Made by a program: the position numbers and the translations under genes. The notes below the pieces were generated by a model that saw only the letters and a program-made list of their open reading frames with translations, was not told where the DNA came from and made no database searches. From Clytia hemisphaerica (taxonomy: Eukaryota > Cnidaria > Hydrozoa > Leptothecata > Clytiidae), in the NCBI GenBank assembly GCA_902728285.1, contig CACVBU010001147.1, positions 659,466 to 723,465 on the forward strand: a stretch of DNA of 64,000 nucleotides, given 5' to 3'. Of the stretch, positions 1 to 64,000 are shown piece by piece (position 1 is the stretch's first letter; each line of letters opens with the position of its first letter).

Positions 1-536
1 GGATTGGTCTTGACTGTTGTCATCTTACACGTCTTCAAATCTGCTCAACCTGCTTTGTTATATCTTGTACCTGCTTGTCTTGGTAGTGCTCTTCTATGTG
101 CTCTTGTAAGAGGAGAAATATCAGAACTTTTCAAGTAAGTGTAATGATTTCTTGGAGTAAACTGTACTGGTATTATGATTAGTGGCTACTACGTGGAAAA
201 TATATCATATAGATTTCAAATATCTCTCCCAAGAAGTAAAGTTTTTGTAATAATATTTTTCTCTTGTTAGATATATGTAATGGTCAAAAGATAATAAGAG
301 AGACGAAACTTTTAGCGACAAAGAAATCATATTTGAGATACTGTGTCTTTTTTTATAAAAAGCGAACCAGATGGATGTTTTTGATTTAAACACGTCTGCT
401 TTAAATGTCAAGTTTTCCCTCCCTTAATATCAATTATTCTTTCAGATATGAGGATCACCCAGAAGAAATGCTGGCAACAGGAGATTCCAAGAAGAAAGAA
501 GAAGAAACAGAAGAAACTTCTAAAAAAGATGATTAA
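1..536 (+). CDS. HM13: Signal peptide peptidase (HM13/SPP-like), C-terminal two exons, partial
   Basis: Intramembrane aspartyl protease of the ER that clears signal-peptide remnants. Only the end is present. The first exon runs from before the window to 134 (donor GTAAGT), and the last exon is 446-536. The exon join leaves an in-frame Lys codon. The visible protein starts with a hydrophobic helix and contains QPALLYLVP, the conserved PAL-motif region of presenilin/SPP proteases, followed by another hydrophobic segment. The tail is short, charged and Lys/Glu-rich, and ends in KKDD, which matches the KKxx ER-retrieval signal of this family. The catalytic YD and GxGD motifs must lie upstream of the window. 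The family assignment is strong from the PAL segment and the KKxx end. Presenilin itself is excluded by the tail. Confidence 0.92.
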
Positions 537-1829
537 GAAACAAAACGGAAAAAAACCTTACCATCAAATTTATACATCAACATTTTATCTTATAGTGAAG
601 AATTTTTTATTTAACTAGATATAGTATTGTCTGATAATATTACATTATCGCGGGAAAAAGGTATATTTTTACTTCATTTTATCCAAAACTTACTCACTTC
701 AGGGTCTTGAATTCACATTTTGAGACAATCCAGAGTTTTATAGTTGATATTTGGTACTCCGCAGTCCCTTCTCGTATTTAATGGGAAGTTTTACTTGAAA
801 TTTTTGAATATTTTTTTAAACTAATGATAGTGTTATATTTATTCTTTTCTTTCGGAAAAAAAACATTGGGTGCATGCCTGTGTTTATATCTTTCATATCA
901 GTTTAATTTTCTACCCCATGGAAATTTTTCCCGAAATTTTTGGACCTGCATCTTATTAATATATTTGTGGAGCAAGCTCAAAGTCATCTTTTGAAAAGAC
1001 AAAATATTCCGAACGCAAGAATGGTGACACACAAATCAAACCCAATTTGAAATTAGAAATTCAAAAGAAAGGCTAGACTGTAGAAGGTTTAAAACTAATC
1101 AAAGTACAATCAAAGCTTCCTTAAATGGTTACAATGCAACAGAAACACAATCAACTTTCATTTTCTACATAAGTGTTCCCGTTCCATATCAGATACATAT
1201 CGATACTGATGTCGATGTTTCATAACAGGACAGTGTCTTTAAGCAAAAAATGTTTTTCTTTTCCTCTTTCTGACCAATCTTGCCCCACATCCGTGCCAAT
1301 TCAATATCAAAAGCTTGTAAATTAAAATTGATGAGAAAGCAACTCGAGTAACTGTTATTTAAAAACAAAACCTTTAAAATATCGACCGGAAAACTTTGGA
1401 AAATGCCGCTGCAGTTAATTTATTTTGAGTTCTTTAAATTAATTTCGGAACACCCTGTATTATAGCTAACCACTTTTAATACAATACATGTTTTTTTCAT
1501 AAGCACACGAAAAGGCTGATAGATGCTTACAAAGATGCTTATATCCCAAGCAAAATTATTTTCCACCCAGGACATTTTTATTCCACCCCCCCCCCCCGCC
1601 GCTTATTAAGTTTTGAGAGTTTTTCCAATCCCCCCGCTTATTCCAACCCCCCCGGCTATTAGGTACCCGAGAGTGATGTCTCAGGGATATGATCCATGGA
1701 AATTGTTTGAATACGAGGCAAGTGATGTATTCGTGAGGTAATAAAAATCAGAAAAAATACATTTTTCGTAGGCTCAAAGTAATGCTTACCATTATGAACA
1801 TGCTTATAAGTGCAATGCTCATAAAAAAC
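537..1829. other. 3' flank of HM13 and intergenic DNA
   Basis: I see no coding exon here. The first few hundred bases are presumably the HM13 3' UTR, though I found no canonical AATAAA near the stop. The stretch contains one copy of a dispersed repeat (about 1168-1385, partner at 39744-39965) and C-tracts near 1584-1650 of the type seen again at 11205-11395. Confidence 0.6.
1168..1385 (+). repeat. Dispersed repeat, copy 1
   Basis: About 215 bp that match 39744-39965 in the same orientation. Shared landmarks are AGTGTTCCCGTT, CATATCAGA, GGACAGTGTCTT, CCTCTTTCTGACC and AAAATTGATGAG, with small indels. No coding potential or terminal repeats are evident. The family is unknown. Confidence 0.75.
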
Positions 1830-2772
1830 CGGGGGGGGGGTCAGGATCCAGATACCAAACCCAGGGCCGGGGGGTGGTGTCAATTTTTTTTTCAAATTTC
1901 AAAAAGTCAAGTTGGTATCGATACCAAAATGAGGGGGTGGGTCCCCCTTTTTTGAAAATTAGGTAATCTTTAAGTTGGTATCGATACCAAATTGAGGGGG
2001 TGGGTCCCCCTTTTTTAAATTTTTGCTGAATTTGAAATTGGTATCTGACTTAAAATATTGTTTAATGTAAGTATAAAAACTTATTTGAATCGTTTACACT
2101 ATACCCTGATTCCTTATAAAAGCATTCTTCATTCTATAATTGAAATTAAATTTTTATAGAGTTGAACAAACTGAATCAAGTCTTATATTAGCAGATCTTA
2201 GAACTTTTTTAGTCGTGATAAAATTTTTCTGTACATAACATTCATCATATAGGCTATGTTGTATTAGGCATGCCTAATACAATGAGTTTTTTATCTAGTC
2301 TAGTCTATCTACTAGTTTTATGAATTTGATACATTTTGCCAATTTAGTTAAAGAAACTTAATTTACGTTGTGTTTGTTAGAATGAGAAAAACTTTTGTTT
2401 TCATTTTCAGGAGTCTAAAGTGTGGTACATAATATAAGTGATTAATAAGAGGAATCTTCTTTGACTAAAAACATACACAGATTTTGTTTAGCGTCCCTTG
2501 TATGCAGTATCCTATGCATATAACTTCTTGTATTTTTACTGATTGCTAATTTAGGGGGGGTGGGTCCCCTCTTTTTCAAAAAATCAGGATTTTCATGTTG
2601 GTATCGTCGATACCAATTTAGGGGGGTGGGTCCCCCCTTTTTTAGAAAATTGGGATTTTCAAGTTGGTATTGATACCAATTTAGGGGGTGGTGGTGTCTA
2701 CTACTTTCAAATCTCAAAAAGTCAGGTTTTTGGGCCCTGGGTTAGTATCCGGGACCCTGACCCCCCCCCCTG
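1830..2772. mobile_element. hAT-like non-autonomous element (MITE), about 943 bp
   Basis: Imperfect terminal inverted repeats of about 40 bp. The left end runs C, a G-tract, then TCAGGATCCAGATACC and ACCCAGGGCC. The right end is its reverse complement and finishes in a C-tract then TG. The flanks carry the direct repeat AAAAAAC (1823-1829 and 2773-2779). CAGGG-type ends with a 7-8 bp target-site duplication are typical of hAT elements. Inside are two blocks of a repeated unit of about 60 bp built on GTTGGTATCGATACCAA followed by a GGGGGTGGGTCCCCC hairpin (about 1910-2045 and 2540-2690). No transposase is present. Confidence 0.75.
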
Positions 2773-3634
2773 AAAAAACATGTTCATACATTGGAAAGAA
2801 CTTGACTTGCAGTTTGACCCGACTATATAACTTATCAGAGCAAAAACAAAAGCTAATATACAGTCGCGTTTAACTGTAGTATACAAAGACTTTACCGATA
2901 TCTTAGTATACTAAGGATAATATCGTTATAGCATTCATACGATTACGTACTTAACCTTGCAGGGGGGATTCTTTAGACAATATTGTCTAGACTAGGTCAC
3001 TATAATCGGCGTAATTTAAAGATTTTTAATTGAAAAAGTTACCCAAATAAACTCCTAAAAAAAAACTCTTCAACAATCACTGTACTACGATCTAATACGA
3101 GTCTTGATATAATCAGAGGTACGCCGTCAGTCCGTGGCCACTACAGTTAAATCCGACTGCATGACGATCCATGACCATTGTTCTTCATCACCAGATGCCA
3201 GACAAAGACTGAGTACTGAGAGGTCATTAAAAAAAGTTGGTAAGAATTGTACTTTTTTAGATTAAAAACTGGGAGTCTGAACAAGGTTAGAGTCTGGGTC
3301 AAACCATGATATTTTTAAGGAGATTGAATTTACAGAAACCAGTTTTATAGCCGTTTTTTATAGGGGATTAGGGGAAATGAACTGACCAGTTGCTATCCTG
3401 CTGAGATATTGTTCTCTGATTGTTCTCCACCAAGCTAAAGCTCTAAAATAATAAGTGAAAACAAACGATCTGAAGAATGTGCAATCTCATTTTCTTGAGA
3501 ACGACACAACAAAGTAGTGAGACAGACAGAGTTGAAATAGGCGCACACTTCACACTTCAGGAAAATTTAGGTTTCGACTTTCCAGCACACAACAAAATTC
3601 TTGTTGTAGAACTTCTTGTGGGAGGACTATTTTC
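2773..3634. other. Intergenic, nothing recognised
   Basis: AT-rich DNA with only short chance ORFs. I see no RNA gene, transposon end or exon. Confidence 0.5.
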
Positions 3635-3786
3635 CTCAGACAGTCTAGTCTTAAACTCCTATCAAGTCAAGATTAGGAACTAGGCTACTATTACCTCTTT
3701 TATCTTTTCCTTACAACAATACAATGCTGACAAGTTGACACAACACATTGATAAGTTATCCCTGTCAGTCTAAACTTAAACTCCTA

Positions 3787-4004
3787 CCGTGAAAAAGGGT
3801 AACTTGCATCATTGGAGGCTAACATGCATAGCCCTCAAATGAAAGACCCAGCTGGTCATTAAAATACAAAAATAAATCAAAACAAAAATGGTAGAGTAGA
3901 GCTGCGAGCGGAGCTGCGTAGTTGTATTTTAATGACCAGCCAGGTCATTCATTTGAGGGCTATGCGTGTTAGCCTCCACTGATGCAAGTTACCCTTTTTC
4001 ACGG
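3787..4004. mobile_element. Foldback MITE with TA target site, about 218 bp
   Basis: Nearly the whole element is an inverted repeat. The left arm begins CCGTGAAAAAGGGTAACTTG and the right arm ends in the reverse complement. The two arms are about 90 bp each around a short loop. It is flanked by TA on both sides, and the uninterrupted paralogous copy at about 3676 has a single TA. The TA target suggests a Tc1/mariner-type transposase acted in trans. There is no coding sequence. Confidence 0.8.
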
Positions 4005-4078
4005 TATATCAGGATTAGAAACTAGGCTAGTCTTACCTCTTTTATCTTTTCCTTTACAACAATACAATGCTGACAAGT

Positions 4079-4508
4079 CAGTCTGGGAAATCCTCTCAAT
4101 TGCACGCTTATGTTCCGAGGCCGTAAGCGCGCAATTGCACGGTTATCAAAATGGCAGAATTTTTAAGCGTGTAAGCGTTAAGCAAGATTGACGGGTGGCG
4201 GCTTTTGCGGTAAGCGTGTAATTGCACGCTTTAAAATTTCCTATATTTTTGACACGTAATTCCTTCCGAAAGCTCTGTTGAATTTCAAAAGCCTAGGGCA
4301 GTTTTACTCAAAATTTATCGTAGAAGAAGATTCCGTAAAAATGGATTGCCCGTTAAACCATGCCTTCGCCCGAATTAGAGAATTCTGAACCCCTTGAAAT
4401 CCCTAAGCAATTTCAACCGGGGCGGGAGCGGGCGTAAATTATAACCATGCAATTACGCGCTTACGCCCTCAGAACATAAGCGTGCAATTGAGAGGATTTC
4501 CCAAACTG
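4079..4508. mobile_element. MITE with terminal inverted repeats of about 60 bp, 430 bp
   Basis: The left end reads CAGTCTGGGAAATCCTCTCA and continues into ATTGCACGCTTATG. The right end is the near-exact reverse complement finishing AAACTG. The 5-bp direct repeat CAAGT flanks it at 4074-4078 and 4509-4513. The paralogous empty site has one CAAGT followed directly by TGACACAACAC. The superfamily is not certain. There is no transposase. Confidence 0.8.
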
Positions 4509-4555
4509 CAAGTTGACACAACACATGTGTACATCGTACATTGACAAAGTAATCC

Positions 4556-6275
4556 CTGAGAGAAGTCTATATCGAAATCTGCAACAAAAACGAAAGTGGT
4601 CTCTTCTACTGATTGCTTCCCAGCGCTCCTTCACAGCTGTTTATCAAATGCACGACGGGCAGCTGTAAAATCCCACCCTTCATATATTTGTTTCAATCCG
4701 TGATCCGTGGCTTAGGTTTTTTCTCATCTTCAATTTACTGAAGAAAGCAGGAAGTTGACGCGAGAGTTAGATTGTCAACAAAGTGCCGTAAAAAATATCA
4801 TTGAATGAAAGAAGAACTTAAAATCTTAAATATTTTCATTTTGAAGAATGGGTGCAAAAAAGTGAAACATAAAAAAGTTTCATTTTTCATTGCTTTAATC
4901 GAAATGGGGGATTTGAAAAATGTTCTCTGTCTTGAGTTTTTTGCTCTAACCCCTGTAACTATGAGCGAGCACCCTGTTGCTAAGATGTTGGCTTGAAATC
5001 GAAAATAAAACCACTCAAAACGAAAGTAAAATCGGCCCGCACTCGACATCCCATAATCTTGATATACAAGTTTAAGTTTATACTGCCTGTGAGAAATTTA
5101 TACCGAAAACTGCGACAAAAACAAAAGTGGTCTCTTCTACTGATTGCTTTGCAGCGCTCTTTTGCAGACGTTTTTTATAATTTCCACCAATGGTCCTTCG
5201 CAGACTGTTTATAATTTCCACCAATGAGATTGCTGTATTTTATACAGTGTTTCGTTTTGGCACCCTTGGCCTCTCAGTGCCTTGCAGGACAAGCAGGCAG
5301 TTGTAAAATTGCACCCTTCATAACACCTTTTTTATTTGTTTCAATCTGTTATACTAAGGTGTAGACTATTTCTCATCTACAAATTCTTTGAAGCAAGCAG
5401 GAATTTGATGCGAGAGTTAGATCGTCAACAAAGTGCCGTAAAAAATCATTAAAATACCTAAAAGAAAACTTACAATCTTAAATATTTTCATTTTGAAGAA
5501 TTGGTGCAAAAAAGTGAAACATTGAAAAGTTTCATTTTTTATTGCTGTAATTGAAATGGGGAATTTAGAAAATTTTCTATGTTGTTTTCTAAGATGTTGG
5601 CTTGAAATCGAAAATGAAACTACTGAACAAGACAGGGGGGGCACGCAGTTACTACAAGACATGATGTGTAGTAAGTGCTTTTTCAACACTTTTTTTCAGG
5701 ACCACCACCCTTTGCAGTTACTACACCTTGGTAGTAACTGTTTTCAGAAAAGATTTCCAGGTACCACCCCTGTTTTTGAGTGATATCATCAAAAACATGC
5801 TCGAAATTACCCTAAATTGCGATTATTTTTCAACCTAAAGCCATTTTTGTGCTAGATTTTCTTTTAATTTGCTTGGTTAACAGCTGTTGAGAACATTTTA
5901 ATGATAATTAGGGAAAGCATAATTTCAATGAGAAAAATTTCAAATTTTTTTTCATCCATTTATAACAAAAATATTTTTTTTAACAAAGAATTTTTTCACA
6001 AAAAAATTCATTTTTTGTGAAAAATTTTGAAAGTTCTTTAAAAAGAATTAAAATATAAGCACTTACTACACCAAAAGTGCTAGCATAGTGTTTGGCACCA
6101 CCCCCAAACAGCAGTTACTACACTGTGTAGTAACTGTTTTCATAACTTCTGAATACAGTACCACCACGGTAGTAAGTGTCATACTGTCTTGTAGTAACTG
6201 CGTGCCCCCCCCTGAACAAGAAAGTAAAATCGGCCCGCACTCCAATTCCTTTAATCTTGATATAAGAGTTTTAGT
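4556..6275 (+). repeat. Tandem segmental duplication, unit about 530 bp, second copy interrupted
   Basis: Copy A is about 4556-5082. Copy B is about 5087-5632 and resumes at 6215-6275. Both contain AGTGGTCTCTTCTACTGATT, GTCAACAAAGTGCCGTAAAA, ATCTTAAATATTTTCATTTT and AGTAAAATCGGCCCGCACTC in the same order. The short peptides that can be read from it on either strand are repeat-derived and not genes. Copy B is split by the hAT-like MITE at 5633-6214. Confidence 0.8.
5633..6214. mobile_element. hAT-like MITE, 582 bp
   Basis: Starts with CAGGGGGGGCACGCAGTTAC and ends with the reverse complement, finishing in a C-tract then TG. The direct repeat AACAAGA flanks it (5626-5632, 6215-6221). The segmental copy A provides the empty site. 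The subterminal sequence TAGTAACTG recurs several times inside. CAGG ends plus a 7-8 bp duplication fit hAT. There is no transposase ORF. Confidence 0.8.
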
Positions 6276-8207
6276 CTAAACTCTCCAATTCTTAATTTTT
6301 CGCTTAGAGAGTGCGAGCCCTAATATTTTTTCTCCCGGACTTCAGGGGAAAATGAAAGGAAGAACTTGCCAAAAAAACCCAATGACAAAAAGATGTCTTG
6401 CAAGGTTTTGGAATAGATCCTGTGAAGATGAAAAGATCCCATAAACTCTAATTTTGTTCTTCCCTCAAGTTAAAAAGGTTAAAGGGTTTGGGCAATTGAG
6501 GCAAAAATCAGCAAAAAGGCTGGTAAATCCCTAAATCTAAGAATCACTAAAAGATCCTCACTGATAAGGCCATTCAAGAAAATTTATTTTCACAAGAGTT
6601 CTCGACAAAATAGCATACGCTTAGCCTGATAGTTCTATTAATTAATAATCACATAATACGCTAATGTACATTTCATGATATCATGATATTGAAAATAAAA
6701 GTAATTAAGAATACCTAATAAAATGAAAACAACTAAAGCTAAACAAGGCTATAATAAGAAGTAGTTAATGCAGAGCTAAGAGTAGCGAGATGTGACTGGA
6801 GCTGAAAGACTATCACAAGGATATAGAGTGTATAGTACAGTGAGAGGCTAAGGACAAGGTGATGATGTAGACCTGAAAGACTTGTGATTTTATAAAACAT
6901 TGAAATATATACATTAAATTTTTTAGATAATAATAATATATGATATGATTACTTACAATTAAATATTATAATTCAGTAATATAAATAAGAATAAAATAAA
7001 AAGAAAATAGTGAATAAATAGATTTTGCCTTGATTACACGACCTGAGCTGAATAGAAAATAGAATTAGTGAGATGATGAATTGATTGAGACTAGAGACTA
7101 AGGAGGCAGGAAATTAGAATGGTTCCAGTTTTCAATGTTTGAATCGAATCACAAGCACAAGAACAAAATTCAATTCCTAACAAACAAAAATTTCAAATAT
7201 TTCATTTGCCATGAAATGAATATAAACAAAAGTACATCATCATAAATTACTTACAGCTACTCCAAGTTTGATTTAATAGTAAGATACCTTTTGAAATTAG
7301 ATTAGATCATCTAGGCCTCCCAAAAGTTCTATGTCCTCCAAAAAAATTTCATTTAGGTTTCTGTTGTTTTTAGACAACAGCTATCGGTAGTATTTAATTT
7401 AGAAAGATTTTTAGAAGCGATTTGATATAATTAATCTTAGTAACATGATTTTATCCATTTTTTCATTTGGACATATCATGACCGATACAAAAGGTTTTCA
7501 GTCAGTCAAATGGCTTTTCCAGTTGGACATTGACCAATGACCAAAGCTTATTTGCAGTCTCTGGAACTTGGCTCTGGCAGATTCAATGGAAGTTGTTGCT
7601 GGTTGTTGGAATATGTTTACAAGGTTCTTGACAGAAAATCCTTTGTTTGATTGTCAAATGATGACAGTGTTGTTATTAATTTTGTTAAATCTGACAAATT
7701 GATGATGAGAGCACTTTATAGTTTTGACTCCCATTGAAAAATCATATTTTGGTTTTCATGTTACTAGATGCTGTTTTAGGAGCTTTAGAGCTAGCCTGAC
7801 TATAAGTCTTATCAGTGATTCATGCCCAACTTGCTAACCACAAGGCAGGTCACCAAACTGCTGAAATTTATCAAATCTTTAAAGTGATATTTTAAAGAAG
7901 TATTAGGGAAAACCAGAACTCACAAGTAAGGCTAACTGTTATGTAATCATGTTAAGTATATCATTTTAACTCCATGAATTAACGACGAGAACAAAATACG
8001 TAATGACTGGTGTTTGGATGTACTCAATGTACTCCCGTCGTTGATGAAGACTAATCCAACTTCCCTCAAAGATAAAGCTAGAGATCATCAATAAAATACC
8101 ATCTTTATCATCCTAGGGGTTTTGATGTGGAAGCAAAACCGGCTTTTTCGGCAAAGGGAACCCTCTAGTCTACAGTATTCTAAATCTTATTCTCCCTTTT
8201 ATTTTAG
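6276..8207. other. Intergenic region upstream of the USP gene
   Basis: AT-rich DNA without convincing exons. About 7587-7801 is a dispersed repeat with an inverted partner at 21277-21482. The acceptor-like TTCTCCCTTTTATTTTAG at 8190-8207, just before the USP start codon, implies an untranslated first exon somewhere upstream. I could not place that exon. Confidence 0.5.
7587..7801 (+). repeat. Dispersed repeat, plus-strand copy
   Basis: About 215 bp matching the reverse complement of 21277-21482. Shared landmarks are TGTTGGAATATGTTTACAAGG, TGATGACA, ATAGTTTTGA, TTTTCATGTTA and GATGCTGTTTTAG. No ORF or terminal repeat is visible. Family unknown. Confidence 0.75.
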
Positions 8208-8223
8208 AAATATCGGAAGTAAT

Positions 8224-11200
8224 ATGGAGAAGATTTTAATTGGTGTGCTTAGTTCTGAACAACCATTTCAACTAAAGAAAACATTAGCAATTCAAATAGC
8301 CAATGCTGGCAAGAAAAATATTGATTATGCTAATTTTGAAAACTTGGTGAAAGGATGTTTGAAACAATTATTTGAAACCGATTTGAAGCAGCTTTCAATG
8401 GACAAAAACTCGTCAGAATTAATCCTCTTAGTTTTGAAAAGTTGGCTAGGAAATTTTGAATTGACCAAAAGATATTTTGATGAAGAGTTTATGAACAAAT
8501 CTTTCAAAACTATTGATGCAACCCGTCAAATAACATTTTTGAGGAAATTACTATTAGTCCTGGACTCTTTATTCAGCTCAAAACAGAAATTTAATGCCAA
8601 CAGTTTGGAACAAATGCAGTTTTACTTTTATGATACATTCACATTGGCTACAGGCATTGAAGAATTTTCATTGATTTGTAATGCCTACCTGGAATACCCT
8701 CACTTACTACCCAAAGATTTATCACTGAGCTCTGTGCAAAACATTGTCTCCATTTTTGTTAAAATCTTATCACTAACCCCAATTTCGCAATTCATTGCAT
8801 TGGAAAATAAGGATGGCAATAATGTCCAAAGTATATTTAAACTTTTAAACTTACTTCTTGAGAAGGATCGAAAGATTTCAAATTTGATTGGAAATGCGTT
8901 ATTCAAAGCCCTCACAACAGACGGGAAACATCCTTCAATTTGTATTGCTAAATTGTTGAAGTGCTTGAATTTGGACGAGTTATCTTTATGCATCAATGAA
9001 GTGGTGAAATCACAATTGACTGATGACACTTTGACTTTGATGACATGTCGGCTGGTAGATTGGATCTGTTTACCAGACCCTGCAATTGCCACTGATCAAT
9101 GGGTGATGCAAGTACTGAAATATTTGATACAACACAAGAAATATCAAGTACTATCTTCTGTTATTGATGGAAAAATTAATCAGGTATTGCATGTGAACCT
9201 CCTTTAATTTGACTTTTTTAGGTCTCTCTTGTTCTCTTGGTCATTTTGAGTAATCATTCTCATAAGTTCACTGTACTCTTAATAGTATAAACCAATTTAT
9301 CTATCTCTATTTCCCAACCAGCTTACCTAGTAGGAAAACATTCATTTATCATAATCACGATATCGTTCCTTTTTCAGATCTTTCACCTCGTATATTTACC
9401 AGTCTTTCGGAGGAGATCTTTGTCTTTGATGACATTTATGTTGATTAGTTATTTACATTCTCCAAAGCCTTTTCACGAGGTAAATTTTTATTTACTTAGC
9501 TTTTTTCTATTTTTTAAAGGGAAAATTTAGTGTTTTTAATGAACTACGGCAAGTTTTTTTAAAATTGAAATAAACATTTTTGCTGAATGTCCAGCCTTGT
9601 GTTGTTGGAATTGAAGATAAGTCAAATAAACTTTTGACTGCTTGTAATGAAGTTAGTTTAACTGAATGAATAAATATCTCACTTGTATGCTTGTAATGAA
9701 GTTAGTTTAACTGAATGAATAAATATCTCACTTGTAGATAGCAGTGCTTATTCCTGACTTGGTCGCACAATTGAAGAAAGAAGAAACCCCTCAAGCTACC
9801 AATGATGTGGTTCTGCTTGGTGAATTAAGTTTCACGCTAATGTATCAATATCCCGGCTTCCCTGATATTTATGAAAAGTTGTTGGCTTCTTTACAGGTAA
9901 CTTATAAATTCTTGAATTACATTGAATTGGTCCTGTTTGTAGTAAGAATTTTCCTTCAGTCTTTACTGAATTGGGCCATAAAAACTTAAATTAAATATTC
10001 GGTTGTTTTTTAGGGAGTTCCTAAGCCTTCAGAAGAAAAGATGAACACTTGGTTAAAATCGAGCTTTTCAATATCTCAAGAAGAACTACCTCAAGTCATT
10101 GTCCCAGAGAGGTTACCCAACACCAAAGTTGGATTGGATAACCTTGGGAATACATGTTATGCCAACAGTGTCATTCAAGCTCTTTTCAATCTCGCACAGT
10201 AGGTGTAATTCTCTTCTTGCCCTTCTTGTCCATTCTATGCCTATGTATGGAGAATACACAAATAGAATGGGTTTAAAAGGGATGGTATTATATCACGTAG
10301 GTTAAAACTATAGATAAACCTGTGTTCATTTGTTAGCTAGTTTGTTAGTTACCAGTTTCACTCGGGATTCTGTAACCATAAACCCCCAAATGCTACGGAG
10401 CCAAATTCCCAAAGAAAAATTTGAGGTAAAACGGCTAAAGAACAGTGGTAGCTATGGTACCACTGTATGGAAGATCTACACCAAATAATTCAATTTTTGA
10501 CTAGATGGGCCTGTTTTCATGCATATGAAAATGTAATTTCATTTTCTTTATAAGCACAACCCGATTAACTCGTGATTGATTCAAGTCATTCAATTATTTA
10601 TTATGATTTTGAATTTAATCTTTTCCTTTGATTAACCAGGTAGGTCCATAAATGCACCACTTGTTTTCTTGCTTTCAGTGTGCGGAAAGTATTGTTGGAG
10701 CGAGAAACCGATATGACTTTATCAACCACAAAATCTATTCAAGAATTATTTGGTCTGTTGTTACTTACAAAGGTCAGCTATTAATCTCAATAAGTACTAG
10801 TAATCGTATGGTTTGGAGTGCAATTAACGATTAATCACGAGTAACAAAGGAGAAAATAGTAATTTAAGTCCGAAGGACGAGTGCAAATTACGGTATTTTC
10901 TCCTTTGTTACTTTTTTTATATTGAAGAAAAAAAATGTCTTTGTTTTTTATTATATAGTAAAATAAAGTCTCTGACACAGGACTTGGGAGAGAAAAGAAC
11001 AAGGGCACAAAAGTGTCCCCCCGCCGAAGAGTGCAAAAAGTGGTAATAGTGCAATTAACGATTAATCGCACTCCTCTAAACCAATCAGATTCGAGTAATT
11101 TTGCAAGGCTGACGATTACTCCGAAAATATCCCATTCAGCTACAATTCATGCCTATGGTAACATGTTTTGCCGAAACATCTATTATTAAAAATTTTCATT

Positions 11201-12927
11201 AGAACCCCCCCCCCTTTATTAATTTTTAAGAATATTTTCAGTTGGCAAAAAGAAGTACCCATGTTTTGCTCCAAAAAGCCTGATTTTAGCCTATTTTACC
11301 TTATTTTTGGGTTTTCAGAAGTACAATTTCCAACCCCCCGGTAATTAGGTTCCCCCTGTTTATTATTAAAAAAGTTTATTAGGTCCCCCCCCCTGTTTAT
11401 TTGGCACCTAAAAGTACATGCTCGATTTTTTTTTGAAAATTTGGTGCTGAATATGTTAATATTATTTTCTTTTCTTAGCGCTCTTCCATCGCACCGAGAG
11501 TCTTTTTAAACCTTTCAAGACCACCCTGGTTTCAATCTGGTTTCCAACAAGACTGTTCAGAGTATCTCAAATATCTATTGGATAAACTTCAAACGGAGAG
11601 TAGTAAAGACACAAGCAAAGATATCAATCAATTCTTATCAGGACAGATTCGAACGTCAGTGGAATGTCTCAATTGTGGATTTGTATCCTCACGCGAAGAG
11701 GTCTTTAATGATATCCCGCTATCGTTTAATCAGGAACCCTTGGTAGCAGGCGGAGAGAAGGTTGTTCATACTTTGAAAGGGGGCGACTCTTCTGACATGA
11801 AACGTAAAATAGGATGTAAATTATCGGAGGCTTCTGATGCAAAACAGACGATGACTGATGATACAATTTCAAGTTTAGATACACCTTTTGTTGACTTGAC
11901 TGCAGCTGAAACACCACCTGATCCATTACAAAAGTTCAACATTCAAGAAATGATGTGTAGTTATCTCTCACCAGAGCTGTTGAATAATTCCAATAAGTAT
12001 TACTGTGAGACATGTGCTTCTCTTCAAAATGCTCAAAAGACCATGAACATCTTGAAATATCCGAAATATTTGATTCTAACTATGAAAAGGTTTACGTATG
12101 ACGTCAAAACACAAAAACGTTCGAAATTATTACACGTGGTTGATCACCCACAGACGTTCGATTTCTGTAATGAATGTGCTCGATGTCACAGTCAAAATCG
12201 TGTTGATTCAGACGAATCAGTAGCTGGTTCATCGAGTCAAAACACGACCAAAAACCGAGAATGTAATTCAGGGAACGAGAGTCATTTCCGCTTACTATCG
12301 GTAATCGTACACTCCGGACAATCATCAGACAGCGGACATTATTACGCTTACACATGCGAATATTTGGAAGATGGGAACATTAAATGGCTTTTATTAAACG
12401 ATTCAAGAGTTTCTTCTGCTCCTAACGACTGTGTCAGCAAACTCAGTTCCAGGTTTCCACAAGATACTCCTTATGTTTGTATATACGAATGTTATGAGAA
12501 AAATAAGGAAAAGCAAAAGGAGGATGAGAAAGAACTTGTTATTAATACTCAACAAAAAATCTTGGATTTTGTTAATGCCGACAACATGGCTTACGAGAGG
12601 GTAAGGACTTATATCAAATTAATGGCTTCCTAGTGGTAGACTACTATCATCCTCGCCTACACATGAAACTCTGATAATATCTTCATATTTCTTTTTTCTC
12701 GATCTGCTCCAAGGGAATTTTTTCATTTTTTTGAATTTTCAATACTTTAACTCTATTTAACGATCCTTTCTCTTGTATCATAGGAATTGCAACGTGAGGT
12801 GATCCGTAAGCGAAAGACTTTCACATCCAATTTCAATAATGATAAGGATGAAGATGGTTTCGGACCTTGTGGACCCACTGGCGGCGGTAGAGGAGGTGGG
12901 ATTGATGGGTCCAAATTTGTTTTCTGA
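8224..12927 (+). CDS. USP38: USP38/USP35-like ubiquitin carboxyl-terminal hydrolase, seven exons, 921 aa
   Basis: Cysteine protease that removes ubiquitin from substrates. Coding exons: 8224-9183, 9378-9479, 9738-9896, 10014-10198, 10679-10772, 11479-12600, 12784-12927. All have GT-AG borders and consistent phase. The start MEKILIGVLSS resembles the USP35/38 N-terminus. An ATG at 8125 lies before an acceptor at 8207 and is probably intronic. Residues 1-400 are a helical region without motifs, as in the family. The Cys box GLDNLGNTCY has the nucleophile at about Cys455. Two CxxC pairs (VECLNCGF, YYCETCAS) can bind zinc. The His box SGHYYAYT has His787 and LLNDSRVS supplies Asp808. The triad therefore looks intact. 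The C-terminus is Gly-rich. The protein is somewhat shorter than the vertebrate USP38 I recall (about 1,040 aa). AATAAA at 13547-13552 is a possible poly(A) signal. USP38 versus USP35 cannot be separated by eye. Confidence 0.9.
9639..9736 (+). repeat. Perfect 49-bp tandem duplication at the USP exon 3 acceptor
   Basis: The 49-bp unit starting TGCTTGTAATGAAG and ending TCTCACTTGTA occurs twice back to back (9639-9687, 9688-9736) with no mismatch that I can find. The second copy is followed by G, which makes the AG acceptor of exon 3. The first is followed by T and has no AG there. Confidence 0.9.
10809..11083. mobile_element. Foldback element in USP intron 5
   Basis: The outer inverted ends are TGGTTTGGAGTGC and GCACTCCTCTAAACCA. 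Inside, GTGCAATTAACGATTAATC occurs twice in direct orientation. A strong hairpin is formed by GTAACAAAGGAGAAAATA and its near reverse complement (about 10851-10911). It looks like a non-autonomous foldback transposon. It is intronic and leaves the exons intact. Confidence 0.6.
11190..11400. repeat. C-tract / TTTATTA repeat in USP intron 5
   Basis: Runs of 6-11 C residues alternate with TTTATTA/TTATTAAAA and TTAGGTxCCCC. The same style of sequence occurs near 1584-1660. It is probably the remnant of one repeat family. No function is implied. Confidence 0.5.
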
Positions 12928-13904
12928 AAGACCAGAATCACGTAAATCATGATTTCAGCCCTATAAAATGATCATAGTGGCTGTTGTTGTTATTCTCTCT
13001 TCTTTACAGCATAATACTTTCTTATCGTTGTTTTGATGCTGGATTCAGTTTTTAATTAATTCAACATTACGCCGCGTCCTACAAAACTTCTATTATTCAT
13101 TTTCATTTCAATTCATTATAAATTCCTTGTTTTTATGAATTAAATTAATTCCAATTCGAAGTCACCCATCATCGACTCTATTAAGATAACGTTTTTCTGA
13201 TTATTTTTTAAATAATGTCTCTACTTTTGTGTTTCTTAAATTAATATTTTTGTACAGAAATGATAATATTTTTGCTAAGAATTTAGTTTACGATTATGTT
13301 AATAATTAGAAGAATTTCAGTAAATATTTATTTAAAAAACAGATCATTATGTCATAAAATTAGGACATCTACCCTGTTCTTGGTTCCTAAGTTTTAGCCA
13401 TGATATAGATTCGAACAAATCGTACGACTATTTTTGAATGCAAAATAGAATAAAACTTCTAATGGCTTAGCAATCTCCGAACAACAGACAAGCTGTTCCC
13501 ACCTTTTTTGCATAAGATAAACAATAATGGATACCTTTCTTCGTTAAATAAAAACTAGTCTTTGGTATGGTTTCCTTACCCCTCAAAGATTAAGAAATGT
13601 ATTTTTCGAACGTTAAAAAATTCCGATTTTGACAAGTCCTATTGAAGCCATGATTTCATCATTTCGAATAACAACCGTAATGAAAAAGATTTGTAACTTA
13701 AAGTTTGGTTAAAGCGTAAAGGTTTTGGAAAACCATGTTAAGTAATCGTGTTCTCTACTTCGAGAGAAGAATAACAATATGAACAACAATAAGGGCTTTA
13801 CTTTATTTTATTTTTTCATTTTAGCGTTAATCAAAGTGACAGAATACATTAAAATAAATGATATGATATAAACAACAACTTGGACGCAGCACCTTCATCG
13901 AAGA
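12928..13904. other. Convergent 3' regions of the USP gene and the CUB gene
   Basis: There are no exons. A plus-strand AATAAA lies at 13547-13552, and minus-strand poly(A)-like signals (TTTATT on the plus strand) lie at about 13802-13815. The two convergent genes therefore end within about 1 kb of each other. Confidence 0.6.
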
Positions 13905-16900
13905 TCAACAGAAAAGCAAGGAGACTTTAACAGTTGAAGGTATCCTTCTCAAATATTCTTTCAAGCTTTCCTTTTTATTTGAATCTGTTGGTAATTCCAT
14001 CAACTGCTTCATTTCATAAGCCTCCACAATGTCTGCAGTGATCTCAACTAGATGGATGTGATTCTGCTGGATACGCAGTAAAAATTTTGTTCCCTTTGCT
14101 GTGGTCAGTAAATTGCCATAATTCATGATTTCTAAAAAAACACAATTTTATGAGCATTTGATAAATCTAAATGTCTTTAACTTTAGGATGAAATTTCATG
14201 AATTTTCATTGCAAAGTTGATAAATTTCGTAAAAATCTATTAAATTAATTAAAATCGATTAAAATCGATTAAAATCGATTAAATCGATTTAAATAAACTT
14301 AAGTCGATTTTTTCGACATTTTTAAGAAAAGATTGCGGAAACTCTTTCGAATAGTAATAGACACCTACTAATTCGTGAGTTTCCGCAAAGAATTAAGCTA
14401 ATTCTGACCATTTTCTGGACACTTTTCGACCTCAGCAGCGGGACTAATAGACTTAATTCTTTGCATACAAATGATTAAAGAATAATGGCTTGAGATATTT
14501 CGCTTCGCCAAATAATTTTGCTCGATTATTTCCCAAATTTTCAAAAGATATTCAAGTTACAATCACCAAAAACAATAAATATAAAATATAAAAACTTTGT
14601 AAAAACGCAATAGGATTAAAAAGTGGGCAAGAAAAATCAAATCAAAGTATCTGATTATCTATTTAGAATAATTATTAAAAGAGCTTGAAATAATCGATGC
14701 AACTTTGTCTCACCTTGCTCACCGGCCAGTCCATCTTGAGGCCAACAAACTTCAAAAGTGTTTAAGATCTTCGAACCGAATGCGTTACCGATCACTTCCT
14801 TTGCTTTGAGCGATAAATTGTCAAGTGGAAGTCGCCCTCCGCGCCATTCAAAGTTCAAATCTGAGGATAGAAAAGAAAAACATATTAGTTTGACATCTTA
14901 CATTTTTATCGTCATTTTTTCGCCCTAAATCTAGTGGTTTTTTAGTGGAGGTTTTTAGCCCTAATGAAGGAGCCATCATTATTAATCAAGTAGCGAGTGC
15001 TAAATATCTCATATGATGTCCTACATCTTCTAGAAATTTAGCGGGGGGTGCCTTTCTTGCGCCACTTCAAACTGGATACCATGAAGAAGAAAATGACTTA
15101 CATCTGCCACATCTCATTCTTATATTTTCCATTTTCAACGCTTTACTTTCATGTGCTTCCAACACTGATGCCGTGTGAGATGCCTTCAACAAAACCGATG
15201 CTGGTAGGCTGGATATTGGTGCAAAACATAAGGTCTCTGTTGTTTCTGTTGCCATGGGAGTACCCGTCTGTTGCTGAGCACCCTCGTTGTCTGTAATACT
15301 TATTGATTGACTACCGGTAATTTTGGAGGAAAACTGGTATTTTTCAGCTGGTGTTTCAGTGGATACCACTTTTTCGGAATCCGAATTTGCCAACAATGTC
15401 TTAGTGTTCCCACTCTCCTTGGATTGTGATATCGTATCAGAATCTACCGTCATGCTGCTAGACACTTTGGTCGCAAGTGATTTTCCTATCTCGGTAGCAT
15501 ATACATAACTCGTTGAACTTATGGAAGGCGTAATTTTATCTGTTACAAAATTTGACTCACTCCTCAATTTTGTCGGGGGAATTGAACTCTGACTAGTCAT
15601 CGATAGCTTGGTCGACAATATTTCTGAAGAGGCTTTGAGATGTCTTGAGCTTTCAGCTATCTCGTCCTTATTTGTTGTCGTTTGACCAATAAACATAGAC
15701 GACAAATCATTCTCACTCGATGATGATATCTGATTAGCTTCACTGTATTTGGAGCCTATGAAGGTACTTTGTTCAAATGTTTGGCTCTCTTTGATGCTTT
15801 CGTAAGAGGTAGAAGAAGGTTCGAGTTTTGAAGAAATAGAGCTGGTCTGTAGTACTTCAATGGATCTAGATGGTGATGTAGAAAACTGCTTTTCATATAA
15901 TGATTTAGATGGTTGAATATTATATGATGATCCGATAGTTGAGATTGCTTTCAATTCCAAAGTTGGAGTTTGAGTAAACTGATATTGAGATGTTTCATGC
16001 TCTTTCGATATTTTAGTTTTATAAATTTGATTTGATTTGTAACTTTTTGTCTCAACTTGACTTGCTTCTTTGATTGATTTTGATTTTGAATATTGATTTA
16101 GAAGCAAATGATTTGTATTGATTGCGTGAGTTTTGACTGTTTCATGAAGATTGCTACTGTTTAAATAGACTTGTCTGCTAACAAGTGTCTGTGATGATTG
16201 CAATTGGAGTTCTATCGAGGGTACTGGTGACAAATGCTGCAATCCAATTGGTTGTTTAACTGAAGATACTTCATGCTGATTGGTCAGTTTAGATTTCTCG
16301 GCATTGATTGGTTCATCTTTGTTTACAATAGAAGAGATATAGGAAGCTTCGTTCAGTTCTCTTTCAAGCAATTGTTGTAAGACTTGAAGGTCGGTTAATT
16401 GGACGGTTTGTTGTGTATCGTCAATAAGGTGAGAGATGTCATCTTTCGCTGAACATTCATCCTCTATGAAATGAAAATTTTGGAAATCTCAATATTCATT
16501 ACCTTACTCAGGTACATTTTTTATCACTGGTATAATATATGTTTCCTGGTTCTTCCTTAACAAAGATCGGCTATACATTGACCATAGCATAGTTGATAAG
16601 GAAACACGATGCGAAAGTAATCAATTCTAGCAAGGGTTGGAATCAATCGAATTATTTTTATCAGAAATTCCGATCTATTGTGATATTATTATTATTTAGT
16701 AGAGAATGCTTTAATACCTGAGATCATATACGATACTTTAAAACCGCGCGTATTCCACATTTTATCGGTTACGAATTTCATGGAGAGTTGACCTGTTTTA
16801 AAACACAAGCTTTTTTCTTTAAGAGCAGTGCCACAAAACTGGCCCTCCATCTTCTCTTCGCCTGATTCATCCAATGTAAGAAGTGACAAATGGTCAAAGC

Positions 16901-18170
16901 ATTCTAAACGAAAGAAGATGATTTATGGTCAAGGCCACCTTTTTCATTCATTCAACGGAAATTCTCTTTTCAGGAATTAAATGTCAATTCTAACATTTAC
17001 AATACAAAAATTATAATAGAAAAACAAAAAAACAAATCAACCTCGCAGTTCTTATCATGTCTTAGATGAAAGATAACTGTGTAGTTTTTCAAATAACCCC
17101 TCCCCACACCACTCACCATAATGCTGTACTTCTTCTAGTTGGAAATCTTCAAAATAAATGTGAATAAATTTCCCAACTTCCACTAAGGGGAAATGAAAAT
17201 TGCACGAAACACCATCCGGATAGCCCAGAGGATAACCCGGTGATTCCATTACACCGGTACTCCCTTCTGATACCAGCAAACACTCTAAAAGAAAAGAAAC
17301 CTCTTTGAATAAAAAAGATTCACGTCATATGTTAACTTTTGCAAGGAAGTCTGTTAGATTTAGCAACAGTATTGTACAAAACGCTCACTTGTTTCCAGTC
17401 ATAAAACAATACAAGAAAATGAGATTGGTGAATTGTGATTCCATTTTATGATGGGTGTTTTTCAAAATTAGTTGAAATTCGAGCGTTCTAAGCAGAGAGC
17501 TGTTTAACTTAACATTTATATGAGACGTTGAAGCTCACCTGGCATGATAGAATACTTCATTTGGAATCCTTTCCCATTTCCATACCCATCCGTTTCCATG
17601 GTGATTGTAAAAACATTCGAAATACTTTGAATATTTTCCGGTAGCTTTGTTCCACACAATCGGCGAATCGGAATAGCGGTATCGCCCTCACCATCGTAAA
17701 CAGTGACTGAATCGAATTTACAATGTTTTGAATCTTCAATATCGACGTTGATGATGGTCAACTTGATGTGAAAACCTTCATCTGCTATAATTTTCCATCT
17801 ACAAACTGCTTTGTTCGGATAGAACTCCGGATAACCAGGACTTGTGAAATATTGATTGTTCGCCCTGAAGACATACTCGCATTCTAAAGAGATCATGAAA
17901 TTAAATTTTAAGATTTCGTTTAATGGCGTAATTATTATAAAAAAGGCATTGTCGATTGCATTTATTTTACTTTATCAATATCATTGTCAGTAAATATCTT
18001 ACAGACTCTTATAATAAAAGATTGTTCATGTTTTGATATATTTGAAGTTCTAGCTTCATATATTGGGATCAATACTTACTTTTACTGACGATCGAACCTT
18101 TCTCTTGCCCCAAAACTCCAACCAGCAATATCAAAACCAACAAAGTTGTGTACTTAAAAAAACCCATCAT
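13905..18170 (-). CDS. Secreted two-CUB-domain protein with Ser/Thr-rich region, seven exons, 841 aa
   Basis: Exons in transcript order: 18170-18080, 17883-17539, 17284-17117, 16903-16718, 16463-15102, 14860-14714, 14131-13905. All borders are GT-AG and every junction after the first is in phase 1. Exon 1 encodes a signal peptide (MMGFFKYTTLLVLILLVGVLG). CUB1 (about 32-145) has CEYVF, SPGYPEFYPN, a WKI strand and a calcium-site-like DSVTVYDG. CUB2 (about 147-263) is split over two exons and begins ECLL with SPGYPLGYPDG. Residues 264-715 are rich in Ser, Thr, Gln and Glu and low in Cys, possibly O-glycosylated. The last 125 residues look folded, with WRGGRLP and a few cysteines, but I do not recognise the domain. 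There is no transmembrane helix, so a secreted or matrix protein is likely. The exact partner is unknown. Confidence 0.85.
14235..14300. repeat. Short AAAATCGATT repeat in CUB-gene intron 6
   Basis: AAAATCGATT is repeated about three times in tandem and then degenerates to AAATCGATTT. Simple repeat, intronic. Confidence 0.7.
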
Positions 18171-19449
18171 ACTCAAACTGAACAAATCGAATCTCCATTA
18201 TATGCTCAAAAGATTAGAAACGTGTCAATGAGCTTTCACTAAGTCCATTCAAAATAAAAAAAAATTTTCATCCCTCTAATTTTTAGTCATTAATCACCAA
18301 GTGTTTTCTCCATCAACATTATTGACTGCGATTGATAATCTTTGTTTCTCCTCATTTCCTGAAATGTGTTGCTCTTTCAAATAGTTTTTAAAACATTTTT
18401 TGGTAAATTTTGGTTAAAGATAGAATCGTCTTGAATACCATTTTTGTGTGCGTACTTAATGTATCGAATAATCAATGATTGGTGTACCCTGTAAAACTGT
18501 TGAGAGAAGTTATCTTTGAAAACTTTAGTTATTTCATTCCCAAGCTGGTACCGCGATTGGTTCAGTCTGGGTCCCATATTTAACCAGTCGCTTCAAAGAT
18601 TATGTATTTATTTTTCCAGAAAGTGCATGTGAGAGAGAATTAAACATAGAATCCTGTCACTTATGTTACCTTAAGATTGGAGCTAGTTTTGGCAAAACTA
18701 GTTCTCGTAATAAGAATTAAAGAAATTATTGCCTCACCGGCCGGGCTGCCCTTTTTGGGGAATTGCACTCACAACGAGAGAGACTTTTTTCAAGTTTTCA
18801 GGTGTGTATCCCTCCCAAGTCTCTACCTATATTAGGAATGTATTTTATTTCACATTATGTACACTATGAAGAGTTGATATTCAAATCAGTGATGACGTCG
18901 GCAAACATTCTGTTTCATTTTGACTGATAACATTCCTTTTTGAGTTCCTCCAATTCATTGTGAGGTTTAAAGCTTCAACAATATGTTTGTGTTTTTCGTC
19001 AGTTCTTCGGTAGTAGAGTGAAATACCGGGGGAAATACCATTGTTTCAATATTGCCGGTATACAAGTACTCGATTCTATTTGTCTCCCTTCATTTTCTTC
19101 TCAAGTGAAAAATAAAAAATAATAAGTTTGTATCCCTTTATACCTTGTGTTATTCAATAGAAACGATGGATGGATGAAAAACATTAAATACCTGAAATGA
19201 GCTTGATTGTGGTTACACTTTGTCTTACGACGAAAATTTTTTTCCGACGCTCGCACAGAAAGCTGTTTACCTTACGTCATATCGTCCTTCGTTTCGAGCG
19301 TAATACTCCTAACCTTTCTGCATAAGGTGCAAATAGATGACCTTTTTTTATCCCTTCAAGCATTAAAAGAGTGTAACAACCGGAATACAGTATAGGGGTC
19401 TCTTTTTACTACACCCTGAAGCTTGACAGGGTGGTGATTACGAAATAAT

Positions 19450-19815
19450 ACACGCTTTTTTTTATAAAGAAGGGTGTAAAACCATTTCGTCATGGATATT
19501 CTTAACTGTTTTGGGAAAATCATCCTAAGATATTCTTACAGCATTCTTAGGTTAGGATCCTAATTCAGACTAGATTTAACATTTAGTACATACGTCTCAA
19601 GCATAAAATGGCATTTTTGTGAAAGAAGTGAGCCTTACTTTGGCGTCTTGGGGGTAATTGACAAATTATAATGGAAAATGCTCTAAAAATGGGTTTCTTA
19701 GCTTGAGTAGCAAAATTCCATGATGGTGATATTCTTAGCATTATTCTTAATTTTTTGGCCATTTTCATCATGGACATTCTTATAAAGTGTATTCTCTTAT
19801 TAAAAAAAAGCGTGT
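19450..19815. mobile_element. AT-rich TIR element (ACACGCTTTTTTTTATAA ends)
   Basis: The left end is ACACGCTTTTTTTTATAA. The right end, AAAAAAAAGCGTGT preceded by TTATT, is its imperfect reverse complement. The interior has recurring ATTCTTAG/TTCTTAA words. Related sequence occurs near 31508-31743, 35530-35710, 47150-47395 and 54455-54835. Non-coding. Confidence 0.55.
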
Positions 19816-20477
19816 AGGCAAAACCGCCGGCTTCTCACCTGAAGTTTAATGAAAAGAGTAAAAACTACGCGCGGGGCGGGGTGATAGGAATGATACAAAA
19901 CTCAGGTTTGTCTCAAGAACAGCCGTGTCCAGCTGCATAGCGTAATAAAAATTATCCGATCTCTTATAATGTCAACTAGAGATAAAAGACTTTAATGATG
20001 TAGTATATATAATCGTGTAGCAAGTAAGTATTTTACAGTTGGGACCGACTAAACAGGGTTAGAATTTTTTTTCTGTCAGATGCAGAGCAGAGAGATCAGA
20101 AGGCTAAAACGAACCACAGCCAATGGTTTTGCTTGTGAAAAACGTTTCAAAGGTATGGAATGATCTATATTACGTAGCTTAAACTTTACTTTGTCCATCA
20201 AATTCCATTTCAGCTTAGTTTAATCCTATCTGAACTTAGGCAGGGGGATTTAGCTAGCGCTAGGTAGGGACGAACTGCGGTCTAGTCCTAGTCTTTTGAA
20301 CCCAGAAAAATCATACAAAAAAAAACCTCTAGAGAATTTCTTTCAAAATTCTAGAAAAGAATGAGTAGAATCCGAAAGATCCAACTTTACACAGACAGGC
20401 CAGTATGGATTCCACGAAATCTCGCGCCAAAGATATTTTTCCGTACAGCAAGCCTCTTGCCAAGCAAAATTTCTTTG

Positions 20478-21010
20478 GCCAGGCCCAATTGATAGTTTGG
20501 TTCGTGTCCTCCCGACCGACTCTAAATCTTTTAGAAAAAGTGTTTCACTTTGAGTCGGAAAAATCAAAAAAAAATTACTTCCTTTTTACATGATAACTAC
20601 TATCTCTGCGGTTCTTTTTTAACTGACTGCTTTGTGATTCTTCTAAACAACATCCACTTCGCGCACAGAAAATGTCCCAGTGTAACCCGTACTTAAAAAC
20701 GAATATTAAGCACCTAAAAGCAGAGACTCACAGCTGTATTCCTTTAAGCACACGCAGCGAACGCCTTAATCTCCAACTAGAAGTTATTTTACGATTGCGA
20801 CGCGTGCCTTTGTGGATCCAGGCTTTAGGCTATTTCTTTACATTCACGTTTGGATTCCAGGATTGCACGATTGCTTGAGGAATTTTAAAAATTGAGGTTT
20901 TTTGTGGGAAAATAAAAAAAAGGTTCCAATTTTAACTACCGATCGACCGACCGACCGACCCATTTTTCAAAGCTTCTAGGACACGAACCAAACAATCAAC
21001 TGGGCCTGGC
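20478..21010. repeat. Inverted repeat pair, arms about 34 bp
   Basis: GGCCAGGCCCAATTGATAGT then TTGGTTCGTGTCCT (20478-20511) is mirrored by AGGACACGAACCAAACAATC then AACTGGGCCTGGCC (about 20978-21011), with about 470 bp between them. It could be an internal part of a degraded transposon. I did not find target-site duplications. Confidence 0.6.
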
Positions 21011-21276
21011 CTTTTGTACCAACATTCAATTTTTCAATAAGGGTGCAAGATGGGAAAAGAGGCGCATGCGCCAACACAATTAATAAATTGACGCGAGCGA
21101 AAGCAAATTTAGCCAAATGAAAGCTAAAAATTGATGGATTATGGAGTCATTCACGCCAAGCTGGAATTATTACTTTACGCCAACTGAAAGTCAAACAATC
21201 TTTGTAAGTACCCTTACGCCAATGCGCCAAGAATGTTTCAGTTGTACGCCGAAGATCTTCGGCGTTCCATACTGGC

Positions 21277-21482
21277 AGACAGGCTAGCTCTAAAGCTCTA
21301 AAACAGCATCTAATAACATGAAAACCAGAATATGATTCTTCAATGGAAATCAAAACTATAAAGTGCACTTACAAACATCAATTTGTCAGATCTAACAAAA
21401 TTAATAACCGCAGTGTCATCATTGACAATAAAACAAACGATTTTCTGTCAACAGCCTTGTAAACATTCCAACAACTTCCATC
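21277..21482 (-). repeat. Dispersed repeat, minus-strand copy
   Basis: Reverse complement of 7587-7801 at clearly recognisable identity. Short ORFs read from it are not preserved between the copies, so it is treated as a repeat. Confidence 0.75.
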
Positions 21483-22207
21483 GAAATGATCTATCACAGC
21501 TCAGTCTACCATTTTTAGCGCGGTCCGAGGATTGAGCCGAAACGCTTGCAGAACGCCCGCGACTTCATTCAATCTGTCAATCATTTTCTCAAGCGAAGAG
21601 TACGCGAAGCGATTCTAGCTTTACGATAGTGCCGCAGATCATTTTTGGGTTTGTTTCTGACGTTTTTCCTTCAAAGAATATCGATCACTTTCCTTTTCCC
21701 CTTGAGCGTGCGAGAGAAAAATGATTAGCTTGCGTTAAATTAGTTTTTTACAAAAACAAATACATGAAAATTCTAGATAGAAAATGATTGTTCCAAAAGA
21801 TAACTAGACCAACATTAACCAAAGAGTATAGGATTAATTTAGATAATTGACTTAGATTATTTCTTTAAAACTGAAAATTTATTTTGCATTCTTTTGCTTT
21901 GCTTATTACATTTAAGCACTTTTTTCTTAACATATGGGAAAAATGTGGTTTCAAACTGTAACGTAACCTTAAGATTTCACTTGAAGTGAGTCAGGGGTGT
22001 TATCATAAGGGGGAAAGGAAAAATTGCCAAATTAAGTCACATATTATATATTGATTATATTCCAAGACAACGGATTGTGAAAGTGTGGCAAAGTGGTGGA
22101 TAAACCTTTTGCTATACACAATGTCATGTTGAATAATTAAAAAAGAAAAAGTCAAAACAATGATTACAAAAAAATAAGCTCACACTTATAATAATTATAC
22201 ATTAACA

Positions 22208-22465
22208 GTGACTGTAGTGCAGTGGTAGAGCATCCGGCTACGGTTCGTAAGGTTGTGGGTTCAACCCCCAGCGGGGTCATACCAAAGATTCTCAAAATGG
22301 TACTTGATGCCCCTCTGCTTGATGCTCAGCAATTAAGAGAAGGATCATTGGTAAGTGGAGAAATTCAGGGAAAAAGAGTGGCGCCCTCCCCTACCTTTGA
22401 GTAGATAGCTATAGAAAGAGGAGCCTTTGGGTCCCCATCGACTGCGGTCGCAGACTTACTCACTG
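22208..22465 (+). mobile_element. tRNA-derived SINE, 258 bp, with 11-bp target-site duplication
   Basis: The head looks like a tRNA. It has an A-box-like GTGCAGTGGTAGAGCATC, an anticodon-loop-like CTACGGT (as in tRNA-Arg ACG) and a B box GTGGGTTCAACCCCC. The acceptor and anticodon stems no longer pair well, so it is not a working tRNA. The head is followed by about 185 bp of unrelated body. ATACATTAACA flanks the unit on both sides (22197-22207, 22466-22476), the signature of LINE-assisted insertion. There is no clear A-tail. Confidence 0.85.
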
Positions 22466-22476
22466 ATACATTAACA

Positions 22477-23590
22477 TGTCATTGTTTTGAAGCTGAAGTT
22501 TTTAATTATGCAAAATGACACTGCGTCTAGCAAAAGGTCTATTGTATGGTTTCTTAGTATTTTTTTATAAGACTTTTGGACACTATAAGGAGGTTTCATT
22601 GTAAGTGAGATTTCCCTTTTTTTCTTTATTTTTGATGGCATTAACGGTGACCCCTCCCCCTTACAGCCTGAAGCTGTTTAAAAAAAGATTGTCGATAAGA
22701 AAAATCCTTAAAAAATCAACCAGAATTTTCCACTTTTCATGTATAAGTCTGAAGGACTTATGTAGGCCTGAAGGAGGCCTAAACAGGCCATACATAGCTT
22801 CACCCCCCCTGGCCGCAGGGGGGGGGCTAAAAGGTTCAACAACAACTGGTACCTAGAAATAGCTTTACGCCAGGGGCAACCTACTCAGCTAGGGGTCACC
22901 TACATTTATTTAAACTAAAATGGGGGCTGAATTCTAAATTATTGTGTTAATTAGGTGACAGCGAATTTAGAATAGCAAAAATTTGAGTCTGCGGCACAAA
23001 ACTTTATCCATTTCATAGATTTCATTATACATTTTTTTCACATTTTAATAAAAGTTCTGTCTCAGTGAGACGGTAATATCGTTTAGGATTTTTGTCAACA
23101 GGCTTATGTTGCATTCAATTGTGCTTAACAATGAGATTAAAGCACTTCTAAAGATACATCTTAGTTTCTAAAACTTAGGGGCCGCCTAAATTCTAGGGGT
23201 CACCTAAATTCTTAGGGGCTACCTAGAACCTGCTTATAAGCCGTGCCATATTTTAGAAAGGCAGGGCAGCGATCTATTTTTTTTCCACTAAAAAGGCTGT
23301 TTTTACCAAAATTCAAGTGATTTTAGGAGGGCAGCATCTTATAAACACACGCTAAAAGGGCATGAAAAAAGGCGTGCTAAAGGTGGAACCATTTACGTAG
23401 AAGATATGGGTTGAAAAGACTCTTTGGTGTTAATTAGAACCTAAGAAATCTGTCTAATTAGGATTTTTCCTTTCAAAACGTCTCGCCCCTCTTTGACATA
23501 ATTTCCTGGCCATTAACTTAAAACCTTATTTATTTTTTCAGTGATGTAAAATTTGAAAATCATGAAATATAAATAATAACAGACAACATC
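22477..23590. other. Intergenic region upstream of the GAB-like gene
   Basis: It contains C/G-tract hairpins (near 22650 and 22800-22832) and a block at about 22860-23230 with repeated AGGGGTCACCTA/AGGGGCTACCTA words, probably a degraded repeat. The 5' UTR of the next gene should be within the last few hundred bases. Its first codon is preceded by an in-frame TAA. Confidence 0.5.
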
Positions 23591-26500
23591 ATGAATGACA
23601 ATTTCACCATGGAGACTAGAAAGGTTATACATGAAGGATTCTTGAAGAAGTCTCCACCTCAAGCAAAAATTGAAAAAGGCTTCAAGGTAAGCAAGCTTAT
23701 AAGCTCATATTTTTAAGTGATTGTTTACAAACATGAAAGTAGCTTAAAAATTGATTCTAAATTTCTTATTTCCCACTTTCTTTACTTATTTTTGGACGCC
23801 AATATAAGATGTCAAACTTGCTGTTCCAACTGTTTTTAGGTTGTCCCTCACTTTTCTATCGATATCAGATAAATACTTGACTGCCTTGCAATGCTGGTTT
23901 ATGTTTCTTTTGTTCCAAATGGAAAATAATAAGTATATTAATATCACAATGATGATTATTTTCTAGTGGCACAAGAGATATTTTCGACTATGTTCTGACA
24001 AAACACTGGAATACTACAAAGAAAAGAAAGAAAAGAAGCCTTTAAAAGAACCTATCGATTTGAGAAATTGTCAAAATGTTGTACCTGACCCAAATGAAGA
24101 AGAATTCAAAATCAGTGGTGTAAAGTTTGGTGAGAAATGGCGTTGGTTCTTCAAACTTGAGACACCTGAACGAACTTATCATTTCATCGCTTCCACTAAA
24201 AGTGACATGAATCAATGGATCGAGAAAATTAACATGTTGAATCAAAATCAATTTACAGGTATCCTTAAATTATGGATTTCATGGACTTCTAACTAAATAC
24301 ACCCTTCCCTTATTCACTATTTGTCATATTCTTGCCTCAAATAAAACTTTTTTATAAAACTTTTTTTCTTAAAATTTAGATTCAGATGGAATAGAGCTAC
24401 CTAACCGATCAAACTCATTATCAAGTGCTGTATCCACAACAAGTAGTAGTTCTAATATGTCCTCTCCCGTTATGGTCAGGACCAGTCCAAGTTCTCGGAG
24501 ACCATCAAACCAATCTGCATCAAGATCAAGAGCTAGTTCAGCTCATTCTCAAGAACATTATCGAGTACCAGGAATATCCAATAGATTCAATACTACACCA
24601 GCATCTGAAATGTTCCCAAAGGTAACTGTTGAATTGCCTCGCACATTGATTTCCCATGCGCCAATCCAATCAGATGTTGGTACCACCCCGGATGGATATG
24701 ATATTTTAGATGTGGTCAATCAAACTGATCATGAAGATATTTATAAAGTTCCTATCAATAATACACCCTCCTCATCTTACTCCATACCACCCAATCGACC
24801 AGTACCTATTCCCAAACAATCAACCTCCAAACCGCCGCCACCACTTCCAAACCCAGCAACTAAACAAGCTCCAACACGAACACCTGATTTTGGAATGATA
24901 GGTTACGAAAAAATGGATCCCAAAAATGAAAAACAACAACAACAACAGCATCATCAAGATTCAGATTCTTATGAACTTTCTTATTATCCTATGAGACCAA
25001 AGGATGAACTGCCATCTAGAACACACACAGGACCAAGTCCTGAAAAGAAATTCACAACAATGCCATGGATGCTAAGAGATACAAATTCACAAAAATCTTC
25101 CTCTCTTCCACGCCATCATGTTGCGACACCGGATGTCCCACCAAAAAGAGAAGATCCATCCTTCTCTGAAATACCAAGTGTTACACCTAAATCCCCTAAT
25201 GATAGTGAAGGTATCAAATCTTGGGATCTAACAGCTGATAGTACTTTATCTTCCCTAGATTACTTATGGAAAGCTATAATTCTCCTTTTTTCCCAAGTTA
25301 ACTATTCAAGCTTTAAAGAAATCCATCATTTTCCCTACAATCCATTATAACTTAATATATTTCTTTCATTTCTTAAACTGGAATTGCTAGTCCTTCAGTA
25401 ATCAATACTTTAGATTCTATTCTACTCTCTATTTTTGAAGTAAAATAATCCCTTTAAGAATTCTAAACGTTCTTTGTTTGTCATTACAGACCCACCTCCT
25501 GTGCAGCGAGAAACAAAGCCTAATTTGCCACCGCGTGTTGACCGTGCAAAGAAGCCGTCCTCTTCTACTTTACCACCACACTGGCGTCTGCAAGGGGAAG
25601 ATAGTTTTGATGGTATGCCTAAACCAAGTTATTATAATATTTATGACGATGATAATACAAACTCTGAGCCATTACTTGGCTATAACGAACTACCAAATCT
25701 GTCATCACGTCCTGATCCTTACCAACAACACCAATTAACTAACAACAGCACGACTGCACTTAACGATACAACTGTAACTCTTGACTCAGATGGTAATAAA
25801 CTAACTGTTGATAAAATTGCACATATCAATATAAAAATCGCACCAGATAATACACGACCAGTACCACCTACACCAGAACAAAACACTACATATGAGAATT
25901 CATCTTCTCCAGCACGCAAAGTCTCCTCTGCATCAAACTCATCAAAAGTCTCATATGAGAATGATGATGCTTTTGATGGGATCAGTTATGAAAATTTTAA
26001 GGACAGGGTAAGCATGAAATGAATGTTTTAGGATGTTGAGTATGTCAGTGTGTCTTTATTCTTTGATTTCACTGATGATTGGTGCCTGAGGACTATGAAA
26101 CTCTGAGTTTGAAACATAGATATTGTGTCAACTCTTTATTATATATTCATCCGTTCAAAATATGCACCACCGCTGCAATGTCTTCTGACATTTCGTTACT
26201 ATTAAGAAAGCTGCAAGTGGTGTATTGACTAGAAACAACAGAATAGTTTCCAGAGGGCATTACAATGGTGCATATTTTGAATCCTACAGGATGAGACGAC
26301 TGGGTCCAACCATCAGATTATCAGTGATAAAAACCTACAACTGTAGGCTAGGCTTTGAATGTATTATGAAATACTCCATATGAAATGCAAGGCTCGTATC
26401 ATTGCTATTTTCATAGATTGTTATCAATCGCATGTTTTTGTAAGAAGCTTAAAACTAATCTTTGTAGTCTTTATTTTTTGTAGTAAAACCTGGTAAAACA

Positions 26501-26779
26501 ATGAATCATTACCCATTCTCCATAGAAGTTATAGTGGTCGAAAGTTTGATGATTATTTCTTGAATTGTTTGGTTATAGCCGAAGCGACCTTTGCTGTACT
26601 CTCCAGTTGAAGGCAATCGATACAACTCTCAATCTTCTGAAGAAGCCAGAGAAAGAGATGTGGAGATCGAAGAATCCGAACCTGGTAGTGGTCACTACCT
26701 TATTGTTGATGTCACAGCCACCAAAGCTGTTGAAGGCGGTTTGGTTAACCGGGAAAGTCCTATAAATTGTGCCAGATGA
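23591..26779 (+). CDS. GAB/DOS-family docking protein, five exons, about 645 aa
   Basis: Scaffold phosphorylated downstream of receptor tyrosine kinases. Exons: 23591-23686, 23967-24258, 24380-25210, 25490-26007, 26579-26779. The ATG has an upstream in-frame stop. An N-terminal PH domain covers about 10-125 (GFLKKSPP, WHKRYFRL, LEYYK, final MNQWIEKI). A Ser/Pro-rich disordered body follows. The fourth exon opens with PPPVQRETKP, matching PxxRxxKP, the Grb2 C-terminal SH3-binding signature of GAB proteins. Phosphotyrosine candidates include YEKM and YYPM (YxxM, PI3K p85), YRVP, YKVP and YSIP (YxxP, Crk/PLC-gamma type) and a C-terminal GHYLIVDV around Tyr619, where GABs carry the SHP2 site. The exon 3 donor (GAAG/GTATCA) was chosen by phase; the frame stays open a further 140 nt downstream. 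ATTAAA at 26935 may be the poly(A) signal. Confidence 0.88.
26154..26281. mobile_element. Foldback MITE in GAB intron 4
   Basis: The ends TTCAAAATATGCACCA and TGGTGCATATTTTGAA are inverted. GCAATGTCTTC lies inside the left end and GCATTACAATGG inside the right. It belongs to the same family as 58871-59014. About 128 bp, non-coding. Confidence 0.7.
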
Positions 26780-27613
26780 GAGTAAAATGAAATTTGTTTT
26801 GAATTTAAGTTACAGTTTTATTGGAAAAGGCTTTTATTTAACATACCTTGATGAAGTGTCGATCATTTCAACAACAGACCTTTTGGCCTTTTTGTTCATA
26901 TGTATTTTTACCTTATAATAATGCATACTACAGTATTAAAAAATGATGTACTATAATTCTAAAAACATTTTTTACCAATGATTTACTTTGTTTTGTAATT
27001 TTATACCTTTTTTACTGAATTCTATAATTTATTTTTGTGTAATGATTCATTTTAATATAATCACTTTTCTATCAAACTTATTTTTGAGGATTTATCTCTA
27101 TTTTTGTAGTGATTTTTTATGGAATATAATCAAATTTATTTCGTATTGTTTTGTATTTTTATTGAAGTATTTTCAGTGTCTAAAACAAAACTAGAGTACC
27201 TCGATCGTGTCTCATGATAAGTTAGTTAAATTGAACCCTAAGGAAGGACCAGAAAAGACAGACCTGGTATGGGTCCAAGTTTTAATAACTTTATATCCGT
27301 TTTCACATTATTTTTAGAAATTTTCTATAAAAATATCTTGTACATAGCTAACGTATTTTTTGTTCCTGTCAAAATATTATTATTGCAAATTTAACAAATT
27401 GCGGGAAAAACTCAAAGAAATATGCTTTCTTATTAATTCCTCTCCTACTGCTATTCCTAAACTTCAATATAATTTACCAGCATACTTACTGTATTGTATT
27501 TGGGCATCTTCAATCAGGTGTTTCAATTCAACATTTGTTATTATTTCTCGTTTCAGAGGAAAAATTGAAAAAAAGCATCGATGTAGTAAAACAGAAAAAA
27601 AAATCTCCCCAAG
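26780..27613. other. 3' UTR of the GAB-like gene and upstream region of DPH3
   Basis: Very AT-rich, no exon seen. The DPH3 promoter must lie in the last part of this stretch. I could not identify a TATA box or initiator with confidence. Confidence 0.5.
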
Positions 27614-30096
27614 ATGTCAGTGTTTCATGACGAGGTAGAAATTGAAGATTTCGATTATGATGAAGAATCGGAAACATATTATTATCCCTGCCCGTGTGGT
27701 GACCGCTTCGAGATCACGCGTGAAATGTTGGCGGACGGAGAAGATGTAGCAACTTGTCCGAGTTGTTCACTCATCATCAAAGTCATTTATGATATTGTAA
27801 GTTTACCCAGAGGAATGTAAAGAGATGGAAAAACAGCTTCTTGAAAACAATGGAAAAACGGCTCGTCATAGACCAGGTCTCTTGCCCTTAAAGCTTGGTC
27901 CTCACTTATAGAAAAAATCGCGTCTAATCACTAGACGCCCGCGTCTAACATTAGACGCGCGCGTCGAGTCCTTAGGCGCGTGCGTCGAGAAATTATGTCT
28001 TTGTTGTCCTCACTACCATGAACTTTTTTGAATTAAAGGATTAAAATATGGGAAATGTGAATAAATGAAGTTATGAGTTTGAGCTTCTCTTCAGTTTATG
28101 TTTTCTTATTGAGTGATGGAAAGAAGATGGATAGCAGTGATGATGAAAGCTACTTTGATAATTGTGAAGATTTGCTCCTTCTACTTTTGTTACGAAAATG
28201 ACAAAATAGGAGAAAAGCGCGTCGCAGGCGGTTTTGGGTACGAGATATTTTTCAAGAAAGACCAATCCATGGAACGTTTAATACTCTTGTTTCAAACATT
28301 GCTAAAAGACAGTGAAATGTCTCTTCGGTATCAAAGAATGACTCAATCTTGCTTTGAGCATCTTCTCTCACTAATTCAACATCGTATCAGCAAGAAACCC
28401 ACTCAATGCGTCAGCCAATATCAGTTAGAGAACGTCTCTTTGTAACATTAAAGTTTCTGGCCACTGGAGAAAGCCAACAATCCCTGTCAGAGACATCATA
28501 CCAGATGTTCTGAAAAAACTTTCCCCTGTTTGATTCAAAATTGCGAAAAAGTGAAAAAATATATTAGCTTGATTTTTTCGAAATCGTTTAGAGGAAGGTT
28601 TAACTAAAATTTTGGTATATCAAACTTTAAAATTGCTTCATTAGATCAAAATTTATGACAAAAAGAGTAAAAAATATTTTTCAAAAAGAGCGAAAAAATA
28701 CGAAAAAGATATGAAAAGATACCAGAATTTACAACTTTGGGGACATTTAATTCTGTTTACATTGCGGTGCCTTTGAACGTTAGACGCGCGGAACAAAATT
28801 TTTTGTTCCACGCGTCTAACAAATTTTGTCAAATTCCAGGCGTCTAACACTAGACGCCCGCATCTAACACTAGACGCTCGCGTCTAACGAGTGTACTCAC
28901 TAGAGGTTCCAAACACTAAGTCGCGCGCGTCTAATGTTAGACGAGGGCGTCTAGTGATTAGACGCGATTTTTTCAACAAGTGAGGACCAAGCTTAAGGGA
29001 GTTTAAGTCGAGTAAATAGGTTTCTTTTGTTGTCGCTATAAAAAATCTGCATAATTAGCGTGTTGTGACAAAATTCTTTTGTTTCAAGCCTGATTATGCG
29101 CAAACTTTTAGGGCTTATATTTTGGGTACACCTCTCCTATACGAAAAGGTACCTATATCTTCTTGCTCAGAATTTCCTAGCGATTCTACTGATATAACCG
29201 CATCATGACCGCACTATAATATGGAAAGCTAGAGCTCGAGAAAATTATAACTTCATCTTGATTTTACTCGACCTCTGACAGTTTTACAAGAACTAATTTA
29301 ATATCATTGCGTTAAGAATTTCTTTTGCTATACATTGGTAAAAATATTGCTCCTTATTCTTAAAAATTGAACTAGTAATCGGCAAAAAAGGAAAAACAAA
29401 TTTTCATTTATATCGTCAAATCATGTAGAAACCGTCCGATTTGTATGGCGAGCCGTCTTTTCTGGACTTTCATTTAATGACCTAATCAACGTTTTTACAA
29501 TAGAATTTTAAATAGAAGTGATCGTTGAACTTTGAGTAATCAGAAAAGCTGTTTTTCCATCTCTTTACATTCCTCTGGTTTACCATCTCCATTAAATTTT
29601 TTCAAATTACTTCTTACACTCGAATATATTTTGAAACCTCCTTTTATTAGAATTTAAGCTCCTCCTTGAATTTGATCTCGACATGTAAAAGACAGAAATT
29701 TTGTATATTTCATAAATTTTCATTGTTTTTTTGCACTCTTAAGCTTGGTACTCACTTGTTGAAAAAGTGCCGTTTAACACTAAACGCCGGCGTATAACTT
29801 TATACGTGCGCGTCTAAAACCATAAGATCTCTAGTGAGTACACTCAAAAAGATTTCGTTTCACTTTTTCCCTCTTTCTCTATCTCTCTTTGCTAAAAAGC
29901 TCCCAGTGAGTACCATGTGAGTACATAGATGATCTGAAAAGTTAAATGCGTGCGTCTAGTGTTAAACGCCACTTTTTTCAACAAGTGAGTACCAAGCTTT
30001 ACTAAATACACTTTTTCATTAAATTTTCAGGATGATTTTATGGAAGGAGAAGAAGTCGAGGCTGTTCTGCCACCCCGCCCTGTTGAAAAAGCTTGA
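27614..30096 (+). CDS. DPH3: DPH3 (diphthamide biosynthesis, CSL zinc finger), two exons, 82 aa
   Basis: Small electron carrier needed by DPH1/DPH2 for the first step of diphthamide synthesis on eEF2; in yeast (Kti11) it also serves Elongator. Exons 27614-27796 and 30031-30096, phase 0. The start [13 protein letters not shown] and the zinc ligands Cys26, Cys28, Cys48 and Cys51 (PCPCGD and [11 protein letters not shown]) match the family, and the 82-residue length equals the human protein as I recall it. The last exon is short, acidic and diverged, as usual. A poly(A) signal AATAAA is at 30377-30382. The 2.2-kb intron is inflated by two transposons. Confidence 0.97.
27892..28993 (+). mobile_element. 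Decayed PIF/Harbinger DNA transposon in the DPH3 intron
   Basis: Terminal inverted repeats of about 90 bp begin AGCTTGGTCCTCACTT and end with the reverse complement. The 3-bp target duplication is TAA (27889-27891, 28994-28996), which fits the TWA rule of PIF/Harbinger. The subterminal regions carry several short palindromes of the GCGTCTAA...TTAGACGC type. The interior holds a broken transposase fragment (28127-28513). At 1.1 kb it is an internally deleted, non-autonomous copy. Confidence 0.85.
28127..28513 (+). pseudogene. Harbinger transposase N-terminal fragment, frameshifted
   Basis: Read in pieces, the strand gives an acidic start, a Leu-run, a basic RRRRFWVRD motif, then in another frame the [13 protein letters not shown] helix, and in a third frame [18 protein letters not shown]. 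That order is characteristic of the region ahead of the DDE domain in HARBI1-like transposases. At least one in-frame stop (TGA soon after the Leu-run) and two frameshifts break it. The DDE catalytic part is missing. It cannot encode a functional transposase. Confidence 0.8.
29742..29998. mobile_element. Harbinger-type MITE in the DPH3 intron, 257 bp
   Basis: Ends AGCTTGGTACTCACTTGTTG and reverse complement, with TTA target-site duplication (29739-29741, 29999-30001). The termini and the subterminal CGTTTAACACTAAACG palindromes resemble those of the larger element at 27892-28993, so both were probably mobilised by the same transposase. It lies just upstream of the exon 2 acceptor. Confidence 0.85.
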
Positions 30097-33000
30097 ACGC
30101 CCTTCGAATCAACTTCATTACCTTCTAATAAGCAAATAATGATTTCATTTGTTATGAATAGATCTGAGCTCAAGTATAAGTGAGGATGGGTTTCTCCTGA
30201 AATTGATGTCCAAAATTCTAGGTCGAGTGGAAGCTATTGCGCTTCTTTGACTCTTTGAATTAAAAGCTATCATTTATTTTTCTAGAAGTGAATTTCACTT
30301 TATTTTATATCAAATTTTATAGTAATTTTATGGTGCTTTATAGTTTTAACATTTTTATTGTCATACAAGATATCTAAATAAAGCCAATCGTCATTGCCAA
30401 CGGCAAAAAACTCGCCCTTTAATAAAGCTGTAGTTACCAAGCCAATCATATCTATCATATCGTCATTTAAACTGGTTTTTGATTACAATTTTCCTCGAGC
30501 ATTTTGTTTTTGCAATAGACCATACTTTTTAGTAGGCTATTTTGTTGTATTTTTTGCAAACGCCACTTAATAGGAAGGTCTCCTTTCTCAAGGTGTGTAA
30601 TCTACGACTTGAGAACAACTAAATCAATCTTTGTGGTTATCTGTTATTGAGAGTCGATTACTTTATAAAAACTTTTTGAGAGTTGTAGCCGTGCTGAATC
30701 ACCTTTATTGGTATCAACCCCCTTTTCTGTCTCTAATTCAAACTAAATCTGTATGACTTGCTCGTAGGGTTCAAATAATTACCAGTCTTTTCATGTTGAT
30801 TAGAAACACTTGAAAGTTTAAGTTGTGGCTTAGGAGGTCGCGGCTTCATTAAATCTGTCATTATTTTTAATGAGAAAGTTCTTTTGACATTCTATCGTAA
30901 ATACCATTTTAATAACAAGCTTTTATAGAAATCTAATGGAGGAAAATGCTCATTTTGTTTTCGTGTTGTTTTTCTGCAGAATAAATGAAAGAAAAAGTGA
31001 ATATAGATGTGGATCATTGGTTTGTAAGATTTAGCAAGAGGTAAGAATTTAATATTGATTTTTGTATTACTTACCTCCTTACCTGTCTAACTGGACTTCT
31101 GTTGTTGTCATACCTTTTTTTGTGGAGTAAACCCCCAGGGAGGGGGGTGTAAGAATCGAATTGACTCCTCAAAGGGTAAAAAATTCTTGAAAATTCGACC
31201 AAAAGTTAATAACTTGTGAAAAATTGTTGTCTCTCTAAGGGTCGTAAATGCATCAACAATTGGATAGATAGAATTTTTCAGATTTTTCAGAAAGTTCAGT
31301 CTCTCAAAGGTTTAATTTTCGAAATTTAGCTCGGACATATCCTTACAAACCTAGCTAACCCTGTATGATTAAGGCAGCTGTAATCGACTCTCCAAAGAAT
31401 TTAAAAGCCAATACTGCAACTCATCTGTCTTTAGACGGAAATTCGTTCAGTTGAGATGCAAAAACCTGGTTTTCGTCTTAGGCCAAATAACCCACTAAAC
31501 CAATAAAGGTTTTTTTATAAGAACAAACTATAAGGACATATGGTGTCGCTGGCAAAAATGTTAAGAACATTTTAAGGCTTTATGGACTCAAAAACACCCT
31601 TTTTCTTAGGGAAATGGTAAAAGATATTCACAAAATGGTCGAATTGAGAACATGTTTAGAACATTTTTAGGCTTAAAACTCAAAAAGTTAAGAACATCCG
31701 TAGGCTTCAAAAATTTAGGATGTTCTTATAAAAAAAAACGTGTAAAATCATTACGATTTCTGTATATATTCAAACTTAGTTGCGACACTGAAACGAGAAA
31801 CTTGTGACTTTCCTTATTTGCTTAAGAAACATACAGGATTTTCTAGTTAAAATTACGTTTAACATCTCCTAATTACGTCAATTATCCAACGTCATGGTAA
31901 TTTCAGCTAGTCTATACAAGTCAAACGTCATTGCACCTTTACTCTGTAGATTTTTAATTCTGTTCATTAGTGTGAAAGTCATAAAACCGTCTCTCTATAT
32001 CAATAAGGAATGGAATGTATTTTTGTTATGGATTAGGATGTTTATAGCACTTTGGCCAATATATAAATGTTCAGTTTTTCGAGACACTGAGACGGTTTTA
32101 CATGAAACAGCTCTGTGTTTATTCGTCTATTGTTCAAAGTGCTAGATATCTTGAATTATTAACCAAGTTTCAAGTTCTGGAGATATTCCATCTTCTTTTT
32201 TTTGTATATTTTCATTAATTTTTCATCTACTTTGTTATCCTTATGGAGGCTTTAGAATATCAGCTATAACACACAACTACTTCAAATTTGGATAGATTTT
32301 TTGGGGTCTCGAATAATATGATAACATGTAGAATTGTAGGATTTCAGTTTTGTCAGTTATTTTGTTTTTCAATTTTCTGTTGGAAAAGGTAATAAAGGGA
32401 GAAGTTACCATAGTAAGCCAGGGAATTTGGATGTAGCAGGTAGGTAGAACAGGAGGGATATCAATGAAAAAAAAATCAAACTAAGTTCTGTAAGCATTCT
32501 AAAACCTCAAACATCTTTCAAAAAACCATCCACATTCTTAACACCTATAATGGTCTTACCACCATTACAAAACCATCAACACCTATGCAAATGAAATGAT
32601 GTACTTTGACGTTTGTTTTTGTAATTACATGTGAAATTTTTGTTTTGTTTATGCGTAGTAGAACGTACTGATTAAAATTGATTTTCAAAGAGACTCTTTC
32701 CCTCCTTATGAGATAGAGTAATTTCTAGAGCTGGAAACTCTTGATAATTTAAAAAGAGACAAGAATAGTTAGAGAGGTTTTATCTGATAAAATAAAGAGT
32801 AAAGGAGAGATTGAAAAAGCTGATACTTTTTACTGATTATTATTTGGCATAAAAAGTAAATTTTTTAGTCTCTAAACCTCAGTAAGATTTTGAAATGCAG
32901 TCGAAGTGGACTTTGTAATTTAGTATTCGGTAAAATAGTTGTATTTTCTAAAAGTATCAAATGTTTGACTAGCTATTTAGAAGTTCCAGGATAAGAATGT

Positions 33001-33447
33001 TTTTCTTCATCTTGGAATAATAATTTTCTCCAGACGCGACTTGGCACGTTAAAGGATGATAGATTGAAATTAGCGAGGAAAGTTCCGACTCTGTTTAATC
33101 TCCTTGCCTGAAACCTTGCTTTGGTTTATAATACTTCCGTATTTACTAAATAGGCCTAAAGGAAAACAGGAAAATTTACCCAGTCAGTAGGATATTAGTA
33201 TCTTTGACTAAATCACGCTTAGCTGTTTGTTTACAAGGCAAATATTTTGATTGGGAAGTTGTTTTAAAACATTGTTATCTTTTATAGTGTTGTATCTAAC
33301 ATGAAGTACAAAGCATAGTAACAAATTGTTGTTGCGTGCGTGTACCTTGAAGAAGGATCGACCTCAAGAGAATCGAGAGCAACAGACTTTTCATAAGGCT
33401 ATATTCAAAGTTTGGAACACGACAAAAAACGAGATTATTGCCGAACC
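30097..33447. other. Intergenic region between DPH3 and the formin
   Basis: After the DPH3 3' UTR I see no exon. A TIR element with (G)TTTTTTTATAAGAACA ends lies at about 31508-31743. The remainder is AT-rich without structure I can name. The promoter of formin exon V1 should lie near the right edge. Confidence 0.5.
31508..31743. mobile_element. AT-rich TIR element
   Basis: The left end TTTTTTTATAAGAACA and the right end TGTTCTTATAAAAAAAAACG are inverted. The interior repeats TTAAGAACAT and TTTAGAACA words. Related to 19450-19815 and to copies in the formin introns. Confidence 0.6.
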
Positions 33448-33955
33448 ATGAAGCGTTTCAGGAACGCAGTAGAGCGAACGCACGATGCTATCGAAGCGGA
33501 GAAACGTGAAATGTTGAGCAGTGATACGGATAGTGACGGGGAAGGGACCGTTGTCCGAAGACGTAAAGGTGGCCGACGTAATCAAGCCAATCGGAACAGT
33601 CATTTCTTAGAGGATACTTTTGGGAGTGATGAAGTACACATATGGTTAGACCTGTTTATCAATTTCCCTTCCCTGCAAAATGTATCCGGCTTACATATCA
33701 AGTTGGAGCAGGCTGATGGAGAATGGATGGCTCGCTTCTTGGAACAACACGGACTTGAAGCTGTCCTAAACATGCTGTATTCTCTTTCCTACCTTCGATT
33801 CAATCGAGCTGACAACAAAGAGAAAATCGATTTAGATGATGCGATCATTATGTTGGCTAGTATCAATTGTTTGAGAGCTGTCATGAGGAACAATAAAGGG
33901 TTGCAGTATTTTTGCGATGGATGCGACCCCGACGTCACAAAAAATGTTCTCCTCA
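33448..33955 (+). CDS. Formin alternative first exon V1 (GBD/DID module)
   Basis: Starts MKRFRNAVERTHDAI. A basic stretch (RRRKGGRRNQ) precedes an armadillo-like GTPase-binding/inhibitory segment with LHIKLEQADGEWMARFLEQH and NCLRAVMRNNKGLQYF, the region that opens INF2 and other diaphanous-type formins. It is 508 nt (3n+1) and ends at donor GTAAGT with one base left over. That base joins the common exon at 53432 to give Thr-Leu-Asp-Thr-Gly-Asn. It is the most diverged of the six copies. A full product would be about 1,318 aa. Confidence 0.82.
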
Positions 33956-36900
33956 GTAAGTCTTCACTTTCTTTTTCCTTCTTTGTCTTTTTTGTTTGTA
34001 GTTTAGTGTCCCAGAGAATCTCGGCCGGTACAAATCTGGGCAAAAATAGAGTTTGAAACCACCTTAAACAACTCTTCCTGCCTACCCCTTCGTTACCGAT
34101 ACTTGGCTGGCCTCAAGTTCGTTAAGATTTAACTTTGGTGAGTTTTCTTTTCTTTCATTTTCATATTATGTTGTACCTACTTAACTGTCTACTGTTGAGC
34201 ATTCTCTATGAGAACGCACAGTTCAACCAAGGATGTGAGCACAAAGTTTGCTTTCCTTTGTGAGGAGAGGTCGTGGGAAAAATTTGAACGTTTTGCGTAA
34301 TCAAGCGTGGGAAAATTGATCACAATTCGAATGTTTTTGTATCATGAAATGTTGCTGAGCGTGGGAAAACTATTACAATTCGAACGTTTTCTTGATTCGA
34401 ACGTTCGAAATGGTGATTGTTCGAATGTTTTGGATAGGTTTGAAGATTCGAATTTCAAAAAAACTGTGATTTTCAAAACATCAAATGTTTTGTTTACATT
34501 TTTCTGGAAAGCGCTTTGTTAGATTTCAAATCTTCTTATTTTTGTGATTGAAGATGGACTGATTTTAGCGATGAATGATCTGAGAATTTGTTTGGTATTC
34601 TACCAATGAAGTATAAGCCCAAAGGGCTAGAAGATTGTTAGTAAAATTTTCCGCTGGATTTCAAAAGTATACCACTCGAAAACTAAAGACAAAAAAAAAT
34701 TCAATCCGGCGTCAAAAATACGGCGTATGTTCTAAGGCTTCACTTTTTCTTGTCGAGAAAGGTTAAAGATTCGCTTCTAGCCCTTCAGGCTTATACTGTA
34801 CTTTATTGGATTCTACTCTTGACTTTAAATCCTTCATTAATTCTAATAAGGACCTATGTGGGATTCTTTATAATTACGTAGTGAAACATTAGGCTCTCTC
34901 TCACCCATGGCTCTGAGCGTAAAAATCTTTCTTTTTGCACGCAAACACGATTAGATTACTGTATAACGTTTTGTTTTTGTATTGTTCAGCCAGGCGTTGA
35001 AGAATGTACATTTCTAAAATGGACTTCCCGCTTTTTGTGAGCTTTTGTTTGTTTCTTTGAATTGTTTTATGAATGGAAATTTGAATTTTAACTTTATTTT
35101 GTAGCGTCGTAGCTGCACGTGTGAGTTGAAGTGAAGTTTTAAGTCGTTTTAAGATTTTTGTTTTGAAGAATATCTTGGTCATATTTTCATTCGTTTTGTT
35201 TTGTTTTTCACGAGAACGTTCAAGAACACTTTTGGACAGACTATACATGGACCATATTGCATGAAGCAACTCTACCAAAAACTCTTGGTTGTATCGATTT
35301 TCTTTATATTTTTTCATAACATTCTTTGCCCTCTTATTCCGACTTATATAAATTTCTTTTGAATGAGAAGTTTGGAAATATCCTTGTCAATTTCGTAATT
35401 TTTTGATGTTCTGAGGAAATATACGAATGGAAATTATTTGTCATCTGACCAAAAATGTGCCAAATATACAAAATTGATACACACATAAATTTCGTCCATC
35501 ATTCAGGAATTCAGGGCCCTGATTATTTTCTTTAAGGTCAAATTTTTAGCCTTACTGGGGGATAATTGGCAATTTACAGTTAAAGTTAATAAATGGCATT
35601 CTTTGTTCCCAAATTTTATGATGCTGTTATTCTTAGCATATTCTTAATCTTTTGGCCAATTTTATTATGAGTATTCTTACAAATTATATTCTTATAAAAG
35701 AGCGCGTCTCCCGAAGGAAGGGACATGAAGTTTAGAAACCTAGTAACAAATTGTGCAACCATTTAGAAGTTTATTGTGCTTATATTTAACAATATTTTGA
35801 CTTCGATATCTAACTGAGAGGTATTTTGGTTTTAAGATCATTTCAGTGGTTTTTTCTTGATACCAGGTGTTTTTTGCTCCAAATAATCTTTGGTAGTTGG
35901 CTGCAGCGTGTGCCACATAAAACACATCACGTAAATAGTAATTCACCACCGCACCGTAAATCGGGACGGGTTTCATGGTTGGCGGAGGAGCGGAATCGGC
36001 CCTTTTTTGAACGGAGTGGCGGAATTCGACGAAATTTTAGACCGAATTTCTGAAATTGGGTTCTCTGACGGAGACGGAAAATTGGACAGTTTTAGTGCGG
36101 AAGAACGAAATTTAGAAAAAAGTTTTGCGGAATTTTGGAATTGGTATAACAATTCCAAAATTGGCAGAGTTTTTGACAAAAATCTTGAATTTCAAAGGAA
36201 TTGTCGGTGGCGGAATTTTGGTCCTTTTTGACACGATTTGACGGAAATTGGAGAAAAAATTGACGTAATTGCGGAATCGGTGCCCCCTTAACCCCCACCC
36301 CTCCCTCAAAATCACAATTTCTTTTCGATATATAAAGAGGGAAATTCTAAAAAGATTTGTTCTTTAGGGGATTTCTACATAAGGATAATTTTTTATCAAA
36401 ATTAATTTCTGGGAATATTTCGACATTTTGGATTGGTTGAGAGCTTTCTTAAAGATTACTTGGATTATTTGAGGTTTGAAAAGTTTGTGGCATCTTTGAC
36501 ATTTTACAGGCACTTTTGATTTGTTAGGGTATTTTTTGAAAAAATTATTTTCTCCAAGTGATTAGCAATTCGCCCGCAACGGCAGGGCCCACTATCAAGT
36601 TGTATTACATATTCAGTCGAAAGTCGTAAAATCAAAATGAATGTTTCATTCTAAAATATTTCAAACAGAAGATCTTTATGACTATGTCTCCCCTCAGATT
36701 TGTTCTAATATCAGAAATTCTCTTTGTGAAAAACATTTCATTTCTTCTTCATTTTTGTTTGTATGTATTTCAAAGGAATTGAAAAATAATATGATGACAT
36801 GAAGTTTAAATATTGAAATGAAATTTTCGCGCAGAAAGAACACATTGCATGCAAATTTATAAATCGTGTTTGCAAGAGTAGGATTTTGCACTGCTCATTT

Positions 36901-37918
36901 AGACGTATTTATTTAAAGATAGGAATAAATTTTTAAGTAATTTTTCCTTTCAGGACTCTTTTTTATCCTTATCGCCGAATGAAATGATATTGAATAATAA
37001 ATCAATGAAAGTGTATGTTTAATTGATAACATTTTTGATCTTGCGGTAGATTTAATAGTACCGCTGTGAGCTACTTTCTGATGTTTGTAATCATTTGGAC
37101 AAAAAAACGTATTAATTTCATAAGTTATACCTATAAACCAGACTCGAGGAAAGAAGAAAGGAACTCAGTTATTCTGACTACATTGCAAGACGATTTGTTC
37201 TGTTAATCCATCGTTAAGCTTCACTTGCAAAAGAAATTTTTCTAACGTCTATTTATCGAATCATCCGTTTTGTGTTCAAGTCAAAATCACTTTTTGGGAC
37301 ACTTCCGTTTGACTAGCTGCTGCTGTTGGCTTGGAGACCTGCTTTTGTTGATAGCTTTATAAATCTTGAGATTAATTCCCTTGGGAATTATCTAACTATT
37401 TGAAACGCCAATTAATGATTATGAATTAAATGCTGCTCTATTAACGACATACAGTAATTGCTTTACTCGTTAAATCAGATTGTTGGGAAAATAGCATTTT
37501 TCTCGTAATATAGCATTGGAGTAAACAATATAAGTGAACTGTTCAGAAGATTTCTCACTCATTGTTGAATTTGATAAATTTTTGATGAACTTTTCTTCTT
37601 GGTTGACAGCTATAATAAGCGTTTTACGCGAAGAACTGTGATAGCAAACGGAGTAAATAAAAGACTATACTTTGATGAAGAAAAGTTGAAAGAAATCAAG
37701 ACATTGGGATCCATTAACTAAAAACTAGAAAAGCGAGGAGGAAGAAACATCCCTTATTTTAATAATTTATCTTCGTAAATAAAAGTCTCCAGAAGTGATA
37801 GCTGGGACAATATTCTCACTTTTTCGTACACGACATTAAACAGTAAAAGGGAGTCCAGAAGATTGATTTCATTTGGGACGAGTTTATTGTTGATCACGGA
37901 AGGTAGAGGGAAGCAGAT
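33956..37918. other. Spacer between formin exons V1 and V2
   Basis: No exon found. It contains a TTCTTAxxATTCTT-type repeat piece at about 35530-35710 and a block at 35975-36300 where GCGGAATT, GAAATT and GGAATCGG recur many times. A 138-codon minus-strand ORF at 35317-34901 is Lys/Asn-rich and probably chance. The V2 promoter should lie near the right edge. Confidence 0.5.
35975..36300. repeat. GGAATT-rich interspersed repeat
   Basis: Recurrent GGCGGAATT/GCGGAATCGG words, beginning GGCGGAGGAGCGGAATCGGC and closing GCGGAATCGGTGCCCCC. Both strands read open for about 70 codons because the words lack stops. There is no protein similarity I recognise. Confidence 0.55.
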
Positions 37919-39146
37919 ATGAAAAGCTGTTTACCATGCTCCAGTTTCCGACGAAACAAGAAAAACAAAAGACAAACAATCACCGAGCGTAAGACAAGCG
38001 GTGAAAAATCAGCCGCGCGTGCAACATCTGATGAAGAGAGCATTGAACTTTTGACCTCATCGCATGATGGAGTCACCGATGAACGATCACCGCGAAAAGA
38101 GGAATTTCAATTCAACAATAAATCTTTATTGACTGAAAAAGATCCGCTTCTGCATGATGAAGATGCGCTCAACGATTCAAATGGCTTTGTTATATTACCA
38201 TTGGATACCACTCAACTAACTATACTTTCAGATGGAAGCCCGGAGAAGGATACATCAATATCGAATGGGATTATATCTCATAAAGAAATTGACAGCAAGC
38301 CACCTTCCGATGAGAAAGTTTTCGAAGAGAAATCTTTTATCGATTTTGGATGTCAATACGATCAAAAGAGTCAAGAAATCAATAATAATGACGTCATTAT
38401 CAAAGAATCTAAGGACAAAAATTTGACTTCACAAGACTTTGAATGCCAGGTGAACTTTGAGGCTCCTATGAAAGTTGTTGAACAACAGATTTCGCTCGTC
38501 GAAGAGAAAACTAAGGCAGAATCGCCAGTGCAATTGGAGAGTCGAAAGCCAAAGAACTTTGATGAGAAAGATTCCATTGAAGTCACTGAAAAAGAGGACT
38601 TGGATTATGAGGATAAAGCTAAGACTCTTGTGAGTAATATACAGCTACAATCCAACGAAAAAAATTCAGAGAAAACTGAAAATAAGAAAATCAACCAGAT
38701 CTCACTATCGTCCTCGGAGAGTGACAGCCCGCCTATAGTATCGCCCACCGAAAAAAAGAAATTTGCCCTTATGAATCTCGTGAAAAGAGTCTCTCCGACC
38801 ACCAAGTTCCGCCCTGAAAGTGTGGTCAGTGAAGACGGAGAGCTTCTCAATGCTGCAGCCGTTCGAAAGTTGCTGAAAAATCCTACCGTAAGATCATACA
38901 CAGCTTTCATGATTTGTTTGAAGAAAGGTTCTTCCAAATTCATCGAACAAATTTTACAAGAATGTGACGCTCTACAGTTGATGTTTGATGCATTGGCCGC
39001 ACTGAGTTTGAAACATATCGGATCTTTTACTGATACTATTCTACAATTGGAAATTGTTCGCGCTGTCAAAATGATTTTGAATAATCCTATTGGTATTGTT
39101 TATTTGATCGAAGAAGATCGTGGATTTGTCTCAGACCTTGCTTTCG
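37919..39146 (+). CDS. Formin alternative first exon V2 (long N-terminal extension plus GBD/DID module)
   Basis: 1,228 nt (3n+1). Residues 1-20 are basic with two cysteines (MKSCLPCSSFRRNKKNKR), a possible membrane-binding or acylated start. Residues 20-300 are acidic, Ser/Lys/Glu-rich and predicted disordered. From residue 303 the formin regulatory module follows: DGELLNAAAVRKLL, SYTAFMICLKKGSSKFIEQI, GSFTDTILQLEIVRAVKMIL and GIVYLIEEDRGF. It ends TTCG/GTAAGT, joining the common exon as Ala-Leu-Asp-Thr-Gly. The product would be about 1,558 aa. The last 322 nt are nearly identical to V3 and V4. Confidence 0.85.
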
Positions 39147-39743
39147 GTAAGTTTTGAATTGTTTTTTTACTGATTTCCAGATTCCGTCTCTTATTAAATA
39201 TTTTCATTCATAGAGCGTTGCTATGATTTCGCACTGTTCATTGTCTGATATCTCTCATTTTGTGATAAAATTTTCATTATTCAATGCCGACCTCCTATCG
39301 AGATTATTACTTAACGTCTAAAGAAAAGTTTTAACGGGTGAAAAGTCATAAGAATAGGACAACTTAATCAAAATTTCACAACACGTTTCTCGTTGAATTA
39401 CAAATTTTGTAATGTTTTTATGAACCTCAAAAAATAATTTTCAAAGGCCTGTAAAATATTTCAACAGTTTTTGCGGGGCCTTTTTACGCGAGGCCTACTT
39501 AACAACTTTCATAGTGTTCACTACTTCCAGAAATTCATCCAGTCGTAGGAAAAGTATTAACGTCAGTCCTCACTTTCTCGTGTCTAGAGATGTGTTAATG
39601 AAATCTAAAAGTATTTCGATTTTCAATCATCAAAGATTATCCCATTAATCTTCCAACATGTTTAAAAATTTTGTTTAATCCATTTGCACATGATGTTTGA
39701 TTACCTTCACCTTCTCCTTGATCAGGTTGAAGTACTTTGAAAG

Positions 39744-39965
39744 TGTTCCCGTTTCATATCAGACACATATTTCATATAAGGACAGTGTCTTCCTATTGTT
39801 ATATTATGCTTATATAAGCAAAAAAATGTTTTTTCCTCTTTCTGACCGATCTTGCTCCACATTTGTGTCAATTTGATATAAAGAAGCTTGTCAATCAAAA
39901 TTGATGAGTAAGCAAACGATTCGCTCTTATTTAAAAACTAAACCTTTAACATTGATATGTTCATT
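39744..39965 (+). repeat. Dispersed repeat, copy 2
   Basis: Matches 1168-1385 in the same orientation, with a roughly 20-bp insertion near TGTTATATTATGCTTATATA relative to copy 1. Confidence 0.75.
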
Positions 39966-40134
39966 TCATCTCCGTTAGCTCTTTAAGTCGCCTTTTCATT
40001 AGAAACCTCTCTAGACTGGTTTACTGAAAAAGGAAGACATTCATGATCTCATAGTTTGATCGCTTTCTAAATTTACCTGTCCCCTTTATTTGGTCTATTG
40101 AATACCTTCTATTATACAGGAGACCCCCAGCGGT

Positions 40135-40330
40135 AGCTCTGATCACGATATCACGCAATTTTTTGTCTTCAATCACGATCACGAAAATCAGCAAAAAAAT
40201 TGGATAATCACGTATCCCTTTGAAAAAGTACAAATCACATAACACGGCTCAGAAATCTTTCAAATCACGATCACCTTTTGACCTCTGATCACGCAATCAC
40301 GAAAAATTTTTTTTCCAAATCACATAATAA
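40135..40330. repeat. ATCACG-rich low-complexity repeat
   Basis: AATCACG/ATCACGATCACG words occur about a dozen times, separated by short AT-rich spacers. There is no dyad or coding potential. Confidence 0.65.
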
Positions 40331-41198
40331 GGTGGCTTTGAATGATACTAGGTTAAAGGTCCAGCTTCTATAGCAATATCTGACAGTAGCTAGTTCTCAT
40401 CTTTAACACTAAGTGGTATCAGTAATAACCAGGATACCATATTAAAGGTAACAAATTATTCGTTTAAATGATTCATGATGGCCCCACCAACGTAAATTGG
40501 ACAGTGTAAGCAAGCTTTATTTTCAAAAAGGGATGCATAATTTCTTCTCAGTTAAATAACTCATACCCTGTCTTGTATCGATAAGAATGAATTCAAAATA
40601 ACATAACATCGTTATGAAACAATAACCCAATTCTTTTTGCCATTTTTTGATGAGTTTTACAGCAGAGTTCTTTTGCAAGGCGCTGTTCACTTTTTGATTT
40701 CACGTTGAGATTATAGAAAGGAGTATAGTGATTTAAATGTTTTTGTTTTTCAAGCCAGCCAGGCACTTGATCATGTTCTTACGTAGTTGTGACATGCATT
40801 CATAGCAAACTGAAACCCTTTTTTGGAGTTTACTGTTTAAATTAACATACTTGGTCGATAATTTTTTGCTACGTATTGCTTTATATCTTTTCATATTGAG
40901 AGCGTTGAAGAAGAAGAAGATAACTTGTTGAGAAATTATTAAACGTACAGTTTAGCAATACAAACATTTGAAGTTGTATTAGTTGAAATCTTTGTGCTTT
41001 GGATTTATCACTGTTTATAATCTTATAATTTGAACTTTGTATACACTGTGACATTCTTGTTGATATTTGTATCGAAAATTTGTGGTATATTTTGAATGCA
41101 AAACTTGCGATTGAAACTGTTGATAGAAAGCTGTTGATTTATTTTGTTGGCAAGAAGGAAGGGCGAATAAATCGGACTGGTTGACTTGAGAATCCAAA

Positions 41199-42129
41199 AT
41201 GAAGAATATTTTCACTTTCTTAAGACGAAAAACTACGAAGAAACGAAATAAAAAGAAGCATGAAAGTCGACAAAACTCTGTCTTTGACAACATCGACGGA
41301 GAATCAGGCGTCATTTCGGAGTTGGTCGTCGATGAGACTGAAAATCATGTTGTTGAAGAAGAAAAAAATGAAGAGGAGCTACCAAAAAATGAGTTTGTCG
41401 AAACAGTGGGAAAGAAGGACGAAACAAGTGTGAATGACAGTGCTACCGTTGACAGTCCGATCATTTTAACACCAGATGATGTTTGTCTGCTGGATGATGA
41501 CTATAGTGAAGTCGAGGTGAAAAGCTCTGAAGAATATCACGAAATCTCTTCAGACACTAACAACGAAGCAAAGGAAAAAAGATTGAGTTCAATTGAAGTT
41601 TCCAATCTTTGGAAATCAGCTGGTCGACGATCAATGGTGGAATGTTCCACCGATGAAGAATCTGCTGATAGTGGAAGTTCTGCTGTGGTCCAACAGAAAA
41701 TGAAGAGTCCTTTACTGAAGACTAATTTGTGGAAAGTTGCCAGTCTTCATTCGCTGAACTCCTCCAACTGCTCCGATGATGAGAGTAAGAATAAGTCTAA
41801 GATTATCGTCAGTGATGATGGAGAGCTTCTCAATGCTGCAGCCGTTCGAAAGTTACTGAAAAATCCTACCGTAAGATCATACACAGCTTTCATGATTTGT
41901 TTGAAGAGAGGTTCTTCCAAATTTATCGAACAAATTTTACAAGAATGTGACGCTCTACAGTTGATGTTTGATGCATTGGCTGCACTTAGTTTGAAACATA
42001 TCGGATCTTTTACTGATACTATTCTACAATTGGAAATTGTTCGCGCTGTCAAAATGATTTTGAATAATCCTATTGGTATTGTTTATTTGATCGAAGAAGA
42101 TCGTGGATTTGTCTCAGACCTCGCTTTCG
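41199..42129 (+). CDS. Formin alternative first exon V3
   Basis: 931 nt (3n+1). It begins MKNIFTFLRRKTTKKRNKKK, a basic N-terminus close to that of V4 but without cysteines. An acidic disordered stretch follows to about residue 203. It then carries the same GBD/DID module as V2, with only about 8 nucleotide differences over 322 nt by my count. The donor TTCG/GTAAGT leaves one G. The product with the common body would be about 1,459 aa. The frame runs on past the donor for about 110 nt, which I regard as intron. Confidence 0.85.
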
Positions 42130-44085
42130 GTAAGTTTTACTTTCACTTTTGTGTTTGTTTAATGTTTACTCGCGCAAATCTTCGTTTTCGTAAAACATCT
42201 TTCTCAAAACAAACCAAACAGCTAGTAAAATATACATAGTAAACTTTCAAAAACTTCTCATTATAGTAGGTCATTGTACATTTCAAAAGACACTCAAAGA
42301 AGAATTTGAAACATCTTTAATGTTTCTTTTTCATCCGGAGTTGTATATATATATTTTGGTTTTTGATGATTTATTGCATTAGCCTTCAGTTTTTCTGTTT
42401 TGTAACCAAGGAGGGGTTCCTGTTGTTGACCTCCATTTATTTGTCAGACAAATTGCCACTTAATGAATGATACAAGTTGCTGTCTTTCGTGTATCTGACT
42501 TCTACATTCAATGGAAAGTATTGCTTGTGAAAGGAGTGTCTGTTTAGTCTATAGAAAATATATGATGCTTTTCTGATCATTTTTAATTTCTGGTTTTAAT
42601 TTTGTTATAATATTTGGCTTTTGTGGCTTGAGAGCTGCTTCACAGGAATGAGTAAGGGTTTTCAGTATGAATATAATTTTTGATGAGTATATTATTTAGA
42701 CAAACTTTTACACATAATCATACTCTTCAAAAAGACGATCATACAAACTAAAAATGGTGATAAGTAGCCAGGCTAGGTGAAATAAGGGGTTCTGTCAAGA
42801 GGCTGTTGAGGAATTAGTTAATGATACCCTTGCTACTAAAGTTCTTTCTTACCTTTTTTTCGTATGGTGACAAGGGTCTGTTGCAAGACGGTGATGAAAG
42901 TGTATTTACTTTGACACTTATCTTGTTGTTGTTGATAAAAGACTTAGATCATTAATACTTTACTTTGAAGGTCATTTATACTACTTTACTGTTTGGACGA
43001 GGATTTAGAGCGTAAGAATGTTGGATGCTACTCAATTTCTCGATTAGGCTACACTGTGATCTAATAGCTTTATTTGTTACTCTAACTGCAGGCCTTCCGG
43101 AAAATAACGGGATACCTTTTATATATTAAAATCAAAACTAAAAGCTTGAGAATTTACTAACTTTTTCTCTAGTGAAATCGAAATATTCCTCCTTGGATGC
43201 ATAGACTTTGGAAAGTGGCTCGTTTTATATTCATTTGACTCGTTTGCGATGCTTTCAGTTGATTACATAGCTCTACACACAAAATGATAGCTTTGTCAAT
43301 AATCAGAGATGTTGATTATACCTGCCGTTCCAGTCAGAAACAGGATTTTCTATATCCTTTTCATTCATAGCACGAAAATTGAGCAAGGTTGCGTTCTAGA
43401 TCAAAGCATTCCAAGCAATCTTAAGCATATGTTTTCTTTGTCAAAAGACAAAACAAGTCTTTGTTGTGTTGCATGTTATCAAGCCCTCATGTTGAGTTAC
43501 AAGGTCAGGGTATTTGTCAATGTCAAAATAACAAAATTAGCAATAGTTCAAGTACAATTCATGCTGTAATTGAAACAAAAGGATACAGTCATTATTTTGT
43601 CATTTTCAACAAAATGAATTAATAACGATCTTCCAGATAACTACTTTTTAAGAGCTATTAATAAGATTAGATAGATAAGGCCTGTCTCACATGTCAACTT
43701 TTATTTGTTTTATAGTTTAACACACAGTACTCCTTGTCACTCCCCTATTTTATGAGTATCTTTGCGTGTATTTTGACGTTGTTTGTTTTGCGACCTGTAT
43801 TACTAAGCATGTTGAAAGTTCTTGAAACTGTATCTCTAAACTCTAACATTTCATTTTCTGTTGACATGTAGTGTAGAAGGGGCTTCTCTCGTTTTGATGT
43901 TTCGTTAGATTGAAAAACCTGTATTATCGTTAATATCGATTTCTGTCTTGTTTGCATTAAGGAAAAAAGCAATTGTTTGCAGAAAAATATTGGCATTGCT
44001 ATGGAATACTGCCTCTGAAATAAACAGATCGAGATTTTATCATACAGTTCAATAAAGAGGCGGACGAAATTGGAACGGTGAAAAA
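42130..44085. other. Spacer between formin exons V3 and V4
   Basis: No exon or clear mobile element recognised. AT-rich. The ATG-proximal 40 bp of V3 and V4 look related (AATAAA...CGGAC words), as expected if the exons arose by duplication. Confidence 0.45.
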
Positions 44086-45268
44086 ATGAAGAACATCTTC
44101 TTGTCCTGTACAAGTTCGAACAAGAGAAAGAAAAGGAAAAATAAGAAGAAGAACAAAAATGAGAGGCCTGGTTCAGGGGTGTATGAGTATGCTCCTATCG
44201 AACCCCTTTCGTTCAAGTTCGATAAAGAGACTCAGTTCGAGATCCAATTCTTGGATGTGGCATGCCAAAGTTTGTTGACATCATTGAATGATTTCGAATG
44301 TCAATTTGGTGGAAATGAGGATGAGGAGATATCACTTTCTGGAAATGATGAGGTGAAGCAGGAGATTGACTTGGTTGATTCAAAACATACCAAAGAAAGT
44401 AATGAACATTCTTTGGAAAATGTTGAGGAGCGAATTGTTCATAAATTCAGGGAAGTAGAGACACAGACGAGTGTGGATTTGGGATATTTGAGTCATTGCA
44501 CAGATGACAGTAATGATGAAACCACTACTGATGAAGAAATCAAACCTGAGGATCCCCCTTTATCAAATGGACATGTAGATCCCAAACATATACTTAATGA
44601 GAATGCAGAAAACGATAAAACAGAATTACTCAATGGGAATGCAGATTCTACGAGCTCAAGTATCGGAGATTCGTCTCTAAGAAACGGACATGAACCTTCA
44701 TTAAACGGAGATAGCCCTCTTACGAATGGAGTTGAACCTTTGCTTAACGGACACGAGCCTCTGGCTAACGGACACGTAAATGGGGAAATAAAAGACGATA
44801 TTTTTGAGAGTTCGAACGGTGAGCAAAAGATACAAAACAATCCAATTATAAAGAAAGTCTCGACAGCCAGAGCGAAAGCCAGTCTTTGGAAAGCTATTCG
44901 CAGGGTTTCGTCAAATGGCTCCAAAGAGCTTAAGACTGAAGAAATGGTCAGTGAAGATGGAGAGCTTCTCAATGCTGCTGCAATTCGGAAATTATTGAGT
45001 AATCCTACAGTCAAATCATACACAGCTTTTATAATTTGTTTAAAGAAAGGTTCTTCCAAATTTATCGAACAAATTTTACAAGAATGCGACGCTCTACAGT
45101 TGATGTTTGATGCATTGGCTGCACTGAGTTTGAAACATATCGGATCTTTTACTGATACTATTTTACAATTGGAAATTGTTCGCGCTGTCAAAATGATTTT
45201 GAATAATCCTATTGGTATTGTTTATTTGATCGAAGAAGATCGTGGATTTGTCTCAGACCTCGCTTTCG
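44086..45268 (+). CDS. Formin alternative first exon V4
   Basis: 1,183 nt (3n+1). It begins MKNIFLSCTSSNKRKKRKNK: a basic patch with one cysteine near the start. The disordered extension (to about residue 287) contains a TQT motif at residues 126-128 (EVETQTSVD) and a run of short repeats built on L-x-NGHEP/NGH (about residues 165-245). The last 322 nt encode the same module as V2 and V3. Its first 115 nt differ more than the rest. The donor is TTCG/GTAAGT. The product would be about 1,543 aa. Confidence 0.85.
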
Positions 45269-48200
45269 GTAAGTAAGCTTTTACAAATGTCACATACTGG
45301 TTAATAATGTTATTTCCCTGGTTGAGTTTGGTGAGAACGAAATTCATTTTTAAATGCACTTCTAGCGACCTTCAATTTTCAATTTCATCAATTTTCAGCT
45401 GGTTGCGTCATAAATTGAAAGTTTTTTTCAAATTGACTCTTTCTTCAACACCAATCAATGAGTTTTTCCGCTATATAAAGTCAACTTTCACTTTGAAATA
45501 TCAAAGCTCCTTGTTGATGTATTCTTCATTTTGACTCTGTTTCGCAGTCTTACTTTGCTATTTTAAGGTTGTTTTGTCGTCAGCTATTTTATGAATAGGT
45601 CTCCAGTCTCGTGTCTTCAAATGCGATTAAAAATTTTGTTTACATTCGACTTGACCTACTCTCTTGCAACTTGACTTCAACTGGTGCAATATTTTTACTT
45701 TATTTACTCATGACAGTATTAATTTTCAATGTTTGACCCAAAACATGATATTCGATTGACAAAAATGCTATCAAATTTTTGATTTACAAATTAATTTTCC
45801 AATAAAAAGTTCAATTTAAATACATATGTTTTAGTCGATACTCAAATTACTGTTCATGTAAGAATTTGATAAGATTCAAATACAGTTGTGTTTTAACAGC
45901 GCTGCTCAATCTCTAACAAAATTGTCAATCATTCAAAACTTCGATGATTTTGCTCAATTGTCTTCTGAAAATAGTCAAAGTAATAAAAAATACTAAATGA
46001 ATCGAGCGCCATTTTAAATGACCATGTACAGTAGCCAGATTCAAATTTTGATTGATGTCAGTATTAAGTATTCAAAGTTTCCAAATCATCCAAAACAGAT
46101 GTACAAAAAGTACAATCATGGTCCGGAAACTCTGGAAAGTGTCTTTCTGTCTTTCACGAAAAGATTGTCAGTTTCATCAAAACACTTGAAAATATAAGTA
46201 AAAAATCATGTCTAATTTTTGCATAAAATGTCAGTATAAATTGTACTTGGTCTGACTGATACGCTTCACTTCGTCCTGTACTTTTATACATCTAAAACCA
46301 ACTTTTGATGTAGAAGCTTTGAAGCTTAAAATTAGGTTGTTTAACTTTTGCCCTGGATTTTTGAATGAAACGCTTAATTTTGAAATATGTGGACTAATTA
46401 ATAGTTTGCCATTGATCTCACGGTTTTGTTCTGATTTTTTATGAGTTATATGGTTTTGTGTTCGTGAAATCAGTTTTGGTGCGTCTAATTTAGGTTTTTC
46501 TGTTCGTATCCATTTTGCTGGATTTGAATTTTATGGATCATGAATAAATACTCAGTCTGAGAGTGTTTCAATTTGCAAACACCTTGTATAAGGAACCAAG
46601 GATATGGGTTTTCAATCATCACAGTGTTTCTTTTAATTGTGTTAATTCGAAGTCTTAAATCTTGACAATTGACACTATCTCAACCCAAGCCACTCTCAAT
46701 TTTTCGATCCAAAATTTCTGTGTTATGGAAAATTTTTCAAAACTATTTGACTAGTTCGAGTCAGTGTATGGAAAAAAATTTCGAGTTTGTTCTACATTAT
46801 TGTCATTTTCAGTTCAGAAAAATCGTAAAGTTGCCTTAAATGTATCTTTGCCTGGATCAGATTGAATTAAAGACTTTGCTGAATTCAATTACGTTCTGAA
46901 AACACTAAAAAGGAAGGGGTTTAGTTGGAAAATTTTACTCAAGAATTGGGAAAGGGAGGGGGATGTAGATTGAAGGAGGGAACACTACCTACTTCTTCTG
47001 GTCAAAAATGGATCCTTTTCTGTATTTATTACAGTACAGTGTGTCCCAAAAAAGCGGACCATTTTTTTCTAAAATAAAAAGTATAAGTATAAAGTAAAAT
47101 TCTCAAAACTTAATCTAAATTGGGCAGAATAATTAAAATAAGTCTTTTGACACAATACACGTTTTTTAAGAACACCCAAAAATTCTTAACTTTTTTGAAT
47201 TTTAATTTAAAAATATTTTTAACATGTTCTAGTTATCACCATTTTTTGAGTACTTTTGTCAATTTCCTAAAGAATCGGGTGTTTTTGAGTCCGCAAAACC
47301 TTAAAATTTTCTTAACTTTTTCTTAATATTTTTTCATCAAAGCCTGCTTTTTTTTCTTATATAGTTTGTTCTTATATAAAAAAGGCGTTTATAATCAAAC
47401 TTTGCATCAGAACGGTCAGGTATGGTTGCTCGTGTACTGCGAAAACGCTTTATTCGGAAAAAATGGAACGCTCTCGTTCGACAAAGTCAAGTCTCGGTCC
47501 AAACAGTCAGGACAGTCAAATATTTCCTATATAATTGTTTACTTCCCAGTCGCAATGCTATCATTATACATACTCGATGTAACAATTTATTGTTTTTATG
47601 GCTAGTCATATTTCAAGATTGAGGAAAACGAATTATTGACAAAATACATCTTATAAATAAGCAGGAAAATAAGCACATTCAGTGACGAAACGATCAATTT
47701 GGTCAAGTGTGGTTTTAACGTTCTTACATGATCAATTTCTCGCTTTCTTCGAATTTTACTTCAACACTGTCTGCATGAAATATTTTGAAGCTTTATTTAG
47801 TCGATTTTTCTTTCCCTCGTTGACCGCATATATCAAAAGTCAAAATCCTTAAGAGCCTTATGCTTGTGTTTGTCTGGAATTTCTGTCTACTACAGCCTAA
47901 GGAATATTAGTGAAACACCTTCCTTTTGAAAGCTACACATCAAGATAAGACACGAAAAACTCTGTGACAAGGATATTTCCGAACTTCTCATGTACTTTTT
48001 CGATTTTCCTCTATCTGAATTTTCTTCTCTTTTGTTACTTACGGAAACGAAATTAAGCTCGTTACCTTATCTTGTTATTAATTGGATACTTCGTAACCGG
48101 TGTAATGAACATACTTGGATCACAAAGACAATCTTGTGGTATTACAATTTACTTGTTTTCGTTTGGTTTTGATTCTCAGTAAGAGTACATACTAGTTGGT

Positions 48201-50166
48201 TTATTGGTTGTTTTAACTGAATGTTTGCACTAAAAACAGTTAAAATATTCATTTTGCTGGTATTTTGTAGTCGGAAGTCATCAACTCGTACAAGGACATG
48301 AAAATTGCTAATCGGATAGCGTAATTGAATTGGAAATTACTTTTGAAGTTCACCTTTCGTGCTTTATGGGCATCTTTATCGAAGCATCTTGTCATAATCC
48401 TTTTCGTCTCTTGTTTCATTATCCTTTGTGATGAAAAGATGTCCCATCCAGATATCTCTTCTTGAATCAGCTTAAATGTTCAGATTAGAATACTTATCTC
48501 AAACACATCAAGAATTTTCGTTGTCGAGTTTGAACGCGTGGTATAATTAATATCTTGGGCTACTTTTAGTTGCTCCCCACTGTGGGCACAAGACCAGTGT
48601 CTAGATTGATTTTTCCGCTGTTTTCAACACTGAGTTCTGTGATACTTTCGTACCAATTTATGTAGTTAAGGTCCATAATTAAGCAGCATAGTTAGTGGTT
48701 TGTAACCATGTTCATTTTTCCATGTTTTAATATGCTTAATTACATCGTCTGTTAATTGTCTTCTTCGTATTTCGTCACTATTGTGATAAAGATATTCTTA
48801 ATTGCTTATGACGTTTGTCTCAGTAGAAGTGGGTCAGTTTACCAGCCAATGTCATTTTGATCAGTTTTGTCATGGGAAGCTGGATTCTTTGTATCGCACG
48901 TGTGTATCTTAATTCTTGAGATTATTGCTCTTCCTCCTCCTTCTCGTTTACTTAGAATTGACTCTCAAAATCTTGATAACATTTCTATGGATAGATAGAT
49001 CTCATGATTTTTGTTGACAAAATATGACAAAATATTTTTCTGAGAGTACAATTGATACAAATTGTGGTAAATGGAGGGAGGTTATTTTCTGGTTGTGGTT
49101 AACGTGGAATTGGATTGGATTATGATTCTGTGTAGATTTTCATAAGCTTGTTGGCTTGTTGGATTCGAATGACATCAATGCTGATGTGGCTGCACATACC
49201 TTGTTTATCAATTCTTTACCAGCCACCATATATTTTAACGGATAAAATTCAACTCAACTCCTACCATGTTCAGGGAACGACTAAGATTCGTTTTTATTCG
49301 TTGTGGCTCGTTTTAACCTGGTTAAATTTCTCTTTTCTTTTAATTGTCACCGAAACCTATAACACTGTTGTTTACCTAAAAGTAAAGCCACATATTGCAG
49401 CCGTCATTATGACGACTCCGATGATTTCGTCGACGAAAATGTGTGTTACAAACTTTGTACTTATTTTGTCATCTTTGTGGTCAGTGACCGTTCGGGGAGG
49501 AGGTATAGAAGCTTTTGTCTTCAAGTACAGTTTTTTGTGACACTGTTATCCTCACACCTACTGTGTCAAACCTTAAAAATCACATTTTTTGTCACTTTTA
49601 AAGCAATGATATTGTGTCGTCTAACATTATTTATCAGTCTTTCCACCGAATTTCAATTTTCCTGTTTTCTTTACTAACAGACTTCCTTGTCCTTCCTTCA
49701 AAAATTTGTTCTTTTGGCATCAGTTTATTTGTAAATGGTTGTTTATCTTAATGATTGTCCCGACTCTCGAATGACGGTACGTGATCGACATTTTCTGAAC
49801 GTTCTGTGGTCTGCTATCTAAACATTCTTTGCTCTTCATCTTTTCTACAAATAAAAGCATGGGCTTCCGATACACGGAAAGGCAGATCAACTCAATTGTC
49901 TCTCATACATCACATGAAAACTTGTGTAAATGTCGAATTGTTATTGTCATTGCTGTATAAAGGTTGACGGCTGTTTTGTTGAAATTCTGTTTTGGATAAT
50001 TTTCTTCTTGAATTTTTGTTGTAGTGGATGATTTTTAATGGCCTTAGTATAAATAGTTATCGTTATTAACAGAACTGCTTTTCTTAATTAGAGAAAACTA
50101 GATACATAATAAGCATAATTTTAAGATTCAAACTGATGGTTTATATTATTTGAGAAATTTGCTGAG
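45269..50166. other. Spacer between formin exons V4 and V5
   Basis: At 4.9 kb this is the longest gap in the array. I found no seventh module: no frame shows the conserved V/IV-I-L-N-x-x-x-G-I/L-x-Y-L signature. An AT-rich repeat piece of the TTAAGAAC family lies at about 47150-47395. Short ORFs near 49148-49677 have no recognisable features. Confidence 0.5.
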
Positions 50167-50551
50167 ATGAGGTTTAAAACGAACGGCTGGGCGCGTGTCA
50201 AGAACTTGACAGAACATTCACACGCAACAGTCAGCGATTTTGAAAATGCTGAACTCAACGATGCTTTTGTTCGTCGTATGTTATGCGACCCGAATTCTCA
50301 AACATACAGTGCTTTAAACCAATGGCTTAAAGTCTGCCCTCACGAATGGTTAAGAGAGTTTTTACAATGTGGCGGCTTGAAGTATATGTTTGCTGGGCTT
50401 ACCTACATGAATATGAAAGGTAGCTCCAAATTTACGGACACTGTAATTCAGATAGAGGTGGTTCGCGGAATTAAACTTGTCATTAATTGTGCTGATGGTA
50501 TCGAATATTTGATCACATCAAATGATGATTTGATTCATGTCATGGTTCTAT
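50167..50551 (+). CDS. Formin alternative first exon V5
   Basis: 385 nt (3n+1). A short start (MRFKTNGWARVKNLTEHSHA) leads directly into the GBD/DID module: LNDAFVRRMLCDPNSQTYSAL, EWLREFLQCGGLKYMFAGL, SKFTDTVIQIEVVRGIKLVI and GIEYLITSNDD. The lack of an extension makes it resemble the ordinary INF2 N-terminus. The donor CTAT/GTAAGT leaves one T, so the junction codes Ser-Leu-Asp-Thr-Gly. The product would be about 1,277 aa. Confidence 0.85.
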
Positions 50552-52778
50552 GTAAGTATTTGCCTCTTTTTGCTAGCTTTTTCAAATAAGATTTATTCAT
50601 AACTGACAATCCAGAATTCCTTTCAAAGACATATCCAGTAAGTTGCGAAATAAATGCCGATAAGGATCATCCAGGAATATCATACATTGACACATATTAT
50701 AGTATAATCCTCTGAATCAACCTTTTTAGGTATCATTTTACAATACTGACTCAATGCTTTAATCATACGTTTTCTGGATGATAACAATGCTACGTCACAA
50801 TTTACTTGGTGCTTTTCCTTTGTTATCAAATGAATCGTTAAGTGACTTTATCTTCCGCTGTAACAATCCTGAACTATTCACACGGGAAGGAATTCAAAAT
50901 ATCCACTAGACTGTATTCCTTTCTCCCTCATATTATGTGTGATGATCAAGGCTAATGATGTCAACATTCAAAATAGGTTTTTCTTTTCATAAAGATTAGT
51001 CTTATGAAAACACCAGTAACTGGGCAGACAAAACACATTAAAAATCCTTAATGAAAACCTTCTGACCTTCTGCTCTCACTGAAATTTTCATATTATGGAA
51101 ATGTTACTGGACTTCTTATGACTTGAAAACGTGGTTTTACTGACTGGCGTTATATATTTTTTCTGGATTGAACACGATTAACTTAGATTGATTATCAACC
51201 ATTAACGTTTATTCAGCTTCCTTATTGTCTATAAATTTGGTATCTCTGATAGATTCTGGACAATAGATAATTGTTTTGTTGGTTTAGACCTCGTTGTATT
51301 TCTCTTATCTTACATTTACCTCCAGAAAGAACTTAATGTTAATCGCATTTTTGCTCACCTTGTATCGACACCCATGATTACAGGTTTTTAAACAGGAGGA
51401 ACAGTCTTGAAATTTGACATAATTTAACTAATTAATTAGTACATTAATTTACAACCATGTTAATTAAACATTTCCGATAGTCGTGAATTTCAGTAATTTG
51501 ATTTCATATTTCACAAATCACTAGACCCCGCACTTCCTTAAGGTTATAGGGCTAGTATCAGTAGAATGCATCTTTTAGATCAAATGTTTCCCTAAAGATT
51601 TGGTGGATTCTTAACTTTCGATATAGTTCTGAAGCCCTCAATTTCCCATATCGTAGCCACTAAAAAGATCAAAGTCATATAATTTAACGAGCTTTCTGTT
51701 TGCAAAACAAATAGGTTGATTTATGTTAGAATCAAAATATTTTTATATAATTCGGAAGCCTTCTTGAAAAAATTACTGAATATCTTCATAAAATTGACAA
51801 AACTTGTAAAAAAGAATAATTTAATTGAGAAATCAAAAGTATTTCAGGAAATGTGAAATTTTTGTTGGCTATCAGACGCCAAAATTTGGCCGTTTTAGTT
51901 TTGATTTTTTCGATTGGCTGGATGACGGTGAAAGGAATTTCGAATGTTTATAATTGTTTGTTTATGTTCCCTATTTAATCTGCGTCATCCTAAAACATTC
52001 CCTAAAAATAAATTGTCAGCGAATTTTTCTGTCTTTGTATAAATTTGTTATAATTGAAGGGGAATATTTAATTTTATCGACAGTTCTCACCGAAAGAACA
52101 TTATTAAGATCTCAATGCATGACCTTTTTAAACTTTAGGTCATCGAGACATGTTTCTACTTGAAAAACACTCAACTCTCAAAATAAAGCCCTTAGTTGAC
52201 CAGACCGCGAAAGTTCGTTCAAGTGCGATTTTAAATCTGACACTTCAGAAATAATAAATACAACAATGGTAACTCGATACAAAAAAAAAAACATTTTCCT
52301 GTTTCTCATTTCCCAAGAAAAATAGCTCTACCAGTTTGGTATGAGCCTAAGATCTTCCAAAATTCTTAATCGTTTAAAATCTCTTCACACAATACTAAAG
52401 CAATCATACCATAAAACCCTATTAATTTTCATTTTTTCTAATGGGTATATCACGTAGCAGACTCATTTTAATGACTCCTGACACCTAAACACAAATCAAA
52501 TGCATCCAATTTACAACTGTAAAAAACTTTCATTGCTTTGCAGTAATGCATGCGATTAACGCCATGATAAAGAACATTTCAATCATAACTTTATTGGGGG
52601 ATTTTTGCTAACTCGCATGCAAAAGCTCAAAAGATTGATCGCTGATATATCTTGCTTTGTATAGATTTCGAATTCTGAAATTATTATACTGAAAAAATGT
52701 CCCTGAGTCGATTGATACTCTGTCATAAGAAGATAAATACATAACAAAGTAGTGATCGCATCAAAACTGGCGAACATC
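50552..52778. other. Spacer between formin exons V5 and V6
   Basis: AT-rich. No exon, RNA gene or transposon end recognised. Confidence 0.45.
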
Positions 52779-53169
52779 ATGAAAAATAAATGGGGAAAAG
52801 TATCACGGACTGTGGTTACTATTCGGACAGAGAAACCGTTAGTTTCGGACGATTTCGAACATTTGGTTAATGATGAGGAGAAAATACAATCTATTCTCAG
52901 TAAACAGTCGTCCGCTACTTACGCAGCGCTGAATACATATCTCACAAAATGTGATGGGTATTGGATGAAACAGTTCTTAGATTGTGATGCGCTGCATTTC
53001 ATGTTCAACCTCTTACACATTATGGGCCATAAAAGAGGGCCAACGCTACGGCTCCGTGATACAGTCTTGGAATTACAAATTGTGAATGTTATAAAATCTA
53101 TTTTGAACGATCGCACTGGTCTTGATTATTTGTTAGACGAAGAAAATCAAGTGGTTCAGCTTGCTCTTG
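52779..53169 (+). CDS. Formin alternative first exon V6 (proximal to common body)
   Basis: 391 nt (3n+1). It begins MKNKWGKVSRTVVTIRTEKP and runs straight into the module: SSATYAALNTYLTKCDGYWM, QFLDCDALHFMFNLLHIM, LRDTVLELQIVNVIKSILND and GLDYLLDEENQ. The donor CTTG/GTATTA is weaker than the GTAAGT of V1-V5. It lies only 262 bp from the first common exon. The N-terminus MxxKWGxV and the short leader make it the copy most like the conventional INF2 start. The product would be about 1,279 aa. Confidence 0.85.
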
Positions 53170-53431
53170 GTATTACTCTATCCTATACTCTGAAACTACC
53201 GTGCATGTAGACTTGAGTGATATCCAGAAGCATGTCTCTAGTTGTACTGGTCTATATTTCAATACGCGTATCATCAAAATCAGGCGAGGCTTAGAAGGAA
53301 AAAATCAAACGGTAAAATTTGGAATCTAGAGGAAAAAATGGAACTTGCATACGTATATTCCTGTGCTCTTTTGTGTCCTTTCTCTAGCATGAGAGACATA
53401 TGGATTCAATTTTCTTTTTTTCTTTTTGTAG

Positions 53432-56400
53432 CTTTGGACACGGGGAACGTTATGGTGAAGAAACAAGTGTTCGAAATGTTGTCCGGTGTCTGCTTGTACA
53501 GTGAACGTGGTTATCAACTCGCTCTCTCCGCACTCGAAAACTTCAAGGTAAGTGAACGAATATCATTTTGTTTTCATTTCAATTATAACCGTCTGCTAAT
53601 AGTGAGGTTAAATAAATCGGTGAAATCACGACGACGGACGAAAATGTAATAGGCTAGTGAGTTTCAACCAATCAAATTCCGTATTTCGACTAGCCTATTG
53701 CAATTTTTGTCCGCCGTCGTGATTATCCTGGTAAGCTTAACCTCAGTAATAATACCGTCTGTATTTGTAAAATATTTACTTAGCTGAAAATTTATCTTGG
53801 CTAAAGACTTATTTTTGCGACTACCTTTTTTGTTTTTTATTGCTTTTTCGGAGAGAGAACAAACAATGCGCGTTTTAAAGCTCTATTCCCAATCGATATT
53901 TTTATGACAGGCGATCGGAAAGGGTGTTTATGACCATAACAAAACAATATACGCAATTAATAATTATCAAAGGAATTTTCAAGTCGATGTTTTATTCCAT
54001 CGAAAGTCAGAAATCTTGTTTTTCTGATTGCGCTTTGCTGTTAGAAAAAATTTGTTTTGTTTTGATGCGAAAATCAAGACAAGTATGTGATGGTTTGTGA
54101 GAGATGTTTCTTGGAAATTTTGTCATCTTTTTATTTATCCTTATTACAACAACAGACAGAGAAAAGCCAACGATATCGATTCAGTATTATCCTCAATGAG
54201 TTGAAAAATGCAGAATTGTTCGCTTACAAGACCACTCTGTTGGCTTTTATCAATGCCATTCTGATGTCGACTGTCGACTTCAATGAGAGAAGACAAATCA
54301 GAAATGAATTTATCGGTAAGACCACTTTTTTGACCAACTGACCTTCTTAAATCTTACTGAGGATGTGAAAATTAGTTTGCTGGATCTGGAAATTTTCCGC
54401 TGAGATGTCCACCCCTCTGTAACTGAATGGTCAGTTATAAATATACTGTACCTCGTTTTATAAAAACGTCCAAACTTTTTTTATAAAAATAAAGTCTAAA
54501 AATATTTTTGAAATATTCTTAATCTCGAAAAATTTTGAGAATATATTTTCTATGACGGTGTATTCTTCATATAAATTGTCTATAGCTTAGGATTTACAAA
54601 TTTCTAGCTACACCCTCTCTTATAAGAACATGTAAATTTTTTATTTTTGGCATTTTCAGCCTAAAACTATTCTAACCATGTTCTTATTTATAAGGAAAAA
54701 TTGAGATATTTTAGGTTTAATACTCCATCCTTATAAATTCAACCTAGTTACTTAAAAGTCAGGCTTCATAAAGTCACCATTGTTCTTTGTTTTTATTTTT
54801 GTTATTGTTCTTATAAAAAAAACGATTTAAATGTTTACCCTCTGAAGCCTCCATCTGCTTACTTTCTAAAAATTTCAGTCATATTGCCAAAAATTCGTTT
54901 CAAACAAATTGATAATTCACCATTTTGAAACATTTAGAACGCCATGCAAATGTTTGATGAAGATAATACTATTTCGATTACCAAGTTTATTTCGCTTTTT
55001 TCATAGGCGTTGCTAGAAAAATCTCTCCTTATAATTATATTTTTATCTTTGAAATTTTGAATTTGCGATGGTGAAAATTGTCAAATGTCCTTACTCGGCT
55101 AGTGAAATTTTTACGCTTTGTGTTGTGACATATCTAAAAAACGCGGGCTCGCCAATCTTGCATGGTCATTTTCCAATAGATTTTTATCTTCGAAATTTTG
55201 AAAATACGAAAAAAATGAGGGTAGATTTTCCTTTATAGCTTTTTTTGGATTATAAGCAAAAAAACATCTGCCTTCAGATCATCTTATGGAGTTCATCGTC
55301 TCTCTCTTTCTAATCCTCACAGCTCGTTATTTTTGCCTTTTTGACTGGAATATAAGACAGATCTGTAAGCTTCTTTTGTTTCATCCTAGAAAAGAAGGAA
55401 AAATCGATAGAAATATCAGCTAGTCATTTATATTTCTTGGAGAGGGGTAATTTTAATTTAGGGAAGGGAAGAAAAAAGATATTTAACGGTTTGTTATTAT
55501 CCCCCTCTGTTTAATCACGACAATTCCGTCTTATTAGTCATAACTTTTGATTGTAAATGCTTCTTATGTTGTTTTTCAGGACTTGGCTTGTTGGACGAAC
55601 TCACTGCTCTCAGGTAAAGCAAATTCTTGTCTTACTCAACCTATTACCCTTATATCGCTTCTAAGTATCAGTTGTTTCAAGACCAATATCCGCGGACATC
55701 GATCAACAAAGTTTGATTTGTATCTACAGAAATAAACTTTATTCAAACGAACACCGTTAGTGGGCACTGATGAGTATATTTCGTCTGCTTCTGTTTCTAA
55801 GTAATTCTGTCTATTTGTTTCGCTTTGTGTTTTACATGGTGCTCAGCCTTTTAAACTCTTTCTACACAGACACGAGAACGATGAAGACTTCTTGACACAG
55901 ATCGTGGTGTTCGACGAACAGAAACAGCAAGATGATGATATGATGATCACTGGTGATGGCTTGGACCTCAATGATCACCAACAAGTCTTCAGGGCTGTCT
56001 TTGATCAGGTGAGATGAGAAATAATGTTCATAGCGGGTAGTGCAACACTAAGAGTTTACTATAATTTGTTAATTCTATACTCATAATATCTTCGTTTCGC
56101 GTGCACAGAACCAGCGGTGGGCTTTTATTATTCATGAGGAGTAGGGTCAATTCCCCAATAGGGAGGGCTCATATAAACATCCTATTCAGAATTAAGATTT
56201 CTACTATGCACCAAGCTCTAGCTTATGTTTTAACTATAAATGTCTGACCATCTATCTAAATTTATGTCCTTTCTTGAGAAAATCGTCTTTAACGAAAATC
56301 CTATTGAACTTTTTCTTTTTTTCTCAGATTGCCAACAAGCCAATCGCCAACAATTTTCTTCGTATATTACAAAGTTTGTTGATGATCGACGTTGAAAGTG

Positions 56401-59400
56401 AATACAGTGATCGTGTGTGGGAAATCATCGAAGATATCGTCGTCAGAGCTGTTTATATCACCAATGAAAAGCAAGAGCTGGCTGGTAAAAGACGAGCAGA
56501 ACATGAACTAAAGAAAATATCGAATGCTTTTGAGCGTACACAAACAGTAGCTATACAAACGGACTTATTAAAAGAAAAGAAAAAGCCAGTCACTATGGTC
56601 AAAGAGACACAAACTGATGCAGTACCAAAGAAATTACCCAGTGGTGCAGTTGCATTACCTGGTATCGCCAACCCAGGCGCTTCTCCTGCACAGGTTGCTG
56701 CTCCACCACCACCGCCTCCTCCTCCCCCTCCTCCACCAGGTATGGGAGCACCACCACCACCTCCTCCACCTCCCCCACCACCAGGAGGTATGATGCCCCC
56801 ACCACCTCCACCTGGAATGGGTGGACCACCACCGCCACCTCCACCACCACCACCTCCAGGTATGGCAGGAGTTCCTCCGCCACCTCCTCCGCCTGGCATG
56901 GGAGTTCCTCCGCCACCACCTCCACCTCCAGGTATGGGTGGAGTACCTCCTCCACCGCCACCGCCAGGTATGGGAGGGGTACCTCCACCTCCACCACCAC
57001 CTGGAATGGGAGCTCCTCCACCGCCACCTATGTTTGGAGGAGTACCACCACCACCCCCACCAGGCTTTGCGCGCACTGTACCGGACGGACCAACTTCTAA
57101 GATCAAACCAACACGCACACCAAGTAGTAAAATGAAAAAGCTTCAATGGAATAAGATTCCAACTCACGTTTTGAAACGAAACAGTAGCAGTGTTTGGAAT
57201 AAAGTCATTGAGGTGGATGGTGTAGAGCCAGATTATTTAATCGAAGAAGATCTTTTTAAACAAGCAGAAAAGAAAAAAGTTGAAAAAGTAGAAAAGCCAA
57301 AGGAACCGAAAGAGGTAAGATTTATGTTGGTATCTTTCGAATAAAATTTAAACATTCATTACTGAAAAGTTAATACCAAGTGGTAATTTGATTTGTATTT
57401 ACTCATTTTCCATTAGATTTCTTTATTGGATCCGAAACGAAGCATGAACATCAATATCTTCTTGAAACAATTCAAAGGAGGTCCCGCGCAACTCATCGAA
57501 TGGATCCGTATAGGTAATGCTACCGACATCGGTGGTGACCGTTTGAAATGTTTGGAAACGTTACTTCCCGATTCTTCGGAGAAAGAAACGATCAAATCAT
57601 TTTCTGGTGATCGAAACAAACTCGGACCTGCTGAAAAGTTTGTCGAACTCATGTGTGAACTCCCAAGGTAATGACTTTTTCTTTAATTTTACATTGAATT
57701 TTTTAACCATGTGTACGTGGAACTTTCTGAAAACTTTGAATAATTTAGTTTTAACAGTTACTATTTGATGTTTTCTTACGTAGTCAAAATTTATGGAGAA
57801 CTTCATTAGATTAGATCCCGATTTGATAGCTCTCCTTCTCTTGATTGTAGTTACGAGTTCCGAATCAAGGGTTTGATCTTGAAAGAAGACTTCTTGGTCA
57901 ACAAAGAAAGTTTACAGCCACAAATCGAAGTCTTCAAAGGTGCTGTGGAAGGTAAAGAATAAAGATATTTACAGCACTTGTTATCACGTGCTGATCTCTT
58001 TCTATATTCGCATGGCTCTCAAACTTGACTTTCTGGATTTGTTCCTTGATTTTTCTTCACGAACTCGTATTAACGTAACATTTAGCATAGACTTACCAAC
58101 TCAGAAGATGCTCGAATAAGAGTTTCCTCCAGAAGATAACATATATGAAACATCTCCTGTTTATAACACAAATTGCATGAAATTTAATTTTCCTTTTATA
58201 GACATTTTGAACAACGAAACGTTACCGGAAATTTTGAACTTGATTTTACGCGTTGGTAATTTCATGAACCATGGCTCGCATGCTGGCAATGCAGAAGCTT
58301 TCAAGTTCAACTCGCTGTTAAAGTTGACCGATACTCGTGCTAATAAACCACGAATGAACCTCATGCATTTCATTGTGCAGGTAAACTACCTTTTCATATA
58401 TATCCCATAAATCCATAGTGGCCCTGGTTTTTTTTTACCTCAGTGTTTTCTTGATTGAATAGGAATTGTACTCCTTCCTATAGAAGAGAGTTTATTGTTG
58501 CAAAATGTAGATTTTTTAGTGTGTGCTGAAAAATTCCTTCTTCAATCAGAAGTTTTTTCAATGATGTTTTCTTCAAAATGTAGGTAGCAGAGGACAAAAA
58601 GGAAGCCTTATTAGAATTCCCGAAAAGCATGACCCACCTCGATGCATCGGTCAGGTTGAGTATCGATAACCTTGAGAAAGAAGTGGTCACACTGAAGAGA
58701 AGTTTGGAGGCTGCTCAAAAACAACTCGATAAAGTATCGGAAGACGTCCAGGAACAAATGGGAGAATTCTTGGGTGTAAGTCTCCTTCCTTGCAATTTTG
58801 GAACGATCAGAGCTCTTTCAGATGTATGGGAATTACTAAAAGGTTGCTCTTTCTACAGAAATAATCCTATATTCATGATATGCACCACTGCAATGTCTTC
58901 GTTCCACCCAATAGCTCATTGGTTGGAAGTGACGTAAAATCAGTCAATACGTCACTTTCAACCAATCAGCTATTGGGTGGAACGGAAGACATTGCAATGG
59001 TGCATATCATGAATTGTACTAATGAACAATGCAATGATATCCATATTCTCTGAAGTCTTTCTGTTAGATTGTATATCGGATTCGTTCTGTGAATTATCAT
59101 TTTGTGTAACTTTTCGATTTTTTCCAACTACAGCAATCCATCATTGAGATCACAGTCTTAGAAGATCAGTGCAAAGAAATCCGTAAGCTGGTTGCAGAGA
59201 TGGCCAACTATTTCTGTGAAGAGCCAAAGAAATTCGTGGTGGAAGAGTACTTAAACATGATGAAACAATTCTGTGAAAAATTGACCAAAGCTAAAGATGT
59301 AAGGGCTGTAACTTTTTAATAAAATAATGAGAAAGGAAGACTTTACAGCTGTACAGCATTGTACACATCTTAGAATCGTAGTATTTTAGGGGCAAGTTGA

Positions 59401-60897
59401 GTAGCTTAAAATATTAACGACAAAATCAATTGTTGACATTTTAAGCCTGATCGTTGATTCATTGAACAGAAGTTCTAATCTGTCATACTTTTTTACCTAT
59501 CAACGAACCCTCTTCCGTCATTTTCAGGAAAACGAACAATTCAAGAAACAAGAGAAGAGGAGGATTGAGCGCGAAAAGAAGGAGGCCGAGGAGAAAGCCA
59601 GACGGGAAAAACTGGGTATCAAAGAAAAACCAAAAGGACGGAGAGCACCTCCACTTATCGAAGAGAAATCTATCATTGATAATCTGTTGGATGAAATCAA
59701 AAATGGTTTCCCTCTCAAGAAATCTCAAGTGACGTCACCTACCAAGAAAGAAGCACCTAGCACTAAAGAAAACGTCGACCCAAAGAAAGCGAGAAGAAAT
59801 TGGAAGAAAACGAAAGCACTCGCTTCGTTGATAGGTAAATATTTTTCATAAAATCGTATGATTTAATATGATCCATTTTCTTTCTTGATTCAGACAAAAC
59901 TACGTGAACGAGTTATAGACTTCCTCATTCGTCGATTCCCGCTGATATAAACATTTCCCGATTTCCATTTTTCTGGTATCCTGGGACGAGTTGAACGGTT
60001 ATTCGTGGGAACAGGATTGACCCCCTGGCAATTCACATGACCATTTCATTTTTAACATTCCTTTCAAATTCTTTCATAGTGACTGGCAAGCAGAAATCAG
60101 TGGAAGAGGAAAACCGAAAAAACAAAGAACTTTCAATGTTAAATAGTGATTCTGATAGCTCTAGTAACGGACTTTCCAATGGGAAAATTTCGAACGGGGA
60201 AATCTCTAACGGACATTCAACAGCGATAAAAACGAACGACGAGGAACATTTATCGAACGGAACGAGTAAATCGAGCGATCTGAAAGACGAAAAAGTTCCA
60301 ACGGAACCGATAGACGAAGTCGATAATACGAGCGGTAAAACGACTATATTCCGTGAGTCGTCGATAAAACCAAAAAGGGCGTCCGTTTCAAGTCGGACAT
60401 CTGTTTCGAGTCGGGCATCTGTTTCAAGTAGGAAGTCGAATTCGGACGTCAATGACGCAATCGCTAGCCTGGACGATATCGAAATAACTGAAGCAGCGGC
60501 TACCAAAAAAGAAGTGACTATTACAGAGGCTGAAAAGCCGAGTGAGATAATGAGAGTTTCGTCTCCTAGGAGAAAGAAATTCTCTCTTGATAACAAAAAG
60601 GTAGTTTCGAACAATGACGTTAAGTTAGATAAGAAACAAAATGAGAGTGTAGATGTTGAGTCGTCTTATGAATCATGCTCAGCAGAGCAAGCACAACCAT
60701 CCCAATCTATGCCTAATTTATCCAATGACTCCGTTGAAGAGGCCGTTGAACTGGACCAAGCGACGCCGAGAAATGCCGTCTCTGAGGGTGGCCTCAATAC
60801 GCCGAAATCACCGAAGCCAGATCGAGAGAAACCAAAACGTAAGGTTGTTTATCACCGTTACGAGGAACGCTTCGAAAAATTCCAACGCAAGCGATAA
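53432..60897 (+). CDS. INF2: INF2-type formin, common body (12 exons, 1,149 aa after the variable exon)
   Basis: Actin nucleator/elongator. Exons: 53432-53547, 54156-54315, 55580-55613, 55870-56008, 56328-57314, 57417-57667, 57851-57951, 58202-58380, 58584-58775, 59134-59298, 59528-59834, 60080-60897; all GT-AG and in phase. Numbering from the first common residue: FH3/DID remainder 1-210 ([32 protein letters not shown]); FH1 about 275-397 with ten proline tracts separated by GMG-type linkers; FH2 about 415-775 ([49 protein letters not shown]); a charged helix; and a WH2/DAD-like motif at 823-841 ([17 protein letters not shown]), the position and form typical of INF2. The tail is disordered, with three SVSSR repeats and a basic end. 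Two LC8-type motifs (AIQTD, KETQT) precede FH1. AATAAA is at 61099-61104. Confidence 0.92.
53600..53752. mobile_element. Foldback MITE in formin common intron 1
   Basis: The ends TGAGGTTAA and TTAACCTCA are inverted, and inner arms ATCACGACGACGGACGAAAA and CCGCCGTCGTGAT extend the dyad around a CTAGCCTATT/AATAGGCTAG stem. About 150 bp, non-coding. Confidence 0.7.
54316..55579. other. Formin common intron 2
   Basis: Largest intron of the common body (1.26 kb). The part at about 54455-54835 consists of TTATAAAAA/TTCTTATAAAAAAAACG sequence of the same AT-rich TIR family seen at 31508-31743. No exon seen. Confidence 0.5.
56698..57067 (+). repeat. FH1 proline-tract repeat region
   Basis: CCN-rich coding repeat with ten tracts of 5-13 prolines separated by GMGA, GGMM, GMGG, GMAGV, GMGV and similar linkers. 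It is read in the formin frame. The open antisense frames (Gly-rich) are an artefact of the composition. Tract number may vary between alleles. Confidence 0.9.
58871..59014. mobile_element. Foldback MITE in formin common intron 9
   Basis: ATTCATGATATGCACCACTG at the left is mirrored by CAATGGTGCATATCATGAAT at the right. Inner arms CAATGTCTTCGTTCCACCCA and AATAGCT continue the dyad over about 65 bp per arm. Same family as 26154-26281 in the GAB gene. Confidence 0.8.
59894..59908 (+). CDS. Possible alternative formin 3' end (four codons then stop)
   Basis: A good acceptor (TTTCTTTCTTGATTCAG, ending 59893) follows exon 11 by only 59 bp. Joined to the leftover G it reads Asp-Lys-Thr-Thr-stop and would give a formin lacking the 273-residue tail. 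It could also be an unused cryptic site. Confidence 0.3.
60379..60432 (+). repeat. 18-bp coding tandem repeat, three copies
   Basis: Encodes [18 protein letters not shown] in the formin tail. The Arg-x-x-Ser spacing resembles basophilic kinase or 14-3-3 sites (inference). Confidence 0.85.
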
Positions 60898-61283
60898 GGA
60901 GAAATTTATTCCCTCTTTTAATATATTATTTCTACGCGGGTTTAGATTATCAGTGATCACTTTGACAGGTTTTCTGGAGCCGTTATTTTACTTTTTTCAT
61001 TGAAATCTCTTTTCTGGAGCTTCAAATTTGGATTAGACAAATGCAGACTGGACACAACTTTTAAAGGTGAGAGTTTTTTTTTCATACATAGTTTAAAAAA
61101 TAAATTTTTCATTTTCATTTTCGTTTGAGAATTTTATTTTACGCAAAAGTTTATTCATTGTACATAGAAACTACGCAAAATTTATACAAAGTGTTATATT
61201 GTTGTAACAACAAAAAGAAAGAATTATTTGTTAAAGAAATATCTACTTAATATTCTAATCTTTCCAATTTTGTTTCATTTCAG

Positions 61284-61450
61284 TCATCAATTACCTCCAC
61301 CATATCAATACATCAGATACACATGACCAACAAGATGGGTCACATTCTCATACACAGCACGATGCTTGGAACTCTCAACATGTCGCATACTTCACACCAC
61401 TTCAAATATGCACTTTAACACAATCTGAGAGATCGTGGAATTTTCCATGA
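61284..61450 (+). CDS. Possible alternative terminal exon, His/Thr-rich, 55 aa
   Basis: Follows TTTTGTTTCATTTCAG. It is open in the phase left by formin exon 11 and stops at 61448-61450. The peptide starts VINYLHHINTSDTHDQQDGS and is rich in His, Thr, Ser and Gln. It is also explicable as chance openness in C/A-rich DNA, or as 3' UTR. Confidence 0.25.
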
Positions 61451-62639
61451 TCACACCTCCGTCCTATAATACCCATACAGTGTATACTCTATGAAGTATT
61501 TCAAACGCACACACAGAGTCAATCAAGAACACGGCATGAGCTAACCTGTGAAAATATTATGCCTTGCACTAGACACTACTTATGCGAAATTTTTGTTTTC
61601 TCTACACATGCACTTTCCAAGGAGACAAACTTTTAAATATACCACGATTTTAATGGATATTTAATTATCATAAAACATTCTCCATGTACATAACATTTTT
61701 TTATATTTTGCATCATCACTTGTAACACCCTGCTCTTATTTGTTCATCTTGTTTCATGCACACTGGATTATGGTACAAAACTGTCATTTAATTCAGAATA
61801 CATTTCTCACGAATGTCCACCGCTATGCTTTTTCATCCTATATTATATCCATCGTGAAATCATCCAAAAACCAATCAAAACTAATACCAATGGCTATGCG
61901 ATCCTAATTTCATTCTGAGAAAAATACTAAAGCGCAATAATATTTACACAGTTTCAAACTTCTAAATAATTTACCTCACAAAAATACACCAAATAACTCT
62001 CTCCACAAACCCAAAAACATACACATATACACGACAAAAAAACAGCCTACGAAGCAAACCCACGACACATACAACACACGAACATTACCCATTCGTTCAT
62101 TTAACGCAAAACACACCCCTCCAAAAAGGACAAGACTTACACTTTTTTCAGGGCTTTCATCAGTGACAACAAAGGCTAATCAAATGATACAATGTCGTAA
62201 AAGACGTCGTTCTGGAGAATACACAATGATCGCCATTTTGGAACGAAAGTAAATGTTACGGTAACGAAAATAACACGGTGACAATTAACGACGCATAGAA
62301 AAAGTAATGACCTTATTAGTCTAAAGTCCATTCGCTTTAAGTGTGTTCTTATACTTATCCTTTTAATATAATTTCGGAATTTTGAGAATTTTTTGAATAG
62401 TTGACAATTCAATTCAAGGTCATAAAACAGTAATATAATCGGGGGTTTCAGTCTCTGAATGCTCACTTAAAAGTGAAAAGACTTGAATTTTGCCTGCAAG
62501 GTATGACGTTTTAACATAAACACAATTTACACTTACAGAAAACTGTAATTAGATTTTACGTCAAAAAGTCTGTTTCAAAAAATTGACAGCCCGTATATTA
62601 CCTTAAGATAAGAAATTTTGGCGGAAAGAAATTTAAATT

Positions 62640-62870
62640 TATAGGTCATTCGCCAAAATAAATTCTCGCCAAATTTAAATTTCTTTCGATTTAGTCTCTA
62701 TTTTCAGTTAAAATATTGAACAAAAATGGGTCGTTCGCCAAAATTACTTCTCGCCAGATTTAGAAATTTTATTAAATCGCCAAAATAAATTCCGCCAGAT
62801 TGCACAAAAATTGGCGAATGGGCTCATTCGCCAAAATTTCTTCTCGCCAAAATTTCTTCTCTTTAAAGGT
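62640..62870. repeat. TTCGCCAAAAT repeat block
   Basis: The words TTCGCCAAAAT, TTCTCGCCA and AATTCCGCCAGA recur at least seven times, in part as inverted copies (TTGGCGAATGGGC against GCCCATTCGCCAA). Degraded repeat, non-coding. Confidence 0.6.
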
Positions 62871-63842
62871 ATTAAACATTGCTCTTGATAGTAAAAAGGT
62901 ATCATTAAAAGTAATACCTCGTTGAAAAATAATTTTGAGTGAATTGGCTAAACCAAAGAGAATTTTCTTCATAATGAAGAAGATAAGATACTTTACCGCA
63001 TTAAAATCTCACTTTGATGAAAAAGTATTACGCTTTTAAAAAATTTTCCAAGGCGGCGATAAATTACTAAAAATGGACCATTTGTATCTTTTCCAGTCTA
63101 GCTTTTCTATTTTGAAAAACACAGTTTCTTGAATGATTTTTGAGATCGTCACCATTGCTCATAAATTACTTCGCTTTGATCTGCTCTCTCTGGTGCGCTG
63201 TTTGCGAGTAAACATAAAATGTGCTAAATGACTATACCTTTGCCCAAAAGTACGCTACCCTTTTTTATAAGCATACTGAGGCTCAAATTTGCTAAAATAA
63301 TGTGCCCCTTTTTATCAGAGTGGATGAAATCGTAATAAAAGTAAAACTGAAAATAAAAATCAGCAAAAATTGTTTTGAAAAATAACTTTCGTAAGCATAT
63401 GACCAGGCATAATTTGTGGCTGAAAATGAAATAATGAAATCTGCTAAACATAATGAGCCTCAGCCCAAATTTCTGGTATTCTTAAAAAGGGTTCATTATT
63501 TTCACCTCATCTTGAGCATTTCTACTCGCTTAACTTTCAAAATACAAAGTTAATCAAAAGATCAACACTCGGAATGCAAACTGGAAAGTTGAGCGGGCTT
63601 TTGGAAAAAAAAGCTGATACATTTGCGGCAAAACATTTTCATAGATAGCTAAATCCACGATACATGGGTGTACATATTGTCCTCTTGATTGGTTGGGTAT
63701 ATAAGCTTGAAAGTGCAAGGGTTGTATCTCAAATTTGGGGCTTTGGACTGTTTCATTCGGGAACTTAATGTTTTGTAAATTAGTTCTTTGAAATCAATTC
63801 GAACACAATTTCTAATAATTTTTCAATTCTTTCTATTTACAG

Positions 63843-63901
63843 TTGGATGGTTTGCAAAATTCTTCTCTCCACAGCCTTACGAAAAGAACGAAGTGGAATA
63901 A
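63843..63901 (+). CDS. Terminal coding exon: alternative formin C-terminus or last exon of an unplaced transcript
   Basis: An excellent acceptor (TTTCTATTTACAG) is followed by VGWFAKFFSPQPYEKNEVE and a stop at 63899-63901, read in the phase left by formin exon 11 (one G). The residues are clearly protein-like. I found no other upstream exon that could donate to it within 3 kb. The fit to the formin rests on phase and position only. AATAAA overlaps the stop codon. Confidence 0.45.
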
Positions 63902-64000
63902 ATGCTGACATCATCAATTTTTTGTACATTTCTTATTTTTCACTCATTTTCTTCTTATTTGTGAATAGTATTTCTTATTCTGATTTCTTCACGCAAATTC
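63902..64000. other. Right edge of window
   Basis: AT-rich sequence following the candidate terminal exon. No feature seen. Confidence 0.4.

Follow-up and report, generated by a model that had tools for sequence, protein, structure and literature searches.

An INF2-subtype formin gene of Clytia hemisphaerica is preceded by six tandem first coding exons, V1 to V6, in the window analyzed here, that is, the whole 64,000-nt stretch of DNA. We assign a probability of about 0.82 to the reading as a whole, namely, that this formin has six alternative first coding exons, each of which would be spliced to a common exon at 53432, and that the choice among them would swap the regulatory input of the protein. 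This variable-first-exon layout, proposed in the first-pass annotation, has strong support in the sequence, in the conservation of V1 and V2 limits, and in the single-copy common exons. The six exons are as follows.

33448..33955, + strand: V1 first exon, 169 aa from ATG to donor; most divergent DID half; relatives on other contigs
37919..39146, + strand: V2 first exon, 409 aa; Cys/basic tip, long acidic linker, DID half
41199..42129, + strand: V3 first exon, 310 aa; basic tip, acidic linker, two LWK motifs, DID half
44086..45268, + strand: V4 first exon, 394 aa; basic tip, acidic linker, LWKAIRRV motif, DID half
50167..50551, + strand: V5 first exon, short, 128 aa; starts NGWARVKNL; DID half
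52779..53169, + strand: V6 first exon, short, 130 aa; starts KWGKVSRTV (W-4-8 calmodulin pattern); DID half; weak donor GTATTA

Each exon opens with its own ATG (33448, 37919, 41199, 44086, 50167, and 52779), with an in-frame stop codon starting 12 to 54 nt upstream in all six cases, and a GT directly follows each of the six donors (33955, 39146, 42129, 45268, 50551, and 53169). All V exons end in phase 1, with one spare base that fits the exon at 53432; together with the CT found there, this base encodes T, A, A, A, S, or A, which is followed by an 11-residue segment of the common part. It had been claimed that the six exons each have their own ATG, are 3n+1 nt long and free of stops, and that the exon at 53432 needs exactly one base before continuing this segment; both claims were borne out for all six, and the spliced models of V1 to V6 are open to a single stop at 60895-60897, with lengths of 1277 to 1558 aa. 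V1 to V6 form a tandem row of homologous first coding exons, all lying before a single constant exon set of matching phase. V6 adjoins the second exon most closely, across a 262-nt intron. Between V4 and V5, positions 47183-47382 hold a dispersed repeat with at least 42 other matching places (77 to 83%), and upstream of the formin lie USP38-like ubiquitin hydrolase exons (8095-12633, + strand) and a CUB-domain exon (17516-17971, - strand).

The twelve exons that follow the array, from 53432 to 60897, complete the formin gene.

53432..53547, + strand: common exon 2; 11-residue segment; residue equivalent to INF2 A149
54156..54315, + strand: common exon 3; DID
55580..55613, + strand: common exon 4; DID
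55870..56008, + strand: common exon 5; DID/dimerisation region
56328..57314, + strand: common exon 6; FH1 proline tract, FH2 start by eye
57417..57667, + strand: common exon 7; FH2
57851..57951, + strand: common exon 8; FH2 by position
58202..58380, + strand: common exon 9; FH2
58584..58775, + strand: common exon 10; FH2 by position
59134..59298, + strand: common exon 11; FH2 end by position
59528..59834, + strand: common exon 12; WH2/DAD-like segment of 18 residues, motif by eye
60080..60897, + strand: common exon 13; low-complexity tail and stop; no CAAX box at its end

The predicted product is an INF2-type formin, as the first-pass annotation had it. Among the best 120 of 2515 matches of the spliced protein (7976 candidates scored), all informative names are INF2-like, the remainder being hypothetical, uncharacterized, or unnamed. 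In the PDB, the V6 form matched INF2 at 5e-68 versus 7.7e-22 for mDia1; PF02181 (FH2) matches at the formin locus. In an FH2 tree of 16 rows, which is confined to INF2 without other formin subtypes and keeps 15 of 18 relatives (3 were lost to the motif cut), the Clytia row joins Rhopilema INF2 at 99/99, inside cnidarian INF2, a position that fits a medusozoan. The order DID, FH1, and FH2, followed by a putative WH2/DAD-like segment, matches that of human INF2; the last of these, an LKK-type candidate of 18 residues in exon 12, was read by eye. A CAAX box was sought downstream of the Clytia formin and not found. From 63843 onward, the window contains a possible alternative last INF2 exon, in which an acceptor precedes VGWFAKFFSPQPYEKNEVE, read in the phase of donor 59834 and closed by a stop; if real, it would add a C-terminal choice to the N-terminal one. 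Two introns contain inverted repeats: that after common exon 10 a nested, MITE-like one (58871-59014; 37-nt arms 95% and 30-nt arms 97% complementary; at least 39 other places at 90 to 98%), and that after common exon 2 another with 49-nt arms, 73% complementary (53597-53751).

Each V exon encodes an N-terminal extension and the first armadillo repeats of the DID, without the rest of that domain; the V1 model spans about residues 131-237 of mDia1, i.e., the N-terminal part of the DID. The same kind of GBD/DID segment had been ascribed to every V exon, of which the N-terminal DID half stands, but the GBD is partly a label: in the five N-terminal models compared with Pfam (V1, V2, V3, V5, and V6, each joined to the common part), Drf_FH3 was above cut-off in all five, whereas Drf_GBD, also found in all five, was above it in V1, V5, and V6 and below it in V2 and V3. 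Likewise, the six different regulatory N-termini of the annotation hold as six tips but come down to four DID-half types, the DID part of V2, V3, and V4 being nearly identical.

In all six V exons, the in-frame codon score is above that of the exon's own other two frames and exceeds the best of 2000 random 600-nt intron windows, by a smaller margin in V5 and V6. Donors were ranked with a matrix built on the 11 common-exon donors and compared with 3245 GTs of the + strand. The donors of V2 to V5 fall at percentiles 98.7 to 99.1 and that of V1 at 91.9; that of V6 (TTG|GTATTA) is the weakest of the six, at 65.4, and V6 use may be conditional. A first-exon HMM, built including the six themselves, matched them at E < 1e-26, with the next frame at 0.077, and no seventh V-like exon was seen with it in the 64-kb window. 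In the 600 nt before the ATGs, all 15 V pairs stay within shuffles, so that no shared promoter sequence is seen there, a result that neither shows nor excludes promoters.

Acceptor-like sites were scored with a matrix from only 12 acceptors, whose threshold misses 1 of these 12. By this weak test, none of the six V exons has such a site between the in-frame stop and the ATG, in keeping with the earlier remark that V starts lack an obvious acceptor; inside V2 to V6, sites are present at a loose threshold, one passed by 11% of all AGs. A tandem set of homologous exons that all have one phase is the usual picture in Dscam-like arrays, in which the V exons would be internal, mutually exclusive exons behind a common upstream exon. 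Against this, every ATG has an in-frame stop 12 to 54 nt ahead of it, and the relatives of V1 and V2 share their starting Met; we consider the reading very unlikely and rejected internal exons on the lack of an acceptor-like site from stop to ATG. Another alternative, a common or spliced-leader 5' UTR exon further upstream, would leave the proteins unchanged. The alternative-first-exon reading would have each transcript start at or upstream of one V exon, and the chosen phase-1 donor would splice past all later V exons, whose starts show no acceptor, to 53432. It is from the exon anatomy that we infer both V splicing to 53432 and promoter use.

A new finding is that V1 and V2 have relatives on other contigs that keep the exon limits, at the Met as well as at the donor. 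An alignment search of the protein database gave nine matches among 7996 candidates scored. Four are INF2 of other animals (two birds, one fly, and one fragment beside octocoral in the tree); the others are the V1 relatives P0181 and P0182 (77%) and P0183 (57%), the V2 relative P0179 (head 202/301, DID part 101/106), and P0180, which matches the FH1 exon (83%). All four V1/V2 relatives have the same starting Met and, at the donor, S-K or G-K, as a base plus GTAAG would give. P0179 and P0181 to P0183 are single-exon ORFs running past the donor, which support exon limits and not splicing, and this form is what the V exons would have if they were short stand-alone proteins, made by intron read-through or intronic 3' ends, or separate genes. 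We give that idea only a slight chance: the V1 relatives keep the exon end and have no clear similarity beyond it, as judged by eye, a single V exon is only part of an armadillo domain, and the DID part coded at 53432-54315 is present in one copy in the genome, among the best candidates scored. Genome-wide protein searches of the 417-Mb assembly (queries V1, V4 plus common, V5, and V6 plus common; E up to 1; best candidates scored) placed the V exons, like common exons 2 and 3, at this locus only, the sole other match among the best candidates scored being on contig C208, at E = 0.5. A retrocopy that would prove splicing was absent from the genome matches listed, as was a spliced fragment of the Clytia gene from the 7996 protein-database candidates sharing most words that were scored.

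Three of the V exons share a seemingly homogenised block at their 3' ends.

38810..39146, + strand: homogenised block of V2, start approximate
41791..42129, + strand: homogenised block of V3, start approximate
44930..45268, + strand: homogenised block of V4, start approximate

The last 335 to 339 nt of V2, V3, and V4 are 91 to 96% identical, with 3 of 42, 7 of 39, and 6 of 39 fourfold sites differing among the pairs and, over the last 315 nt, a dN/dS of 0.08 to 0.15. Identity 5' of the block drops to about chance. The upstream coding parts align within 200 shuffles, 0.5 to 1.7 standard deviations above their mean, and local alignments of the 600-nt introns lie within 100 shuffles; of the first 30 intron bases after the donor, 11 are identical in V2/V4, 12 in V3/V4, and 18 in V2/V3. 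At the protein level, the heads are 26 to 30% identical among paralogues versus 67% for V2 and its relative, and the DID parts 94 to 98% among paralogues and 93 to 95% to the V2 relative. Over the first 30 residues, tip similarity was matched by 3 of 2000 shuffles for V3/V4, 16 of 2000 for V2/V4, and 655 of 2000 for V2/V3, and over whole heads none of the three pairs reaches the best score among 200 shuffles; tip homology among V2 to V4 is only partly supported.

A new feature is that the last ~335 nt of V2 to V4 look converted, while 5' coding parts, flanks, and introns are largely unrelated. Conversion that stops where homology stops explains the likeness of the DID parts best, because the block is alike and the flanks are largely unrelated; this contrast is the stronger point, since the paralogue-versus-relative difference in DID protein identity is small, and the argument draws on the Clytia nucleotide sequence alone. 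A rival is strong selection on the codons themselves. Given three 300-nt blocks with 100, 96, and 92% identity to the first, an assembly artefact might also be suspected, from unmerged haplotypes or collapsed repeats, but we deem it extremely improbable: upstream coding parts are within 200 shuffles and downstream introns within 100, and V2 has its own relative, with a head 67% identical. Assembly duplication of V2 to V4 was rejected, as coding heads and introns differ.

That one or two V exons, e.g., V5/V6, serve the gene and the others are unused duplicates is unlikely in our view, if less far-fetched. The array is known from genome sequence alone, the V6 donor is weak, and V2 to V4 look like duplicates; however, all six V exons have open frames and coding-type scores, V1 and V2, although distant from the common exon, are conserved elsewhere from Met to donor, the low dN/dS among V2 to V4 holds for their last 315 nt, and their largely unrelated flanks imply that the duplication is not recent.

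If all six exons are used, V choice would replace the extension together with roughly two armadillo repeats at the start of the DID, and all forms would keep the remaining DID as well as FH1, FH2, and DAD. Each form would stay autoinhibited, because the DAD-binding core is largely common to all, and would be opened by a different signal or at a different site, while conversion would keep the V2-V4 DID part alike. We hypothesize that V choice changes the regulatory input; promoter choice may select the V exon and alter GTPase, membrane, or autoinhibition input.

According to passages of PMC9616786, W11, L14, and L18 of vertebrate INF2 bind calmodulin. The V6 extension has W-V-V at the spacing of this site and is the sole V extension with a complete W-4-8; those of V5 and V4 have the W and first hydrophobic only, that of V3 has two LWK motifs without W-4-8 spacing, that of V2 has no W, and in V1 a W-4-8 match occurs only inside the DID part. 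All seven cnidarian relatives listed have a W with a hydrophobic residue at +3, and two of them (Montipora and one Dendronephthya) the full spacing. V5 and V6 would give short INF2-like forms, with a W-bearing extension that resembles the vertebrate calmodulin site. V2 to V4 have 10 to 12 basic and 1 or 2 acidic residues among the first 30, and the whole extension including the linker has a net charge of -15 to -22; their basic tip (with cysteines in V2) and acidic linker of ~190 to 290 residues could set location. Long extensions are also found in mollusc proteins, e.g., of Patella vulgata and Mercenaria. The V1 form would have neither the W-bearing extension nor the basic tip and acidic linker. 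Since human INF2, according to section 5 of PMC11589041, has no counterpart of the G region found in other diaphanous formins, direct Rho-family input is less likely to be the variable, and a calmodulin-type extension more likely.

First-exon variation was also looked for in 174 INF2-like proteins listed, in 168 of which the junction was located (6 were dropped). Of the 7200 pairs whose common parts reach an identity of 70% or more, which come mostly from vertebrates and give counts that are not independent, 2253 reach 90% in the common part, and 3 of these fall below 91% in the first-exon part. One of the 3, P0109/P0112, rests on 23 residues and is uninformative. The others are Patella caerulea/P. 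vulgata (common part 97%, first-exon part 38%) and Montipora/Oculina (96% and 48%; the Oculina entry is marked LOW QUALITY at source); Mercenaria/Dreissena show 84% and 31%. In a tree of 24 first-exon rows, P. caerulea groups with Dreissena at 93/91, with P. vulgata among other lophotrochozoans, and in a wider tree at 89/96, both below the firm-support mark of 95/80; by their common parts, the two Patella group with each other (100/100), and so do Mercenaria and Dreissena (96/90). Forcing the Patella rows together costs 17.2 log units (AU p 0.0335), a post hoc figure from a tree already inspected and weaker than it looks. The first-exon tree still unites Montipora and Oculina (91/88), on branches that measure 0.39 and 0.80 there versus 0.015 and 0.024 in the common part, and the coral difference could also be fast change of one exon.

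The coral and limpet sequences are third-party gene predictions, compared as proteins without genome context; the models for these animals seem each to have caught a different first exon of one gene. As a new point, the use of alternative first exons in INF2 may therefore be of old origin and wide distribution. A tentative scenario, which we hold to be possible but rather less than even in its chances, is that such exons, by which the N-terminal DID half is swapped, are an ancient trait of animal INF2, from before the cnidarian-mollusc split, lost in vertebrates or cut down there to one exon, and grown protocadherin-like here, with DID parts converted, tips diverging, and promoter choice wiring several inputs. 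In Dendronephthya, the common DID parts of the INF2 proteins P0007 and P0112, both listed with contigs of equal length, are only 54% identical, and this octocoral probably has two INF2 genes near each other.

Clear parallels exist with other genes. Tandem homologous variable first exons before one constant set are known, in the part of PMC7811963 concerned, from clustered protocadherin alpha/gamma, and the homogenised V2 to V4 beside diverged V exons recall the alternate and C-type groups of protocadherins; the Clytia array differs in having six exons and not dozens, in a cytoplasmic actin regulator and not an adhesion protein. UGT1A and Gcnt2 likewise have tandem variable first exons on one constant set (PMC1885805). 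According to the abstract of PMC1885805, conversion matters in protocadherin clusters and does not predominate in UGT1A and Gcnt2, where diversity arises by birth and death, whereas in Clytia three exons look converted; in contrast to UGT1A and Gcnt2, it is a regulatory domain that the Clytia array swaps. Among formins, Drosophila DAAM reportedly has short and long forms with alternative N-termini. A mouse Fhod3 variant probably uses an alternative start, as given in part of PMC11930772. In FHOD3 and DAAM an end is dropped or added, whereas in Clytia homologous DID-half exons replace one another, and human INF2 varies C-terminally (CAAX/non-CAAX; section 5 of PMC11589041), in contrast to the six N-terminal exons of the Clytia formin. 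Among the open-licence PMC matches listed, titles and abstract openings describe no formin array of variable first exons, and the available text of PMC5047451, on animal formin subtypes, contains "splice" 0 times and "exon" 2 times. The variable-first-exon reading is well supported and the regulatory one plausible; what is new in Clytia is a variant of this known layout in a formin family for which we found none described.

Discussions of how formins are regulated usually speak of a single autoinhibitory domain per gene. Parts of PMC10368640, on ten families, link INF2 exon 2 variants to neuropathy with kidney disease and exon 3 and exon 4 variants to kidney disease alone; its abstract gives residues 57-184 as the dual-disease range, and published passages place the human INF2 exon junction somewhere between residues 108 and 157. 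The V exon corresponds in content to human INF2 exon 2, and natural V variants are therefore directly relevant to it. With signs of a similar choice in corals and limpets, the question can be put to species for which RNA data exist. If there are six input ends on one fixed actin-assembly half, the locus would be a natural swap experiment for calcium/calmodulin, CAP-actin, GTPases, and membranes.
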